From assembly GCA_016185945.1 (NCBI GenBank), contig JACPMR010000010.1:62001-126000 (forward strand): a DNA stretch of 64,000 nt, written 5' to 3'. Each line of letters opens with the position of its first letter. Position 1 is the stretch's first letter. The notes below the pieces were generated by a model. That model saw nothing but the letters and a program-made list of their open reading frames with translations. It was not told the origin of the DNA and ran no database searches. The position numbers and the translations under genes are program-made. Origin of the DNA: Candidatus Woesearchaeota archaeon. Its GTDB lineage: Archaea; Nanobdellota; Nanobdellia; Woesearchaeales; GW2011-AR4. Positions 1-64,000 of this stretch are shown here, piece by piece.

Positions 1-136
1 ACTCTTTTGAAAGAGAAACTATGCCTGGATTTTTGGCTTTTAGATAAGAATAAAGAACCGTTTCATTGTTTTTCTTCAAAGTTTCTGCTATTACATTTTC
101 TCTTGCGCCGTTGCCTATCAATAATATCTTAGCCAT
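1..136 (-). CDS. purD: Phosphoribosylamine-glycine ligase, N-terminal fragment (runs off window edge)
   Basis: Reverse-strand translation [45 protein letters not shown] matches the PurD N-terminal GNGARE motif. Confidence 0.75.
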
Positions 137-239
137 TAATATCAATAAAAACAGAAAATATTGGCTTATTTATAGGTTTTGGTAAAATTGATATTTATTA
201 CTTTAAAAATCCAATAAAAATTATAATAAAAACAATTTG

Positions 240-278
240 AGACCCATGCGCTTCCATGAACTTAAATGGGTGCCCCTC
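240..278 (+). repeat. Module C, copy C1
   Basis: GACCCATGCGCTTCCATGAACTTAAATGGGTGCCCC; inverted counterpart at 46261-46304. Confidence 0.7.
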
Positions 279-471
279 ATATGAAAGTTGTTTTTGAAGT
301 AAGCATTTAGAAACCTCACAAATCTTATTGCGGATTTCGTCATTGAAAAAACGATTTAATTCTTTTATATATTTTATATAAAAAGCGATAAGTTTAAAAA
401 AGATTAAGGCTTACATAAAGGAAAAGGGGTATTATAATTTAATTACTTAAACTATAATCTTTCCCAGTAGG

Positions 472-1887
472 ATGATAGCACAAAATGAAATACAATACTT
501 TGTAAATCAATTAGTTAGATTAGCCAAAACTATACGTGCATTAGAAGGTAATCCGACTCTTCCTTTAATTTTTTATGGACCATCTAGACACCTCGTAGTA
601 GCAAGTGAAGATGGAATAACTGTTGCTAAAGCGTATAAAACTTCCCGACAGTGGCTAGATGAAGTTGCAAATCTTCAAATTTTTGCAGAGATTAATAGAG
701 ACAGAAGCAAAGTACTTGAAGACATTATTGCCCAAGAACTCCCGTATATAGGATTGCCCACTATAGACCCTAGATTAGATATGAGCAGGATAGGGGTAAG
801 GGAAGAATTTTCACCGATAGCAATATTCTCACCAGTTCAAGGTAAAATACTCTATACCAGAACCAGAGACGGTATTGCCACTTTTGGAGACTATCTATCA
901 GCTGCAGTTCAAATAGCAAGAATTCAAGAAGAAGGTAAGATTCACAAAGATAGACTTGGTTCAAAGGATGTTGTTAGAAATGCAAAAGATGAAGGCCAAC
1001 CAGAGACATCATATTTCTTAGAGAGATTTCGAGATATTTGTTTAGGGCAGTTAACGAAGTATGGAGAGGTCCAAATTACCCCAGCACAACAACAACTAAT
1101 GATAGTAGATTGGGAGACTTTAGTAGCAGAGCAACTTGTAAGAGCACATAACAAAGGGTTCAATGGTTATTACTTTGACGGACAACCAAGACACCACTTC
1201 ATAGACCCAAGTACTAAAAGAATTGTAAGCATTGATTTTGAGTATAGGATTCAAACTCCAGCATTATTTGGGTTAGCAAGTTTATTATCGTTTGGTTTAA
1301 GTAGAGACGGAGAAACCTATTTAAGTGAAGATGAGCAATTAAATATATTGGACAGGTTTTTATTAGAAATAGAATTTGCACGAGCTATGGGGGATGGTCG
1401 CCCTCTTAAAGATAAAGCAAGAAGAATTCATGAATATGTACAAACAAGAAATGCTCAATATAATGGTAATTTATCTGGTAAAGATGGTGATCAATTCTTT
1501 AGATTCTTAGGGGAAGACGATTTAGACCGTGGAAAAAGGCGGAGAGAAGATTTTTCAGCGCACTGGCTATATGCTTTATTAGATAGGAGTGCTGCATGGT
1601 TAGGGCATAAGGCTCGTTACAGAGCTATAGCTCAACATCTTATTCAGCAAAAAATTCTTGAAAATGAGGGTATTCAATCGGAAATATCTTTACCAGTCAA
1701 ACAAAATACAATTGAACAAATAACCCATTTAACTCAGATACTTTTAATTCTCGAAGGATTACAAAAAGGTACTAAAAATGGGCGTTATGTAACTGACGCT
1801 GCTAAAAGATTATACGACAACTTTAGAATGATTGCAGGGCAGCCATATTTTTCCACAGATGGTTATAGAGCATTAGCCGTCAAATGA
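472..1887 (+). CDS. Hypothetical protein, possible kinase/phosphotransferase-like fold
   Basis: Long ORF, 471 aa; weak kinase-like motif (HHFIDPSTKRIVSIDFEYR). Confidence 0.6.
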   Translation: MIAQNEIQYFVNQLVRLAKTIRALEGNPTLPLIFYGPSRHLVVASEDGITVAKAYKTSRQWLDEVANLQIFAEINRDRSKVLEDIIAQELPYIGLPTIDPRLDMSRIGVREEFSPIAIFSPVQGKILYTRTRDGIATFGDYLSAAVQIARIQEEGKIHKDRLGSKDVVRNAKDEGQPETSYFLERFRDICLGQLTKYGEVQITPAQQQLMIVDWETLVAEQLVRAHNKGFNGYYFDGQPRHHFIDPSTKRIVSIDFEYRIQTPALFGLASLLSFGLSRDGETYLSEDEQLNILDRFLLEIEFARAMGDGRPLKDKARRIHEYVQTRNAQYNGNLSGKDGDQFFRFLGEDDLDRGKRRREDFSAHWLYALLDRSAAWLGHKARYRAIAQHLIQQKILENEGIQSEISLPVKQNTIEQITHLTQILLILEGLQKGTKNGRYVTDAAKRLYDNFRMIAGQPYFSTDGYRALAVK

Positions 1888-2793
1888 TTATAAAGCATGA
1901 ATCATTAAAGGACCATTCAAATAAAAAATATTATTCATAATGGTATTTAAATGAATAAGAACCATTACTTCATCTTTATTTGTCTTTTTAGACAAATTTA
2001 TTATTGAGTTTTCAATATTTTCTTTATTTATCAAAAATTTTTCTATACTGTTTATATTAAAATCATAGAATAGTTTATAAGAATCTTTTAATAAAATATT
2101 GAGTTGAGATAAAATTTCTATAATATATTTATTAATTTTAATTTTATTTTGAGCTAAATATTTACATAAATCTCTATAACCATCGCCGATTTTTTCCAAA
2201 AGTTCTATTATTGCGTACCCGGGTCCAATATGTTTAAAAAAAACCTCTTTTTTATTGAGAGCCCTTCTACAATAGTCAGTTAATTTGTTAATCGTGATAT
2301 CTTTAAGAATAAGACTCTTCAAAGTATTTACATTGCTTGTCTTCAAAGCATCCAAACACTCGTCCGCTGTGGAAAGTAGAAATAAAAACGTCCTTCTTAA
2401 CATCGAATCGAATTCTGAATAGTCTATATTTGAAACTTGCTTAACAATGATGTATTCTTTTCCCTGCTCAATGATCTCAAAACCTATGAGTTCTCGATTA
2501 ATTGTAGATTGAATAATTTCCAATTCTGTATGTTTATCAAAATATATTTTTATTTCGTCATAACCACTTCTATAAAGAGATGACAAAGTTCTATGAATTA
2601 AATTTTGTTTTCCTCTAAAATCTATTTCTGTTTTACTTGAAGAGATTTCCTTTTCAGTTGTAATTATTATACTATTCCCATTTTCCTCAACCTCTATTTC
2701 ATCCCCTTTCTTAACCCCATACTTCTGACTCCACTTCCTCGGCAATGAAATTAATTGTGTAGAATTAGCAATTTGTATTACTTTCCTTTTCAT
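1888..2793 (-). CDS. AbrB/SpoVT-type DNA-binding domain fused to PhoU-like helical domain
   Basis: N-term MKRKVIQIANSTQLISLPRKWSQKYGVKKGDEIEVEENGNSIIIT is AbrB-like; helical C-term PhoU-like; GGGGGTG SD upstream of the internal ATG at 2793. Confidence 0.8.
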   Translation of the reverse strand: MKRKVIQIANSTQLISLPRKWSQKYGVKKGDEIEVEENGNSIIITTEKEISSSKTEIDFRGKQNLIHRTLSSLYRSGYDEIKIYFDKHTELEIIQSTINRELIGFEIIEQGKEYIIVKQVSNIDYSEFDSMLRRTFLFLLSTADECLDALKTSNVNTLKSLILKDITINKLTDYCRRALNKKEVFFKHIGPGYAIIELLEKIGDGYRDLCKYLAQNKIKINKYIIEILSQLNILLKDSYKLFYDFNINSIEKFLINKENIENSIINLSKKTNKDEVMVLIHLNTIMNNIFYLNGPLMIHAL

Positions 2794-2840
2794 CAAAAAC
2801 ACCCCCAAAATAAATTTTTAATAATTGGATTAATTTATTA

Positions 2841-3014
2841 TTTCAATCAGTCGCCTGCGGCGACATTAGTTACGCGCGTCGGCATTCTGCTATTGAGGTA
2901 GCTTCCTTTTGTGCTTCTCCTCCGCGCCTATACATTTAAAACAGCGAGGCAAACATTCCTGAGCTGGGCTCCCATTCCACCTTTATAGATGTTGGGAAGC
3001 GAAGTTGTTTGAAG
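2841..3014 (+). repeat. Family A intergenic repeat, copy A1
   Basis: TTTCAATCAGTCGCCTGCGGCGACATTAGTTACGCGCGTCGGCATTCTGC...CCTGAGCTGGGCTCCCA...GTTGGGAAGCGAAGTTGTTTGAAG; shared with five other loci. Confidence 0.9.
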
Positions 3015-3270
3015 TTTTTAATAAGTTATTTTTATCGAATTTTTTACTTAATAAATTTTAAATTAGTTATAAACCCAATTAGTCTTTATGATTTTTATTA
3101 GTGTTTTAGGCATATTTATAAATTTTTCTTTTTTATATATATTTTATAAACTTTAAGGACAAACTATATAAAAGCAAAGAGATTTATAAGGTTTGAACTT
3201 AAGTGTTCTAAGAGAGGTTGAGTCGAAAAAAGGTGAGAAGCTAAACCTATGCTAGGGAGAAGAGGCAAAA

Positions 3271-3402
3271 ATGAATAGAAGAGACATGACGAGGTTTGTA
3301 GAGTTGGAGAAAGAAACAGGAAAAAAAGAGACAAAAAAGGGCTTTAGCTTCTTGGAGTTATTAGATTTAATTGACTTCAGGGACGATTTAAGGTACAAGT
3401 AA
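3271..3402 (+). CDS. Small ORF, 43 aa (MNRRDMTRFVELEKETGKKETKKGFSFLELLDLIDFRDDLRYK)
   Basis: ATG-initiated ORF in a purine-rich patch; no recognised family. Confidence 0.35.
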   Translation: MNRRDMTRFVELEKETGKKETKKGFSFLELLDLIDFRDDLRYK

Positions 3403-3510
3403 AGATGTTAACAACTTAACCAAAACGGCTAAAGCAGATTTCTGTAGAGGTAAAATTTTAATCTTATTGGATATATGTTTTATATATTAATTAAAAGTCA
3501 TGAAATTTCT

Positions 3511-3650
3511 TCAATCAACGGACTTACTAAAAAACAATGAATAAATCTTTATTTCAATCACGTGGGCTTTCTAAAAATAATGGTTAGATATTTTTAATTC
3601 AAAAAACTGGCTTCCTTAAAAAACAATAATTAAATTTTATTTCAATCACG
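3511..3650 (+). repeat. Degenerate ~43-45 bp tandem repeats (about 3.5 units) leading into element B1
   Basis: TCAATCA(C)...GGGCTTTCTAAAAA.. units start at ~3511, 3554, 3599 and 3642. Confidence 0.6.
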
Positions 3651-3789
3651 TAGGCTTCCCTGTAGCCGCTTTCGTGAGGAGGGAACCACAGCCTCTGCAG
3701 TTGCACTTGAATGCTTGCGATAAAGTGCCTTCTGCAAAAGCGGATTACTTTTATCACGATTGCTTATAAAAGTCGCTCTAGTTTTTTGA
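3641..3789 (+). repeat. Family B mosaic repeat, copy B1 (contains a D module on the minus strand)
   Basis: TTCAATCACG-GGCTTCCCTG...GAGGGAACCACAGCCTCTGCAGTTGCACTTGAATGCTTGCGATAAAGTGCC matches the reverse complement of 60434-60710. Confidence 0.85.
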
Positions 3790-3992
3790 TTTAATTTTTA
3801 ATGTGTTTTTATTTTGTTAATTTATTTATTATTACTTTTAATTTTTTGATTGAATTCAATATTTTTATAATGAAATTTCACTTACTTTCTTTCCATACGG
3901 AAAACAAATTTTTATATAAATTATAAATTTTTAGCTTAAAATGCGAAACATTTATATAAAACTTTCACCTACAAAATCACAAGGGGGTTAAA

Positions 3993-4112
3993 ATGACAAA
4001 GAGTGGATATTTTTCTATGTTAAAATTCACATATTTATGTCCTATTCTTCTAAACATTAAAACAAATATTATTACAACAAAATGGCAGAGGCTAACCACA
4101 ATTGCGCCATAG
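3993..4112 (+). CDS. Putative leader peptide/uORF overlapping the purF start (39 aa)
   Basis: AAGGGGGTTAAAATG strong SD-ATG context, out of frame with purF, stop TAG inside purF; sits downstream of TTTATATAAA promoter-like box. Confidence 0.5.
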   Translation: MTKSGYFSMLKFTYLCPILLNIKTNIITTKWQRLTTIAP

Positions 4113-5620
4113 CTGCCGTTTACATCAAGGAAAACGGCGATGCTGCCAACAGGGCTCTGTTCTACCTTTACAAGCTTCTTCTAAACCAGCAAAACAGGGG
4201 GCAATTAAGCGCTGGCGTGACAACCTTTAATCCTTCTCGAATGCAAATTCTTGACACATACAAAGATTTGGGGCCTGTAAATGAAGTTTTCAAGACAAGC
4301 GACAGGCAGCAATCAATGGAAATTTTCAAGAGATATTCTGGCAACAAGGGCATCGGGCATGTAAGATATGCCACTTCAGGAAGCGAGGCAAGAGGCCTAG
4401 CGCAGCCGTTTGAAAGGCACCATGGCAGGAAATGGAAATGGTTTTCCTTCTGCTGGAACGGCAACCTTGCCAACTACGCAGAGTTAAAGCAGCATCTGAT
4501 GGAAAAGGCTGATTATCACATTACTTATGACAATGACACAGAGATTCTGATGCATTATCTAGCAAGGGAGTTGAGAGGCTCTACAAAGCCAAATCTTGTA
4601 AAGGTGTTTTCAAGATTGTCGCAAAAGCTTGATGGCTGCTATAACCTTGCCTTCATCAACGCCTATGGTGAGATGGTTGTTGTTCGAGACCCTCATGGTT
4701 TTCGGCCGATAGTTTATGGCTGGCACGATGACATGTTTTTTGCTGCTTCTGAATCGAATGCATTGATTAACTGCGGCGTTACAGATTACAAGCACCTTGA
4801 GCCAGGGCATCTCATTTACATCAGGAATGGGCATGTTGAAGTCAAGAAATATGCTGAAAGCCCGAGAAAGGCACATTGCATGTTTGAATGGGTATATTTT
4901 GCAAATGTGAGCTCTGTCTTGGACGGGCAGTCAGTTTACATAACAAGGACAAATCTTGGAAAAGAGCTTGCAAAGCAGGAAACTGAAAAAATAGATAATG
5001 AGCATGTGGTTGTGCCTGTGCCAGACACAGCAAAGGCTGCTGGAGATGCAATGGCATATGAGCTTAAGGTTCTTGCAGCAGAGGGCTTGATAAGAAACAG
5101 GTTTGTAGGAAGGACATTTATTGAGGGCTCTTCGCGAGATGACAGAGTTCAAAACAAGTATACTGCATTGAAAGAGATAATGAAAGGCAAGAAGGTTATT
5201 CTTGTTGATGACAGCATTGTCAGAGGCTCGACGACAAAACAGATTGTTAATTATATAAAGAAAGCTGGAGGCGCAAAAGAAGTTCATGTAAGGGTTTCGT
5301 GCCCGCCTATAAGAGGACCTTGCTTCTATGGCATCGACATGTCAACTGTTTCTGAATTATTAGTACCAAGATATGAGGGAGAGCCAAAGAAAGGCGAGGT
5401 TTCAAAGCAGATTGTTGACAAGATTGCAAAGGATTTAGGAGCTGATTCCCTGAAGTACCAAACAATTGGGGGGCTTGTGAGAAGCATTGGAAAGCCGGCA
5501 AAGGACTTGTGCATGGCTTGCTTGACTGGAGAGTATCCAACTCCATGGGGCAAGAAACTTTACCAGAAAGCATGGGATAACTACAGGAAAGGTGTTAAGG
5601 AAAGGACTTATGCGTGTTGA
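4082..5620 (+). CDS. purF: Amidophosphoribosyltransferase
   Basis: NHNCAIAAVY N-terminal nucleophile Cys after a short propeptide; VILVDDSIVRGSTTKQIV PRPP motif. Confidence 0.97.
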   Translation: MAEANHNCAIAAVYIKENGDAANRALFYLYKLLLNQQNRGQLSAGVTTFNPSRMQILDTYKDLGPVNEVFKTSDRQQSMEIFKRYSGNKGIGHVRYATSGSEARGLAQPFERHHGRKWKWFSFCWNGNLANYAELKQHLMEKADYHITYDNDTEILMHYLARELRGSTKPNLVKVFSRLSQKLDGCYNLAFINAYGEMVVVRDPHGFRPIVYGWHDDMFFAASESNALINCGVTDYKHLEPGHLIYIRNGHVEVKKYAESPRKAHCMFEWVYFANVSSVLDGQSVYITRTNLGKELAKQETEKIDNEHVVVPVPDTAKAAGDAMAYELKVLAAEGLIRNRFVGRTFIEGSSRDDRVQNKYTALKEIMKGKKVILVDDSIVRGSTTKQIVNYIKKAGGAKEVHVRVSCPPIRGPCFYGIDMSTVSELLVPRYEGEPKKGEVSKQIVDKIAKDLGADSLKYQTIGGLVRSIGKPAKDLCMACLTGEYPTPWGKKLYQKAWDNYRKGVKERTYAC

Positions 5621-5670
5621 ATTACCATTCTTAATTAAATTTAAATAAGTAGGGTGTTCCTTAATAAAAT

Positions 5671-6459
5671 ATGGATAGGAAACAGAAAAAAGAGTTTCAA
5701 AAGAAATTAAATAAAATAGGTTGGTTAATTGTTATTGTTCCTTTGTTATTTGTTTGGTATTCTATAAGGCAAGGTAAGCCGCCTCTTTTAATTGGTTTAT
5801 TACTTATGAGCCCTGGTGTATATTTTTTAATCTATTCTTTATATTTTAAAGAATTACAAGTAGGAAATTATCGCGGTTTTAATGCAATAATTATGGGTTT
5901 TTCATATTTCTTACTTTTTTCTACATTTGGGATTCCATTTATTTTAATTCATTTTGGAATATATTTAAGATATAGTGACTGGTATTTTCCTATTGCACTT
6001 GTAATAGCATTATTTTTACCCCGTATAATCATTAGTATTTCTGATTGGATAAATAAAGATTCCAATTATGTTGTTGAGTATTGGACACAATTTCATAATT
6101 TTGATGTTAAAGACGGAGACGAAGTGAATTATGACGATGCAATGAAACTTATCGATAATTTTGAATGGGACAGAGAGTTGCCTAAGAAAAGGCAACGAGA
6201 AAAGGATGGAAAAGAAGGTTGTCCACCAGGCATAGGTTTTACCTACAAGAATAACCTATTTGACGTAATGGGTGTGGATAAAGATATTTTTCAAATTTAT
6301 GTGGAGTTGTCTGAACCAAGGCAACTATTTGGATTTATACCATTTCCAAAAACTAGAAAAATAGAGTCAAAAGATATTGATAGAAAAAATGTAGATTTAC
6401 TTCTTAAATATTTCTTTGAAAAAAGATATGCAGATATTATAAAATCAATTTCAAAATAA
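5671..6459 (+). CDS. Membrane protein paralog 1 (N-terminal TM helices, soluble C-terminus)
   Basis: Long ORF; C-terminus NFDVKDGDEVNYDDAMKLIDNFEWDRELPKKR...GCPPGIGF parallels the ORF at 7449. Confidence 0.8.
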   Translation: MDRKQKKEFQKKLNKIGWLIVIVPLLFVWYSIRQGKPPLLIGLLLMSPGVYFLIYSLYFKELQVGNYRGFNAIIMGFSYFLLFSTFGIPFILIHFGIYLRYSDWYFPIALVIALFLPRIIISISDWINKDSNYVVEYWTQFHNFDVKDGDEVNYDDAMKLIDNFEWDRELPKKRQREKDGKEGCPPGIGFTYKNNLFDVMGVDKDIFQIYVELSEPRQLFGFIPFPKTRKIESKDIDRKNVDLLLKYFFEKRYADIIKSISK

Positions 6460-6517
6460 ACTCATAAACCGCAATATATTTAAATATACTAACTAATCCC
6501 AAAAAGGGGGTTATAAA

Positions 6518-7351
6518 TTGCCATTATTAACTAATATTGCTTTATACGTAGGAATTTTAGTAATTGTATCAATCATTTATAGTTCTATTAAAGTAATAAG
6601 AGAGTATGAAAGGGCAGTTATCTTTAGGTTAGGAAGATTGCTTGGTGTGAAAGGTCCTGGAATATTTTTCCTTATTCCGCTAGTCGACTCGATGATAAAA
6701 GTGGATTTGAGAACTACAGTAATAGATGTTTCCAAACAAAGAATGATAACAAAGGATAATGTAACTGTTGATGTGGATGCAGTTGTTTATTACAGAGTTT
6801 CTGACCCGCAAAAGGCAATTGTGCAGGTAGAGGACTACCAAGATGCTACAAGATTGTTGGCGCAAACTACCTTAAGGGATGTTTTAGGCCAGGTTGATTT
6901 AGATTATTTGCTTTCGCAAAGAGACGAGCTCAATAAAAGAGTACAAAAAATTTTAGATACAGCAACTGACCCCTGGGGAATAAAAGTTATTGGTGTAACA
7001 ATAAAGGATGCTAGCCTGCCTGAAGATATGATGAGGGCTATTGCCAAACAGGCAGAAGCAGAGCGAGAGAGAAGGTCAAGAGTTATAATGGCTATGGGTG
7101 AAATGGAAGCATCTAAAAAGATGACAGAGGCTGCATCTTTATACCAGAAAGTGCCTATTGCATTAAGATTACGAGAACTCCAGACATTAACTGAAATTGC
7201 AAGGGAAAAAAATTTGATTGTTGTTCCAAGTGGTAGTTTTGGAGCTGTTGCTGGGTTCACAAAAGCAATGCAAATGTCTGGACAAAAAGAAGAGAAAAAA
7301 CCTGTTAAGTCAAAAAGAGCGCAGGAATTTGTTGAGGACGAGGAGTTTTGA
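6518..7351 (+). CDS. SPFH/stomatin-like (band 7) protein
   Basis: VIFRLGRLLGVKGPGIFFLIPLVDSMIKVDLRTTVIDVSKQRMITKDNVTVDVDAVVYYRV; TTG start with GGGGGTT SD. Confidence 0.96.
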   Translation: MPLLTNIALYVGILVIVSIIYSSIKVIREYERAVIFRLGRLLGVKGPGIFFLIPLVDSMIKVDLRTTVIDVSKQRMITKDNVTVDVDAVVYYRVSDPQKAIVQVEDYQDATRLLAQTTLRDVLGQVDLDYLLSQRDELNKRVQKILDTATDPWGIKVIGVTIKDASLPEDMMRAIAKQAEAERERRSRVIMAMGEMEASKKMTEAASLYQKVPIALRLRELQTLTEIAREKNLIVVPSGSFGAVAGFTKAMQMSGQKEEKKPVKSKRAQEFVEDEEF

Positions 7352-7448
7352 TTTAAATTTATTCTATGTTCTGCAGTTAAAACTTAATATTTTTTGGGCT
7401 AAAATTTAGAAAGGCAAGAAAACCTTTAAATATCTTAGAATGTGATTT

Positions 7449-8207
7449 GTGATAATGAAGTCGCATAAAAATAAATTAAAAAAAATATTGAAATCCCTAT
7501 TTCCAGTAAGTTATATTGTTCCAATTTTACTTGGAGCATATTTATTGCATATAAAAACAAATTTACTATTGCTCTCATTAATATTCCTTATACCCGGAAT
7601 TTATGCGCTTTCTTTCGCAATAGTCTACAAAGAAATTGAGTATAGGGGAGGTACATATAGGGATAGTAAGGCAATTATTATGAGCGTTACTAGTTTTTGG
7701 TTATTTTTTCTATTAGGTTTACCTGCACTATTGATATTTTTCGGATTTTCAAATTACTATAAATCATGGTGGACATTGATATTAACTGCTTTGATAGCGT
7801 TTGGTCCATTTATAATAGTTAGCTTGATTGATAAGAAAGATAAAAAAACTATATCCCAAATGAATTATTGGATCCAAACCCCTGATTTCAATGTAACTAA
7901 AGGGGAAAACGCATTAACACTTAAAGAGGCGCAAGATTTAATATCCAACTATCAGTGGGAAAAAGAACTATTCAGAAAGAAGAGATTAGAACAAATAAAA
8001 AAAGAAACGTGTCCACCAACAATTGGACTTGATTATCAAGGGCAGATATTTAGTATAAGCAGCCAAGTTAAAAATATTTTTGATTTGCATATTGATACAG
8101 GAAAAGATAGACGAGATTTTAAAGGATTAAAACCAAATGAATTATTTGAATTGATGGAATATTATTACAATAAGGAGTACGAAAAAATATTTAAGTACAT
8201 CAGATAG
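7449..8207 (+). CDS. Membrane protein paralog 2
   Basis: NFNVTKGENALTLKEAQDLISNYQWEKELFRKKR...TCPPTIGLDYQGQIF; homologous to ORF 5671. Confidence 0.8.
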   Translation: MIMKSHKNKLKKILKSLFPVSYIVPILLGAYLLHIKTNLLLLSLIFLIPGIYALSFAIVYKEIEYRGGTYRDSKAIIMSVTSFWLFFLLGLPALLIFFGFSNYYKSWWTLILTALIAFGPFIIVSLIDKKDKKTISQMNYWIQTPDFNVTKGENALTLKEAQDLISNYQWEKELFRKKRLEQIKKETCPPTIGLDYQGQIFSISSQVKNIFDLHIDTGKDRRDFKGLKPNELFELMEYYYNKEYEKIFKYIR

Positions 8208-8258
8208 GTTTCAAATTTTCACATAACCTTTATTAATACCAAATCTTCCTTCCCTCTT

Positions 8259-9539
8259 ATGAAAAAAATACTCTTGATTTTTGCATTCTTGTTATTAATC
8301 CCTGCTTTAGTAGAAGCCAAACAAGTTTTAGTAATCGAAGTTTCAGGCCCGATAACTACAGGAACTCTTGAACTTTTTAAATCGAGTTTAGAAGAAGCAA
8401 AAGAAATTGAAGCAGAAGCATTAATTGTAATTCTTGATACTCCAGGTGGTGGATTAACTGAAACATTGGAAATAATAAAATTGATTGACAGAACAGACAT
8501 TCCTGTAATAAGCTATGTGCATCCAAAAGGAGCAACAGCTTGGTCAGCTGGAACAATAATATTGGTAAGTTCTCATATTGCTGCAATGACACCAAATACT
8601 GTAATTGGCTCTGCACAGCCTGCTGCATTATCTGCAGAAGGATTTGCACCAATAAATGAATCAAAAATCATCAATGCGCTAACTGCATTAGTTGCTGAGA
8701 AAGCAAGATTGCATAAAAGAAATGAAACAGCTGCTGTTGCCTTTATCAAAGAAAATCTTAATTTAAATCCAGAGCAGGCTAAGCAAATGAAAGTTATAGA
8801 ATTTATTTCTCCAAGCATAGAGGATTTGCTAAATCAAATAAATGGTATGTATTTAAGCTCAATTAAAAAAACTCTTAATACAAAAAATGCAGAAGTAATT
8901 GAGTTCAAACCATCTTTAAGAATACAATTTTTGAATTTAATAACAAATCCTATGTTAGCTTCAATTTTTCTTATACTTGGGATTTATGCTCTTATATTTG
9001 GATTTGCAAGCCCTGGTTTTGGAAGCGAAATTGCAGGAGTTGTTTTAATTTCGTTAGGATTACTAGGATTAGGTTTTGATATTAACATTATAGCAGTATT
9101 CTTGCTATTATTTGGGATAGTATTACTTTTACTAGAAATTAAATTGCCTGGATTTGGTGCTTTAGGAATTGCTGGCATTATTGCCACTATTATAGGAAGC
9201 ATTCTTTTAGTGCCGACAAGTTTTCCAAGGTATTTCATTTCGAAGGAATTTCAAAGGACAATGATTGCAACAGTTATTGTTCCTTCTGTAATATTTGGCA
9301 TTTTCCTCTTATTTGCTTTGTATAAAGTTCTTCAAATAAGAAAGAAAAAACCAGAAATAGGAGAATTAATTGGTGAAATTGCTAAGGTCACAGAAAAAAT
9401 CACTCCTAAAAAAACTGGCTATGTTGAATACAAAGGCGAAATCTGGGAAGCAAAGTCAAGCAAGAAGATTGAAAAAGGAGAAGAGGTAATAATTGAAAGT
9501 AAAAAAGGGCCTGTTTTGGTTGTTAATAAAAATTTATAA
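8259..9539 (+). CDS. NfeD-like membrane-bound ClpP-class serine protease
   Basis: N-terminal ClpP-class domain (ILDTPGGGLTETLEII; SAGTIIL), multi-TM, C-terminal NfeD OB domain. Confidence 0.93.
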   Translation: MKKILLIFAFLLLIPALVEAKQVLVIEVSGPITTGTLELFKSSLEEAKEIEAEALIVILDTPGGGLTETLEIIKLIDRTDIPVISYVHPKGATAWSAGTIILVSSHIAAMTPNTVIGSAQPAALSAEGFAPINESKIINALTALVAEKARLHKRNETAAVAFIKENLNLNPEQAKQMKVIEFISPSIEDLLNQINGMYLSSIKKTLNTKNAEVIEFKPSLRIQFLNLITNPMLASIFLILGIYALIFGFASPGFGSEIAGVVLISLGLLGLGFDINIIAVFLLLFGIVLLLLEIKLPGFGALGIAGIIATIIGSILLVPTSFPRYFISKEFQRTMIATVIVPSVIFGIFLLFALYKVLQIRKKKPEIGELIGEIAKVTEKITPKKTGYVEYKGEIWEAKSSKKIEKGEEVIIESKKGPVLVVNKNL

Positions 9540-9788
9540 TTTCTCAACCTCTTCTGCTTTTGGACCTCTATCACCCTGGACTACTTTAAAAGAAACTTTG
9601 TCGCCTTCTGTTATGGACGTGCCTTCCTTTAATCCGCTTGCATGGACAAAATATTCGTTGCCATCGTCACCTGAAATAAAGCCGAAATGCTTCATTCTGT
9701 TGAAAAATTTTACAGTTCCTTCAACCACTTTAATCTCCTCCTTGCTTAAACTTGCTTGTGCAGTTTTTGCAATAGTTTCTTGAAGCAT
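9534..9788 (-). CDS. Cold-shock domain protein
   Basis: GTVKFFNRMKHFGFISGDDGNEYFVHASGL...GDKVSFKVVQGDRGPKAEEV. Confidence 0.93.
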   Translation of the reverse strand: MLQETIAKTAQASLSKEEIKVVEGTVKFFNRMKHFGFISGDDGNEYFVHASGLKEGTSITEGDKVSFKVVQGDRGPKAEEVEKL

Positions 9789-9937
9789 ATTTTTTGTCCA
9801 TATCTACTACAAATCTTTCCTTGCATGATCTGCAGAATCCAATTATCTTGTACAGTTTTATGTGCTTTTTTGTTTTTTTCATTATTGATTTTTTCATTAT
9901 AGGTGTATAATTGGTTACTTTAAAATACTATGTTTTT

Positions 9938-11476
9938 TCACTCGTACTCAATCGTTGCAGGAGGTTTCTGGCTTATATCATAAACAACTCTATTAACGCC
10001 CCTTACTTCATTTATTATCCTGTTTGAAATTATTTCAAGCAGTTCATTCGGCATTTTTGCCCAGTCAGCCGTCATTGCATCTATGCTCGTGACTGCTCGT
10101 AATGAAATTATGTATTCGTAAGTTCTTGCGTCCCCCATTACACCAACCGCTTTTATAGGAAGCAATGCGGCAAATGCCTGCCATGTCTTGCTGTAATAGC
10201 CGGATTTTTTAAGTTCATCAATAAATATGTAATCTGCCTCCCTCAAAATTCTTAATCTTTCTTCTGTAACTTCTCCTAAAATTCTTATTGCCAATCCTGG
10301 ACCTGGGAATGGGTGTCTGTTTAAGATTTCTTCAGGAATTTTGAGCTCTTTTCCAAGCTTTCTTACTTCATCCTTGTAGAATTCCTTCAATGGTTCAATC
10401 ACTTTCAGCACCATCTTTTCCGGCAAAGTCACATTATGATGGCTCTTTATCTTTGATGCATATTTTGTCGGCTGGGCGCTCTCAATCCTGTCAGGGTAAA
10501 TTGTGCCTTGTCCAAGAAATTTTATGTTTTTATGCTTTTTTCCAAGCTCCACAACTTTGCTTTCAAACACTTCAATGAAAGTATGCCCGATTATTTTTCT
10601 TTTTTCCTCTGGATCTGTAATGCCCCTTAATTTTTCCAAAAATATCTGAGATGCATCTATAAAATAAAAATGCTTGAACTTCAGCTTTTTCTCAAAGAAA
10701 TCTTTTACTTCTTCTGCCTCACCTTTTCTTATCAAGCCATGATCCACAAAAACGCAATAGAGCTTGCTGCCTAGTGCCTTATGCAATAAAGTGGCTGCTG
10801 TTGTGCTGTCCACTCCTCCTGATACACCCATTATTACTGAGTTTTTTCCAATTTCTTTTTTTATTTCTTTGATTAGCTGTTTTGCAACATTCTTAATATG
10901 CCAATTCTTCTTTGCCTTGCAAATGCCAAAAACAAAATTTTTCAGAATTTCATTTCCCTTTAAAGTATGCACAACTTCCGGATGGAATTGAACTCCATAC
11001 AATTTTTTTTCATTGTTTTCAAAGCCAGCAATTTTGCACGAGTCAGTCGAGGCAAGAATTTGGAAATCTTTTGGAAGCTCTGTAACTAAATCGCCATGGC
11101 TCATCCAAACTTGCTCTTTTTTAGACAACCCTTTCAATAATTTTCCATTTTTTTTGACATGCAATTCCTTTTTTCCAAATTCCTTTAGTTTTCCTCCAAG
11201 TACCGTGCCGCCAACAAATTTTCCGATTAATTGCAAGCCATAGCAAATGCCAAGAATTGGAATGCCCAAGCCAAGAATCTTCTTGTCCATTGTCGGGGCA
11301 TTATGCTCATAGACGCTTGCCGGACCGCCTGAAAGTATTATTCCGTCTGGCTTTAGCTTTCCGATTTCCCCCAAAGAAATGTCGCACGGCAGTATTTCTG
11401 AATAAACACCCAAATCACGCACTCTTCTTGCAATAAGATGACAGTATTGTCCTCCGAAGTTTAAGACTAAAATCAT
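9938..11476 (-). CDS. guaA: GMP synthase (glutamine-hydrolysing)
   Basis: GATase ILGICYGLQLIGKF, SGGVDSTTAA PP-loop, C-terminal QKPPATIEYE. Confidence 0.98.
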   Translation of the reverse strand: MILVLNFGGQYCHLIARRVRDLGVYSEILPCDISLGEIGKLKPDGIILSGGPASVYEHNAPTMDKKILGLGIPILGICYGLQLIGKFVGGTVLGGKLKEFGKKELHVKKNGKLLKGLSKKEQVWMSHGDLVTELPKDFQILASTDSCKIAGFENNEKKLYGVQFHPEVVHTLKGNEILKNFVFGICKAKKNWHIKNVAKQLIKEIKKEIGKNSVIMGVSGGVDSTTAATLLHKALGSKLYCVFVDHGLIRKGEAEEVKDFFEKKLKFKHFYFIDASQIFLEKLRGITDPEEKRKIIGHTFIEVFESKVVELGKKHKNIKFLGQGTIYPDRIESAQPTKYASKIKSHHNVTLPEKMVLKVIEPLKEFYKDEVRKLGKELKIPEEILNRHPFPGPGLAIRILGEVTEERLRILREADYIFIDELKKSGYYSKTWQAFAALLPIKAVGVMGDARTYEYIISLRAVTSIDAMTADWAKMPNELLEIISNRIINEVRGVNRVVYDISQKPPATIEYE

Positions 11477-11477
11477 T

Positions 11478-12611
11478 TTATGTACAAATCAAATCAAGTT
11501 TTCCCATTTCCAATGCTTTCTTTATCTCCAAACCGATTCTTTCTCCATAGCTGATTGAATAACCATAAAGATAGCCGCTATATGGTGTAAACAAAGTTCC
11601 TGGGCTTCCGGGAATGCGCATACTTACGTCAAAAATCACAATGTCTTCCTTGCCTTCTTCTGCAACGACAGCCCCCTGCAATGCAAATGGCCCGATTATT
11701 CCGGGTGGGTGAAATTTCTTTGTTGCTGCAACAAATCTTTCTCCAATTTCAAATGCTTTTTCAAGCAGAGACTCTTTGATTGTTACAGCATAATGTCCTG
11801 TCTCAATTAATTTTGGTTTTATGTGCCTTAAAACTTCTATTTGCTCTGTTGCAGGCAATCTCAAAATTCCATCCAGATTTGTCTGCCTTCTTGCGTCTGT
11901 GCCCATCAGCTCTAATTCGTTATTTAATGGACTGTAGAAAAAGTTGAAGTTGACATGAGCGCCAATAACATACTCTTCAATAACTGCTTTTTTCAAATCT
12001 TTTTTTGTTATTATTTTTTTGTTCAATAACTCTGTTGATTTTTCTTTATAATCTTTGTAAATTGAGCAAAAGAAAAATGCTCTTTCATAACTTCTTTTTG
12101 CCTCTGCAACTTTGACAATAACTAATCTGTCAATTTTCTTTGCGTCCTTGAAGATTTTTGGAGTTCTTATGCCTGCTTTTTCAAGCAAAAAGTATTGGTT
12201 TTTTGGAATGTCTCTTTCCTCAAGCTTAATCATGTCCCTTGTGCCGTAAATTGGCACCACAAATTTGTTTTCAATATCCTTGAAGTTGCAGTAAACCCAG
12301 AAATACCGGTTATGCACGAAGATTGTGTTTTTTTTTCTCAGCTCTTCCTGCACTTCTTTTTTTGTTATGTCGGAGAATTTATTAACAACTATTACATCAT
12401 CAACAAAGCCGATGCCTTCCCTTCTCTTGTAATATTTGGTGTATGTTTTTTCCCTTCCTTTCTGCGCAACAACAACTGTCTTGAAGCCGTGAGAATGAGC
12501 GCCCCTGCACACGTCCAGAGCAGAATGCCCGCCAAGCACTCCAATGGTTATGTGATTCTTGTCATAAGTTTCCAATATTTTTGAGATTTGTTTTTGTGTT
12601 ATCATTTTCAA
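11478..12611 (-). CDS. purP: PurP family (5-formaminoimidazole-4-carboxamide ribonucleotide synthetase), paralog 1
   Basis: GVLGGHSALDVCRGAHSHGFKTVVVAQKGREKTY; PurP/ATP-grasp signatures. Confidence 0.9.
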   Translation of the reverse strand: MKMITQKQISKILETYDKNHITIGVLGGHSALDVCRGAHSHGFKTVVVAQKGREKTYTKYYKRREGIGFVDDVIVVNKFSDITKKEVQEELRKKNTIFVHNRYFWVYCNFKDIENKFVVPIYGTRDMIKLEERDIPKNQYFLLEKAGIRTPKIFKDAKKIDRLVIVKVAEAKRSYERAFFFCSIYKDYKEKSTELLNKKIITKKDLKKAVIEEYVIGAHVNFNFFYSPLNNELELMGTDARRQTNLDGILRLPATEQIEVLRHIKPKLIETGHYAVTIKESLLEKAFEIGERFVAATKKFHPPGIIGPFALQGAVVAEEGKEDIVIFDVSMRIPGSPGTLFTPYSGYLYGYSISYGERIGLEIKKALEMGKLDLICT

Positions 12612-12684
12612 AATAATTTAAATTTAGTTTTTTAATGTCTTAATTTCAATTTGCCTGCTCAAATTTATATTGACAATTTTATCA

Positions 12685-12898
12685 TTTCAAACCGTCGCTG
12701 TTGCGTGCGAGAACGCTCGCACGCTCGCGTTCATGTCGGCGACATTAGTTACTGCACGTCGGCATTCTACTGTGAAGGCAGCATTCTTTTGTGCTCCTCC
12801 TCCGCGCCAATTTATTCAACAATTTCAGGCAGACATTCCTGAGCTGGGCTCCCACACCACCTTAGCAGATGCTGGGAAGCGACGTTTTTGTTTGAAAC
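12685..12898 (+). repeat. Family A repeat, copy A2, with an inserted GTGCGAG hairpin
   Basis: Core CGGCATTCTAC..GGCAGCATTC..TTTGTGCTCCTCCTCCGCGCC..CATTCCTGAGCTGGGCTCCCA..GATGCTGGGAAGCGACG conserved with the other copies. Confidence 0.9.
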
Positions 12899-12930
12899 TA
12901 TTTTCTGTCATTGATTTTTTATGACTTATG

Positions 12931-13033
12931 CGCCACCGCCGGGACTTTCATCCAAGTTCAGAATTTGAACCCGGAAGTCTGGGAAGACATCTGCTCTTGA
13001 GGCAGACGCTCTGCCGGATTGAGCGACGGTGGC
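12931..13033 (-). tRNA. tRNA-Leu(CAA) with a 19-nt T-loop intron (intron at 12945..12963)
   Basis: GCCACCG/CGGTGGC acceptor; D-arm GCTC-AATCCGGCA-GAGC; anticodon arm TCTGC-CTCAAGA-GCAGA; long variable arm GTCT-TCCC-AGAC; T-stem CCGGG/CCCGG with 26-nt loop that reduces to TTCAAAT after BHB excision. Confidence 0.9.
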
Positions 13034-13174
13034 TCTGCACACCTCTTTTTTAAAATCGAAACATTTATATATCATAAAACTAATTGACATCTCGTCTGGG
13101 AAGACGGTCTCTACTGGATTGAGGGACTTTATTTCTTTTCTTTTCTTTTAATTGTCATTTTATTTTTCTCATTT

Positions 13175-14188
13175 TTATCCCAACACTTTCTTCATCTGAT
13201 TCGTCTTAATCGCATTCTTTATTTCAATAGCAATCCTTCTGCCTGTTGACATAGGAATATTGTATTTCAGCCATGTATAAGGAGAGCCTTCAATGAAGGG
13301 ATTGGTGCCTGCAACTATCCTTGCTGATATCTCAAAAACATAAATGTCTTCTTCTGGAGTCAATATGGTTTCAAGGCAGAATGGGCCGAACAAGCCAGGC
13401 GGGGCAAGCTTCTTTGACGCCTCAACAACTGACTTGCCCATCTCTATCAATCTGGGCAAAAAGGATTCCCTGACGACAACCGGAATATTGCCGACTATTA
13501 CATAGCTTGGGTCGATTGTCGGCAATAAAATCTGGTCTCTTGCGGTTATTCTTCCAAGGGAATCAACATTGCTCTCGTACCTTATGTCACATCCCATGAT
13601 TTCGAGCTCATTGGTCAAGGATGAATAGAAGTAATGAATGAACAATGGCACTCCGATTATGTATTCCTGAATTACGTACTTTCTTAACCTGTAGGGCTTT
13701 ATCTTTTTGTTGAAGTCCTTTTCATCCTTCGCCAAGAAATAGCCCCTGCCCCCTTCTGCCCCCATAAACTTGACAATCACCAGCCTATCAATGTCTTTTG
13801 GGCTTCTGAAAAGCAAAGGAACCTTCAAGCCGGCATTTTTCAGCCACTGCCTTTCCAAGTACCTGTCTGACTCCCATTTCAGGACTTTCTTGTTGCCATA
13901 ATAAAGAACTTTAAGCTTTTCAACTTCCTCATAACCCATGTAAGTGACAAAAGAGCCGTGAGGAATTATAATAGCATTCTTCTTGATAAGCTTGTCCTGT
14001 ATCTTTGGAAAATCCTTGTAAGAATTGATTGAGATTATTTCATCTGCAACGTTGAACATCTTGTACGGAGATTCAGCGCCCTTTTTGCAGACAGCGATTG
14101 TCTTGAACCCTTCATCATGCGCTCCTTTGAATATTTGCAATGCAGAATGAGAGCCAATTGTTGCAATCTTGTATTTTGGTTGCGCCAT
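13175..14188 (-). CDS. purP: PurP family protein, paralog 2
   Basis: KIATIGSHSALQIFKGAHDEGFKTIAVCKKGAESPY...; ATP-grasp and PurP C-terminal motifs. Confidence 0.9.
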   Translation of the reverse strand: MAQPKYKIATIGSHSALQIFKGAHDEGFKTIAVCKKGAESPYKMFNVADEIISINSYKDFPKIQDKLIKKNAIIIPHGSFVTYMGYEEVEKLKVLYYGNKKVLKWESDRYLERQWLKNAGLKVPLLFRSPKDIDRLVIVKFMGAEGGRGYFLAKDEKDFNKKIKPYRLRKYVIQEYIIGVPLFIHYFYSSLTNELEIMGCDIRYESNVDSLGRITARDQILLPTIDPSYVIVGNIPVVVRESFLPRLIEMGKSVVEASKKLAPPGLFGPFCLETILTPEEDIYVFEISARIVAGTNPFIEGSPYTWLKYNIPMSTGRRIAIEIKNAIKTNQMKKVLG

Positions 14189-14268
14189 ATCAGAGGGTAG
14201 TGTTTGTTGTATATAAATTTTACTACCAAGATAGTAAACAATAGAGTTGTTTTCGATATAGAAAATAA

Positions 14269-15866
<1,598 letters not shown>

Positions 15867-15874
15867 TTTTATAA

Positions 15875-16237
15875 TTACTTTGATATAAATAAAACACCTT
15901 CTTTATTTTTAAACTCTTTATCGCCAGTCACAAATTTCAGATTATTTTCTAAAGCGTAAATATAACCAATACAGTCAAATATGGATAAATCGTCTTTTTT
16001 ATTGTCTATTCTGTACTTTAAAGCCTTGATTAAAATTTCTCTGCTGACTGGCTTGCAAAAAGATGCTAATCTGCTGTGCCAGTAAATTGCTTTATCTTCT
16101 TTACCTTCTCTATACAAAATAGAGTAATATTCTGCCATTGTTAAATCCGTTATAATGAATTCCTTATTTAGAAATTCCGCAAATTTTGGATTTCCATTTC
16201 CTATTTCAGCAAGTGCATATGTGTCTAAACAGAACAT
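15875..16237 (-). CDS. vapC: PIN-domain protein (VapC-like toxin)
   Basis: MFCLDTYALAEI ... DLSIFDCIGYIYALENNLKFVTGDKEF PIN acidic residues. Confidence 0.85.
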   Translation of the reverse strand: MFCLDTYALAEIGNGNPKFAEFLNKEFIITDLTMAEYYSILYREGKEDKAIYWHSRLASFCKPVSREILIKALKYRIDNKKDDLSIFDCIGYIYALENNLKFVTGDKEFKNKEGVLFISK

Positions 16238-16238
16238 C

Positions 16239-16457
16239 TTAAATGTATTTACTCTCTTTTCCTCTAATTTCCTTTAATATCTGTTCAGTGGGCTTGCTTA
16301 ATTTTACAGAGCCAAACAATTCTTTTAATGGATTGTCTTTTGGTTTAACATCTATAAATACGTCTTGGTCTTCCCTTAATTTTAGCTCTTTTACAACTTG
16401 CTTTGGTATAATAACCCCCAAAGAACTTCCCCATTTTCTTGTTTTGGATATTATCAT
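16239..16457 (-). CDS. vapB: AbrB-type antitoxin (VapB-like)
   Basis: MIISKTRKWGSSLGVIIPKQVVKELKLREDQDVFIDV; abuts the PIN gene. Confidence 0.85.
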   Translation of the reverse strand: MIISKTRKWGSSLGVIIPKQVVKELKLREDQDVFIDVKPKDNPLKELFGSVKLSKPTEQILKEIRGKESKYI

Positions 16458-16547
16458 TTTTATTTAATTAGATTTAATATATAATAGTTAGATATCAAAT
16501 ATAACTAATATATAAAGGTTTTGGTTTTTGAATTGAATATAAAGTAT

Positions 16548-17730
16548 GCGATCGCTGTTATACGCAATCGAGAAAAAACTCTAAATTATAGAAAGGGGTT
16601 TGGGTTAGGCTATTGGTGGAGTTGCTGCGTCATAACTAATTTTGGCTGCCTTAAAATTTTAGTTTAAGCATTAAATCTGGCAATGGCTGGATTTTATTCT
16701 ATACTACTGATACTATGACAATAAGTTTCCTGACGTATTGGAAGATTTCTCCATTTATTTTCTTTTAGATCATTTGCAATCAAAGCAAGCAAATCGGTGC
16801 GGTCTTGAATTTGGGAACAATAAATTTTTCTTTCATGGAAATCAACTGGTTTCGTTAATCGTTTTATTTGTCCATATGGCGACTCGTTCTCTGTTTTAAA
16901 GGGGATGCGTTCTCTATAAACAATTTGCAATATCTCTCCTAGAGGTTCTTCCCACCTCAATGTTACGTTTACATTTTCATTCTCACAACTTATTATGTAA
17001 TTAACATATGTCCAGTGCCAGTTCCAAAATCCATGAACTTGTGGCTTAAGACCATTTGTAAAAAGGGAATTTGCTACATCTGTTAGTACATTCATAAATT
17101 TTTCATTTTTATAAAGGGCTTCTGCTTGTATATCTGTTGTTTCATCATAAATGGATAACATCAAAATATATAGATCCTTAGGTTCAACTTTTCCTGCAAC
17201 TAAATGCTCTAATGCTGGATGAAGCCAAGAAGGAAAATTCAGTAGGTCCTTCTCATCAAATCCTTTGTGCCTGCCAGGGTCTTTTCCTTTTAAGTAGGCA
17301 AAATAATTATTTGCCCAGAATTTTTCATCATCTGAAAATTCCAACATATATTTAAAAAGAGTATTTTCGTCAACCACAAAAACATCTCTAGGATGTAAAT
17401 GTTCTAATCCTTTGATTCTTGCTTGTCTAACATAGCGCGTTTGGTTTGGAAAGGGTTCATCTTTTTCAGGATCTAAAGTAAATCCAGTATTTTCCAGTAA
17501 ATTTACAATTTCAGCAATTCCCATTCTATCATTTGATTATATTTCTATTATTTAAATCTTTCTCTTTATTAGTACTTATAAGTGGTGAATTTATTTAGTC
17601 CCAACCCTTGATTTATTATATTAATGATGCTTCGCACTTGATACGAGTTTTTTCTTGACTCTTCGGTTTTCGGCTTCGCCGATCGTTGCACTAAACCTCG
17701 TTCCTATCGGAAGCGTATAACAGCGATCGC
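16548..17730. repeat. Region bounded by an exact 18-bp inverted repeat GCGATCGCTGTTATACGC, with one cargo ORF
   Basis: 16548-16565 GCGATCGCTGTTATACGC; 17713-17730 GCGTATAACAGCGATCGC; AGAAAAAACTC also shared further inside both ends. Confidence 0.7.
16694..17524 (-). CDS. Hypothetical protein, 276 aa, inside the inverted-repeat-bounded region
   Basis: Long ORF; no family recognised. Confidence 0.65.
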   Translation of the reverse strand: MGIAEIVNLLENTGFTLDPEKDEPFPNQTRYVRQARIKGLEHLHPRDVFVVDENTLFKYMLEFSDDEKFWANNYFAYLKGKDPGRHKGFDEKDLLNFPSWLHPALEHLVAGKVEPKDLYILMLSIYDETTDIQAEALYKNEKFMNVLTDVANSLFTNGLKPQVHGFWNWHWTYVNYIISCENENVNVTLRWEEPLGEILQIVYRERIPFKTENESPYGQIKRLTKPVDFHERKIYCSQIQDRTDLLALIANDLKENKWRNLPIRQETYCHSISSIE

Positions 17731-17772
17731 CTATGTTAGAAATCTTAAACCAAAATCTTATATACAAATTTT

Positions 17773-18852
17773 CTAAATCTTCTCCACACTTAACTTGCCC
17801 TTCTCTACTTTTAATACGACCTCATCCTTTTCTCCAAATTGCGCAATGCCTGTGACAATTTTTGGCAGCAGAATCCTGTCTCCTCTAAAATCAAGGTTTG
17901 TTATTATTTGCTGTGCTATTTCTCCGCTTAATCCCAAGTCCTCGAAAATTCTCAAGGTTGCTTCGTCCCTGTCCCTTGCAGAAAATATCTCTGATTTTTC
18001 AAAAAGGTATTTTGCAATCTTGTCAGCAACATTTATGCTAGTTGCTTTTGTAATACCTTGCAGTCCAGGTGATAAATTTGCTTCGATAACCAATGGTCCT
18101 TTTGGGCTTTCAAGCATGTCAACTGCGCAAATCTCTGCTCCGATTGAGTTTGCAGTGTCAATTGCAATTCTTTTTGTGTTTTGGTCAAGAACAACTGGTT
18201 CTCCTGTTCCGCCTGCATGGATATTTGCTCTTACCTCACCTCTGATAGCTTTTCTTTTCATTGAGGCAACAACTTTATCGCCTACAACAAAAGCCCTTAC
18301 ATCAACTCCTCCTGTTTCTATGTATTCCTGAATCAAAAATGGTTGTTTTAACGCAATCAAAGCATCAAGCATTGAAGAGGCCGCTGCAAAGCTCTCTGCA
18401 AACATTACCCCTTTTCCTTGTGTCCCATGAGGAAATTTCAGCACAATCGGGTAATTAACCTCATTCAGAATCTTCTTTGCAGCCCTTGTTGAAGATGCAA
18501 GATAGGTTGTTGGCATTGGAATGCTGAAGTGCTGCAATGCAAGATGCGTCAATAATTTGTCATGCCCTAAAGTAAAAGTTTCCGGCTTTATCGGCATGTA
18601 GGATGAGCGATACAAAGTTCTTGTAACAGACCTTAACAAGGGAGCGTATCTGAATGAGCCTCTTGCATAAATGCAACTGTACTGCGGCAAGGGCTTGCCC
18701 TCATACATCACCTCTAATTTTCCAACTCCCAAGCTAACCTCTACATCCCTTATATCTATATTATCAACAGAATCAAAGTAATTCTTCATTGCTTCGATTA
18801 TCATCAAAGAGCTTTTGCTTCCAAGCGACATTACAGCTGATTTCATTTTCAA
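17773..18852 (-). CDS. rimK: RimK-family ATP-grasp ligase
   Basis: PIVLKFPHGTQGKGVMFAES, FLIQEYIETGGVDVRAFVVGDKVVASMKRKA, ICAVDMLESPKGPLVIEANLSPGLQGI. Confidence 0.93.
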   Translation of the reverse strand: MKMKSAVMSLGSKSSLMIIEAMKNYFDSVDNIDIRDVEVSLGVGKLEVMYEGKPLPQYSCIYARGSFRYAPLLRSVTRTLYRSSYMPIKPETFTLGHDKLLTHLALQHFSIPMPTTYLASSTRAAKKILNEVNYPIVLKFPHGTQGKGVMFAESFAAASSMLDALIALKQPFLIQEYIETGGVDVRAFVVGDKVVASMKRKAIRGEVRANIHAGGTGEPVVLDQNTKRIAIDTANSIGAEICAVDMLESPKGPLVIEANLSPGLQGITKATSINVADKIAKYLFEKSEIFSARDRDEATLRIFEDLGLSGEIAQQIITNLDFRGDRILLPKIVTGIAQFGEKDEVVLKVEKGKLSVEKI

Positions 18853-18874
18853 TAAAAGTTATAATAATTTTATT

Positions 18875-19047
18875 TTTCAATCCGTCGCCTTCGGCGACAT
18901 TAGTTACGCGCCTCGGCATTTTGCAGTTGAGGCAGCATTACTTTGTGCTCCTCCTCGGCGCAAATTTATTGGGACTGCCAGCAATACGTTCCTGAGCTGG
19001 GTTCCCATTCCACCTTTATAGATGTTGGGAAGCGACGTTGTTTGAAA
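18875..19047 (+). repeat. Family A repeat, copy A3
   Basis: TTTCAATCCGTCGCCTTCGGCGACATTAGTTACGCGCCTCGG...CCTCCTCGGCGC...CTGAGCTGGGTTCCCA...GTTGGGAAGCGACGTTGTTTGAAA. Confidence 0.9.
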
Positions 19048-19114
19048 AATATTTTAATTATTTATTGTATATTTAATCTTCATTTTTTAATCATTCGAAT
19101 TGTTTTATTGATTT

Positions 19115-19471
19115 TTATTTTGTTGGGTCAATCAAAAATCCATCTTTCAATATGTTTTGCCCGATTAAAATCCTGAATTTCATATGGGCTCTGTCTGCCA
19201 ATGTAAATTCTGATTTTATCTTCTTTCCTGCCAATTCAATTTCTGCTTCTATTATTGGGCGGAGCTTTGAGCCATGCGCTGATTTAATGAGTTTTGATTT
19301 AATAACAGGGCCTAATCTTAGCTCTGCTGCAAGATTTGTGTCAATCGAGCTTTTTGTTGCGCCTGTGTCTATCTTTGCAATTACACTTTTTCTGCCGCCT
19401 TTGTACTTTATGCTGACTTTTTCAGCCAACCCAATGACTACTTTGCCATTCAGAACCTTGTATCCACCCAT
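19115..19471 (-). CDS. Retropepsin-like aspartic protease of the RimK-associated (RimB/DUF785) type
   Basis: VIAKIDTGATKSSIDTNLA and ILIGQNILKDGFLIDP; adjacent to rimK. Confidence 0.88.
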   Translation of the reverse strand: MGGYKVLNGKVVIGLAEKVSIKYKGGRKSVIAKIDTGATKSSIDTNLAAELRLGPVIKSKLIKSAHGSKLRPIIEAEIELAGKKIKSEFTLADRAHMKFRILIGQNILKDGFLIDPTK

Positions 19472-19503
19472 AGCAGGACAAAAACAAAGATGGTTTATTA
19501 AGT

Positions 19504-19896
19504 TTATTGTTTTTGCAGAATAAGTTCAGCTTCCTTCACACCTTCAGTTTTCCTAATCCTCTCCAGCAATTTCTTAATTCTGTCAATTCTCCCCTTTACT
19601 ACAATCAACTCCAAGCATGTGTGGTGGTCGGGGTAAGTGTGCATCGAAGAAAGAATCTGGCAATGATAATCATGCTGCAATGTAGATACATTCTTACTGT
19701 AATGACCAATTCTGTGGTCGTAAAGAACCTGTATGGTACCAATAATCTGTTCTTGATGCCTGTGCGTCAATCTGTCTCTTATGATGTCATTTATTGCCTC
19801 TGACCTGTTTGTGTAGCCGTGCTTTTTTATGAAATTGTCAAACAGCTTGAGCAGTTTCGGCTCAAATGATATTCCTGTCCTTACAACCTTGTCCAT
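19504..19896 (-). CDS. nikR: Nickel-responsive regulator
   Basis: RTGISFEPKLLKLFDNFIKKHGYTNRSEAINDIIRD RHH; HQEQIIGTIQVLYDHRIG..HDYHCQILSSMHTYPDHHTCLELIVVKG Ni-site pattern. Confidence 0.95.
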   Translation of the reverse strand: MDKVVRTGISFEPKLLKLFDNFIKKHGYTNRSEAINDIIRDRLTHRHQEQIIGTIQVLYDHRIGHYSKNVSTLQHDYHCQILSSMHTYPDHHTCLELIVVKGRIDRIKKLLERIRKTEGVKEAELILQKQ

Positions 19897-19989
19897 AATT
19901 TATTATTTTATTCCAATCTTTAAAAAACTTTCGTAACACGCTTATAAAAAGCGTAATATTTAAATACAAAGCAAAATATCTTTTTTGCA

Positions 19990-20661
19990 ATGATTATATT
20001 ACCACTAAGTTTGCTTGGACTCGGTTTTTTGCTTGGGGTAAAGCATGCATTTGATGCAGACCATATTGCAGCAGTTTCAAATATCTTAATTAAGCAGCAT
20101 TCAATAAAAAAATCGTCATTGCTTGGGATGTTCTGGGGATTTGGGCATACAATGTCGTTATTTGTTGTTGGCTTGATAGTCTTGTTGTTAAAAATAACAA
20201 TTCCTGAAAAAGTAGCTTTGTCTATGGAGTTAGTTGTAGGATTGATGCTGGTTTTGTTGGGAGTTAATACTTTAATTACTATAAACAAAGACGGGATACA
20301 TATTCACAAGCACAAACATGGAAAAAAAGAACATGTACATATTCATTCGCACAAAACTAGCGAATATCATAATCATAAACACATTCCATTTTATAAATCT
20401 TTAATAGTGGGCATAATTCATGGATTAGCAGGAAGCGCTGCACTAACTTTATTGGTTTTAACCACAATAAACTCAATTTTCATTGGCTTATTTTATATCT
20501 TAATTTTTGGGATTGGCTCAATGATTGGGATGTCTGTAATAAGTGCAATAATTTTATTGCCGCTAAAGTTAATCCCAAATAATTTTCAAAAAATACACAG
20601 AATTTTAAGTGCAAGTGCTGGATTAATTAGCATTTTAGTTGGATTAAATATAGTGTTTTGA
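19990..20661 (+). CDS. Nickel/cobalt transporter, NicO/HoxN-like, His-rich loop
   Basis: GLGFLLGVKHAFDADHIAAVSN signature; His-rich HIHKHKHGKKEHVHIHSHKTSEYHNHKH. Confidence 0.92.
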   Translation: MIILPLSLLGLGFLLGVKHAFDADHIAAVSNILIKQHSIKKSSLLGMFWGFGHTMSLFVVGLIVLLLKITIPEKVALSMELVVGLMLVLLGVNTLITINKDGIHIHKHKHGKKEHVHIHSHKTSEYHNHKHIPFYKSLIVGIIHGLAGSAALTLLVLTTINSIFIGLFYILIFGIGSMIGMSVISAIILLPLKLIPNNFQKIHRILSASAGLISILVGLNIVF

Positions 20662-20665
20662 TGAT

Positions 20666-21475
20666 ATGAACCAAGAACTACAGCAAAAATATATAGAATT
20701 GAAAAAGATAATAAAAAAATTAGACGGTGCTATAGTAGCATTTTCAGGCGGAGTTGACAGTGCATTGATGGCAAAGGTCGCCTATGATGCTCTAGGGGAC
20801 AAGGCAATTGCAGTGACTGCAGACAGCCCGTCTTTGCCAAGAAGAGAGCTGGAAGAAACAAAGAGAATTGCGCAGAAGATTGGGATTAAACATATTGTTA
20901 TAAGCACGGAAGAAACAAAGAATGAAAATTACCTAAAAAATCCAAGCAACAGATGCTACTACTGCAAGTCAGAGCTTTATACCGAGCTTAAAGAATTTTC
21001 AAAAAAAACAGGAATGAAAAATATACTCAATGGCACGAATTTTGATGATTTGGGAGATTACAGGCCGGGACTTAGGGCAGCTGATGAAAACAGAGTAATA
21101 AGCCCATTAAAGGATGCAAAAATAACAAAAAATGAAGTGAGAGAACTGGCAAAATATCTTGGCTTGGAAATTTGGGACAAGCCATCAAGCCCTTGCTTGT
21201 CATCAAGAGTTCCATATGGGCATGAAATAACTATGAAAAAGCTTGCAATGATTGAGCAGGCAGAGAATTTCCTGAAGGATTTTGGCATGAGGGAATTAAG
21301 GGTAAGGCATTTTGGAGACACAGCAAGGATTGAAGTAAATGAAGGCGATAAATTGATTGTTGATAAAAATTTTGATAAAATTGAAAAAAGATTCAGTGAG
21401 ATTGGATTCAGCAACATCATAATTTCAAACTTTAAAAGTGGAGCATTAAATTTGATGTTAAATGTACGAGCATAA
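20666..21475 (+). CDS. larE: ATP-dependent sacrificial sulfur transferase
   Basis: AFSGGVDSALMAKVA; NRCYYCKSELY; KPSSPCLSSRVPYG. Confidence 0.95.
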   Translation: MNQELQQKYIELKKIIKKLDGAIVAFSGGVDSALMAKVAYDALGDKAIAVTADSPSLPRRELEETKRIAQKIGIKHIVISTEETKNENYLKNPSNRCYYCKSELYTELKEFSKKTGMKNILNGTNFDDLGDYRPGLRAADENRVISPLKDAKITKNEVRELAKYLGLEIWDKPSSPCLSSRVPYGHEITMKKLAMIEQAENFLKDFGMRELRVRHFGDTARIEVNEGDKLIVDKNFDKIEKRFSEIGFSNIIISNFKSGALNLMLNVRA

Positions 21476-22202
21476 AATTAAAGAAATAATGCTGGGGGTA
21501 AGAAAAAAAAGGATAAAGGTAGATGAGGCTATGAAAAAGCTGAAGTTCCTTCCCTTCGAGGATTTGGGATTTGCAAAGATAGACCACCATCGTGCTTTAA
21601 GGAGGGGCTTTCCGGAGGTTGTTTTCTGCCAGAGCAAGACGACAGAGCAGGTTGTTAGCATAGTCAAAAAAATGATGGAAAAAAACGTTGATGTGCTTGC
21701 GACAAGAGCTACTGAAGAGATGTTCAATGAAGTAAAAAAACACGCCAAAAATGCAAGATACAATAAAATTTCCAAAACAATAACAATAACCAAGAATAAA
21801 AAAACTAAAAAAGGCAAGATTCTTGTTTTAAGCGCAGGCACTTCTGACATTAATGTTGCTGAGGAAGCTGCAGCTGTTGCAGAGGCAATGGGCAACAATG
21901 TTGAAAGATTGTATGATGTTGGGGTTGCCGGACTGCATAGGCTATTGGGCAACAAGGAAAAACTGGACAGCGCAAATGTTCTTGTTGTTGTTGCCGGCAT
22001 GGATGGAGTGCTGCCAAGCGTTGTTTCGGGGTTGATTGGAAAGCCAGTAATTGCAGTTCCGACATCTGTCGGATACGGCGCTTCATTTAAAGGAATTGCT
22101 CCGTTACTGACTATGCTAAATGCCTGCAGCCCCGGAGTTGTTGTTGTAAATATCGACAATGGATTTGGGGCAGGGTATTTTGCAAGCTTGATTAATAAAT
22201 AA
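21462..22202 (+). CDS. larB: Pyridinium-3,5-biscarboxylic acid mononucleotide synthase
   Basis: GFPEVVFCQSKT; SAGTSDINVAEEAA; VVAGMDGVLPSVVSGL. Confidence 0.95.
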   Translation: MYEHKIKEIMLGVRKKRIKVDEAMKKLKFLPFEDLGFAKIDHHRALRRGFPEVVFCQSKTTEQVVSIVKKMMEKNVDVLATRATEEMFNEVKKHAKNARYNKISKTITITKNKKTKKGKILVLSAGTSDINVAEEAAAVAEAMGNNVERLYDVGVAGLHRLLGNKEKLDSANVLVVVAGMDGVLPSVVSGLIGKPVIAVPTSVGYGASFKGIAPLLTMLNACSPGVVVVNIDNGFGAGYFASLINK

Positions 22203-22296
22203 AACAATAAAAAATAATCGACGAAAATAAATTCAAACAACAAATCCAAATAATTCAAATGAAACAACAATCAACAAAAATAAAATTCAAAAAATC

Positions 22297-22344
22297 CAGA
22301 GCGTCCTTTGAAAGTAATAGTGATAAAGGAGACCTGCTTTTGAT
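22297..22344 (+). repeat. Module D, copy D2
   Basis: CCAGAGCGTCCTTTGAAAGTAATAGTGATAAAGGAGACCTGCTTTTGATG; stem TCCTTT/AAAGGA, AGCG/TGCTT. Confidence 0.75.
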
Positions 22345-22374
22345 GATTTTAGTAAAATTGCAAAAAACTCAAAA

Positions 22375-23529
22375 ATGAAAACAGCTTATTTTGATTGCTT
22401 TTCAGGAATCAGCGGAGACATGATAATCGGTGCTTTGCTAGATTTAGGGCTTGATTTTAAGTATTTGAGAAAGGAATTGGAAAAATTGAATTTGAAAGGT
22501 TATAAAATAGAAGCGAAGAAAATTGTCAAAAATGGTATTTCTGCGACTAAATTTCATGTGCTTGGCAAAAACAATCATGAAGACGAGCGCAATATAAATG
22601 GAATCAACAAAATAATCGACAATTCAAAGCTGGACAATGAAATAAAAAATACAGCCAAAAAAATATTCCATAAAATTGCACAAGCAGAGGCAAAAATCCA
22701 TGACAAGCCAATTGACAAAATCCATTTCCATGAAGTTGGGGCGATTGACACAATAATTGATGTTGCTGGCGCTATCATTGGCTTTAAAAAATTGGGAATT
22801 AAAAAAATTTATTGCTCAAAATTGAATGTTGGAACAGGGTTTGTCGAATTTTCTCATGGAAAGTTTCCTGTGCCAGCACCTGCAACTGCAGAGATTCTGA
22901 GAAATGTGCCTGTTTATCACAACAACATTGAAGCTGAGCTTGCAACTCCAACTGGCGCTGCAATAATAACAACTCTGGCAGAAAAGTTTGGAGAAATGCC
23001 TTTGATGAATGTTGAGAAAATTGGATATGGAGCTGGAACAAAAGATTTAGAGCAGCCAAATGTTCTAAGAATTTTTTTAGGAGAGTTGGATAAAATACAT
23101 AATGAAACAGTGAATATTATAGAAACAAACATTGACAACATGAACCCCGAGATTTACCCTTATGTTATTGAGAAACTGATGGAGAATGGCGCAATGGATG
23201 CCTATCTGACAAGCATAATCATGAAAAAAGGCAGGCCTGCAATTAAATTGACTGTTTTGGCTGATGCCAAGTATACCGACAAATTATGCAGAATTATTTT
23301 TGATGAAACAACGACATTGGGAGTAAGGATTTATCAGGCAGAAAAAAGAAGGCTTGACAGGGAGATTAAGACAATAAAAACAAAATACGGAAATGTAAAA
23401 GTCAAAATTTCAAAATTAAACAATGAGATTAAAAATATAATGCCTGAGTATGAGGATTGTGTTAGGATTGCCAGAAAATATAAGATTCCGTTGAAAAAAA
23501 TATATCAAGAAATTAAAAAGTTACTTTAA
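22375..23529 (+). CDS. larC: Nickel insertion protein LarC (single uninterrupted ORF)
   Basis: YFDCFSGISGDMIIGALLDLG; FHEVGAIDTIIDVAGA; VETNIDNMNPEIYPYV-like C-terminal region. Confidence 0.96.
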   Translation: MKTAYFDCFSGISGDMIIGALLDLGLDFKYLRKELEKLNLKGYKIEAKKIVKNGISATKFHVLGKNNHEDERNINGINKIIDNSKLDNEIKNTAKKIFHKIAQAEAKIHDKPIDKIHFHEVGAIDTIIDVAGAIIGFKKLGIKKIYCSKLNVGTGFVEFSHGKFPVPAPATAEILRNVPVYHNNIEAELATPTGAAIITTLAEKFGEMPLMNVEKIGYGAGTKDLEQPNVLRIFLGELDKIHNETVNIIETNIDNMNPEIYPYVIEKLMENGAMDAYLTSIIMKKGRPAIKLTVLADAKYTDKLCRIIFDETTTLGVRIYQAEKRRLDREIKTIKTKYGNVKVKISKLNNEIKNIMPEYEDCVRIARKYKIPLKKIYQEIKKLL

Positions 23530-25172
23530 ATTTCCTCAAACAACTTAACCACTTTTTCTTTACCCAATGCAAGAATAAAAGGAGCTAATTTAGGCCCTCT
23601 TTCTTTGTTCAATAAAACTTTGTATGCTGCCTTGAAGAAATCCTGCGGCTTTAATTCCAATTTATTTGAAACATTGTAAAATTCTTCAAATAATGTTTTA
23701 TCATTGTATTCATTTTCTTTCAACAATTTTACAATCTCATGCAACACTTTCTTCTCTTTTGCACTCAACTCAATATCTTTTGGCACATGTTCCTGCACTT
23801 CAAACTTGACATCTTCCGGAGCATACTTCTTGAGCCAGATTTTTGCCCTATGCAATCTCTCAAAAATTATGTCATGCTCTTCCTTGCTGTAATGCCCTGT
23901 TTTTTCCAAACTTTTTACTATATCTTCATCATTTGCAAAAATCTGGGCAATGACTGCTGCATGGGAAAAGCTCATTTCTGCCGGCTTTTCAACATCTTTT
24001 CCATGGCTTACCTCAAACAATCTCTTGTAATGCGCTTCTTCCTTTTTGTTATCTAATTTCAAGTCGCCAAAATAAATTTTCGAGATTTTATCATATTCGT
24101 CATAAATATTGGGCAAATCCTTCCATGAAAAGCTTCTTGTTGTCATCAATCTTTTGTTGTAAAATAATCTCAGCAATTCAGGCGGAGCAACCTCAAGCCA
24201 GTCTCTGGGATATATTACATTTCCCAAAGAAGCGGACATCTTTTGGTTGTCAATCATTATGTGCTCGTAGAAAATTGGAACAGGCATTGGAAAATCTAAA
24301 ACTTTTTCAACAATCTCGCCGTTAATCCACCACGCGCTGTTCGGCACTTGATATTCCTTGCCAGCGCCTTCGCTTACAACCTGCCATCGAGCCCATTGCG
24401 CTGCCCATTCTGACTTCCAAAGAAGCTTGCCGTTGCCTTTCAATGGATTATTCTCACCCTTATGCCCGCAGCCCTTTGCAGTTGCAGTTTCAAACTTATA
24501 ATCTTCACAAATATAATTAACAATCCTATCCTTAAAATCAATAACTCTTGGAGTTACAATCTTGCTGCAATTCTCGCATATCGGAGTCCATGGCGACCAA
24601 TGCTTTGGCAGCGGATTTGTCCTGTACCTGTTTTGGATTTCCTTTACATCTTCAATTTTTTCAAGAATTTTTTTAATGAACGGATTGAAATGCCCTTTCT
24701 TGTATTCTTCCCTCATTGAGAACTTCTCCATCTTTGTAATAACAAACTCATCCACTACTTTGAAATATTCTTCAGTATGGTGCTCTGCATAAGAGCTATG
24801 GCAGCCATCTGTATCTGGAATGTCTGTTACCGGCATGCCAATATATTTTTCATAGCTTTTTGGAACACCTTTTGGCACTTTTCTTAATGGGTCCATGTTT
24901 TCAGCAACCCATATGAATCTTGTCTTTACTCCAGCATCTTTCAATGCAATAACTACTGACTCCCCCCTTATGGTGTCGCTTAATCTTCCAATATGAAGAA
25001 CTCCTGAAAGAGAAGCTGATGTTTTGACCATGTATTCATTGAATTTTGATATTTTTTTGTCTAAGTAATAAAATTTCTCTCTTGAGATTATTTGCTTTGC
25101 CAACTGGTCTGCCCAAAAGATATCTTCTAGATTTTTGTCTTCAAAATTCTTGTCCTCAGTCTTGTGGTGCAT
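23526..25172 (-). CDS. lysS: Class I lysyl-tRNA synthetase
   Basis: VKTSASLSGVLHIGRLSDTIRGESV (HIGH-like), KMSASLGN (KMSKS), Cys cluster. Confidence 0.96.
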   Translation of the reverse strand: MHHKTEDKNFEDKNLEDIFWADQLAKQIISREKFYYLDKKISKFNEYMVKTSASLSGVLHIGRLSDTIRGESVVIALKDAGVKTRFIWVAENMDPLRKVPKGVPKSYEKYIGMPVTDIPDTDGCHSSYAEHHTEEYFKVVDEFVITKMEKFSMREEYKKGHFNPFIKKILEKIEDVKEIQNRYRTNPLPKHWSPWTPICENCSKIVTPRVIDFKDRIVNYICEDYKFETATAKGCGHKGENNPLKGNGKLLWKSEWAAQWARWQVVSEGAGKEYQVPNSAWWINGEIVEKVLDFPMPVPIFYEHIMIDNQKMSASLGNVIYPRDWLEVAPPELLRLFYNKRLMTTRSFSWKDLPNIYDEYDKISKIYFGDLKLDNKKEEAHYKRLFEVSHGKDVEKPAEMSFSHAAVIAQIFANDEDIVKSLEKTGHYSKEEHDIIFERLHRAKIWLKKYAPEDVKFEVQEHVPKDIELSAKEKKVLHEIVKLLKENEYNDKTLFEEFYNVSNKLELKPQDFFKAAYKVLLNKERGPKLAPFILALGKEKVVKLFEEI

Positions 25173-25267
25173 AAATCAATTTAATGGCAGATATTATATA
25201 AAGATTTTGGAAAAAGGGAAGATTCTGAACAATAAGTTTAAATTTATTGACTTAATTTAATATATAA

Positions 25268-26632
25268 ATGGATAAAATATTGTATAGAAGCACTAATAGA
25301 AAATCAAAATTAGTCAGTTTTAAAGAAGCGCTTCTCCAGGGGCAAGCGCCTGATTACGGGCTTTATGTTCCAATAAAAATACCTAAAATATCAAAAGAGG
25401 AACTCGAATCATTTAGAAATAAGAAATATGCTGACATTGCTTATATTGTTGTAAAAAAATTTCTACAAGATGAAATAAATGATAAAGATTTGAGAAAATT
25501 AACAAAAGAATCTTACAATTTTGATGTACCTATTGAAAGAATTGAAAAAAATTTGTTTTTAATGAGGCTTGATAGAGGACCAACTGCTTCTTTCAAGGAT
25601 TTTGCAGCAAGATTAATGGCAAGGTTAATGCATTATTTTGCAAAAAAAGAGAACAAAAAATTGATTGTTTTAGTTTCAACATCTGGAGATACAGGAGGGG
25701 CTGTTGCAGACGCTTTCTTTGGATTAAAAGAAGTCAATGTAGTAATATTGTTCCCTAAAAATGGCGTTTCTGAAATGCAAAGAAAGCAGATGACAACATT
25801 AGGAAAAAATGTAAGGGCTTTTGCTGTAAATGGAGCTTTTGACGACTGCCAAGCAATTGTAAAACAAGCATTTAATGACAAGGACTTAAAGAACTTAAAC
25901 TTGACTTCTGCAAATTCCATTAATTTTGGCAGGCTATTGCCACAAGCTGTATATTATTTTTATGCTTATTCAAGATTAGGCAAAGATAAAATTATTTTTT
26001 CTGTACCTTCTGGAAATTTCGGCAACTTGATGGGGGGATTAATCGCAAAGAAGATGGGGCTTCCTGTTGAGAAATTTATTACAGCTGTAAATGAAAATGA
26101 CGAATTTCCAAAGTTTTTGAAAACAGGGAAATACAAGCCAGTTGAGCCGTCAAAAAAATGCAGCTCAAATTCCATGAATATAGGGCATCCAAGCAATTTG
26201 GTGAGATTAGTAGATTTATATGGTGGATGGTTATATGATAAAAGAGACAAAAGTGGCAAGGTTATCAAAAAAGGGCTTCTAAAAGTAAAACCAAATATGA
26301 AAAAATTGAGAAAAGATATTGCAAGCTTTTCAATAACAGACAAAGAAGTTAATGAAGCTATCAAAAGAGTTTATTTGAAATATAAGAAACTACTTGAACC
26401 ACATGGTGCAGTTGGATGGTGTGCTTTGGAAAGATACATAAAAAATAATAAAGCTTATTTGGTAGTTTCGCTTGAGACAGCAGATCCTGCGAAGTTTCCT
26501 AATGAGATTAAAAAAGTGCTAGGCGTAGAGCCAAAAATCCCAAAAAGCTTAGCGGGATTAAGAAAAAAAGAGGAGCATTTTGAGGTTATAGATAAAAATT
26601 ATGAAACTCTTAAGAAAGAATTGCTAAGATGA
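25268..26632 (+). CDS. thrC: Threonine synthase
   Basis: DRGPTASFKDFAARLMARLM PLP-Lys motif; VSTSGDTGGAVADAF. Confidence 0.97.
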   Translation: MDKILYRSTNRKSKLVSFKEALLQGQAPDYGLYVPIKIPKISKEELESFRNKKYADIAYIVVKKFLQDEINDKDLRKLTKESYNFDVPIERIEKNLFLMRLDRGPTASFKDFAARLMARLMHYFAKKENKKLIVLVSTSGDTGGAVADAFFGLKEVNVVILFPKNGVSEMQRKQMTTLGKNVRAFAVNGAFDDCQAIVKQAFNDKDLKNLNLTSANSINFGRLLPQAVYYFYAYSRLGKDKIIFSVPSGNFGNLMGGLIAKKMGLPVEKFITAVNENDEFPKFLKTGKYKPVEPSKKCSSNSMNIGHPSNLVRLVDLYGGWLYDKRDKSGKVIKKGLLKVKPNMKKLRKDIASFSITDKEVNEAIKRVYLKYKKLLEPHGAVGWCALERYIKNNKAYLVVSLETADPAKFPNEIKKVLGVEPKIPKSLAGLRKKEEHFEVIDKNYETLKKELLR

Positions 26633-27573
26633 AAAAATTAAAAGTTTTTGCACCAGGAACAATTGCAAATTTAGGTCCAGCTTTTGACATATTAGGGGTT
26701 GCCTTGGACAATATCGGAGATACTATTGAAGTAAAAGAAAACAATGAAGGTGTTTTAAAGATAAAAGAAATCAAGGGAAAAAACAAAAGAATACCTTTTG
26801 AAACAAATAAAAATGCAGTCACGCTCGGCTTTTTGGAAGTTAAAAAAATACTAAATATTGATTTTGGTGTTGATATAGTACTTGAAAAAGGATTGCCTAT
26901 AAGCGGCGGCTTGGGAGGAAGCTCTGCAAGCGCTGTTGCCGGAGTTTATGCTGCAAACCTTCTCGCAGGAAATAAACTAAAAAAAGAAGAATTATTGCCT
27001 GCTTGTGTTAATGTAGAGGGCATTCTCTCGGGATATCACGCAGATAATGTTGCTCCTTCTTTGCTTGGAGGATTTATTTTGATAAATTCTTACAATCCCC
27101 TGAGTGTTGTCAAATTAGGTATAATTAAAGATTTATATTTTGCAATTGCCCATCCTGATTTTGAGCTTGAAACAAGAAAATTAAGGGCAGTGCTTCCAAA
27201 ACACATTGAGCTAAAACAGCATGTCTTTAATTCCTCAAAAGCAGCTTCAATCATAGCTGCGATAATGAAAAAAGACGTCAAATTGTTAGGCAAAAGCATA
27301 CAAGACAATATTGTTGAGCCAGTAAGGTCTAAATTTATACCTGAATTTTATGATGTAAAAAAAGCTGCTTTGGATGCAGGCGCGTATGGAAGCTCTATCT
27401 CTGGCTCAGGACCTTCTGTGTTTGCTGTTACTGATGATAAAAAGAAAGCAGAAAGCATTGGAAAAGCGATGACAGAAGTGTTTTCAAAGAAGAATATTGA
27501 GTCAGAGTTTTATGTGTCGAAGGTTTCTATGGAAGGGGTAAAAAAGCTATTTAATAAATTATTTCTAAGATAA
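26629..27573 (+). CDS. thrB: Homoserine kinase (GHMP)
   Basis: PGTIANLGPAFDILGVALD; GGLGGSSASAVAGVYAAN; ISGSGPSVFA. Confidence 0.96.
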   Translation: MKKLKVFAPGTIANLGPAFDILGVALDNIGDTIEVKENNEGVLKIKEIKGKNKRIPFETNKNAVTLGFLEVKKILNIDFGVDIVLEKGLPISGGLGGSSASAVAGVYAANLLAGNKLKKEELLPACVNVEGILSGYHADNVAPSLLGGFILINSYNPLSVVKLGIIKDLYFAIAHPDFELETRKLRAVLPKHIELKQHVFNSSKAASIIAAIMKKDVKLLGKSIQDNIVEPVRSKFIPEFYDVKKAALDAGAYGSSISGSGPSVFAVTDDKKKAESIGKAMTEVFSKKNIESEFYVSKVSMEGVKKLFNKLFLR

Positions 27574-27574
27574 T

Positions 27575-30253
27575 TTATACTGTCTGACTTGCTCGACGTG
27601 CAGCCTCCATTCTCAGAGTTTCTTGTGAATGAAGTGGTGCAACCTTATCATACACTCTCATTATTGGCTTATATTTAACATAACTAATTTGTCTACCAGG
27701 TGACTCTCCTCTCACTATCTTGCTGATTTCATCTAAATCGTGCATCATTGCAGATGCAGTTTCTTCAATTCCAGCGCCAGAGCCCGGACCTACAACTATA
27801 GCATTATCTTCACTTGGCTCTCCAGCAACTCCGAATAATACAATATTATCTTTGCCTTTTAACCTTCCAAATGCACTATCTTTAGGCACTTTTTTTAAAC
27901 CCACATTGATAGAATACATTCCTGTTTTTGTGTTATAGCTAATTTCTCCCACATACTTTAGCAAATAATCTTTTCCGGCTTCAGCTTGAAGTTCAGCAAA
28001 AGAGCCATCAAGAAGCCGTAATCTTTGTACAAACTGTTCTGAGTCCAATTGATTAATATCTTCCATTGGAAAAGTTCCTTTGCCATTTTTTTGTTCGTAT
28101 CTTTTAATAGCTGCATCAATGAATCTTTCATGATTTATTACACAATCAAAAATATCTATTCCATATTTTCTTGCAATTGTGCGCCATAAAATAATTACCT
28201 TCTCCAATACCCCTAATCCAGAATAATCTTCGAATGAATTTGATTGTGTTATTTTGTGGTCTATTGAGGCTTGCACAGCTTGTGAAAGAGTTATACCTCT
28301 TTCTAACTCCGCGTAAGTATATCCTAATCTTCCGCTAAAGCATACTTGCACTGTAACATATGGTGGATTTTCTGCTAGAATGTCCAATAAAGTTCCATGT
28401 ACTCCAAGGTCAGCTCCAACAGTTCCTCTTATGAATAATCGGTTGTCAAACATTGCACTAAATAACTTATCAACATTTTTCCTGAGCCAGTCTTGGTTGC
28501 GGGTTCCAGTAGGATCCTTTGCATATGGCTTTTTGTTGACAGAAATACCTGAAGCTCCTAGGCTGAGCGCATGCAACATAGTGCTGTCCATATTTTCATC
28601 AGGTGTTGCATCAACAACAACAAAATCCCCAGTACCCATTCCATAAACATTCTTGAAATTTCTATCTTGTGTGTAAACTGCACCATTTATCTTCATATCT
28701 TTGATTTTTTTGCCAGCGCTTCTCTGTGCAATCATTGATTCTAAATCTTCAGAACTGAAGCCACCAAGCTTGGCATAAACCCCACTTGTATCTAAAACTC
28801 CAACCACATTTAACCCAAGTTCGTCATACCTCTCCTTCACTCTTTTCAAAAATTCAAGTCCGATATCACCAAGCCCATACAACACAATATTGAGCCGCTT
28901 TAACTGATTATAGACTAAGTCAACAACTCTTCTAACATCTTGTTGCCTGACTGCCATTTGTATTGTATCTCCTGTTATAACAAGGGGGTGGCTTGCGTAC
29001 CATTCTGGTTCTTGGTACACTAATCCAAGAAGCGTTTTAATTTTTGATATATCGTGATTTGAGTTGCCTAATCCTTCGCCGCAAACTGTTACATGAGCTA
29101 CCTCATGACCCTGACCATCTTTTAAATTAGAAAGCACACCTATTCCTTTCATGCTGGAACGAGCTTTAATGGGCTCAGGAGTTATCAAAGTGCCAGGGTT
29201 TTCTGGATTAAATGAATTTCTTACGTAAATTTTAGGCTTTGCGCCTGTTTTACGAAGTATTTCCAATGAATTCTCTTGCAATACCTTCATGCCGCCATTT
29301 TGTGCTAATTGTGTCACTTCACTGTAAGATAAATGCTCTGCTATCTTGCTTGGCCTAATGCGCTCATCAACTAATAGAATGCCATCCTTATCTGAATAGA
29401 TTATAATTTCTTGAGCTCCAATAGCGGCGGCTAAAGCAATGGCTGTAACATTTGAGCCATCTCTTCCTAAAGTTGTTCTGTTTCCATTTTCATCCCTTCC
29501 TACAAATCCTGGATAAAATATAATTCTGTTTCTGTTCCTTTCCCTCAAACTTCTATGGTAGTTTGCTATTTCTGTTTCAAGGCTTCTATCAAGAAGTGTA
29601 GCATTAGTAAATTTAGAATCTGTGACGAACCCTGCTGTGCCGGGGTCTTCAACTACAACAACATATTGTCCCTCACAAGCCTTTAGTTGCTCATAAATTC
29701 TGCGCTCTCTTCTTCTTAAGCCAGAGCTCTGTAATTTGCTCTCCAAATCGCTGAACATTGCTTCTAATTTTCTTTGAACAACTGCAGCGACAATAGGCGT
29801 TGAGATTAATTCACCACTAGCGGCAAACATGTCAAGTAATTTTTCTCTTTCAATTGCTGTACCTTGATTTAATTGATCTAAGGTGTCCCTTGCAATTTGC
29901 TCAAGTTTAGATAGATTCGCATCCACTAAATTTTTATCAATGGCTAATTTTCTATCAAGCACGAGTTCATCTACGATTCCATAATGAATTTTCCTTACTT
30001 TAGCTATTTCACCAAGTGCTTTTTCTAAATTTCCGTTTAGAACATAATTTGCACCAGTAAGCAAGATGTCGGTGACTTTGGGTTCTTTTTTTCCATCTTT
30101 TTTTCCAGGCTCTACACCAAAAGCAGACATCACTGCATTTAATCCGACATCTAAATTAGCGAGATAATGGTCTATTGTTATGTCTGCAACATTTTCTATA
30201 TTCCTAGCACCGGATAAAGAACTTCCTCCAGCCTTAATTACTACACCATTCAT
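27575..30253 (-). CDS. thrA: Bifunctional aspartokinase/homoserine dehydrogenase
   Basis: N-term AK (KAGGSSLSGARNIE; TTLGRDGSN), ACT region, C-term HSD (VVLYGLGDIG...GVLDTSG; GASGISVNKKP). Confidence 0.93.
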   Translation of the reverse strand: MNGVVIKAGGSSLSGARNIENVADITIDHYLANLDVGLNAVMSAFGVEPGKKDGKKEPKVTDILLTGANYVLNGNLEKALGEIAKVRKIHYGIVDELVLDRKLAIDKNLVDANLSKLEQIARDTLDQLNQGTAIEREKLLDMFAASGELISTPIVAAVVQRKLEAMFSDLESKLQSSGLRRRERRIYEQLKACEGQYVVVVEDPGTAGFVTDSKFTNATLLDRSLETEIANYHRSLRERNRNRIIFYPGFVGRDENGNRTTLGRDGSNVTAIALAAAIGAQEIIIYSDKDGILLVDERIRPSKIAEHLSYSEVTQLAQNGGMKVLQENSLEILRKTGAKPKIYVRNSFNPENPGTLITPEPIKARSSMKGIGVLSNLKDGQGHEVAHVTVCGEGLGNSNHDISKIKTLLGLVYQEPEWYASHPLVITGDTIQMAVRQQDVRRVVDLVYNQLKRLNIVLYGLGDIGLEFLKRVKERYDELGLNVVGVLDTSGVYAKLGGFSSEDLESMIAQRSAGKKIKDMKINGAVYTQDRNFKNVYGMGTGDFVVVDATPDENMDSTMLHALSLGASGISVNKKPYAKDPTGTRNQDWLRKNVDKLFSAMFDNRLFIRGTVGADLGVHGTLLDILAENPPYVTVQVCFSGRLGYTYAELERGITLSQAVQASIDHKITQSNSFEDYSGLGVLEKVIILWRTIARKYGIDIFDCVINHERFIDAAIKRYEQKNGKGTFPMEDINQLDSEQFVQRLRLLDGSFAELQAEAGKDYLLKYVGEISYNTKTGMYSINVGLKKVPKDSAFGRLKGKDNIVLFGVAGEPSEDNAIVVGPGSGAGIEETASAMMHDLDEISKIVRGESPGRQISYVKYKPIMRVYDKVAPLHSQETLRMEAARRASQTV

Positions 30254-30416
30254 TTAACTTCAAATCAAAAAACTGAACTTATCATATTTAAATTTTTCCA
30301 CTTTTACTACTAAAGAGTAAATTAAAAAGATTTGAAAAAAGAAAAGTTTATAAAAGGTTGTGTGTAACCATTGGAAAATTATAACTACTATTAAATAAGA
30401 AAGATTGTGATATTAA

Positions 30417-31826
30417 ATGACTGAAAAATTAGGTTCAAGTTTAATAGTTCTTGGCGCAGGCGGAGTAGGCTCTAGCGTCTTGGAACAGATTATAGCAGGA
30501 AGCCATAATTTTATGCGTAGTTTAGGTGGAATAGTGGTTGTTGATAGCGGGCATTTGGTTTTAATTCCTTATGACTCTAATCTGGGGGCTGTTAATGAAG
30601 AACATTTGAAATTAGTTCTTGAAGCCAAAAGAAAAGTTGTTGATGGAAAACGTGGAAGTCTAGGTTCTTTAAGGGATAGATTAGATATTAGGGAAATAGG
30701 TGAACTTTGGGATTATATAAATAAAGAGGATTTAGCAATTAACACCTTGCCAACTGAGTTCTCCAATTCAGAATCAGGTAAAAAAACTCAAGATGCCCTA
30801 ACCGCAAGAATCAGAGAACCTTCTCCATTTCTTTTAGCTAATCATATTCCCATATCCGTTTTATACAACATACTAGCAATGCAAGAAGGTGCACACGTAG
30901 TCGACGCATCAAAATCAGCTTTTGGAAAAAGGGAGTATTATCAAGCAATAAATATGGTTGCTTCAAGTAATTGTGTTGATTACGATCCAAATGGAGCAAT
31001 TATGGGTCCAACAAGTGCTTTTGCAGTGTTAAGATGGCTTACCGAGCATAGTATTGGCATAAAGAGTGTAAGAGCAATACTTAATGGAGCCACAAATTAC
31101 ATTCTTGGACGGGCGAAAGAAATAAGTGTTGAAGGAGCTTTGAGAGAAGCACAAATTAGAAAGATTGCAGAGTCCGACCCTACAGCCGATATTGAAGGGT
31201 ACGATCCTGCGCAAAAATTAAGAGTGATTGGGAATTCTTTGGATTTAGACGTGCACCCAAAAGTATCTGGCATAGATGATAAGCATCGCGGCATCGATGG
31301 GGTTACTAATGAATATCTACAAAAAATAAGAGATAATGGTAAACTTAAACTTATTTGTACTTTAGATACTACAACTAGAGAGGCAATAGTGCGTCCTGAA
31401 ATAGTAAGTCCAGATGACCCACTTTATGATGTAGATGGTACACAAAATGCAATTGTTCTTACTTTAGACCAAAAACTAAGATTAATAGAGCCTGGAAATT
31501 TGGATATCATTCGGAAAAAAGATACCACCAAACCAGAACCGGATATACTAAAAATGCTACTTTCTATCTATAGGCATACAACTACTATCAGTGCCAATGG
31601 TACATCTACAGTCAGGGTTACTTATCCTTCATTAAGTGAAGGACATAGAGTATACAACCATTATAAAATACAATTTGTTTACGATCCAAGAAGAAACCAG
31701 CTAATAATTAAAGGTCCTGGAGCAGGTGCTGCTGAGACAGCTGCTGCATTATTAGATGCAGCATACGCTACATTAGAACGACGCGGAGCATTAGTTGTAC
31801 CTGCACGTAAGCTTATTACACTTTAA
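30417..31826 (+). CDS. Homoserine dehydrogenase-like protein
   Basis: LGAGGVGSSVLEQI; AILNGATNYILG; AESDPTADIEGYDPAQKL; GPGAGAAETAAAL. Confidence 0.9.
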   Translation: MTEKLGSSLIVLGAGGVGSSVLEQIIAGSHNFMRSLGGIVVVDSGHLVLIPYDSNLGAVNEEHLKLVLEAKRKVVDGKRGSLGSLRDRLDIREIGELWDYINKEDLAINTLPTEFSNSESGKKTQDALTARIREPSPFLLANHIPISVLYNILAMQEGAHVVDASKSAFGKREYYQAINMVASSNCVDYDPNGAIMGPTSAFAVLRWLTEHSIGIKSVRAILNGATNYILGRAKEISVEGALREAQIRKIAESDPTADIEGYDPAQKLRVIGNSLDLDVHPKVSGIDDKHRGIDGVTNEYLQKIRDNGKLKLICTLDTTTREAIVRPEIVSPDDPLYDVDGTQNAIVLTLDQKLRLIEPGNLDIIRKKDTTKPEPDILKMLLSIYRHTTTISANGTSTVRVTYPSLSEGHRVYNHYKIQFVYDPRRNQLIIKGPGAGAAETAAALLDAAYATLERRGALVVPARKLITL

Positions 31827-31839
31827 AGGTTTAAGCCTT

Positions 31840-32907
31840 TTAATTTCTATTCAAACCAACCCCCTTCACCTTCATCAATTCAGCATTCAATATAGCAGCT
31901 CCCGCAGCCCCTCTTATTGTGTTGTGGCTTAAAACTAAAAATCTGTAATCCAAGATATTACATTTTCTTATTCTTCCAACAGCAACTGCCATTCCATTGC
32001 CTAAGTCCCTGTCATACTTTGGCTGTGGCCTGTCTATTTCTTCCCGAACAATAATAGGCGGGTTAGGTGCAGATGGAAGATTTAATTTTTTCAATGGATT
32101 GAAATTCTTGAAGGCGTTTTTGATTTCATCTAATGTCGCTTTTCTACCTAATTCGACATTAACAGCTTCCAAATGCCCGTCTTTGACATTTACCCTATTG
32201 CATTGAGCGCTTACTTTTATATCTGCATAAACAAACTTGTCATTTTTAACATTTCCCAATAACTTCAATGACTCTGACTCCATTTTTTCCTCTTCTCCGC
32301 CAATGTAAGGAACTACATTATCCAAAACGTCAAGAGAAGCAACTCCTGGGTAGCCGGCTCCGCTTACTGCCTGCATTGTCGTTACAAATACTTTCTTAAG
32401 CCCAAATGCATCCTGCAGTGGCTTTAGTGCCATAACTAACCCCATTGCAGAGCAGTTGGGGTTCGTTACAATAAATCCCTTTCCAAATCTCTGCTTTTGC
32501 TTTTTGATTATGGACAAATGCTCTGGATTAACCTCTGGAATAAGCAATGGCACATCATTATCCATTCTATGGTTTCTGGAATTGGATGATACAACATAGC
32601 CATTTTTTGCAAACTCCTCTTCTATTGGCCCTGCAACTGACGAATCCAAAGCTGAAAATATAATCCTGCAGTCTAAATTCGGCTTGCATTCTTTAACCTT
32701 CATTTTTCTTACTTTATTAGGAATCTCGGCACTTACTTTCCATCTTCCTTCCATTGCCTCTTCGTAAGTTTTACCTGCGCTTTTCTCTGATGCAGCAAGT
32801 TCTGCAATCTCAAACCAAGGATGGCTTTGCAATAAATCAATAAAACGCTGTCCAACCATTCCTGTTGCCCCTAAAATTCCAACTTTGATTTTGTTCATGT
32901 TTATCAC
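31840..32907 (-). CDS. asd: Aspartate-semialdehyde dehydrogenase
   Basis: KVGILGATGMVGQRFIDLL; VTNPNCSAMGLVMALKPL catalytic Cys. Confidence 0.97.
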   Translation of the reverse strand: MINMNKIKVGILGATGMVGQRFIDLLQSHPWFEIAELAASEKSAGKTYEEAMEGRWKVSAEIPNKVRKMKVKECKPNLDCRIIFSALDSSVAGPIEEEFAKNGYVVSSNSRNHRMDNDVPLLIPEVNPEHLSIIKKQKQRFGKGFIVTNPNCSAMGLVMALKPLQDAFGLKKVFVTTMQAVSGAGYPGVASLDVLDNVVPYIGGEEEKMESESLKLLGNVKNDKFVYADIKVSAQCNRVNVKDGHLEAVNVELGRKATLDEIKNAFKNFNPLKKLNLPSAPNPPIIVREEIDRPQPKYDRDLGNGMAVAVGRIRKCNILDYRFLVLSHNTIRGAAGAAILNAELMKVKGVGLNRN

Positions 32908-34223
32908 CCAAAAAATTCTTGATGCAGAGTTTTGACTGCTTTATCTGCGTCTTTTCCATCAACAACAAAAGTTACGTTTATTTTTGATGCCCCCTGGGAT
33001 ATCATCTCGACATTGATTTTCTTTTTTCCCAAAGCTGTAAATGTAGCACCCCCTATTCCCGGAGTGTATTTCATTCCCTCCCCAACTACACAGATAACTG
33101 CTTTGTCATTGGCAACTTCAACATCTGCAAATTCCTTCAGTTCATTCACTATGTAATTAAGATTTTCGCCGTTGTCAATAGTCAATGAAACGCTAACCTC
33201 TGATGTTGTGACTACATCAATGCTTTTCTTGTAGTCGTCAAAAATGTCAAATATCCTCGCCAGAAATCCATAGGCGCCAAGCATCCTGGTTGAGTCAATA
33301 TGGACAACCGTAATGTTTTTCTTGCATGCAATTGCCTTTACCGTCCTATCGGCTTTTCCCGCTTTGTTGACTATTGTGGTTCCTTTTCCTTTTGGATTGA
33401 ACGAATTCAAAACCTTGACAGGAATGTTTTTGTCCATTGCAGGCAGAATTGTTTTAGGATGCAAAACTCTAGCTCCAAAATAAGCAAGCTCAGATGCCTC
33501 TTCAAAAGAAACTTTTTCTATAGTTTTGGCATTTTTTACAATTCTGGGGTCAGTTGTCATGATTCCATCAACATCAGTCCAAATCTGGATTTCTTCTGCA
33601 CCGATTGCAGCGCCAATAATTGCTGCTGTGTAATCAGAGCCGCCCCTGCCGAGAGTTGTTATATCCCCAGCTTCTGTTTTTCCAATAAATCCAGTTATCA
33701 CAGGGATATGATTCAATTTTTTGATATTATTTTTCAGATTTGTATAAGCGATGGCAAGCGGTTCTGCGCTGCCAAATTCAGCGTCAGTCAAAAATCCAAG
33801 TTCCCATGAGTTGTATGCCTTGGCTTTTACTCCAATTTTGTTTAACTGCTCTGCAACAATCTTTGATGATATTCTTTCTCCAAATGACTGGAAATAGTCA
33901 AGTATTTCTTCATCGATATTTTTATTTGATTTTGTTTTATTGACTAAATTCGATAATTCCTGCAAGTCATTTTCTATTAAGGATTTATCTAATTCTAATT
34001 GTTCTATGATTTTATAATGTGTTTTTTTGATTAAATCAAAAGTTTCATCTCTTTTATCTTCTGCGCTTTCCTTGGCAAGTTTTATCAAATTGTCTGTTAT
34101 TTTTGTAACAGCAGAAACTACTACGACAGGATTCTTTTTAATATAAGATTTGACAATACTTGCAACATTCTTTATCCTATCTGAATTTCCTACAGATGTT
34201 CCGCCAAATTTCATTATTATCAT
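32904..34223 (-). CDS. lysC: Aspartate kinase
   Basis: MIIMKFGGTSVGNSDRIKNVA; TTLGRGGSDYTAAIIGAA; ACT domains. Confidence 0.96.
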   Translation of the reverse strand: MIIMKFGGTSVGNSDRIKNVASIVKSYIKKNPVVVVSAVTKITDNLIKLAKESAEDKRDETFDLIKKTHYKIIEQLELDKSLIENDLQELSNLVNKTKSNKNIDEEILDYFQSFGERISSKIVAEQLNKIGVKAKAYNSWELGFLTDAEFGSAEPLAIAYTNLKNNIKKLNHIPVITGFIGKTEAGDITTLGRGGSDYTAAIIGAAIGAEEIQIWTDVDGIMTTDPRIVKNAKTIEKVSFEEASELAYFGARVLHPKTILPAMDKNIPVKVLNSFNPKGKGTTIVNKAGKADRTVKAIACKKNITVVHIDSTRMLGAYGFLARIFDIFDDYKKSIDVVTTSEVSVSLTIDNGENLNYIVNELKEFADVEVANDKAVICVVGEGMKYTPGIGGATFTALGKKKINVEMISQGASKINVTFVVDGKDADKAVKTLHQEFFG

Positions 34224-34275
34224 TTTTAATTTTTTGATTTTTATTTTAATTATTTTATTTTTTAATATTTTAAAT

Positions 34276-34492
34276 TTTCAATCTGTCTGCGACGCATGCT
34301 ACTGCGCGTCGGCATTCTGCTGTGGAGGTTGCATTACTTTGTGCTCCTCCTCCGCGCCTATCTATTTAACACAAGTCAGGCGAACTTTCCTGAGCTGGGT
34401 TCCCATCAACGACAAAATTCGTTGACACTTTAGTCAAGTTGGGCATAAAGCCAAACGAACTTTGCAGATGCTGGGAAGCGACGTATTTTGAA
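34276..34492 (+). repeat. Family A repeat, copy A4 (extended apical insertion)
   Basis: GCGCGTCGGCATTCTGCTGTGGAGGTTGCATTACTTTGTGCTCCTCCTCCGCGCC...CTGAGCTGGGTTCCCA...GATGCTGGGAAGCGACG. Confidence 0.9.
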
Positions 34493-34530
34493 TTTTTGAT
34501 TAAATGTTTTTATTGTCATTATTGTTTTCT

Positions 34531-35706
34531 TTACCTCAAATATCTCTTTATTCTTTCAGCAGCTTTTTTAGTTTCATCTAGTGTCGGAACCAATGCAAAC
34601 CTTACATAATTTTCTCCTGGATTCAAGCCGTTGAATTTTTTTGAAATCCAAGCACCTGGTGTAACTACGACAGCAATTTCCTTTTGCAGGAGTTTTTTTG
34701 CAAATTCCACTGAGTTAATGCCCTTTGGCGTTTTCTGCCAGATGTAAAGGGTTGCATTAGGAGTGCAATCTTCCAAGCCGGCTGAAACTAAGGCATCAAC
34801 CAGAATGTCTCTTTTTTCTTTGTATTCTTGTCTCATTTTTTCTACATGCTTTTCGTCGCTTAAAGCAGCAATTGCAGCATCCTGAATAAAAGTAGGAGTG
34901 CCAGAGTCAATATTAGTCTTTAATTTCTTGAAAGCAGAAACTATGCTTTCATCTCCGGCAACCCAGCCAATCCTGTAGCCAGTCATTGCGCTTCTCTTTG
35001 AGAATGATTGGAATGAAACAACTCCTTCTTTCGAGAATTCCAAAATTGAATGCGGCTTCTTCCCGTAATAAATTTCTGTATAGCATTCATCGCTTGCAAC
35101 AATTATGTTGTTGTCGTGCCCAAAATCAATTGCTTCCCTGAAGAATTCTTCTGTTGCAACTGCTCCAGTAGGATTGTTTGGGTAGTTAATCCATAAAATC
35201 TTTGTTTTCTTTACAATTTCTCTGGGAATGCTGCTCAAGTCCATCAGATAATCCTTTTCTTTCAGCAAAGGAACATAATAGCTTCTGCCTTCTGCAAATA
35301 AAGTGCCCCTTTCATACGGAGGATAACCAGGATTCGGCATTATTACATAATCTCCTAGGTTAAGAAATGCCTCTGGAAAATTAAACACAGCTTCTTTTGC
35401 TCCTATTGTGGAGGTTATTTCCTTTTGGTAATCCAGATTAACCCCAAATCTTCTTCTTGTCCATTCAGCAAGTGCTTTCCTGTACTCATCTGTGCCAATG
35501 TAACTGGGATAGCCAGAACTTTTTCTTTCATCAACTGCTTTCTTTATTGCATTTCTCACTATTTCGGGAGTCGGTTCTTTTGGATCGCCAACTCCAAAAT
35601 CAATTGGAGCTATGCCTGATTTTCTCAGCTTTGCAACTTCATTGTCTACTTCCGCAAAGGCATATCCTGTAAGACTGCTTAATCTGTTTGAGATTTTTGT
35701 TTGCAT
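34531..35706 (-). CDS. PLP-dependent aminotransferase, probable LL-diaminopimelate aminotransferase
   Basis: Class I/II aminotransferase, SFSKRSAMTGYRIGWVAGD PLP Lys; operon with dapA/dapB/lysA. Confidence 0.85.
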   Translation of the reverse strand: MQTKISNRLSSLTGYAFAEVDNEVAKLRKSGIAPIDFGVGDPKEPTPEIVRNAIKKAVDERKSSGYPSYIGTDEYRKALAEWTRRRFGVNLDYQKEITSTIGAKEAVFNFPEAFLNLGDYVIMPNPGYPPYERGTLFAEGRSYYVPLLKEKDYLMDLSSIPREIVKKTKILWINYPNNPTGAVATEEFFREAIDFGHDNNIIVASDECYTEIYYGKKPHSILEFSKEGVVSFQSFSKRSAMTGYRIGWVAGDESIVSAFKKLKTNIDSGTPTFIQDAAIAALSDEKHVEKMRQEYKEKRDILVDALVSAGLEDCTPNATLYIWQKTPKGINSVEFAKKLLQKEIAVVVTPGAWISKKFNGLNPGENYVRFALVPTLDETKKAAERIKRYLR

Positions 35707-35712
35707 AGAACA

Positions 35713-36972
35713 TCACTTAAAGTTTTTAACTCCTGCAAAATCCAATGTTGCAAAATAATCCTCAACAGTTTCTGCCCTTCTGATTTGTGCAACGCTTCCA
35801 TCTTCTCTTAAAAGAAGCTCTGCTGAGCGAAGCTTTCCGTTATAGTTGAAGCCCATTGCAAATCCATGAGCGCCTGCATCATGTATTACAAGTATGTCTC
35901 CTCTTTCTATTTCAGGCAATTTCCTGTTTATTGCAAACTTGTCATTGTTCTCGCACAAAGAGCCAGTTACATCATAGACATTATTATATGGATCATTCTC
36001 TTTTCCTAAAACTGTTACATGATGATAAGCACCATAAATTGCAGGGCGCATTAAGTTAGCCATGCATGCATCTGTCCCTACAAAATTCTTATAGGTATGT
36101 TTTAGATGGAGTACTCGAGTTACTAAATAACCATAAGTGCCTGTAATTAATCTGCCGCATTCCATGAATATTTTAACAGGATGCAAATTGTTTTTTACAA
36201 TAATATTATTGTATGCATTTTTAACACCTCTTGCAATGTTTTCATACGAAACTGGTTTGTCCTCTAGCTTGTATGGAATGCCGATGCCCCCTCCCAAGTT
36301 GATAAATTCCAGCTTTATCCCTGTTTTTTGGTAAACTTCAACTGCAAGCTCAAACAGCATTCTGGCTGTCTCAATAAAATAATCCTCATTCAGCTCGTTT
36401 GAAATTATCATTGTATGCAACCCAAATCTTTTTGCGCCTTTTGACTTGAGTATTTTGTATGCTTCAAAAATTTGTTCTCTTGTCAATCCATATTTTGCCT
36501 CTTCTGGCTTGCCAATTATGTCAGTGCCTTTTCTTGCAGTGCCTGGATTAAACCTTAGGCAAATCACATTAGGAATGCCTGTTGCTTTTTCAAGAAACTC
36601 TATATGGCTTATATCATCTAAGTTTATTATTGCACCAAGCTGCTTTGCCTTCTGGTATTCAATTGCTGGAGTGTCATTTGAGGTAAACATTATTTCTTCT
36701 CCTCTAATTCCAACTTTTTCCGACATTAAAAGCTCTGGCAAAGAGCTGCAGTCAACTCCAAAGCCCTCTTCATGCAAAATTTTTAGAATGTACGGGTTTG
36801 GCGTGGCTTTTACTGCAAAATACTCTTTAAAGCCCTCAAGTATGCTAAATGCTTTCAAAAACCTTCTTGCATTTTTCCGAATAGCCATTTCATCATAAAT
36901 GTGAAAAGGCGTCGGATATTTTTTTATTATACCCAATACTTTTTCCTTTGAAAACGGAAGAATTTTCTTCAT
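35713..36972 (-). CDS. lysA: Diaminopimelate decarboxylase
   Basis: FAVKATPNPYILKILHEEGFGVDCSS; NLGGGIGIPY; DVTGSLCENND; GAHGFAMGFNYNG. Confidence 0.96.
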   Translation of the reverse strand: MKKILPFSKEKVLGIIKKYPTPFHIYDEMAIRKNARRFLKAFSILEGFKEYFAVKATPNPYILKILHEEGFGVDCSSLPELLMSEKVGIRGEEIMFTSNDTPAIEYQKAKQLGAIINLDDISHIEFLEKATGIPNVICLRFNPGTARKGTDIIGKPEEAKYGLTREQIFEAYKILKSKGAKRFGLHTMIISNELNEDYFIETARMLFELAVEVYQKTGIKLEFINLGGGIGIPYKLEDKPVSYENIARGVKNAYNNIIVKNNLHPVKIFMECGRLITGTYGYLVTRVLHLKHTYKNFVGTDACMANLMRPAIYGAYHHVTVLGKENDPYNNVYDVTGSLCENNDKFAINRKLPEIERGDILVIHDAGAHGFAMGFNYNGKLRSAELLLREDGSVAQIRRAETVEDYFATLDFAGVKNFK

Positions 36973-36973
36973 T

Positions 36974-37867
36974 TTATAATATTTTCAAGCTCTTTAAGAT
37001 GTTCCTTAATTTTTCCTTGTTTTCCGGCTTCATCTCGCACATCGGCAATCTGTATGCTTCTTTAATCATGCCTTTCATTGCCACTGCTGCCTTAATTGGT
37101 ATAGGATTTGTTTCTATGAAGATTCCTTTAAACAATGGCAATAAGTGGTAATGCAATCTTTTTGCACTTTCTAAATCGCCGTCTAATGCGTACTTACATA
37201 ACTCATGCATCTCTTTTGGAACAATGTTGCTTGCAACGGAGATAACACCTTTGCCGCCTAAAGCCATTAAGGGCAATGTTAAATTATCATCTCCTGAAAT
37301 CACTGCAAAATTTTTGGGCAGTTCATTTATGACATCCATCATCTGTGCTACATTGCCGGATGCTTCTTTCACTCCAACAATATTTGAGTGTTCTTTTGCC
37401 AATCTTGCCAGTGTTGCTGTCTCCATGTTAACTGCTGTCCTTCCCTGAATGTTATAGATAATTATCGGCAAATCAACTGCTTTTGCAATTGCGCTGAAAT
37501 GCCTGTACAAACCTTCCTGAGTTGGCTTGTTGTAATATGGGCATACATGCAATGTTGCATTTGCTCCAATATCTGCTGCCTTTCTTGTCAATTCAATTGC
37601 ATGCTCTGTTGAATTGCTTCCAGCTCCTGCAATAACCGGAACTTTGCCATTTGCAGCATCAACAACAGTTTTTACAACTTCAACATGCTCTTCTTCATTC
37701 AATGAAGGGCTTTCTCCTGTTGTGCCGCATGGCACAATCCCGTCAATGTGATTTTTTATTTGGAATTCAACCAATCCTTTCAAGCTTTCTAAATCTAGCT
37801 CACCATTTTCTGTGAATGGCGTAACAATTGCTGTGATAGCTCCTTTAAACATCTTATTCACCCCCAA
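36974..37867 (-). CDS. dapA: 4-hydroxy-tetrahydrodipicolinate synthase
   Basis: GIVPCGTTGESPSLNEEEH; IIIYNIQGRTAVN; GVKEASGN. Confidence 0.97.
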   Translation of the reverse strand: MGVNKMFKGAITAIVTPFTENGELDLESLKGLVEFQIKNHIDGIVPCGTTGESPSLNEEEHVEVVKTVVDAANGKVPVIAGAGSNSTEHAIELTRKAADIGANATLHVCPYYNKPTQEGLYRHFSAIAKAVDLPIIIYNIQGRTAVNMETATLARLAKEHSNIVGVKEASGNVAQMMDVINELPKNFAVISGDDNLTLPLMALGGKGVISVASNIVPKEMHELCKYALDGDLESAKRLHYHLLPLFKGIFIETNPIPIKAAVAMKGMIKEAYRLPMCEMKPENKEKLRNILKSLKIL

Positions 37868-38606
37868 TTATTGATTTCATCATGTCATTAATATCATAAA
37901 ATCCTTTTTTTCCATTTATCCATTGCGCTGCCATTACTGCGCCAAGCGCAAATCCTTCCCTGTTTCTTGCAACATGCTTTAATTCAATTGTGTCTGCACT
38001 GCTGTCAAACCCAACAATATGCGTGCCTGGGATTGAGCCTGCCCTTACAGATGCAAAATGCAATTCATCTGGCTCTATTTTTCTGTCTATTTTGCCATAT
38101 TCCAGCTTGCTTTTTCTCTTTATATTTTTTATTAAAATCTCAGCAAGAGTTTTTGCTGTTCCGCTTGGGCTGTCTATTTTTTTGTTGTGATGAAGTTCAT
38201 AGCCATAAACATCATAGTCCTCTATATTGTTGATTATTTTTGCAGCATTTTCGACTATCTTGAAAAACACATTTACACCAATTGAAAAATTTGATGCATA
38301 AATTAATCCTATATTGCTTTGATTGACTATTTTTCTTGCCTCTTCCAGCTTATCGTACCATCCAGTTGTGCCAACAACAATGTTTTTCCTGAATTTTGAG
38401 ATTTTTTGTATGCTGTCTATGACTGAGTTTGGTGTCGTAAAGTCTATGCATACATCCACGTCTTGCATTGAATCTTCATTGATTTCTCTGTGAGTTGCAT
38501 CACTCGCATTTGGGTCTATAATTGAAACTACATCTATGCCTTTGGCTTTTGCAATCTTCTCAATTTCATGCCCCATTCTTCCATATCCAACAATTGCGAT
38601 GTTCAT
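37854..38606 (-). CDS. dapB: 4-hydroxy-tetrahydrodipicolinate reductase
   Basis: IAIVGYGRMGHEIEKIA; ELHHNKKIDSPSGTAKTLAE. Confidence 0.96.
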   Translation of the reverse strand: MNIAIVGYGRMGHEIEKIAKAKGIDVVSIIDPNASDATHREINEDSMQDVDVCIDFTTPNSVIDSIQKISKFRKNIVVGTTGWYDKLEEARKIVNQSNIGLIYASNFSIGVNVFFKIVENAAKIINNIEDYDVYGYELHHNKKIDSPSGTAKTLAEILIKNIKRKSKLEYGKIDRKIEPDELHFASVRAGSIPGTHIVGFDSSADTIELKHVARNREGFALGAVMAAQWINGKKGFYDINDMMKSIIGGE

Positions 38607-38667
38607 TTTAATTATATAGCATTAAGAGTAATTTTTAACAATAAAAACTTATTGAAAAACCACCCTT

Positions 38668-38778
38668 TTACTTATCTGAAAGATCGTAAGTCAAATCTAT
38701 AGAGTCCAGAGAAAACTCTAAGTCTTTTTTGCCTTTATTCATTATTTTTCTAAGTTCCTCAATATTATCTTCTTTCAT
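38668..38778 (-). CDS. Small ORF, 36 aa
   Basis: MKEDNIEELRKIMNKGKKDLEFSLDSIDLTYDLSDK; coding-like composition only. Confidence 0.35.
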   Translation of the reverse strand: MKEDNIEELRKIMNKGKKDLEFSLDSIDLTYDLSDK

Positions 38779-38859
38779 CTTACGACAAATTAGAAAAATT
38801 TATATACTAATATATAAACATAATGTTATTATAGTAACAGTTTGATATAATTTTGTACT

Positions 38860-39516
38860 ATGGTAACGATAAGCCATATTGTAAAGAAGATTGTAAGCGA
38901 GCAGGCGTTTGTAGAGGAAGCGTTAGGCAAAGGGATAATCAGCTATGGGGGGTTAGCTGAGGAGATGCTGCCGAGAATCGAGAAAGAACTGAACAAAAAA
39001 ATAAAGCTGGCTGCTGTTGTGATGGCTTTAAGGAGGCATGCTGAAGAGATTTCCGGGCACAAAAAAAGGATAAAATCATTCGATTATGAAGGGGAGATTT
39101 TGATGAAAACGAACATATGCGATTTTTGTGTTGTCAAAACCCCAGCCTTGCTCGCAAAACTAAAAATTATCCATACACTCGTCAATTTTGAGAGGGGGGA
39201 TACGCTGAATGTTATCATAGGCAATAATGAAGTCAGCATTGTAATCAATGAGAAATACAAGGATAAGCTGGCAAAATTTCTTGCGGGAGAGAGGATTTTA
39301 AGCAAGGAATTTGGATTAGTGGCATTGACAATAATATTCACAGCAGACGATTTTTTGCATACACCGGGTGTTGTGTTTAATGTCATCAGAAAACTTGCAT
39401 GGGAGAACATAAATATTTACGAGATAGTTTCAACAATGACTGAAATAACTTTTATTATGAACAAGAAGGATTCTATGAAGGCGTATGAAGTGCTGCAGGA
39501 ATTAATAAGTGGTTAA
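38860..39516 (+). CDS. ACT-domain-like protein (predicted regulator)
   Basis: C-terminal ACT-like segment HTPGVVFNVIRKLAWENINIYEIVSTMTEITFIM. Confidence 0.75.
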   Translation: MVTISHIVKKIVSEQAFVEEALGKGIISYGGLAEEMLPRIEKELNKKIKLAAVVMALRRHAEEISGHKKRIKSFDYEGEILMKTNICDFCVVKTPALLAKLKIIHTLVNFERGDTLNVIIGNNEVSIVINEKYKDKLAKFLAGERILSKEFGLVALTIIFTADDFLHTPGVVFNVIRKLAWENINIYEIVSTMTEITFIMNKKDSMKAYEVLQELISG

Positions 39517-39521
39517 CAAAT

Positions 39522-40106
39522 TTATATATGAAACCTTTGTAAAAATTTGGTACAAATATCACAGAACATATAACCTCTTCCATCAATAATTGCTCTCACA
39601 TACCCAATTTCTCCAAATCTTTTAAAATCTCCTTTAGTCATAGGGCAATGTCTACCATCTTTTGAACTTTGGTAAGTATAATGATGCGTTAAACCAAAAT
39701 TATGCCCAACTTCATGCAAAGATTCCTTAGCTATTCTTGATAAGTATAAATTATAACTCTCTTCTAAAGTAAAATCTTGCGGGCATAATCTTTTCGTAGA
39801 GACCACCGCTACATTTGTTTGAGTATTTTTGCCTCCAAATATATAGCCCTCAGGAGCATCTGCTAAAGTTAGATCAGCATCAGTTATTCCAAGAACGTGC
39901 TGCCCTCCAAATTCGTCATTCAAAATTTGTGTAAGCAATAAAGCATCTATTTGGTCAATAGGAGGAATATTGTAATGAGTTAAATTACATTTCCTGATTA
40001 AACCCCGAAATGCTCTCAATATAATTTCCTGAACTTCATTGAGACTGCCAATACTAATATGATGTCCTATTCTGACTATTTTTAGCTCTTCAAGATTGGT
40101 AGACAT
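39522..40106 (-). CDS. Archaemetzincin family zinc protease
   Basis: HEVGHNFGLTHH (HExxHxxGxxH-type) and CPM...FCDIC Cys motif. Confidence 0.92.
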   Translation of the reverse strand: MSTNLEELKIVRIGHHISIGSLNEVQEIILRAFRGLIRKCNLTHYNIPPIDQIDALLLTQILNDEFGGQHVLGITDADLTLADAPEGYIFGGKNTQTNVAVVSTKRLCPQDFTLEESYNLYLSRIAKESLHEVGHNFGLTHHYTYQSSKDGRHCPMTKGDFKRFGEIGYVRAIIDGRGYMFCDICTKFLQRFHI

Positions 40107-40171
40107 TTGTCATTTCAATTTTATCAATTTATATAATTTTATGATACAAAATCCAATTAATAACAAATATA

Positions 40172-40290
40172 TGGGCCCAAGGGGATTTCAATTCAAGAGA
40201 CCAAAGCATCGGCTTATGTCTTCCCCTGACCCCAAGATCGCTCCAAATGCCTAAGAGTCTTGTGCTCTAAGCAGGCTGAGCTATGGGCCC
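40172..40290 (-). tRNA. tRNA-Lys(CUU) with two introns (40239..40251 at 37/38; 40192..40222 at 53/54)
   Basis: GGGCCCA/TGGGCCC acceptor; D-arm GCTC-AGCCTGCTTA-GAGC; CAAGA/TCTTG anticodon stem; variable GGGTC; T-stem AGGGG/CCCCT; 75 nt after removing 13- and 31-nt inserts. Confidence 0.9.
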
Positions 40291-40329
40291 AATAAAAGCT
40301 GTAGAAAAAGCAGCAATTTAAAAAACTAA

Positions 40330-40719
40330 CTACACCATTTTCAGTTTCCCTGTTATCTTGTCAATCTTCTCTTCCAAGTCAGGCCCTATTCCCAAGCAAG
40401 TTATGGTGCCTGGTTCCAAAACCGTATGTCCTGCATCAACAATTAATGCTGTCTTCAATCCAGAATCTTCTGCCATCTCTTTGTATTTTAATAATTCTTT
40501 CTTGTCCATTACTTTCAGAATTACTTTTTTCCCGCCTTCCTTTTTCCACAAATCAACTATTCTTTTGTCTGATTTTAGTGTAGCATCCACAGAAGCATGG
40601 CTCGATTGCGCTGCAAGCTTTCCTTTCGGCAGCTTTAAATCCTCTCTGACTAAAATAACTTGTTTGTATGGCATTTTTAAATGATGTTTTATTTTTTTGT
40701 GTTTAATTAAAAAATTCAA
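40330..40719 (-). CDS. pth2: Peptidyl-tRNA hydrolase, Pth2 type
   Basis: KQVILVREDLKLPKGKLAAQSSHASVDA; TALIVDAGHTVLEPGTITCLGIGP. Confidence 0.96.
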   Translation of the reverse strand: MNFLIKHKKIKHHLKMPYKQVILVREDLKLPKGKLAAQSSHASVDATLKSDKRIVDLWKKEGGKKVILKVMDKKELLKYKEMAEDSGLKTALIVDAGHTVLEPGTITCLGIGPDLEEKIDKITGKLKMV

Positions 40720-40846
40720 TCTGCCTTCGGCAAATTCTACTCTCGCAGGGCATTAACCCTGCTCGCTATACATTATAATACACATCAAAAGCTGGTTTCC
40801 TTTATCACTTATGAAATCCAAAGGACGCTCTCGTGTTTGTTTAATT
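40705..40846 (-). repeat. Mosaic repeat: family-A-like end (TTCAATCTGCCTTCGGC) plus module D copy D3
   Basis: Minus strand CGAGAGCGTCCTTTGGATTTCATAAGTGATAAAGGAAACCAGCTTTTGATG matches D2. Confidence 0.75.
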
Positions 40847-41017
40847 TTTTGATTATTTTATTGTAATTGTTTTTTATTATTGTTCTAAAATTGTCTTATA
40901 TTTATATTAAATATCAATTTTATCCTTTATTTTTAATACTTTTCCATATAGTCAATGCCTGTAATCACTATTGCTTACTAAACAATCTTTTTATATTTTA
41001 AGAGTTTCTAAAGCAGT

Positions 41018-41125
41018 ATGGAAAGGTTATTCAAGGAAAAAGGTTCTTATTTTGAAGGTTCTGATAAGAAATACCCTGAAATAGAGCTGCCAAAGTGGAT
41101 GCAACAGCTTGAGGAAGAAGATTGA
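41018..41125 (+). CDS. Small ORF, 35 aa
   Basis: MERLFKEKGSYFEGSDKKYPEIELPKWMQQLEEED; upstream TTTTTATATTTTA. Confidence 0.4.
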   Translation: MERLFKEKGSYFEGSDKKYPEIELPKWMQQLEEED

Positions 41126-42196
41126 TTATATCTTAAGTTTCTCATCGTCCAAATATATAGTGGGGTTCTTGAAAACCTGGTCAAGATGGATTATTGCATA
41201 GATGTTGCCGCCAAACCAGTAGTTTGAGCCGATGCCAATATGCGCTGTTCCAAGAGTTTTGTCGTCAACAATCATGGCTCCGATTATGGAAGCTTTCGGG
41301 TTCAAGCCGATCCCAAGCTCGCAAATCCTTCTTACGTTGCCGGGGTTTTTTGCAACAGAAGCTGCCCATTTCAAGGCGTTTTCAAGCTGCTTTGCCTCTT
41401 CCCCGCCTTTTATTTCTGTAATCACCCCATCTTTTATTGTCAATTCGATTGGTTTCTTGATAAGTATGGTATGCTCATGCGTTCTTGAGCTGCCGTCAAT
41501 CACAACCTTGCCTTCTATTCTTTTGCCGTTTGGAGTGGCATAAACCTCGCCTGCAGGCAGATTTCCTCCTTTTCCAGGCATTGTGTAGTTGCCGTCTGCT
41601 GCAATTGCATTGATTCCGGATTTGTCATAGTACAAATCAGTTCCTGCTGGAGTGGTTATATGGATTTCCTTTGCTTTCTCAAGCTTTTGTCTTATTTGTT
41701 CATGCTGTGTTTGTAATGGCTTGTAATTGACGTCGATTGCTTTCAGGATTAAATCAATGTTGCTCGTTGCCAAATCACCGAGACTCATGGCAGAAATAAA
41801 ACGATGCTGCTTTTTTGCAACCCATTTCCTGAAGCTTTTTCCCAATTGCTGTATATTGCCGAGCTTGTCAGACATGTTCAAAATGATTATGTTGCCTGAA
41901 GGAAGCTGCGACAATGCATTGACTACATCCTCGTCAGATATATCGCCTCTTGACTTGGCATTCTGCAATAGAAGCTTTGCGTCTAATTTTAATTGCTCTG
42001 CTGCAAGATAATAAGCGCCTGACATGACAGCAGCGACATTCCTGTTCTCGTAGCCGACATCCCCCACTATAAGCACTTTCTCATCCTTAACTGCCAAGCA
42101 TGGGGTAAAGATTTTTTTCAGGGAAAGCGATAAATTGTAAGCCAAGTCATAAAGATGATGCTCTTTAAGCCATTTCAGAGATTCTAGTGTTTCCAT
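41126..42196 (-). CDS. Aminopeptidase (M29-like metallopeptidase)
   Basis: TTPAGTDLYYDKSG; NLPAGEVYATPNGKRIEGKVVIDGS; ELGIGLNPKA; GTAHIGIGSNYWFGG. Confidence 0.85.
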   Translation of the reverse strand: METLESLKWLKEHHLYDLAYNLSLSLKKIFTPCLAVKDEKVLIVGDVGYENRNVAAVMSGAYYLAAEQLKLDAKLLLQNAKSRGDISDEDVVNALSQLPSGNIIILNMSDKLGNIQQLGKSFRKWVAKKQHRFISAMSLGDLATSNIDLILKAIDVNYKPLQTQHEQIRQKLEKAKEIHITTPAGTDLYYDKSGINAIAADGNYTMPGKGGNLPAGEVYATPNGKRIEGKVVIDGSSRTHEHTILIKKPIELTIKDGVITEIKGGEEAKQLENALKWAASVAKNPGNVRRICELGIGLNPKASIIGAMIVDDKTLGTAHIGIGSNYWFGGNIYAIIHLDQVFKNPTIYLDDEKLKI

Positions 42197-42287
42197 TGGA
42201 TTTTAGAGATGAAAGATGATTTTTAAAGGTTGCGATAAGTTTGATTTAATTAGAAATTTATTTATATACTAAAAAAATAAAACATTT

Positions 42288-43136
42288 ATGCAAATCTGGC
42301 TTAAAGTTTTGATTTTCATTGCATTATGGTTTATTTTATTTTCTCTATGGACTTTCTATATGTCGATACACCCTCAACAGATTATAACTGATTTGCTTCC
42401 TTCTGATTTAGGATTGAAGTATGAAGAATCAACTTTCAAAAGCACTGATGGAATCAAGCTAAATGGGTGGTTTATACCCAATAACAAAACAAAAGCAACA
42501 ATCATTATAATGCATGGCTATCCTGCTGACAAGGCAAATCTTCTAGGGATTGCGGAGTTTCTGGCAAAGGAATTTAACGTGTTTTTGTTTGATTTCAGGA
42601 GTTTTGGCAAGAGCGAAGGCAAATACACGACAGCAGGCTATCTTGAAAAAAATGATTTGAGCGGAGCAATTGAATATTTGGAGAAGGAGAAAAAGATTAC
42701 TAAAGTCGGGCTTTATGGGTTTTCTTTGGGAGGAGCAGTTGCTCTTATGACTAATCACAAGAATGTGAAAGCAATAGTGACTGACAGCGCATATGCAAAG
42801 CTAAGCAATATGGTTGAGCATATGTACAAAATATTTTTTATCTTTAAGTACCCTTTAGTTTATTTGACAAAATTTTATGGACTTTTGTTTTTAAAAATAA
42901 ATATTGATGATGCAAGTCCAGTTGACAATATAAAAGATATCAAAGTGCCGATATTACTGATACATGCAGAGAAAGATTCTCAGATACCTGTTGGTGAAGC
43001 TTATTTGTTGCATGATGCAAACAAAAAGGCAGAATTATGGATTGTGAAGAATGCGGATCATGGGATGGCACATTCTATTAATCCGGAAGAATATGAGAAG
43101 AAGGTAATTGGGTTTTTAGAAGATAATTTGAATTAG
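42288..43136 (+). CDS. Alpha/beta hydrolase with N-terminal TM
   Basis: IIMHGYPADKANLLGIAE; GLYGFSLGGAVAL; VPILLIHAEKDSQIP. Confidence 0.9.
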   Translation: MQIWLKVLIFIALWFILFSLWTFYMSIHPQQIITDLLPSDLGLKYEESTFKSTDGIKLNGWFIPNNKTKATIIIMHGYPADKANLLGIAEFLAKEFNVFLFDFRSFGKSEGKYTTAGYLEKNDLSGAIEYLEKEKKITKVGLYGFSLGGAVALMTNHKNVKAIVTDSAYAKLSNMVEHMYKIFFIFKYPLVYLTKFYGLLFLKINIDDASPVDNIKDIKVPILLIHAEKDSQIPVGEAYLLHDANKKAELWIVKNADHGMAHSINPEEYEKKVIGFLEDNLN

Positions 43137-43230
43137 ATTGGATACTATTTTAGAGTGGTTAAAATAGAAAGATATAAAAATGGATTGATTTAATCAATAA
43201 GATTTGTGTTGTATTAAGATGGTGGTTTAA

Positions 43231-43683
43231 ATCTCAAGCAATCATTATATTGATAAACAGAAATTATTAGGGCTGCTAGAAGAAGCTAGAACTTTTGCAG
43301 CTTTATATGAATCTGAAAATAGAAGGAATCCTAAACATAGATTTGAATGGAGAAGTATAGATGAAATTGCTTTAAGATTGTTGGAAAGGCATGAGGGTAT
43401 AATCGCTATAGGTGTTAAGTTGCATGGAACAGATGTGAAATTAGTAGCAAGAAAAGGTTATTTTGGATATGACGGATTGGTATTTGCAGATGTTCCAACA
43501 GTAGAGTATCTACTCAAGGGATTTGGGCATAGTACAACAATCTCAAGATTTGTAGCTTCCGTATCTAATATTTTAGATAGGAGGTACCTTGATGGCAATG
43601 ATGAGCTAAAACAAATAATGATGGATAATGTAAGAGCCTATACTGCTAGAACGAGGAGAGAAATAGGACCTTACTTACATTAA
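43231..43683 (+). CDS. Hypothetical protein; the open frame extends upstream of the called start, with an in-frame TAA just before it
   Basis: Continuous frame ISSNHYIDKQKLLGLLEEARTFAALYESENRRNPKHRFEWRSIDEIALRLLERHEGI...; ATGGTGGTTTAA precedes. Confidence 0.5.
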   Translation: MSSNHYIDKQKLLGLLEEARTFAALYESENRRNPKHRFEWRSIDEIALRLLERHEGIIAIGVKLHGTDVKLVARKGYFGYDGLVFADVPTVEYLLKGFGHSTTISRFVASVSNILDRRYLDGNDELKQIMMDNVRAYTARTRREIGPYLH

Positions 43684-43725
43684 CTAATATTAATTTATTT
43701 AAACCTGTCCTAATTTTATTCTTTC

Positions 43726-43998
43726 ATGACACGCCGCCAGCAAATCATAGAAATCCTGCAGCAAAACAAGCAGACAGCGCAGCAATTGGCAAATTATTTC
43801 CAGACAGACTTAAGCGAGATTCTGGAGGATTTGCAGCATATTGAGAAATCAATTAAACCAAAAAAACTCAAAATAACTCCAGCTTATTGCAGGAAATGTA
43901 ATTTTATGTTCAAGGAAAGAAGCAAAGCCAGCAAGCCAAGCAAATGCCCTCGATGCAAAAGCGAGTGGATAGAAGCGCAGATGTTTTGGATTGAATAA
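43726..43998 (+). CDS. HTH transcriptional regulator with zinc ribbon
   Basis: RRQQIIEILQQNKQTAQQLANYFQTDLSEILEDLQHIEKS HTH; CRKCNFMF...CPRCKSEWI. Confidence 0.85.
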   Translation: MTRRQQIIEILQQNKQTAQQLANYFQTDLSEILEDLQHIEKSIKPKKLKITPAYCRKCNFMFKERSKASKPSKCPRCKSEWIEAQMFWIE

Positions 43999-44023
43999 GT
44001 TTAAAATCTATAAAATATAAAAT

Positions 44024-44222
44024 TTTCAATCCGCCTGCGGCGCAGTGGCATGCGAGAGCTCGCTCTCGCTCGCTCAGCTACCTGCGCGTCGGCATTCAGA
44101 TGTTAAGGTTGCATTCCTTTGTGCTCCCCCTCCGCGCCTATTTATAATTGCAGTCAGGCGAACTTTCCTGAGCTGGGCTCCCACATCCTGCATGCAGATG
44201 CTGGGAAGCGACATTGATTGAA
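44024..44222 (+). repeat. Family A repeat, copy A5, with GCGAGAGCTCGC insertion
   Basis: TTTCAATCCGCCTGCGG...GCGCGTCGGCATTCAG...CTGAGCTGGGCTCCCA...GATGCTGGGAAGCGACATTGATTGAA. Confidence 0.9.
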
Positions 44223-44322
44223 TTATTTTTTATTTGTTGTTATTTTATTGATTTTTATTATCTTTATACTTTCAAATTTATTTCAACAACCTTTAAATAA
44301 CCAATTTACCCTCTCTCCCCCT

Positions 44323-44988
44323 ATGATAAAATCAGCAATCTTTGATTTAGACAATACATTGATTGATTTCATGACAATGAAGAAGCATAGCTGTGAAGCT
44401 GCGATTTCTGCGATGATTGGTGCTGGGCTGAATGTTAAGAAAGAAAAGGCAATGAAGGAGTTGTTTGCGCTCTATGACAAGTATGGACTTGAGGAAAAAA
44501 CAATTTTCCAGAAATTTCTCAAAAAGGTTGCAAAAAAGGTTGATTACGAAGTACTGGCAAGCGGTATTGTGGCTTACAGAAGAGTGAGAGCTGGCTTTCT
44601 TGAGCCGTATCCTCATGTTTCAGAAGTGCTTTTTGAGCTGAAAAGAAGAGGCATAAAGCTTGCAATTGTGTCTGATGCTCCAAGATTGAAAGCATGGATA
44701 AGGCTAGTTTCAATGAAGATAAACCATCTTTTTGATGTTGTTGTTACTTTTGACGATACTAAGGAGATGAAGCCAAGCACAAAGCCATTTCTGGTTGCCT
44801 TCAAGAAGCTTAAATTAAAGCCGCAGCAATGCCTCATGGTTGGCGACAGGCCAGAAAGGGACATCAAAGGGGCAAAAAAGCTTGGCATGGTTACTTGCTT
44901 TGCAAAGTACGGCAATCCTGGCGCAGGAAGCTCTGAAGCGAATTACGAGATAGATGATATCAAGGAGTTGCTGGAGATTGTGGAGTGA
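44323..44988 (+). CDS. HAD-superfamily hydrolase
   Basis: SAIFDLDNTLIDF, KLAIVSDAPR, MVGDRPERDIKGAKKLGM; start chosen at internal ATG because upstream codons fall in repeat A5. Confidence 0.92.
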   Translation: MIKSAIFDLDNTLIDFMTMKKHSCEAAISAMIGAGLNVKKEKAMKELFALYDKYGLEEKTIFQKFLKKVAKKVDYEVLASGIVAYRRVRAGFLEPYPHVSEVLFELKRRGIKLAIVSDAPRLKAWIRLVSMKINHLFDVVVTFDDTKEMKPSTKPFLVAFKKLKLKPQQCLMVGDRPERDIKGAKKLGMVTCFAKYGNPGAGSSEANYEIDDIKELLEIVE

Positions 44989-44991
44989 TTT

Positions 44992-45357
44992 CTAATCATT
45001 GATTTGCCCATAAACCCATAAGCGCTTAATAAGCCAATTATACATTTCATTAGTTAATATTCCTTGCTTTGCAGCTAAATTGAGCGCTCTTACGTTTCTG
45101 TTTAATATTCTTACAATAACAGCATTTTGCTCTGTTATGGCGTATTCTTGTTTAATATCAGCGTAAAGTTCAGGGGTGCTTTTTCTTGCTTCCAATAACT
45201 TGTCTCTTCTTTCTTCATATGTACACCTAGGACTATTACATAAATGCTCCACAACAGCATCCAAGCCATCTGTTTTATAGATAATATCTAACGCAAGTAG
45301 TTCATTATACCAGTCTCTTGCAATTCTAGCACCTAATGGTTGGGGTTGAAATGACAT
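44992..45357 (-). CDS. Hypothetical protein
   Basis: 121-aa ORF. Confidence 0.5.
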   Translation of the reverse strand: MSFQPQPLGARIARDWYNELLALDIIYKTDGLDAVVEHLCNSPRCTYEERRDKLLEARKSTPELYADIKQEYAITEQNAVIVRILNRNVRALNLAAKQGILTNEMYNWLIKRLWVYGQIND

Positions 45358-45609
45358 AGATTACCCTACAATTAAACTGGTTTATAAATCTTTCTATTTT
45401 TTACTACTAATAAGTTATTAATTTATTATAAACAAAAAGAGCTTTCGTGTCATTAATTATGGAGTGATTTTAAACCCCAAAGTAACAAATCACCTATCAA
45501 ATTTTCTAATTTACCTATGAAAAATCCAAATGTTTATATATAACTTGATATACAGCTTATTCATAGGTTTAAAATCCTAGATTATTTTAAAATTTTGAGG
45601 TGAATTTGA

Positions 45610-45759
45610 ATGGCAAGAGGAAGGTGCATGAAGTGCAGGAAAGAAGTCGAGATCAAAGATGGCAAGGAAGTCACTATGAAGAATGGCATGAAGGCAATGA
45701 AGGGAGTGTGCGGCGCATGCGGCACAAAGGTTTTCAGGATTCTCGGAAAGGCTAAATAA
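45610..45759 (+). CDS. DUF5679-like zinc-ribbon protein (49 aa)
   Basis: MARGRCMKCRKEVEIKDGKEVTMKNGMKAMKGVCGACGTKVFRILGKAK; two CxxC. Confidence 0.85.
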   Translation: MARGRCMKCRKEVEIKDGKEVTMKNGMKAMKGVCGACGTKVFRILGKAK

Positions 45760-45852
45760 GCCTTTTTTCTTTTTTATATATACCTTGATGTAAGTTCTAT
45801 AAATAATATAAAGTTTATATAGGCAACATATAAATATCTCTTCTAATGACAA

Positions 45853-46104
45853 GCAAGCGGGGGTGTGTAGCTGTAAGACTCATTTACAGTTGTAAGTGCT
45901 GACTCCACATTTGCCAAGGCTGATTAATGCCAACGCGAAATGCAAGGCTGCGCAAGTAAGCTCTGCAGGAAACATTGGCTAAACGTCAACTATTGGCAGA
46001 ATTTAAACCTCTGCTTGCGTAAAAGGCTTAAACAAAATGGAGTTAAATTACTATAACTGACAGCAATGGTTGAGGAGACAGCGAAGCCCCTACCTTTTCT
46101 TTAA
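45853..46104 (+). ncRNA. Candidate structured ncRNA, family unassigned
   Basis: GC-rich island in AT-rich intergenic DNA; TATA-like CATATAAATAT at ~45827; 12-bp closing helix GCAAGCGGGGGT(45853-45864)/ACCTCTGCTTGC(46007-46018); inner hairpins; 3' CCCCTACCTTTTCTTT U-rich end. Confidence 0.6.
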
Positions 46105-46170
46105 ACATTTAATTAATAATAAGTTTTATATCCTATATTTATAAATCAACAAAAAATAAAATTTCAAAAA

Positions 46171-46304
46171 ACGAGAGCGACTTTGAGAAGAAAGGGTGAT
46201 AAAAGTAATCCGCTTGTTATATGTTGCTATTAAGTACAACTTTTTAGCATAACAGAAGTATGCGGGGCACCCATTTTAGTTCATGGAAGTGCATGGGTCG
46301 CCGA
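46171..46304 (+). repeat. Composite of module D (copy D4, 46171-46220) and module C (copy C2, 46261-46304)
   Basis: CGAGAGCGACTTTGAG..GGGTGATAAAAGTAATCCGCTTG; GCGGGGCACCCATTTTAGTTCATGGAAGTGCATGGGTCGCC is the inverted counterpart of 240-278. Confidence 0.75.
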
Positions 46305-46323
46305 TGGATGTTTTAATAAAATT

Positions 46324-46494
46324 CTATTTTCTCATCTTCGGCAATAACTTAAACGCAAAAAAAGCAGCAGCAATGATTATCACCCAGAACAAGATTGCGC
46401 TGATGATTTTCAAGACAAACAAGGTTACATTAACAATCAAAAACAAGATAATCAGATAAACCAGAATTCTAAGATATTTGTCTTTAATTTTCAT
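46324..46494 (-). CDS. Small membrane protein, 56 aa
   Basis: MKIKDKYLRILVYLIILFLIVNVTLFVLKIISAILFWVIIIAAAFFAFKLLPKMRK; two TM segments. Confidence 0.5.
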   Translation of the reverse strand: MKIKDKYLRILVYLIILFLIVNVTLFVLKIISAILFWVIIIAAAFFAFKLLPKMRK

Positions 46495-46725
46495 TTAATC
46501 TTAACAATCTCTTTTTCATTCTCATGAATGTAATTCCATTCCTTTTTTCAATCTGTTTGTGGATGTATATATTGCCCTCTATCGTAATGAAATCTAGCTT
46601 CTCATTATCGGAAAAGAGCTGCAATATATCCACCCCCACGTATGAGTTTTGTTGTTAACTTGATATAAAAAGCTTTTGATTTATCGTATACAAATCAGTA
46701 TACTGGGGTATTATTTTCTTTAAAA

Positions 46726-47541
46726 TTATATTTTCTTTATAAAGTTGTATACCTCTTGATACACCTTATTCTTATATTCGTCTTTGAACAAATCATGCCC
46801 TGTTGCGTTAATTATGACTAGTGTTTTATCTCCCGAGTTAACCTTTTGGTAGATGAGATTTGCGCTATCGGGCTGTATTTTGGTTTCATCACTAAGTTGA
46901 ATTATCAATATTGGCTCTGTTATTTTTTGTAAATCTTTTTTATAGATATTAATGAATTTTACAAGCTGTTCAACCCCGGCTGCAGAATATTTATCATAGT
47001 GGTAAATCTTTTCTTTTTCTGTAAGGTTTCTTGCTTCATATTTCTTGAAATATCTGATTACCCATACATATTTTGCCCTTCTGTCTTTCAAGCCAAGCGG
47101 TGGCGCAAGAGAAATAATGCCAGCAACATCTTTTTGCTCTGCAAGGTACAAAGCCAAAGCCCCTCCCAGAGAATGACCGCCAACAATAACTTTTTTGGTT
47201 TTGCTTGAGAGTTGGTTAAAGCCATTCTCGTAATCTTTATACCATTCCTGCCATTTTGCCTTATCAAGTTCCCTTATATTAGTTCCATGCCCGCTTAATC
47301 TAACTGCATAAACTGTAATGTTTCTTTCAGCCAAGTATCCAGCAAGTTCCCTTAATTCAAGCGGCGATGCTTCAAAACCATGTGTCAAAAGAATTCCAAT
47401 CTCTGTATTGTTCCCAACCATAAAGTCTTCATGTCCTGGCTTTACAGGATAAGGAACATTTTGAGAGCAGGATATTAAAAAAATTAGGACAAACAAAAAA
47501 AGTATTTTATTTTTCATTTTAAAATAATGCGGAGGACACAC
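46726..47541 (-). CDS. Alpha/beta hydrolase with a lipoprotein-like signal (LISC)
   Basis: ILFLFVLIFLISCSQNVPYP; GILLTHGFEASP; VGGHSLGGALAL. Confidence 0.88.
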   Translation of the reverse strand: MCPPHYFKMKNKILFLFVLIFLISCSQNVPYPVKPGHEDFMVGNNTEIGILLTHGFEASPLELRELAGYLAERNITVYAVRLSGHGTNIRELDKAKWQEWYKDYENGFNQLSSKTKKVIVGGHSLGGALALYLAEQKDVAGIISLAPPLGLKDRRAKYVWVIRYFKKYEARNLTEKEKIYHYDKYSAAGVEQLVKFINIYKKDLQKITEPILIIQLSDETKIQPDSANLIYQKVNSGDKTLVIINATGHDLFKDEYKNKVYQEVYNFIKKI

Positions 47542-47647
47542 TTACTATTGCAGTTCAATGCGGTGACTTTTTTACTATATAAAAATTTCTTAAAGTGCGT
47601 TCCAAAAACGAAACATTTAAATAAGTAAACTTACTTAACCTACTTAG

Positions 47648-47884
47648 GTGATAAAAATGACTAATATGACATTAGCAGTCCCAGAAGATTTGCATGAAAT
47701 TATGAAAAAGCATAATGAAATAAAATGGAGTGAGATAGCGAGACAAGCATTGTGGAATCATGCAAGAAAATTGGAACTGATGGAAAAGCTTCTCGCAAAA
47801 AGTAAATTAACAGAAGAAGATGCTGAGAAAATAGGACACAAGATAAAGCACGGGATAGCGAAAAGGCACGGGCTTATCAAATGA
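47648..47884 (+). CDS. vapB: Antitoxin-like protein (VapB, RHH-like)
   Basis: MTLAVPEDLHEIMKKHNEIKWSEIARQALWNHARKLELME; overlaps the PIN gene. Confidence 0.85.
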   Translation: MIKMTNMTLAVPEDLHEIMKKHNEIKWSEIARQALWNHARKLELMEKLLAKSKLTEEDAEKIGHKIKHGIAKRHGLIK

Positions 47885-48303
47885 AAATTGTCGCAGATAC
47901 AAACAGAATAATTGCAGCCCTAGTGAAAGAAAGCACTACAAGAAGCATCTTATTTGACAAGAATTTTGAATTTATAACATCCGACTACACTATAAGCGAG
48001 ATGCACGAGCATAAAGACGAATTGAAAGCCAAGACAAATCTAAGCGATGAGGAATTTGATATTCTTTTGACTTTAATTTTTGAGCATATTAAAATTATTC
48101 CAGAATCATATTACAAGGATTTTATGGATGAATGCAAGAATGACATAAGCGATCCAGATGATATTCCCATTCTAGCTGTGGCAATTGCTGCCAAAGCCAA
48201 TGGTATTTGGGCACATGACCTACATTTTAAGAAACAGAAAAGAGTGAAAGTATTCACTAACATGGATTTGTTGAAATTAAGTAAAAAGAATGAGTTCGAT
48301 TAA
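47881..48303 (+). CDS. vapC: PIN-domain toxin (VapC-like)
   Basis: MKIVADTNRIIAALVKEST ... DPDDIPILAVAIAAKANGIWAHDLHF. Confidence 0.9.
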   Translation: MKIVADTNRIIAALVKESTTRSILFDKNFEFITSDYTISEMHEHKDELKAKTNLSDEEFDILLTLIFEHIKIIPESYYKDFMDECKNDISDPDDIPILAVAIAAKANGIWAHDLHFKKQKRVKVFTNMDLLKLSKKNEFD

Positions 48304-48316
48304 AAGTAATAAAATA

Positions 48317-48512
48317 TGCGGAGGGCAGGACTTGCGTGCGAGCCTCGTCAAAGACTCGGCAGTTCGAACCTGCGTAGGCACTAAGCCAATAGGTGTCTTA
48401 ATTTCATTGCATTCTATGAATGCTCATAACACCAGAAATGCCTAAGCCTATCCCGTTTGACCATTGCGGCTTGCGAGCGAACTTATCGTTCGCATGTCTC
48501 CGGCACCTCCGC
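48317..48512 (-). tRNA. tRNA-Leu(UAG) with three introns: D-loop 48464..48497, anticodon loop 48395..48440, T-loop 48331..48362
   Basis: GCGGAGG/CCTCCGC acceptor; CCG/CGG D-stem; ATAGG/CCTAT anticodon stem; variable GGC..GCC; T-stem GCAGG/CCTGC; removal of 34+46+32 nt leaves an 84-nt class II tRNA with GAGTGGTCAAA, CTTAGGA and TTCGAAT loops. Confidence 0.9.
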
Positions 48513-48621
48513 ATATGGCAAGATTAGAGAATATTGTTTAAAAAGGTTGCTAAAAATAAGTTAATAGTTAAGAAGAAAATTTCAATCTGCCTTCGGCAAA
48601 AACTTGAATCTTAACTTATTG

Positions 48622-48796
48622 TTTCAATCCGTCGTGCTTCGCACGACAATATCTTGGCGCGTCGGCAGTCTGCTGTGGAAGCTCTTGCCTTCGTACTCCT
48701 CCTCCGCGCCTATTATATTCAATAATTTCAGGCGAACTTTCCTGAGCTGGGCTCCCATATCATGCTTGCATATAGTGGGAAGCGACGTTGATTGAG
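48622..48796 (+). repeat. Family A repeat, copy A6
   Basis: TTTCAATCCGTCGTGCTTCGCACGAC...GCGCGTCGGCAGTCTGCTGTGG...CTCCTCCTCCGCGCC...CTGAGCTGGGCTCCCA...GTGGGAAGCGACGTTGATTGAG; a partial left end lies at ~48579. Confidence 0.9.
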
Positions 48797-48879
48797 ATAT
48801 TTTTCATTGAGTTATTTATATTTGAATTTTATTATTGAATCTTTATGTTTTAATTACAATAACAAAGAACTCAAACTTT

Positions 48880-49050
48880 TTACCTTATCTTTTTTTGCCA
48901 AGTATAGCTTCTCAATCTTTTGCTTTTGCCATAACCGCATGAGCTGCACCTTTTCTTGCTGCCTATATTAAAAGTCCTTTTGCCGCAGCGCCTGCAGTAA
49001 ATCATGTTCTTCTTTCCAGACTTCTCCCCCATTGAAGGCGTGCCTTTCAT
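48880..49050 (-). CDS. rpl37e: Ribosomal protein eL37
   Basis: MKGTPSMGEKSGKKNMIYCRRCGKRTFNIGSKKRCSSCGYGKSKRLRSYTWQKKIR. Confidence 0.95.
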   Translation of the reverse strand: MKGTPSMGEKSGKKNMIYCRRCGKRTFNIGSKKRCSSCGYGKSKRLRSYTWQKKIR

Positions 49051-49064
49051 TTTATTCCAGAAAT

Positions 49065-49289
49065 CTATTCAGTTGATATTACGGTTATTGTGTCTCCTCT
49101 TATAAAGATAGTATTGAGCTTTCTTGTCATTTCTCCATCAGCCCTTTCCTCAACATCTTCAAGAACTACATTAATGTGAATGTCAAATGATTTAAGCTTG
49201 CCGATGTACTGCTTGTTGTTTTTCAACTCAACAATAATTCTTTTGTCTCTTGCCTTGTTCAATGCATCCAGTGGTCTTGCCTGCTCCAT
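49065..49289 (-). CDS. LSm (Sm-like archaeal) protein
   Basis: RPLDALNKARDKRIIVELKNNKQYIGKLKSFDIHINVVLEDVEE...FIRGDTITVIS; LSm-L37e pairing. Confidence 0.95.
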   Translation of the reverse strand: MEQARPLDALNKARDKRIIVELKNNKQYIGKLKSFDIHINVVLEDVEERADGEMTRKLNTIFIRGDTITVISTE

Positions 49290-49337
49290 AAAACACCTCG
49301 GGTGGATGAAATTTGGCTTGTTTATAAAACTTTCCCA

Positions 49338-49757
49338 TCATTTCTTTTTCAAAACTCCGTCAGGGACTTTGTATTCGCGCCATGAGACATTCCTGTTTTC
49401 AATCGCCGATTTCAGGGATTTTTGGATTGGCGAAACTTGGGATGTTCCGCTTTTCACTTCAACAAAAACAACTTCATGAATTTTTTTTTCGTCCATTCCC
49501 TTGAATACAACAAAATCGATTGGCTTGCCGATGAACCTTGCCTCTGTCGGCTTAAAAGGGAAATCGGAAAAGTATGGCGCTAATTGCTCGGAGAATTGCC
49601 CGCCCAAGACAGCCCTTGACTGCTTTATAGCGTCTTCCCTTATTTCAGGTATTTTTTCTTTGTGTTGCTTGTGGGAGATGTATTTTCCAAGCAGATACCC
49701 AATAAATAAAATTACACACAATAATGCGATAATTCTAACCAACTCAATGAATTCCAT
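49338..49757 (-). CDS. Holliday-junction-resolvase-related endonuclease-like protein with N-terminal TM
   Basis: FIGKPIDFVVFKGM..VVFVEVKSGTSQVSPIQKSLKSAIENRNVSWREYKV. Confidence 0.85.
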   Translation of the reverse strand: MEFIELVRIIALLCVILFIGYLLGKYISHKQHKEKIPEIREDAIKQSRAVLGGQFSEQLAPYFSDFPFKPTEARFIGKPIDFVVFKGMDEKKIHEVVFVEVKSGTSQVSPIQKSLKSAIENRNVSWREYKVPDGVLKKK

Positions 49758-49835
49758 AAAAAGGGATTAATTTTGCTTTAATAAATAATTATCGATATAG
49801 AAACACTTATAAATCTTTAAAAATTACCTTATGCT

Positions 49836-50216
49836 ATGGCGATTTCGCAGGCACGTCCTAAAAGAAAGGTAACTGGCGGAAGGTATATTGACTACAGAAA
49901 GAAAAGGCAGTACGAGCTAGGCAGAGAGCCGTCTTTCACAAAGCTTGGCAAGAAAAGAGTGCAAGTAATAAGGACTAGAGCCGCAAACAGAAAGCTAAGA
50001 TTGCTAAGCGCAGACATTGCCAATTTATTTGACCCTAAGACAAAATCATTCAAGCAGGTTAAGATAAAAACAATAACTGACAACCCTGCAAACAGGCACT
50101 TCATAAGGAGAAACATAATGACAATGGGCTCTGTGATTGACACAGAGCTTGGAAAGGCAAGGATAACTTCAAGACCCGGACAAGATGGAGTTGTCAATGC
50201 TGTGCTGATTTCTTGA
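49836..50216 (+). CDS. rps8e: Ribosomal protein eS8
   Basis: SQARPKRKVTGGRYIDYRKKRQYELGREPSFTKLG; NPANRHFIRRNIMTMGSVIDTELGKARITSRPGQDGVVNAVLI. Confidence 0.97.
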   Translation: MAISQARPKRKVTGGRYIDYRKKRQYELGREPSFTKLGKKRVQVIRTRAANRKLRLLSADIANLFDPKTKSFKQVKIKTITDNPANRHFIRRNIMTMGSVIDTELGKARITSRPGQDGVVNAVLIS

Positions 50217-50267
50217 GTTTGTTACTTTAGAGTTAAGAAAAGAGAAAGGTTTAAAAATAATCTATAA

Positions 50268-50948
50268 ATGACTTGCCTAATGGAGGAAGTAGCCAAAAGA
50301 CCAAAACCATCAGGGAATCTTTTGTTTAGTGTATTAGGCGGTAATCTTGATCGTCTTGAAGCTTTGCATCATGGTTTAGCAGAAACACCCCTAAAGGAAT
50401 TTTACCCACATTTAAATCTTGAAGAATTGATTGTATTTGAAATAGCTTCTTGGGAACTAAGAAGTACTCATGATTCTGGCCTTCGAAATGCAGTAAGATC
50501 AAGAGATATTTATGGGATTTTTGATTATATATTTGGTTATGGTTTTCCTAGAGTTCATAGATATGAACCAACTTCAAAAATACTAAAGGGGAGATATGCA
50601 AGAATGAACCCATTTAAAGGTAGAAACTTAAGGCATAGGCTTCAAAGAGTTAGCTTAGGAGTAGTTAATGATTTAATTGATGCATTAAAAGCTCCCGTCA
50701 ATAAATACCTATTCGAGAGTGATTTCGAAGATTTTAGTAGGTTTACTGATATGGACGCGACAAAAATGTTAGGATTTCAGCCAAAAAGATACAACAGAAA
50801 ACACAGAGAATCTATTGCTCAGAGATATGCTGCTGAAATTGCAAGATTTATTTCTCAATACCTGGGAGATTATGTTCCCACTCCCAATCAAGGCCAACTT
50901 TTTCCTGTTGCTGACAGATATTCTAGAAGAGTTCCTGTGCATAGCTAA
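50268..50948 (+). CDS. Hypothetical protein
   Basis: 226-aa ORF, no recognised family. Confidence 0.6.
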   Translation: MTCLMEEVAKRPKPSGNLLFSVLGGNLDRLEALHHGLAETPLKEFYPHLNLEELIVFEIASWELRSTHDSGLRNAVRSRDIYGIFDYIFGYGFPRVHRYEPTSKILKGRYARMNPFKGRNLRHRLQRVSLGVVNDLIDALKAPVNKYLFESDFEDFSRFTDMDATKMLGFQPKRYNRKHRESIAQRYAAEIARFISQYLGDYVPTPNQGQLFPVADRYSRRVPVHS

Positions 50949-50979
50949 ATTTAAATAACATTTTCATTATCGCTTTTCT

Positions 50980-51687
50980 ATGAACAAACTACTTAAAATC
51001 TACAACTCGCTCCATTCCCATTTCGGTTTACAAAATTGGTGGCCAGTAACCGAAGAAAGCAAGATTCATCCAGAGTATTCTGGCGGTCCTAAGAATGAAA
51101 AACAGCAATTGGAAGTAATTTTTGGCGCTATTCTTACACAAAATACAAGCTGGAAGAATGTGGAAAAAGCCATTGCTGAATTGAACAAAAACAATTTAAT
51201 TGATATCAAAAAAATAAATGAAATTGAGCATCAAAAATTAGCTAGAATAATAAAATCATCCGTCTACCACAATCAGAAAGCGAAGAAGCTGAAGAATTTC
51301 TGCAATTTTTTATTAAGAAATTATAATGGAAATTTAAGGCGATTGTTTAAAAAAAATGTTGGTGAATTAAGAAAAGAACTTCTATCCGTTAATGGAATCG
51401 GACCTGAAACTGCTGATTCAATAATCCTGTATGCAGCGAAAAAGCCCATATTCGTAATTGACGCCTACACAAAAAGGATAATCCATAGGGTTGGCTACAA
51501 TGAAAAAACTTATGACGAGCTGCAAAAGCTTTTCATGCAAAATCTTCCAAACAGCGAAAGATTATTTAATGAGTGCCATGCATTATTAGTAGAATTAGGG
51601 AAGAATATATGCAAGAAAAAACCGTTATGCGTTGAATGCCCAATTAATATGCATTGCAATTATTATAAAGCCTCATTCAAGCTTTAA
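50980..51687 (+). CDS. Endonuclease III-family DNA glycosylase
   Basis: AILTQNTSWKNVEKAI; LLSVNGIGPETADSIILYAAKKPIFVIDAYTKRI; C-x6-C-x2-C-x5-C Fe-S cluster. Confidence 0.94.
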   Translation: MNKLLKIYNSLHSHFGLQNWWPVTEESKIHPEYSGGPKNEKQQLEVIFGAILTQNTSWKNVEKAIAELNKNNLIDIKKINEIEHQKLARIIKSSVYHNQKAKKLKNFCNFLLRNYNGNLRRLFKKNVGELRKELLSVNGIGPETADSIILYAAKKPIFVIDAYTKRIIHRVGYNEKTYDELQKLFMQNLPNSERLFNECHALLVELGKNICKKKPLCVECPINMHCNYYKASFKL

Positions 51688-53283
51688 CTCTTTTAGAATA
51701 ACATTTGCTACATTCTCTGTTACCAACTGATTTGCCTTTAAGGTCGGATGCCCAAAAGTTGGACGAATATTATCCAAAAAATATTCGTTATATGATGCAT
51801 TTTCCAATGCTTTCTTAAAATTCTCTTCATTGCTGACAAAGATTATGTCTTCATCTCCTCTAAAATAGTTTTTTAAATCCCGCACATCTAAAGTAGGATA
51901 CTGCATTGCTATAAGTTTAATTCCTCTTTCATTTAGTGTCTTGTACAATTTCCTGTAATTTTCTTTTGGAGTTGGCCTATAGTAGCTTTCACTTTCTTTA
52001 AATGCCTTATTAATCATTTTATCAGCTTCATCAAACTGTCTGTTTTTCTCGTAACGAGTTGCTAGTGTTCCGTAAGCCATTATTTTTGCATTTTTTTCTT
52101 TAATATTCTCAAGTAACCCTTCCGCCTCTTGTGACCTATTATTTTTTAAATAATGCCATGCAAGTTCAGCATATGCAGCATAATTAGTTTGGTTTTTTTC
52201 AATTGTCCTTCTTAATAATTCTACAGTTTCATTAGTTTTTTCCAATTTCTCATAAAGCTCGCCTATCCAGAATATTTCCTCAATTTTGCCTGAGTTTTGT
52301 TCAATTACACCCTTTAACATTGTATAAGCCATAAAGGAGTTATTTAATTGCATGTAAAGTCTTGCTGATTGTATAAAGACGTGCTCGTCATATTCCTTTA
52401 TAACTTGCAGATATCTTAGATACTCTACTAGCGCTTCTCTTGGTCTATTAGTTTTAATATAGAGTTGTGCCAAATATAGGTATGCATATTTATCGTCAGG
52501 CTTTAGCTCAATAATTTTCTTAAGAACCCTCTCAGCATCTTCGTACATGCCTGCTAGAAAAAACCCGTAACCTAAATTGCTTTGTGGCTTAAAATCGTCA
52601 GGCTGTACCTCCAAAAGTTTCTTTGCCACTTGCGCGCTTTTAGCATACTTGCCATACTGTCCGTAAAATTTTCCCAATTCAGCCAATGCATTTAAATTCC
52701 CTGGTTCTTTCTCAACCTTCATTTTTAACTTTCTTTCTTCTGCCTTGTATTTTTTTTCTCTGTACCATTCTATTTTTTTAATAATCTCCTGCTTCAATGA
52801 CTTTATACTAAATTTAATTAAATTGTATATCCTAAAATCTTTCAAGATTAGAATAATTTTTTGATTATCTTTCGGCTTAAAGTAAAAATCCGGCTCGTTA
52901 ACCCCCATCATTGTGATTACCACGTGTGGTTTGTACTTATCTAAATTATCGTTTAAGTTCCTTACAATGTCGTAGCTGATTCCTGGCGAAATACCCTCAT
53001 TGAATACCTTGAACTTTACATTTTTGCTCTCTTTATTTAAAATAACGCCGAGCTCTTCTGGCCATGAACCCTGCCCATTACGAAGGTCCGCCGTTTCAGA
53101 GCCACCCAAGGCAAGAATACGATACGTACCCATTGTATTGCCTGCTTTGTTTTGATGACGCTGCCAAGCAATGTAACCAAAAGCATTGACACGAAGCACT
53201 ACTTCGAGCAGAATAATTATTAAAAGAAATCGAAATATTGCTATTCTTATTTTTCTCTTAGAAAATCTCAAAACTATCATCAA
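51673..53283 (-). CDS. Membrane-anchored SGNH-hydrolase-like protein with TPR repeats
   Basis: RILALGGSETADLRNGQGSWPEELGVIL; VITMMGVNEPDFYF; multiple TPR motifs; C-terminal RPTFGHPT. Confidence 0.85.
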   Translation of the reverse strand: MMIVLRFSKRKIRIAIFRFLLIIILLEVVLRVNAFGYIAWQRHQNKAGNTMGTYRILALGGSETADLRNGQGSWPEELGVILNKESKNVKFKVFNEGISPGISYDIVRNLNDNLDKYKPHVVITMMGVNEPDFYFKPKDNQKIILILKDFRIYNLIKFSIKSLKQEIIKKIEWYREKKYKAEERKLKMKVEKEPGNLNALAELGKFYGQYGKYAKSAQVAKKLLEVQPDDFKPQSNLGYGFFLAGMYEDAERVLKKIIELKPDDKYAYLYLAQLYIKTNRPREALVEYLRYLQVIKEYDEHVFIQSARLYMQLNNSFMAYTMLKGVIEQNSGKIEEIFWIGELYEKLEKTNETVELLRRTIEKNQTNYAAYAELAWHYLKNNRSQEAEGLLENIKEKNAKIMAYGTLATRYEKNRQFDEADKMINKAFKESESYYRPTPKENYRKLYKTLNERGIKLIAMQYPTLDVRDLKNYFRGDEDIIFVSNEENFKKALENASYNEYFLDNIRPTFGHPTLKANQLVTENVANVILKELKLE

Positions 53284-53314
53284 ATAAGGAAAGTTTATAT
53301 AGTCTATTTAAATT

Positions 53315-54802
53315 TTGTTGCAATTTAAAATGATATATTTATTCAACTCAATCGATTTCATCTTATTTTTTATTTTAATATTTCTTGCATATTGGATTCT
53401 GCCTAATCACTTCAAAAATATCTTTTTGCTTATTGTAAGTTATGTTTTTTATGCAAGCTGGAATTGGAAACTGTTAAGCTTGCTTTTGATTTCATCTATT
53501 GCAAATTATTTCTGCGGATTGTGGGTTCTCAGAGCAAAAAACCAAGCTTCAAAAAGATTCTATTTAATTTTGGGCATTTTATTTAATTTATCATTGCTTG
53601 GATTTTTTAAATATTTCAATTTTTTTGCTGAAAATTTCTTTAACTTGCTGAATGCTATAGGCTTCAAAGTGAGCTTTACAGCACTAAAGATTATACTCCC
53701 GCTTGGAATATCTTTCTATACTTTTAGAGCATTAAGTTACATTATTGATGTCTATACTAATAAATTTGCGCCAACAAGGAATTTCATTGATTTCTCTTTA
53801 TTTATTGCCTATTTCCCGCATTTGATTGCTGGCCCAATTGAAAGGGCAAAAGATATCGTACCTCAATTACAAGCTGAAAAACAGTTTAGGAATATTAACT
53901 ACAAAGAAGGTTTTTATTTGTTTATATATGGCTTGTTCAAAAAAGTAGTCATTGCTGACACAGTAGCATCTGTAGTCAATGGTATATTCGCATTTTCCAG
54001 TCCCTCAGGTGCACAAGTTTTGCTTGCAATATACGCTTTTGCAGTTCAAATTTATTGTGATTTTTCTGGCTATACCGACATGGCACGAGGCATCTCATAT
54101 TTTTTGGGAATTAAGTCGAGCATAAATTTTAATTTGCCATTTTTTACCAAGAAGCCTTCGGATTTTTTAAAACGATGGCACATAACTCTGTCAAAATGGA
54201 TTACAGATTATGTTTATATGCCACTTTTTTTCCATTTATCTGGAAAAAGCTTGATGTTTCTCAAGAATATTAGGGTTAAGTTTTACATTTCTGGTATTAT
54301 TGCAACTTTTGCCACAATGGTGGCATTTGGCTTTTGGCATGGTGCTTCATGGAATTTTATATTCATGGGCGTGTACCTATTTGCTATAGTCATGGCGTCC
54401 AAAGTTTTCGAATACTTATCAAAAAGATTTGTTCCAGCAATAAAGAACAAATTTATACAATATATAACTTCAGCATTAAGCATTGTGCTCACATCTCACA
54501 TAATTTGGTATGGACTAACATTTTCTTATAAATCTCAAAGTACGATACAAGTTTACACATTTACAAAATCATTAATCTCAAATTTTAAATTATCAGAACT
54601 ATTTGTTCTGAATTACTGGTATCTTTATTTATTTATAGCGTTTTTAGTCATTTATGAGGTACTTCAATATATGAAAAATGACGAATTATTCATCACAAAA
54701 CAAAATTTTTATATCCAGCTTGTATTTTATTTGATTATAGCCCTTGTATATATCAATGTTGGGGCTATAACAAATGTTGAATTTGTTTATTTCCAATTTT
54801 GA
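53315..54802 (+). CDS. MBOAT-family O-acyltransferase (AlgI/DltB-like)
   Basis: YFPHLIAGPIERAKDIVPQL; DFLKRWHITLSKWITDYVYMPL; FGFWHGASWNFIFMG. Confidence 0.94.
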   Translation: MLQFKMIYLFNSIDFILFFILIFLAYWILPNHFKNIFLLIVSYVFYASWNWKLLSLLLISSIANYFCGLWVLRAKNQASKRFYLILGILFNLSLLGFFKYFNFFAENFFNLLNAIGFKVSFTALKIILPLGISFYTFRALSYIIDVYTNKFAPTRNFIDFSLFIAYFPHLIAGPIERAKDIVPQLQAEKQFRNINYKEGFYLFIYGLFKKVVIADTVASVVNGIFAFSSPSGAQVLLAIYAFAVQIYCDFSGYTDMARGISYFLGIKSSINFNLPFFTKKPSDFLKRWHITLSKWITDYVYMPLFFHLSGKSLMFLKNIRVKFYISGIIATFATMVAFGFWHGASWNFIFMGVYLFAIVMASKVFEYLSKRFVPAIKNKFIQYITSALSIVLTSHIIWYGLTFSYKSQSTIQVYTFTKSLISNFKLSELFVLNYWYLYLFIAFLVIYEVLQYMKNDELFITKQNFYIQLVFYLIIALVYINVGAITNVEFVYFQF

Positions 54803-54808
54803 GTAATA

Positions 54809-55165
54809 ATGAAAATAAAAAATAAAATTGGAATTGGTGCAGATATTGTCAGAGTTAATAGGTTTGAAATCGTAAAAAATGACAAAAAATTTTTAAATAA
54901 AGTATTCTCTAAGAAGGAGATAGAATATTGTAGGAATAAAGCCAATGCTGCAGAAAGATTCGCAGCAAAATTTGCTGGGAAAGAAGCTGTTATGAAGGCA
55001 TTCAGCGCCTTTAACAAAAAAATGAATTTAAGCGATGTAGAGATTATAAACAAAAACAAAAGCCCAAAAGTAATAATAAAAAACCTTAAAGGGTTTAATA
55101 TAAACTTGAGTTTATCGCACGAAAGGGATTACGCTGTTGCTTTTGCATTAATAACAAAAGAATAA
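54809..55165 (+). CDS. acpS: Holo-[acyl-carrier-protein] synthase
   Basis: IGIGADIVRVNRFEIV...VFSKKEIEYCRNKANAAERFAAKFAGKEAVMKAF...SLSHERDYAVAFAL. Confidence 0.93.
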   Translation: MKIKNKIGIGADIVRVNRFEIVKNDKKFLNKVFSKKEIEYCRNKANAAERFAAKFAGKEAVMKAFSAFNKKMNLSDVEIINKNKSPKVIIKNLKGFNINLSLSHERDYAVAFALITKE

Positions 55166-55175
55166 GGGGGTAATT

Positions 55176-55427
55176 GTGGTAATAGAAAAAGTTATTGCTT
55201 TTTTGCAGTCAGACCCAGAGGTCAAGGAAAAATGGGATGATAAAGTTACCCATGACACGCATTTGATTGATGCTGGAGTTATAGATTCTTTCGCAATCAT
55301 AAAACTGATAATGTTTTTAGAGGAAGAATTTAACATTAAACTAGAGTCAAATGAACTCGTTGAAAACAATTTTTCTACTCTTAAAAATATTGAGAAACTT
55401 GTAATTGAAAAAAATAATCAAAAATAA
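55176..55427 (+). CDS. Acyl carrier protein
   Basis: DAGVIDSFAIIKLIMFLEEEFNIKLESNEL (DS phosphopantetheine site); GTG start with GGGGGT SD. Confidence 0.92.
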   Translation: MVIEKVIAFLQSDPEVKEKWDDKVTHDTHLIDAGVIDSFAIIKLIMFLEEEFNIKLESNELVENNFSTLKNIEKLVIEKNNQK

Positions 55428-57183
55428 GATGGCTGAACTAAAATTTAGCGAATATATCAACAAAAGCCCAACATTGGTTAAAAAACCGTCAATGAAAGAT
55501 GTTAAAGTTGCATTTCTATCAAATTTTACAATTACAGGGCTTGCTGAAACATTCAAAGTTTTATGCTATGAACATGGAATTTTCATTGATTGCTATACTG
55601 CCCCATATAATCAATATCAGCAAGAAATCCTAAACAAGTCCAGTCAGCTCTACAAATTTAATCCAGATATAATTTTTATTCTGTTGGATGGAGAGCAGCT
55701 TTTCAGCGATTTTTATTACTTTCCATATAGAATGAGCGAAGAGCAAAGAAAACAATTTATTGAAAATCAGTTTAAAGAAATAAAAAATTTGATTTCAATC
55801 TTAAAGGAAAATACTAATGCCAAGATTGTGATTAATAGTTTTCTTGTTCCACATTACTCAAGCAGAGGGATTATTGAAAACAAGCAAAAAAATGGAATAA
55901 GAAGTAGTATTCAGGCGCTTAACAGCATGCTTGAGTCGTTATCACATAAAAATTTGCAATTATTCGTATTTGATACAAGCATATTTTGTTCTAAAATTGG
56001 ATACGAGAATTTGGTTGATAAGAGACTATATTATTACGCTGACATGAAAATAGCACCAAAAGCATTGGTAAAATTAGCGAATGAGTATTTAGCATACATA
56101 ATCCCACTAGCATCTATGACAAAAAAATGCATTGTTCTTGATTTGGACAATACAATTTGGGGAGGCATTATTGGAGAGGATGGCATTGCAAATATAAAAC
56201 TTGGACCTGAAAAAGATGGTAAGCCATATTTTGGTTTCCAAAAAAGATTGCTTGAATTGCATGAGAGAGGCATTATATTGGCCATTAATAGCAGAAACAA
56301 CTATAAAGAGGCAATCGATGCGATAAAAAACCACAAATATATGGTTTTGAAGGAAGAACATTTTGCCAGCATAAAAATCAACTGGGAGGATAAAGCTACT
56401 AACATTAGGGAAATAGCGAAGGAAGTGAATATCGGATTGGAAAGCATGGTTTACATTGATGACGATGTCAGAAACCGGGAGATGATAAAGGAGCTTATTC
56501 CTGAAGTTTTTGTAGTAGAAATGCCAAATGACTATGCTATGTACCCTGAAGTTATTGAAAATCTGAAAATGTTTAACACTTTTAACATAACAAGCGAGGA
56601 CTTAAACAGGGGCAAGATGTACTTAAGCCAGAAAAAAAGAGAACAATTAAAGTCAAAAGTGCAGGACTTAAATTCGTTTATTAAAATGCTTGGAATTGAA
56701 ATAGACATTTCTAAAGCGAATAACTTTACTATACCCAGAATAGCGCAACTCACCCAAAGAACTAATCAATTTAACTTAACTACAAATAGATATAGCGAAG
56801 AAGACATCAAAAAACTAGCTTCAGATGGCAATCATTTAGTGTACGGAGTTAATGTCAAAGATAAATTTGGCGACAATGGGCTTACCGGAACATTTATTAT
56901 AAACAAAAAATTTAAGGAGAAATGGGTGATAGACACGTTTCTGTTAAGTTGCAGGGTGCTTGGCAGGGATATTGAAAAAGCCATGCTTAATGAGCTCATT
57001 AGCATGGCTCATAAGGAAGGAGTGAAAGAATTGATTGGAAAATATTTTCCAACTCAAAAAAATATGCAGACTGCTAAATTCTATGCAGAGAACGGGTTTA
57101 AGCATTTAGACGAGAATACTTTCTTGTGCGAGAATCCTAGTCCTACAGAGAATATCGATGCAATTAGTGTAATTTTAAATTGA
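55405..57183 (+). CDS. FkbH-like HAD-superfamily protein
   Basis: KCIVLDLDNTIWGGIIGEDGIANIKLG; VYIDDDVRNREMIKELIPEV; GNAT-like C-terminus. Confidence 0.95.
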   Translation: MKKIIKNKMAELKFSEYINKSPTLVKKPSMKDVKVAFLSNFTITGLAETFKVLCYEHGIFIDCYTAPYNQYQQEILNKSSQLYKFNPDIIFILLDGEQLFSDFYYFPYRMSEEQRKQFIENQFKEIKNLISILKENTNAKIVINSFLVPHYSSRGIIENKQKNGIRSSIQALNSMLESLSHKNLQLFVFDTSIFCSKIGYENLVDKRLYYYADMKIAPKALVKLANEYLAYIIPLASMTKKCIVLDLDNTIWGGIIGEDGIANIKLGPEKDGKPYFGFQKRLLELHERGIILAINSRNNYKEAIDAIKNHKYMVLKEEHFASIKINWEDKATNIREIAKEVNIGLESMVYIDDDVRNREMIKELIPEVFVVEMPNDYAMYPEVIENLKMFNTFNITSEDLNRGKMYLSQKKREQLKSKVQDLNSFIKMLGIEIDISKANNFTIPRIAQLTQRTNQFNLTTNRYSEEDIKKLASDGNHLVYGVNVKDKFGDNGLTGTFIINKKFKEKWVIDTFLLSCRVLGRDIEKAMLNELISMAHKEGVKELIGKYFPTQKNMQTAKFYAENGFKHLDENTFLCENPSPTENIDAISVILN

Positions 57184-57196
57184 TAATCTGAAAGCC

Positions 57197-57610
57197 ATGA
57201 AATATGAAGATATATTGATTGGAGATACGGCTTCATTCAAGCATACAATTACAGAAAAGGATGTTGAATTATTTGCAAAAATATCAGGTGACAAAAATCC
57301 GCTGCATTTTGATGAAAATTTTGCAAAAAAGGCAGATTTTTCAGGAAAGATAGTCCATGGAATGCTTGCCGGCTCATTGTTTTCGAAGCTTGTTGGTATG
57401 CATTTGCCTGGAAGATGTATTTATGTTTCGCAAGAACTCGAGTTTAAAAATCCCATAACCCCAAATACCGAAATCATTATAGAAGGAAGAGTAATAAAGA
57501 AGATAGATGTATTTAGATTGGTGACTATAGAGACAAATATCAAGGATCCATTGTCAAACAAAAAATACATAACTGGCAAAGCAAGAGTAAAAGTTCTAAA
57601 TGTCGATTAA
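57197..57610 (+). CDS. MaoC-like (R)-specific hydratase
   Basis: FAKISGDKNPLHFDENFAKKADFSGKIVHGMLAGSLFSKLVG. Confidence 0.94.
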   Translation: MKYEDILIGDTASFKHTITEKDVELFAKISGDKNPLHFDENFAKKADFSGKIVHGMLAGSLFSKLVGMHLPGRCIYVSQELEFKNPITPNTEIIIEGRVIKKIDVFRLVTIETNIKDPLSNKKYITGKARVKVLNVD

Positions 57611-58547
57611 AATGATATTCAGTGAGCTTAAGGAAAAGTATCCTTTACTTGTTGACACAGCTAACTATCTTGAACAGAATTCTTTCTTTTTCAGAACCAC
57701 TCTTACAAAAATTAAGGGCTCGGGGTTAGATTACGAATTGGCTGAAAAGCTTTGTAGTGATTGCCTAAATCATGTTAAACAGAATAGAGATGGGTATTTT
57801 AAATGCGTTCATACACTGATAGATTTCTCTCTTGAATTTCTAAAGCTGCAAATGCATCTGGAAAAGACAGGAAGGTACACCTATTCAACTTTCAAGGAAA
57901 TAGAAGAAAATATTTACAGCAATCCTAATAGAAAACTGAAAGGTCCGTGGTATACCTGGGCACTATACTTTTCACAAATTTTTTGGGTTAGCCACTGGAA
58001 TGTTTTTAGGTTTTTTCTATCAGAATTTGCAAAAAACAATAAAGAGCATGGAGAAGTGCTTGAAGTCCCAACAGGAACAGGGATTTATATTGCACAATTC
58101 CTTGCAAATAATCCATCGTGGCAGGGCACTGGTGTTGATTTAGGGAATACTGCTATCGAATTTACCAAAAACGTGCTTGCATGGAATAAAATACCAAGTC
58201 ATAGAATTGCTCTTTATAAAGAGGATATTTATAAATTTGAAACAGACAAAAGATTCGATAGGATTATGTGTGGAGAATTCTTAGAGCATGTTGAAGATCC
58301 TCTTGGTGTATTGATAAAACTCCACAAACTTCTCAAGCCTGATGGAAAATTATTTCTGACTGTTGCAGTCTATGCTGAAATGATAGACCATATTTATCTC
58401 TATAAGAGCGCTGATGAAGTACGTGGGCATGTAAAAGAAGCAGGATTTATACCTGAGAAGGAGCTTGTGCAGGCTATATTTGAAAACAAATCCCCTGAAG
58501 ATAGAGATACGCCAATTAACTATTGTGCTATACTCAAAAAGATTTAA
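57600..58547 (+). CDS. SAM-dependent methyltransferase
   Basis: VLEVPTGTGIYIAQFLANNPSWQGTGVDLGNTAIEF; MCGEFLEHVEDPLGVLIKLHKLLKPDGKLFLTV. Confidence 0.92.
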   Translation: MSIKMIFSELKEKYPLLVDTANYLEQNSFFFRTTLTKIKGSGLDYELAEKLCSDCLNHVKQNRDGYFKCVHTLIDFSLEFLKLQMHLEKTGRYTYSTFKEIEENIYSNPNRKLKGPWYTWALYFSQIFWVSHWNVFRFFLSEFAKNNKEHGEVLEVPTGTGIYIAQFLANNPSWQGTGVDLGNTAIEFTKNVLAWNKIPSHRIALYKEDIYKFETDKRFDRIMCGEFLEHVEDPLGVLIKLHKLLKPDGKLFLTVAVYAEMIDHIYLYKSADEVRGHVKEAGFIPEKELVQAIFENKSPEDRDTPINYCAILKKI

Positions 58548-58574
58548 AAGGTTGAATATTAACAGATAGCTAAA

Positions 58575-58736
58575 ATGGTATCTTTATTATCAATAGTTAT
58601 TGTGGTTGTTGCAGGTTATTTTTTGGTTATGTTCATATTGCATCATTTGTTTGAGAAATTTTTCAAGATGATATTTTATATTGGGACTATCCTGTTTGCC
58701 CTTGGGCTGATTTATTATGTGCTCAGAGGCGCTTAA
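58575..58736 (+). CDS. Small membrane protein, 53 aa
   Basis: MVSLLSIVIVVVAGYFLVMFILHHLFEKFFKMIFYIGTILFALGLIYYVLRGA. Confidence 0.6.
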   Translation: MVSLLSIVIVVVAGYFLVMFILHHLFEKFFKMIFYIGTILFALGLIYYVLRGA

Positions 58737-58787
58737 TCCAAAAGTTTATATATGTCCAAATAAAGCAAATATAAGAGAGGTGAATAG

Positions 58788-59204
58788 ATGGCTTTCTTTG
58801 ACAAGCTGAAATTCTGGAAGAAAAAGGATGATTTAGGTGACATAGGCAAAGACTTGGGTTTGGACAAGGATTTGGGTTTGGGAAAAGATTTTGGAATGGA
58901 CTTGAGTTCAGGCCCTTCGCCAGATTTGGGAATGGGGTTGGATACAGGGCAACCACCGCAGCAGCCATTCCAGAAATACCCTTCATTCCAGCAACCTAGT
59001 TTTCAGGCACCTTCTTTCCAGTCGCAACCAGCTTTTCAGCAACCTTCTTACCCAAATGATATAGCATCTAAAAATTTGGAAGTTATTTCAAGCAAACTTG
59101 ATGCTTTACGGGCTACGCTGGACAGCGTCAACCAGAGATTGGCAAACATAGAGGCGATTGCAAGAGGCGAGCAGGAAGACGCAAGAAAGAGGAGGTATTA
59201 TTGA
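58788..59204 (+). CDS. Protein with G/D/L-rich and F-Q-x-P-S repeats and C-terminal coiled coil
   Basis: KDLGLDKDLGLGKDFGMDL; PSFQQPSFQAPSFQSQPAFQQPSYP; SSKLDALRATLDSVNQRLANIEAI. Confidence 0.75.
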   Translation: MAFFDKLKFWKKKDDLGDIGKDLGLDKDLGLGKDFGMDLSSGPSPDLGMGLDTGQPPQQPFQKYPSFQQPSFQAPSFQSQPAFQQPSYPNDIASKNLEVISSKLDALRATLDSVNQRLANIEAIARGEQEDARKRRYY

Positions 59205-59240
59205 AAAGTTTTTTATATGCTCATTCCTTGATTTCTTCTA

Positions 59241-59684
59241 ATGAACAAAAAAAACATTATTATATTTTTGACTGGATTGTTAATTCTGCTTTTAGACCAA
59301 CTAACCAAGTTCTTGATAAAACAAAATTTTCAGTTAAGCCACTCAACTCCAATAATTAAAAATATCCTTCATGTGACTTACATAACAAACACCGGCTCTG
59401 CTTTTGGCTTGTTTAAGGGCTTTAACCTGTTTTTTGTATTGTTTTCTGTTATTGTGGTTGTTACAATAGTTTATAATTTAAAAAAAATAAAGAATAATGA
59501 AAGACTATTGCAGTTTTCTGTCGGATTATTGATTGGCGGCACAATCGGAAATTTAATTGACAGATTGCTTTATGGCGCTGTGGTTGATTTTATTGATTTC
59601 AGAATCTGGCCCGTATTCAATGTAGCGGACAGCGCTGTAACTATAAGCATAATCATGCTGATAATTTTGCTGTGGAAGAGGTAG
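59241..59684 (+). CDS. lspA: Lipoprotein signal peptidase (signal peptidase II family)
   Basis: LLLDQLTKFLIK; NTGSAFGLF; LIGGTIGNLIDRLLYGAVVDFIDFRIWPVFNVADSAV. Confidence 0.95.
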   Translation: MNKKNIIIFLTGLLILLLDQLTKFLIKQNFQLSHSTPIIKNILHVTYITNTGSAFGLFKGFNLFFVLFSVIVVVTIVYNLKKIKNNERLLQFSVGLLIGGTIGNLIDRLLYGAVVDFIDFRIWPVFNVADSAVTISIIMLIILLWKR

Positions 59685-60290
59685 TCAAACACATGCGTCT
59701 GCTTCAAGCCCTTGAGCTTCTGCCTCTTCCCTTGAATCGAACCATAGCTGGTTTTCTTTGCCAATCCTTTTTGCCCAGTCGCATTTCGGGCTGTGAAACT
59801 TGTTGGCTTTCTTGCTTGCGACATATTTGCCGGGAGTAAATGTTTTTTTCATATGTTCTTCAGGTTCTGCAGCTTGTGGCTCCATCTTGTCGATAAAAGG
59901 ATGGTAATCTTTAACTTTTTCATATTGTTCTGTTGTTTCTGAGCGCTGAAACGTTTCTCTAAGATTAAACAACGCCAAGATTATGCCGATTGCAGAAAAA
60001 ACGATTATTGTCAGATGCGCAGTATCAAATTCTCTTGCTAAAAAATAAACAAAAAATGTGTTGAACATTACAAGCATCAATGCTAAACCTAAAATCGTCC
60101 ATCCCCATTTTTTGTTATGATAAACAGCAAACATCCCAAGCGCAACTATAAAAATGAATATCAGCAGCATAGTCAATTCAAAAACGAAAGCAAACCTGTG
60201 CAAATCAAAAACAACCAGGATAAAGCTTGTAACCACAAATAGCATTATAAAGCTCATCACAAAGAAACTTAATGGGGGTTTTTCCATCAA
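59685..60290 (-). CDS. Membrane protein with C-terminal Ada-like metal-binding motif
   Basis: Four TM segments; ASKKANKFHSPKCDWAKRIGKENQLWFDSREEAEAQGLEADACV. Confidence 0.75.
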   Translation of the reverse strand: MMEKPPLSFFVMSFIMLFVVTSFILVVFDLHRFAFVFELTMLLIFIFIVALGMFAVYHNKKWGWTILGLALMLVMFNTFFVYFLAREFDTAHLTIIVFSAIGIILALFNLRETFQRSETTEQYEKVKDYHPFIDKMEPQAAEPEEHMKKTFTPGKYVASKKANKFHSPKCDWAKRIGKENQLWFDSREEAEAQGLEADACV

Positions 60291-60433
60291 TCAAAGTAAT
60301 ATATTTTTGTATTTAAAGATTTCTATCAAAGAGTGGTGATCAATTATATTTTGAATAAAAACAAATAAACGTCAATTAATAGACTCAAACAATAACGAGA
60401 GCTATTTTGGATTAAACAATAAATAATAGAATA

Positions 60434-60710
60434 TTCAATCACGATGGCGACCCATGCACACAATCAAGTAAGTGACTTGTGAGCGAGTTCGCTGTTGCTT
60501 GCGAGAAAAGCTCGCAAGCTCGCTTTTCAGGTCGAACGAAGCTCACTCGCATGCCACTGGGTGCCCCGCGTACTAAAGTGGCACTTTATGCAAACAATCA
60601 AGTGCGACTGCAGAGGCTGTGGCTCCCTCATCACAACCCGTGGGATTGCAAATCCCACTTGCACAAGGTGTCAACGGACTTTGCCGTTGCAGGGAAGCCC
60701 CGTGATTGAA
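60434..60710 (-). repeat. Family B/C mosaic repeat, copy B2, with terminal inverted repeats TTCAATCACG/CGTGATTGAA
   Basis: Minus strand TTCAATCACGGGGCTTCCCTG...GAGGGAGCCACAGCCTCTGCAGTCGCACTTGATTGTTTGCATAAAGTGCC matches B1; inner GGCGACCCATGC...GGGTGCCCCGC is module C. Confidence 0.85.
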
Positions 60711-60757
60711 ATAAAAAATTTTATCATTGTTTTTTAGGAAGCCAGATTTTTGAAAAT

Positions 60758-60904
60758 TGTCAAAAACCACCAATCAAAGATTGGTGGCATGCTGCTAACG
60801 CAATAGTTATTCAGTGGTTTTTGAGCATGCTCGAAAATATACCATAATTGGTAACCACATTTGACTTACGTCCATCAGTCATAGACTGATGGTATATTTT
60901 CGAC
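60758..60904. repeat. Pair of adjacent stem-loop inverted repeats
   Basis: TCAAAAACCAC..GTGGTTTTTGA; TCGAAAATATACCA..TGGTATATTTTCGA. Confidence 0.65.
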
Positions 60905-60925
60905 ATATTAAAATTGTTAATTTTC

Positions 60926-61270
60926 TTAGAACTCTTCAAACTCCTCCAGTTGCTTCAGATATCCTTTTTTCTTTAGGAAAGAAGTCTGTGTTGGAGTGTA
61001 CTTGTAGATTATGTCGCCTTTTTCATCGCCAGAATATTCCCACGGCTCAACAATTACAATGTCGCTTTCCCTCACCCACAATTTTCTTGTAAGCCTTCCT
61101 GGAATCCTGCAAATTCTTGTTTTGCCATCCAAGCATTTGACGCGCATTCTGCTTCCGCCAAGTCTTTGCTCAATAACGCCAAAAGTTTCTCTGCCCCGAG
61201 GAAGATGAATCCTAGAAATCTCTTGCTGTAATTTTTCTTGTCTTGCCTGCTCTTCCTTTTTTTTGCTCAT
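60926..61270 (-). CDS. Translation initiation factor aIF-1A
   Basis: RIHLPRGRETFGVIEQRLGGSRMRVKCLDGKTRICRIPGRLTRKLWVRESDIVIVEPWEY. Confidence 0.96.
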   Translation of the reverse strand: MSKKKEEQARQEKLQQEISRIHLPRGRETFGVIEQRLGGSRMRVKCLDGKTRICRIPGRLTRKLWVRESDIVIVEPWEYSGDEKGDIIYKYTPTQTSFLKKKGYLKQLEEFEEF

Positions 61271-61351
61271 CCAATAAGTTGGAATGAGGTTTGTTTATAT
61301 AACTTTCTATAAAACACAATTTATAAATACTTAAAGCCATCCTCTGAAATA

Positions 61352-61864
61352 ATGAAACACCTTAATCTCCCGAAAGAAAAAACCTTTACAGGGCCTGCTT
61401 CAATATGGAAAAGGATTTTTGCTTTCTTTGTGGACATTGCAATAATAAACTTAATTATTTTGTTTCCGTTCAGGAACTTGTTCAAAGATATTATTCCAAA
61501 GAGTTACTCTTTTTCAGAAGCTTACAGATTTATGAGCACCAGCACTAATTATGCTGGATTTATAACCTCTATAACTTTTGTAATGTCTGTGCTGGTTATT
61601 TTGTATTTTTACATGATGGAAAAGAGGATGGGACAAACAATAGGCAAGATGCTGATGAGAATTTTTGTTGTGAGCGACAGCAAGGAACTAAAGGCATGGC
61701 AAATGCTTGTGAGAAATCTTGTTTTCATCCCTATATTCCCTTTTGTTTTATTATGGGTGATTGATCCAATATTCATGTTTTTCACAAAAACAAACCAGAG
61801 ATTAAGCGAGATATTGAGCAGGACAAGGGTTGTTGAAAGATTCAGTTTCGAGCAACAAATTTAA
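61352..61864 (+). CDS. RDD family membrane protein
   Basis: ASIWKRIFAFFVDIAIINLII; GQTIGKMLMRIFVVS; RLSEILSRTRVV. Confidence 0.88.
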   Translation: MKHLNLPKEKTFTGPASIWKRIFAFFVDIAIINLIILFPFRNLFKDIIPKSYSFSEAYRFMSTSTNYAGFITSITFVMSVLVILYFYMMEKRMGQTIGKMLMRIFVVSDSKELKAWQMLVRNLVFIPIFPFVLLWVIDPIFMFFTKTNQRLSEILSRTRVVERFSFEQQI

Positions 61865-61883
61865 TAAGGCAAGAATTTTGGCG

Positions 61884-62084
61884 ATGCAGATGACTGAACA
61901 AAAAATTTTTTTGCTTAGGGTTGATGTAATGCCGAACAACATACAGACAACAATGAAAACCCAAAATGTAAGCCCGCAGGAAGCCCTTGGATTTTTGGAG
62001 ATGGCAAAGGACCAGATACTTGATAATTTAAAGCAGGGAAGAAAAGACATATTCCAGGCATTCAAGAAAGAAGGTGAGCAATAA
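61884..62084 (+). CDS. Small conserved-looking hypothetical protein
   Basis: MQMTEQKIFLLRVDVMPNNIQTTMKTQNVSPQEALGFLEMAKDQILDNLKQGRKDIFQAFKKEGEQ; translationally coupled to sppA. Confidence 0.7.
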   Translation: MQMTEQKIFLLRVDVMPNNIQTTMKTQNVSPQEALGFLEMAKDQILDNLKQGRKDIFQAFKKEGEQ

Positions 62085-63019
62085 TGAATGCCAACCAGCC
62101 GAATTTCAGATGGGGTTATGCAATATTTGTTTTATTGCTTTTAAGCTTTCTTGCGCTTATATCTGTAGGAGTATTATCGTTGTTTGTGGGCGTTGATGTT
62201 GAAAGCTTAGGCGGCAATGTCGCATTGATACCTGTGCACGGGGTGATTTTGGGAACAGAGGATTCTGAGTCATTTTTTGAAACCACAACAACTTCCACAG
62301 ATATAGTGGAGCTCATAGAAAAAGCCGACAAGAATCCCGGCATCAAGGCGATAATATTGGAGATAGACAGCCCAGGCGGCTCAGCTGTTGCATCGGAGGA
62401 GATAGCAAATGCTGTCAAGAAAACAAACAAGACAACAGTTGCGTGGATAAGGGAATCAGGCGCTTCGGGTGCTTACTGGGTTGCATCAGCTGCTGACTAT
62501 ATAGTTGCCAGCAAAGTTTCGATAACCGGCTCAATCGGTGTGATTGCTTCTTACCTGGAATTTCCGGGCTTGTTAGAAAGGTACAATGTGACGTACCAGA
62601 GATTAGTTGCTGGAAAATACAAAGACATTGGAAGCCCGTTCAAGGAAATGACAAACGAGGAAAAGGCATTATTCCAGCAGAGTTTGGACGCTATAAGGGA
62701 TTATTTTGTAAGCGAAGTTGCAAAAAACAGGAATTTGAACAAGAAAGATATTGACAAAATCGCGAATGGCTTGTTTTATCTTGGGGTGCAGGCAAAGGAA
62801 CTTGGTTTAGTAGACGAACTTGGCAGCAAAGACGAAACTATTGCCTATATAGAGAAGAAAGAAGGCATAAAGGCAGAGCTTGTTGAATACAAGAAAGAAA
62901 AAGGTTTATTGGAATTGCTTGGTGAGGTTTTCAGCAAGCAGTCATTTTTTGTTGGAAAGGGCATTGGAAGCTCTTTGCTTGACAGACAAGCTGTTTCAAG
63001 TGTCAGTATAACAACGTAA
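62084..63019 (+). CDS. sppA: Signal peptide peptidase
   Basis: ILEIDSPGGSAVASEEIANAVKKTNKTTVAWIRESGASGAYWVASAADYIVAS; S49 family. Confidence 0.95.
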   Translation: MNANQPNFRWGYAIFVLLLLSFLALISVGVLSLFVGVDVESLGGNVALIPVHGVILGTEDSESFFETTTTSTDIVELIEKADKNPGIKAIILEIDSPGGSAVASEEIANAVKKTNKTTVAWIRESGASGAYWVASAADYIVASKVSITGSIGVIASYLEFPGLLERYNVTYQRLVAGKYKDIGSPFKEMTNEEKALFQQSLDAIRDYFVSEVAKNRNLNKKDIDKIANGLFYLGVQAKELGLVDELGSKDETIAYIEKKEGIKAELVEYKKEKGLLELLGEVFSKQSFFVGKGIGSSLLDRQAVSSVSITT

Positions 63020-63020
63020 G

Positions 63021-63227
63021 ATGTATGTAAAAATATTCAAAATATTCAAATATACGGTTGGTATTGTTTTAATAGTTATTGGCGTCATAGGGCTTTTTCT
63101 CCCAATAATACAAGGCATTCTTTTAATAATTGCCGGGCTGCTTTTGATGGGTGTGAAAAAAGAGCAGATTAAGAAATGGTTTAAGAAGCTGAAGTTTCGA
63201 CATTCTTCTCAACAAAATCTGAGATAA
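63021..63227 (+). CDS. Small membrane protein
   Basis: 68 aa, TM-rich, PGPGW-like region LFLPIIQGILLIIAGLLLMGVKKEQIKKW. Confidence 0.7.
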   Translation: MYVKIFKIFKYTVGIVLIVIGVIGLFLPIIQGILLIIAGLLLMGVKKEQIKKWFKKLKFRHSSQQNLR

Positions 63228-63260
63228 ATTTTTAAATGATTACTATTAATAAGTGCTAAA

Positions 63261-64000
63261 ATGTCTGCTCAAGAAAGACTGGAGTTACTAGTATCACAGC
63301 ATATAGAACATGGAAATAAAAATCTTGCGGCAGACAAAGCATTAGTTGAAGCTATTGTTCTTAATTGTGCTGTAGATGAGGCTACTGCTAAAGAATATCT
63401 GGAATTCGCATCAAGGTCGCCGCTTTTTGAAGTGGTGCATAGCTTGCAAATAGCTTTTACCCAGATTAATGGCAGCTATCACAACATATTGAGAAGCCTT
63501 GAGAGAGCTGTTGCTAAATATGAATCCTGGCTTGATGAATCACAAAAAGAGCAGTCAATAAAAGGAGTTTTAAGGCGAGGTACGCCTCCTGTTGTGGTAG
63601 TAGATTTGTATAAGAATTCTCACTTAAGCCCAGAACAAGGAATGGAATTAATAGAAAAAGCAGTTGCTTTAACCTCAAGAATAGATTACGCATTGAAGCA
63701 TATCCCTAATGAAATAGAGGTAATCCAGCAATCGGGAAAATTCCGGCATCTGCGAATATTGATTGAAAGACTGAAGTCAATGTTTGATGCAGGAAGTACC
63801 CAATTAACAGAAAGATTTGTGCAGGATTTTTTAAGGGAATTGAACATGGCACAGATTCTTCCTTTCTCAGATTTAACTTCCAATTCAAGAGGAATATCAA
63901 ACGATTACATTAATATGGCTATTTATGCAATGCTAGGTTCAAGGGCTACACCATTGCTCAATGAGCTAGAAAAAGCATATAGGGCTTCTTACTTGAGACT
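63261..64000 (+). CDS. Hypothetical protein, truncated by window end
   Basis: Open frame MSAQERLELLVSQHIEHGNKNLAADKALVEAIVLNCAVDEATAKEYLEFASRSPLFEVVHSLQIAF... to window edge. Confidence 0.6.
   Translation, partial: MSAQERLELLVSQHIEHGNKNLAADKALVEAIVLNCAVDEATAKEYLEFASRSPLFEVVHSLQIAFTQINGSYHNILRSLERAVAKYESWLDESQKEQSIKGVLRRGTPPVVVVDLYKNSHLSPEQGMELIEKAVALTSRIDYALKHIPNEIEVIQQSGKFRHLRILIERLKSMFDAGSTQLTERFVQDFLRELNMAQILPFSDLTSNSRGISNDYINMAIYAMLGSRATPLLNELEKAYRASYLR

Follow-up and report, generated by a model that had tools for sequence, protein, structure and literature searches.

We found that a divergently flanked gene run in a woesearchaeal genome probably encodes an ACP-dependent surface O-acylation operon, in which a Dlt-type relay is fed by an FkbH protein in place of the DltA step. 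The locus occupies 51.7-58.5 kb of the window, i.e., the 64,000-nucleotide stretch that we analysed (Candidatus Woesearchaeota archaeon, assembly GCA_016185945.1, contig JACPMR010000010.1, positions 62,001 to 126,000), and comprises seven ORFs, all verified in place and strand, with an SGNH-TPR gene divergent from a run of MBOAT, AcpS, ACP, FkbH, MaoC hydratase and methyltransferase genes:

51673..53283, minus strand: SGNH/GDSL-type protein, membrane-anchored at its N terminus and interrupted by a TPR insertion; probable start codon, ATG at 53280
53284..53329, no strand: divergent promoter region, with archaeal TATA boxes for both divergent starts
53315..54802, plus strand: MBOAT O-acyltransferase, DltB/AlgI-like (catalytic motif, WHG); probable start codon, ATG at 53330
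54809..55165, plus strand: AcpS, holo-ACP synthase (phosphopantetheinyl transferase)
55176..55427, plus strand: acyl carrier protein (ACP), phosphopantetheine site Ser38
55405..57183, plus strand: FkbH, HAD-IIIC transferase/phosphatase, predicted to form glyceryl-ACP; likely ATG start at 55429
57197..57610, plus strand: MaoC-like (R)-hydratase/dehydratase
57600..58547, plus strand: SAM-dependent methyltransferase

A first-pass annotation of this DNA had proposed the same genes and either surface O-acylation or a small polyketide-like pathway. Its gene set held and ACP-dependent surface O-acylation is still the best class of function, but its closest analogue, gene linkage, SGNH pairing and polyketide suggestion had to be revised. 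The gene identities were borne out by Pfam and TIGRFAM searches, in which PF01648, PF00550, PF03062 and the FkbH TIGRFAM all matched. AcpS, which had been called dedicated and whose gene indeed lies inside the operon, matched PF01648 (8.8e-16) and TIGR00516 (60.9 bits; cut-off, 59.8), also exceeded the TIGR00556 cut-off, and carries an intact GKEAVMKAF (GKEA) motif. The ACP, the sole PF00550 match in the genome (1.8e-5, 25.3 bits; cut-off, 20.8), scored below cut-off with DltC models and retains the modifiable serine on which the earlier proposal depended (D37-S38-F39). FkbH, which is full-length and includes the HAD-IIIC core and the FkbH C-terminal domain, matched TIGR01686 (5.5e-93, 311 bits; cut-off, 147) and PF21211 (FkbH_N, 7e-17); its DLDNTIWGG motif is intact, and the DxD motif and the SCR cysteine are invariant among seven archaeal sequences. 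The MaoC protein (PF01575, 6e-22) preserves the hydratase-2 motif SGDxNPLH as SGDKNPLH, with the Asp/His active site, and the methyltransferase presents an N-terminal region of about 130 residues followed by a class I domain (PF13489, Methyltransf_23, 2e-14); with only two sequences in its alignment, an AF2 model of the methyltransferase was of unusable quality (mean pLDDT 47). Judged by sequence, the catalytic residues of ACP, FkbH, AcpS, MaoC, MBOAT and SGNH are all intact.

Intergenic gaps within the co-directional run do not exceed 15 bp. Archaeal TATA boxes were identified at leaderless distance from both divergent ATGs (the likely true starts of the SGNH, MBOAT and FkbH genes having been read from the sequence), the one ahead of MBOAT being GGAAAG-TTTATATA (about 53288-53301) and the one ahead of SGNH, on the minus strand, TTTAAATA. 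Among the 59 ORFs of at least 100 aa, 19 have a box of this kind, versus 2.9% of random positions, and none was found before the internal operon genes of at least 100 aa. Given the short gaps and a TATA box before MBOAT with none before the internal genes, the run from MBOAT to the methyltransferase looks like one operon.

The MBOAT protein matched PF03062 (8e-13) and the DltB model TIGR04091 (3e-45), where its score of 155 falls below the equivalog cut-off of 375; it is thus DltB-like and not DltB. Its best solved relatives in the PDB were DltB structures (6bug and 8jem, 1e-22), and its phylogeny came out without resolution of tree position or donor. The first-pass annotation had compared the gene with AlgI and PatA/PatB alongside DltB; MBOAT O-acylation stands as the class, but DltB relatives and archaeal loci with DltA-like ligases make the Dlt pathway (DltA/B/C/D and AcpS, teichoic acid D-alanylation), where the carrier protein hands its acyl group directly to the MBOAT, the closest analogue. 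Both systems have a DltB-kind MBOAT, a small carrier protein and AcpS in one locus, together with an extracellular SGNH-fold partner that is putative in the operon studied here. However, DltA has no counterpart here, as no DltA-type adenylation gene lies in the operon and FkbH stands in its place, which disfavours D-alanine as the acyl group. MaoC and the methyltransferase are additional to the Dlt set, the SGNH protein differs from DltD in its TPR insertion and divergent gene, and no DltX was seen at the operon. We know of no teichoic acid in the archaeal host, and the literature searched contained nothing relevant to archaeal MBOAT/DltB or archaeal D-alanylation, nor anything linking FkbH or HAD-IIIC with MBOAT.

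The SGNH-TPR protein retains the motifs GGS, GVN and FGH, with S62, N129, D504 and H512 conserved. It matched TPR models only, with no match to the DltD model (PF04914), and its orthologues matched PF13472/PF00657, two of them over the curated cut-off. Its AF2 model (pLDDT 75) contains a TPR superhelix, and the best 50 matches of a fold search were all TPR-type helical-repeat proteins, leaving the SGNH part uninformed. These sequence features point to a putative extracytoplasmic acyl-transfer or esterase partner. The pairing with MBOAT proved weaker than first claimed: the gene is indeed a divergent neighbour, but its orthologues in other confirmed genomes have no adjoining MBOAT gene. SGNH-type genes do lie near several of the archaeal MBOATs examined, and we infer a partnership here.

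Comparison with related loci revealed mixed ancestry. At least six other genomes carry an archaeal AcpS-FkbH-ACP-MaoC module (L025, L026, L027, L030, L031 and L034). The FkbH tree placed the operon's protein in an all-archaeal clade of six genomes (support 100/100), with 46-52% identity within the clade, 52% to its nearest relative, L030, and 34% to L031; MaoC is likewise best related to that of L030 (62/135 identities, 46%). These modules share FkbH, MaoC, AcpS and an archaeal host with the operon, yet their ACP is of another type, they lack the methyltransferase, and no MBOAT was found in those examined. Two Dlt-like loci, L033 (genome G222, Woesearchaeota CG10_45_16; MBOAT, two SGNH proteins, a DltA-like ligase, ACP, AcpS and a methyltransferase) and L082 (G046; also with an alanine racemase), share MBOAT, an SGNH/DltD-like protein, a related ACP and AcpS, but have an amino-acid adenylation enzyme, DltA-like, as loader. 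ACP kinship was strongest with L033 (z = 12.4), L082 (10.4) and an S. meliloti locus, L088 (9.4), all others reaching at most 5.0, so that the nearest ACPs belong to MBOAT loci; the MBOAT-linked ACPs of L083 and L095 gave no score above background. The methyltransferase has one other relative among 371 genomes of the phylum, within L033, which is its only confirmed close one; a non-exhaustive genome-contig scan with two short patterns from its alignment returned, besides this locus of G222, only a weak match in Nitrospira. Since FkbH and MaoC are nearest to L030 and the ACP and methyltransferase to Dlt-like MBOAT loci, these comparisons showed the operon to be a hybrid of two modules, FkbH/MaoC from one and ACP/methyltransferase from the other. 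The expected conservation of gene order held in part, as FkbH-ACP-MaoC-AcpS recurs without MBOAT, and MBOAT-ACP-AcpS recurs with another loader. Exactly the same full gene set was found in no other genome, and the whole combination thus rests on one MAG.

The S. meliloti pSymB locus (L088, CP140883.1) unites MBOAT, SGNH, ACP and FkbH in one co-directional run, and so shares the four core activities and a significantly related ACP, but it is without AcpS, MaoC and the methyltransferase, its MBOAT lies on a long branch and its FkbH is only about 31% identical to the operon's. The MBOAT-SGNH-ACP-FkbH core is consequently not categorically new, being already present, unremarked, on pSymB; the archaeal form with MaoC and the methyltransferase is new. 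A scan of viral contigs with FkbH gave three loci, none of the three with MBOAT. Among 281 genomes of the class, MBOAT was matched in 14 (12 over cut-off) and AcpS in 15 (13 over cut-off), the two occurring together only here and in G222. As two shared genomes against about 0.75 expected is not significant alone, the AcpS-MBOAT association rests on adjacency and sequence kinship.

The wider distribution of the FkbH module also bears on a different and, in our judgement, unlikely explanation, by which FkbH, ACP, MaoC and the methyltransferase supply the acyl group with which a cytoplasmic nucleotide sugar is N- or O-acylated, as may also happen with the AAC(3)-linked archaeal relatives, and MBOAT is an independent O-acetyltransferase, there by chance. 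The modules elsewhere mostly end in an AAC(3)-like gene or a ketoreductase (SDR), with neither seen in some; those of L025, L026, L027 and L031 precede an AAC(3)-like N-acyltransferase gene, L026, L031 and L034 are located in sugar-nucleotide gene clusters, and for most archaeal MBOATs of the class no ACP lies adjacent. In the operon, however, both an AAC(3)-like gene and sugar-nucleotide genes are lacking, the ACP resembles those of the MBOAT loci L033 and L082, MBOAT is the first gene under one promoter, and S. meliloti shares the core.

The relay reading is favoured because MBOAT matches DltB, which draws its acyl group from DltC, a carrier that serves AcpS, the loader and DltB in turn (PMC9338922), and because the kin of the ACP and methyltransferase sit in MBOAT loci and the four-gene core recurs on pSymB. 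We infer its reactions, acyl group and acceptor as follows. AcpS would prime the ACP, and FkbH would dephosphorylate the glyceryl unit of 1,3-bisphosphoglycerate and load it on the ACP, doing DltA's job for D-alanine; the genome encodes PGK, making this precursor plausible, and a CoaB domain for CoA. The ACP-bound three-carbon unit would then be modified by MaoC, which on chemical grounds could dehydrate glyceryl-ACP to pyruvyl-ACP, and perhaps also by the methyltransferase, which could yield an O-methyl-glyceryl group. As methyltransferases of this kind occur both with an amino-acid-type loader (L033) and with FkbH (here), they do not necessarily act on the acyl group. MBOAT would take over the ACP-borne acyl group on the cytoplasmic side and deliver it through the membrane to an extracellular acceptor, namely a hydroxyl on a glycan, a lipid or an S-layer component; the probable outer partner in this step is the SGNH-TPR protein, which is anchored in the membrane. 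A lactyl-starter precedent for FkbH with a dehydratase and a ketoreductase was not found in the literature searched and forms no part of the evidence here.

We also considered it quite improbable that the product is a small diffusible metabolite or an unusual lipid (e.g., an archaeal lipid bearing an O-methylglyceryl ester), with MBOAT acylating a cytoplasmic-face lipid and SGNH unrelated. Some MBOATs do acylate lipids, and MaoC and the methyltransferase are typical tailoring enzymes; characterised MBOATs of the DltB/AlgI group, however, modify extracellular polymers, and an SGNH gene is divergent here, as others lie near archaeal MBOATs. FkbH is combined with an O-methyltransferase in methoxymalonyl-ACP pathways, and tetronate/FK520-type glycerate and methoxymalonyl-ACP sets share FkbH, a stand-alone ACP and sometimes an O-methyltransferase with the operon (PMC7489565), but these sets feed a polyketide synthase or a FabH-like enzyme, none of which was seen at the operon. 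Nor does the operon contain FkbI/FkbK-type dehydrogenases or lipid-specific genes. The first-pass annotation had correctly noted the lack of a ketosynthase. Neither the ORFs of the locus nor their domains include one, on which ground we rejected a polyketide or fatty-acid pathway here, and the small polyketide-like pathway found no support.

Under the surface-acylation reading, a single archaeal operon provides the ACP as well as the enzymes that prime it, load it and transfer the acyl group at the membrane. To our knowledge, archaea generally lack ACP-based fatty-acid synthesis, and no surface acylation like the bacterial D-alanylation of cell walls is known in them. We tentatively propose that DPANN archaea possess a family of Dlt-type relays with exchangeable loaders, some using a DltA-like ligase together with alanine racemase and this one FkbH together with MaoC and the methyltransferase, and that this operon puts a glycerate-derived ester on a surface polymer, glyceryl, pyruvyl and methyl-glyceryl being the candidates; such an ester was found described in no archaeon in the literature searched. 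DPANN cells are often host-attached and use their surface for meeting other cells, and the findings suggest that they took up and recombined bacterial Dlt-type logic, altering surface chemistry. If so, the DltA step is replaceable, and FkbH-fed MBOAT acylation would be a general device, found also on S. meliloti pSymB.

A recent bacterial acquisition or assembly chimera, functionless in the archaeon, is highly improbable and already largely refuted: AcpS, ACP and MBOAT are patchy across the class and the operon, at 29-35% GC, is a little poorer in GC than the window as a whole (mean, 35.7%), but the active sites are intact, both divergent starts have archaeal TATA boxes, FkbH falls within its archaeal clade, and the host contig is a 318-kb archaeal, Woesearchaeota-like contig of a 1.5-Mb MAG with archaeal genes on both sides of the locus.

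The ORFs at 51.7-58.5 kb of the window exactly matched the gene list that the first-pass annotation had claimed for this region, with Pfam and NCBIfam matches to MBOAT, AcpS, ACP, FkbH (including its N-terminal domain), MaoC and a class I methyltransferase. Active-site residues of these proteins were intact, among them those of the ACP (Ser38), FkbH (DLDNT), MaoC (SGDxNPLH) and MBOAT (WHG); an ACP lacking the modifiable serine, which the annotation had named as a refutation, was thus not what we found. This ACP is the single PF00550 match in the genome.

The window covers positions 62001-126000 of its source contig (318 kb), part of a 1.5-Mb MAG (completeness 90.7%, contamination 1.2%), which has a same-order relative in Candidatus Woesearchaeota archaeon CG10_big_fil_rev_8_21_14_0_10_45_16. 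On either flank the operon has archaeal genes no more than a few kilobases away, and promoter boxes precede both divergent starts:

(+) strand, ~30 bases upstream of the MBOAT ATG (53330): promoter box TTTATATA
(-) strand, at a similar distance (~30 bases) upstream of the SGNH ATG (53280): promoter box TTTAAATA

Such boxes stand upstream of 19 of the 59 ORFs of at least 100 aa, as compared to 2.9% of positions taken at random; a search ahead of the internal operon genes of at least 100 aa found no such box. Given these archaeal neighbors and the boxes at both divergent starts, the locus looks like a single operon, native to the archaeon and accompanied by a divergent gene, and not like the chimera with bacterial DNA that the annotation had named as a further refutation. 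The operon is real and intact, and the archaeon is its native host. Just downstream (59241-59684), this archaeal genome encodes lipoprotein signal peptidase II (LspA; TIGR00077, over cut-off).

Within the class sample of 281 genomes, AcpS was found in 15 (13 over cut-off) and MBOAT in 14 (12 over cut-off). For the methyltransferase, 371 genomes of the phylum yielded one relative. At least six other archaeal loci (L025, L026, L027, L030, L031 and L034) carry an AcpS-FkbH-ACP-MaoC module; all lack MBOAT, and several sit within nucleotide-sugar gene clusters. An AAC(3)-like N-acyltransferase is present in L025, L026, L027 and L031, and a ketoreductase-like SDR in L030 and L031. Of note, a second, short FkbH-domain protein (~355 aa, without FkbH_N) is encoded at G000:C1:66907-67860 (L028 8796-9854) and in L029, L042, L043 and L044; within the genus these proteins make up a separate clade, and most of the loci have an AAC(3)-like gene at a distance of a few kilobases.

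A second kind of module, Dlt-like, was represented by three archaeal loci:

L033 (Woesearchaeota CG10_45_16, G222:C3:193001-213000), 2937-10162: MBOAT, DltD-like, second SGNH protein, cupin-like, methyltransferase, DltA-like ligase, ACP, AcpS
L082 (G046:C7:23001-40000), 6186-12747: DltA-like ligase, GNAT, ACP, alanine racemase, MBOAT, DUF1574 protein, AcpS
L083 (G009, same genus): acyl-AMP ligase, ACP, AcpS, divergent MBOAT, SGNH proteins

L082, whose alanine racemase matches TIGR00492 at 399 bits, is a candidate for D-alanylation of an archaeal surface, and is perhaps more striking than the window operon. Another ACP system recurs in these archaea, in which AcpS lies beside a 780-830-residue AMP-binding protein (L036, L038, L039, L041, L085, L086); in L038 the two are ~3 kb apart, and in L085 and L086 PF00550 matches fall inside the AMP-binding protein.

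The window operon draws on both kinds of module. Its FkbH groups with archaeal sequences only, in a six-member clade (support 100/100), and is nearest to that of L030, which also holds the nearest relative of its MaoC (62/135 identities). By local alignment z-scores against shuffles, its ACP scored 12.4 with L033, 10.4 with L082 and 9.4 with Sinorhizobium meliloti; all other ACPs scored at most 5.0. This low-scoring group takes in all ACPs from FkbH modules that lack MBOAT, but also two ACPs that are linked to MBOAT, from L083 and Metabacillus. On this sequence kinship the ACP belongs with those of L033 and L082, and the methyltransferase, 42% identical to that of L033, likewise with the Dlt-like kind. 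AcpS is about equally near both kinds and does not discriminate between them. The operon is thus a composite, in which FkbH and MaoC form a loader half from one module, and ACP, MBOAT and methyltransferase a carrier-and-transfer half from the other.

In the Dlt pathway, the MBOAT protein DltB receives the acyl group from the carrier, DltC, one surface of which serves AcpS, DltA and DltB (PMC9338922). The solved relatives of the window MBOAT are DltB structures. The operon is most economically read as a Dlt-type relay, with FkbH standing in for DltA. On chemical grounds, MaoC could remove the 3-hydroxyl from a 2,3-dihydroxyacyl thioester, leaving pyruvyl-ACP; the target of the methyltransferase may be the acyl group or the acceptor. 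We moderately favor O-acylation of the surface that depends on the ACP and uses a glycerate-derived group, holding any exact acyl group with low confidence.

The divergent protein itself matched TPR models only; its orthologues in four other genomes match GDSL/SGNH models, and all six sequences carry Ser62, Asn129, Asp504 and His512 without variation. Its position, membrane anchor and analogy to DltD, whose own role in acyl transfer is still under debate (PMC11035591), make it a plausible outer partner of the MBOAT, yet the link is weak because MBOAT genes do not adjoin the orthologues elsewhere.

Bacterial sampling comprised plasmids and one pattern scan. S. meliloti pSymB carries consecutive genes for MBOAT, an SGNH-like protein, ACP and FkbH, and so the proposed FkbH-fed MBOAT is not unique to this archaeon. 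That SGNH-like protein, annotated as a TonB-dependent receptor, has no Pfam match; the motifs GGSTT and DPGH were read from its sequence. A Metabacillus plasmid encodes ACP, an AMP-binding enzyme, MBOAT and then a hypothetical protein of ~300 residues. The other plasmid FkbH loci examined were tetronate-type (L089, L120) or sugar-type (L090, L119, L121), and a Rahnella locus (L122) reads FkbH-MaoC-SDR. Our literature searches found no paper describing an FkbH-fed MBOAT, nor any Dlt-like or FkbH-MBOAT system from archaea. There is a published report of ACP-type fatty-acid genes in DPANN MAGs, for which the next best matches were bacterial (PMC10936187).

Elsewhere in these genomes, L035 (G020, 175-6339) groups MaoC, SDR and AcpS with HMG-CoA-synthase-like, thiolase-like and OB-fold-like proteins and a desaturase-like membrane protein; an adenylation protein of 1035 residues is encoded nearby, and the locus possibly represents another acyl pathway. 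The phosphoglycerate kinase ORF (G000:C9:47591-49072, 526 aa) matches PF00162 in two overlapping pieces, which suggests an insertion. Lastly, window 27575-38606 of this small DPANN genome holds a large threonine and diaminopimelate-type lysine biosynthesis block, in which dapA, dapB, lysA, an aminotransferase and two aspartokinases were assigned by eye; one of the aspartokinases is apparently a fusion with homoserine dehydrogenase.
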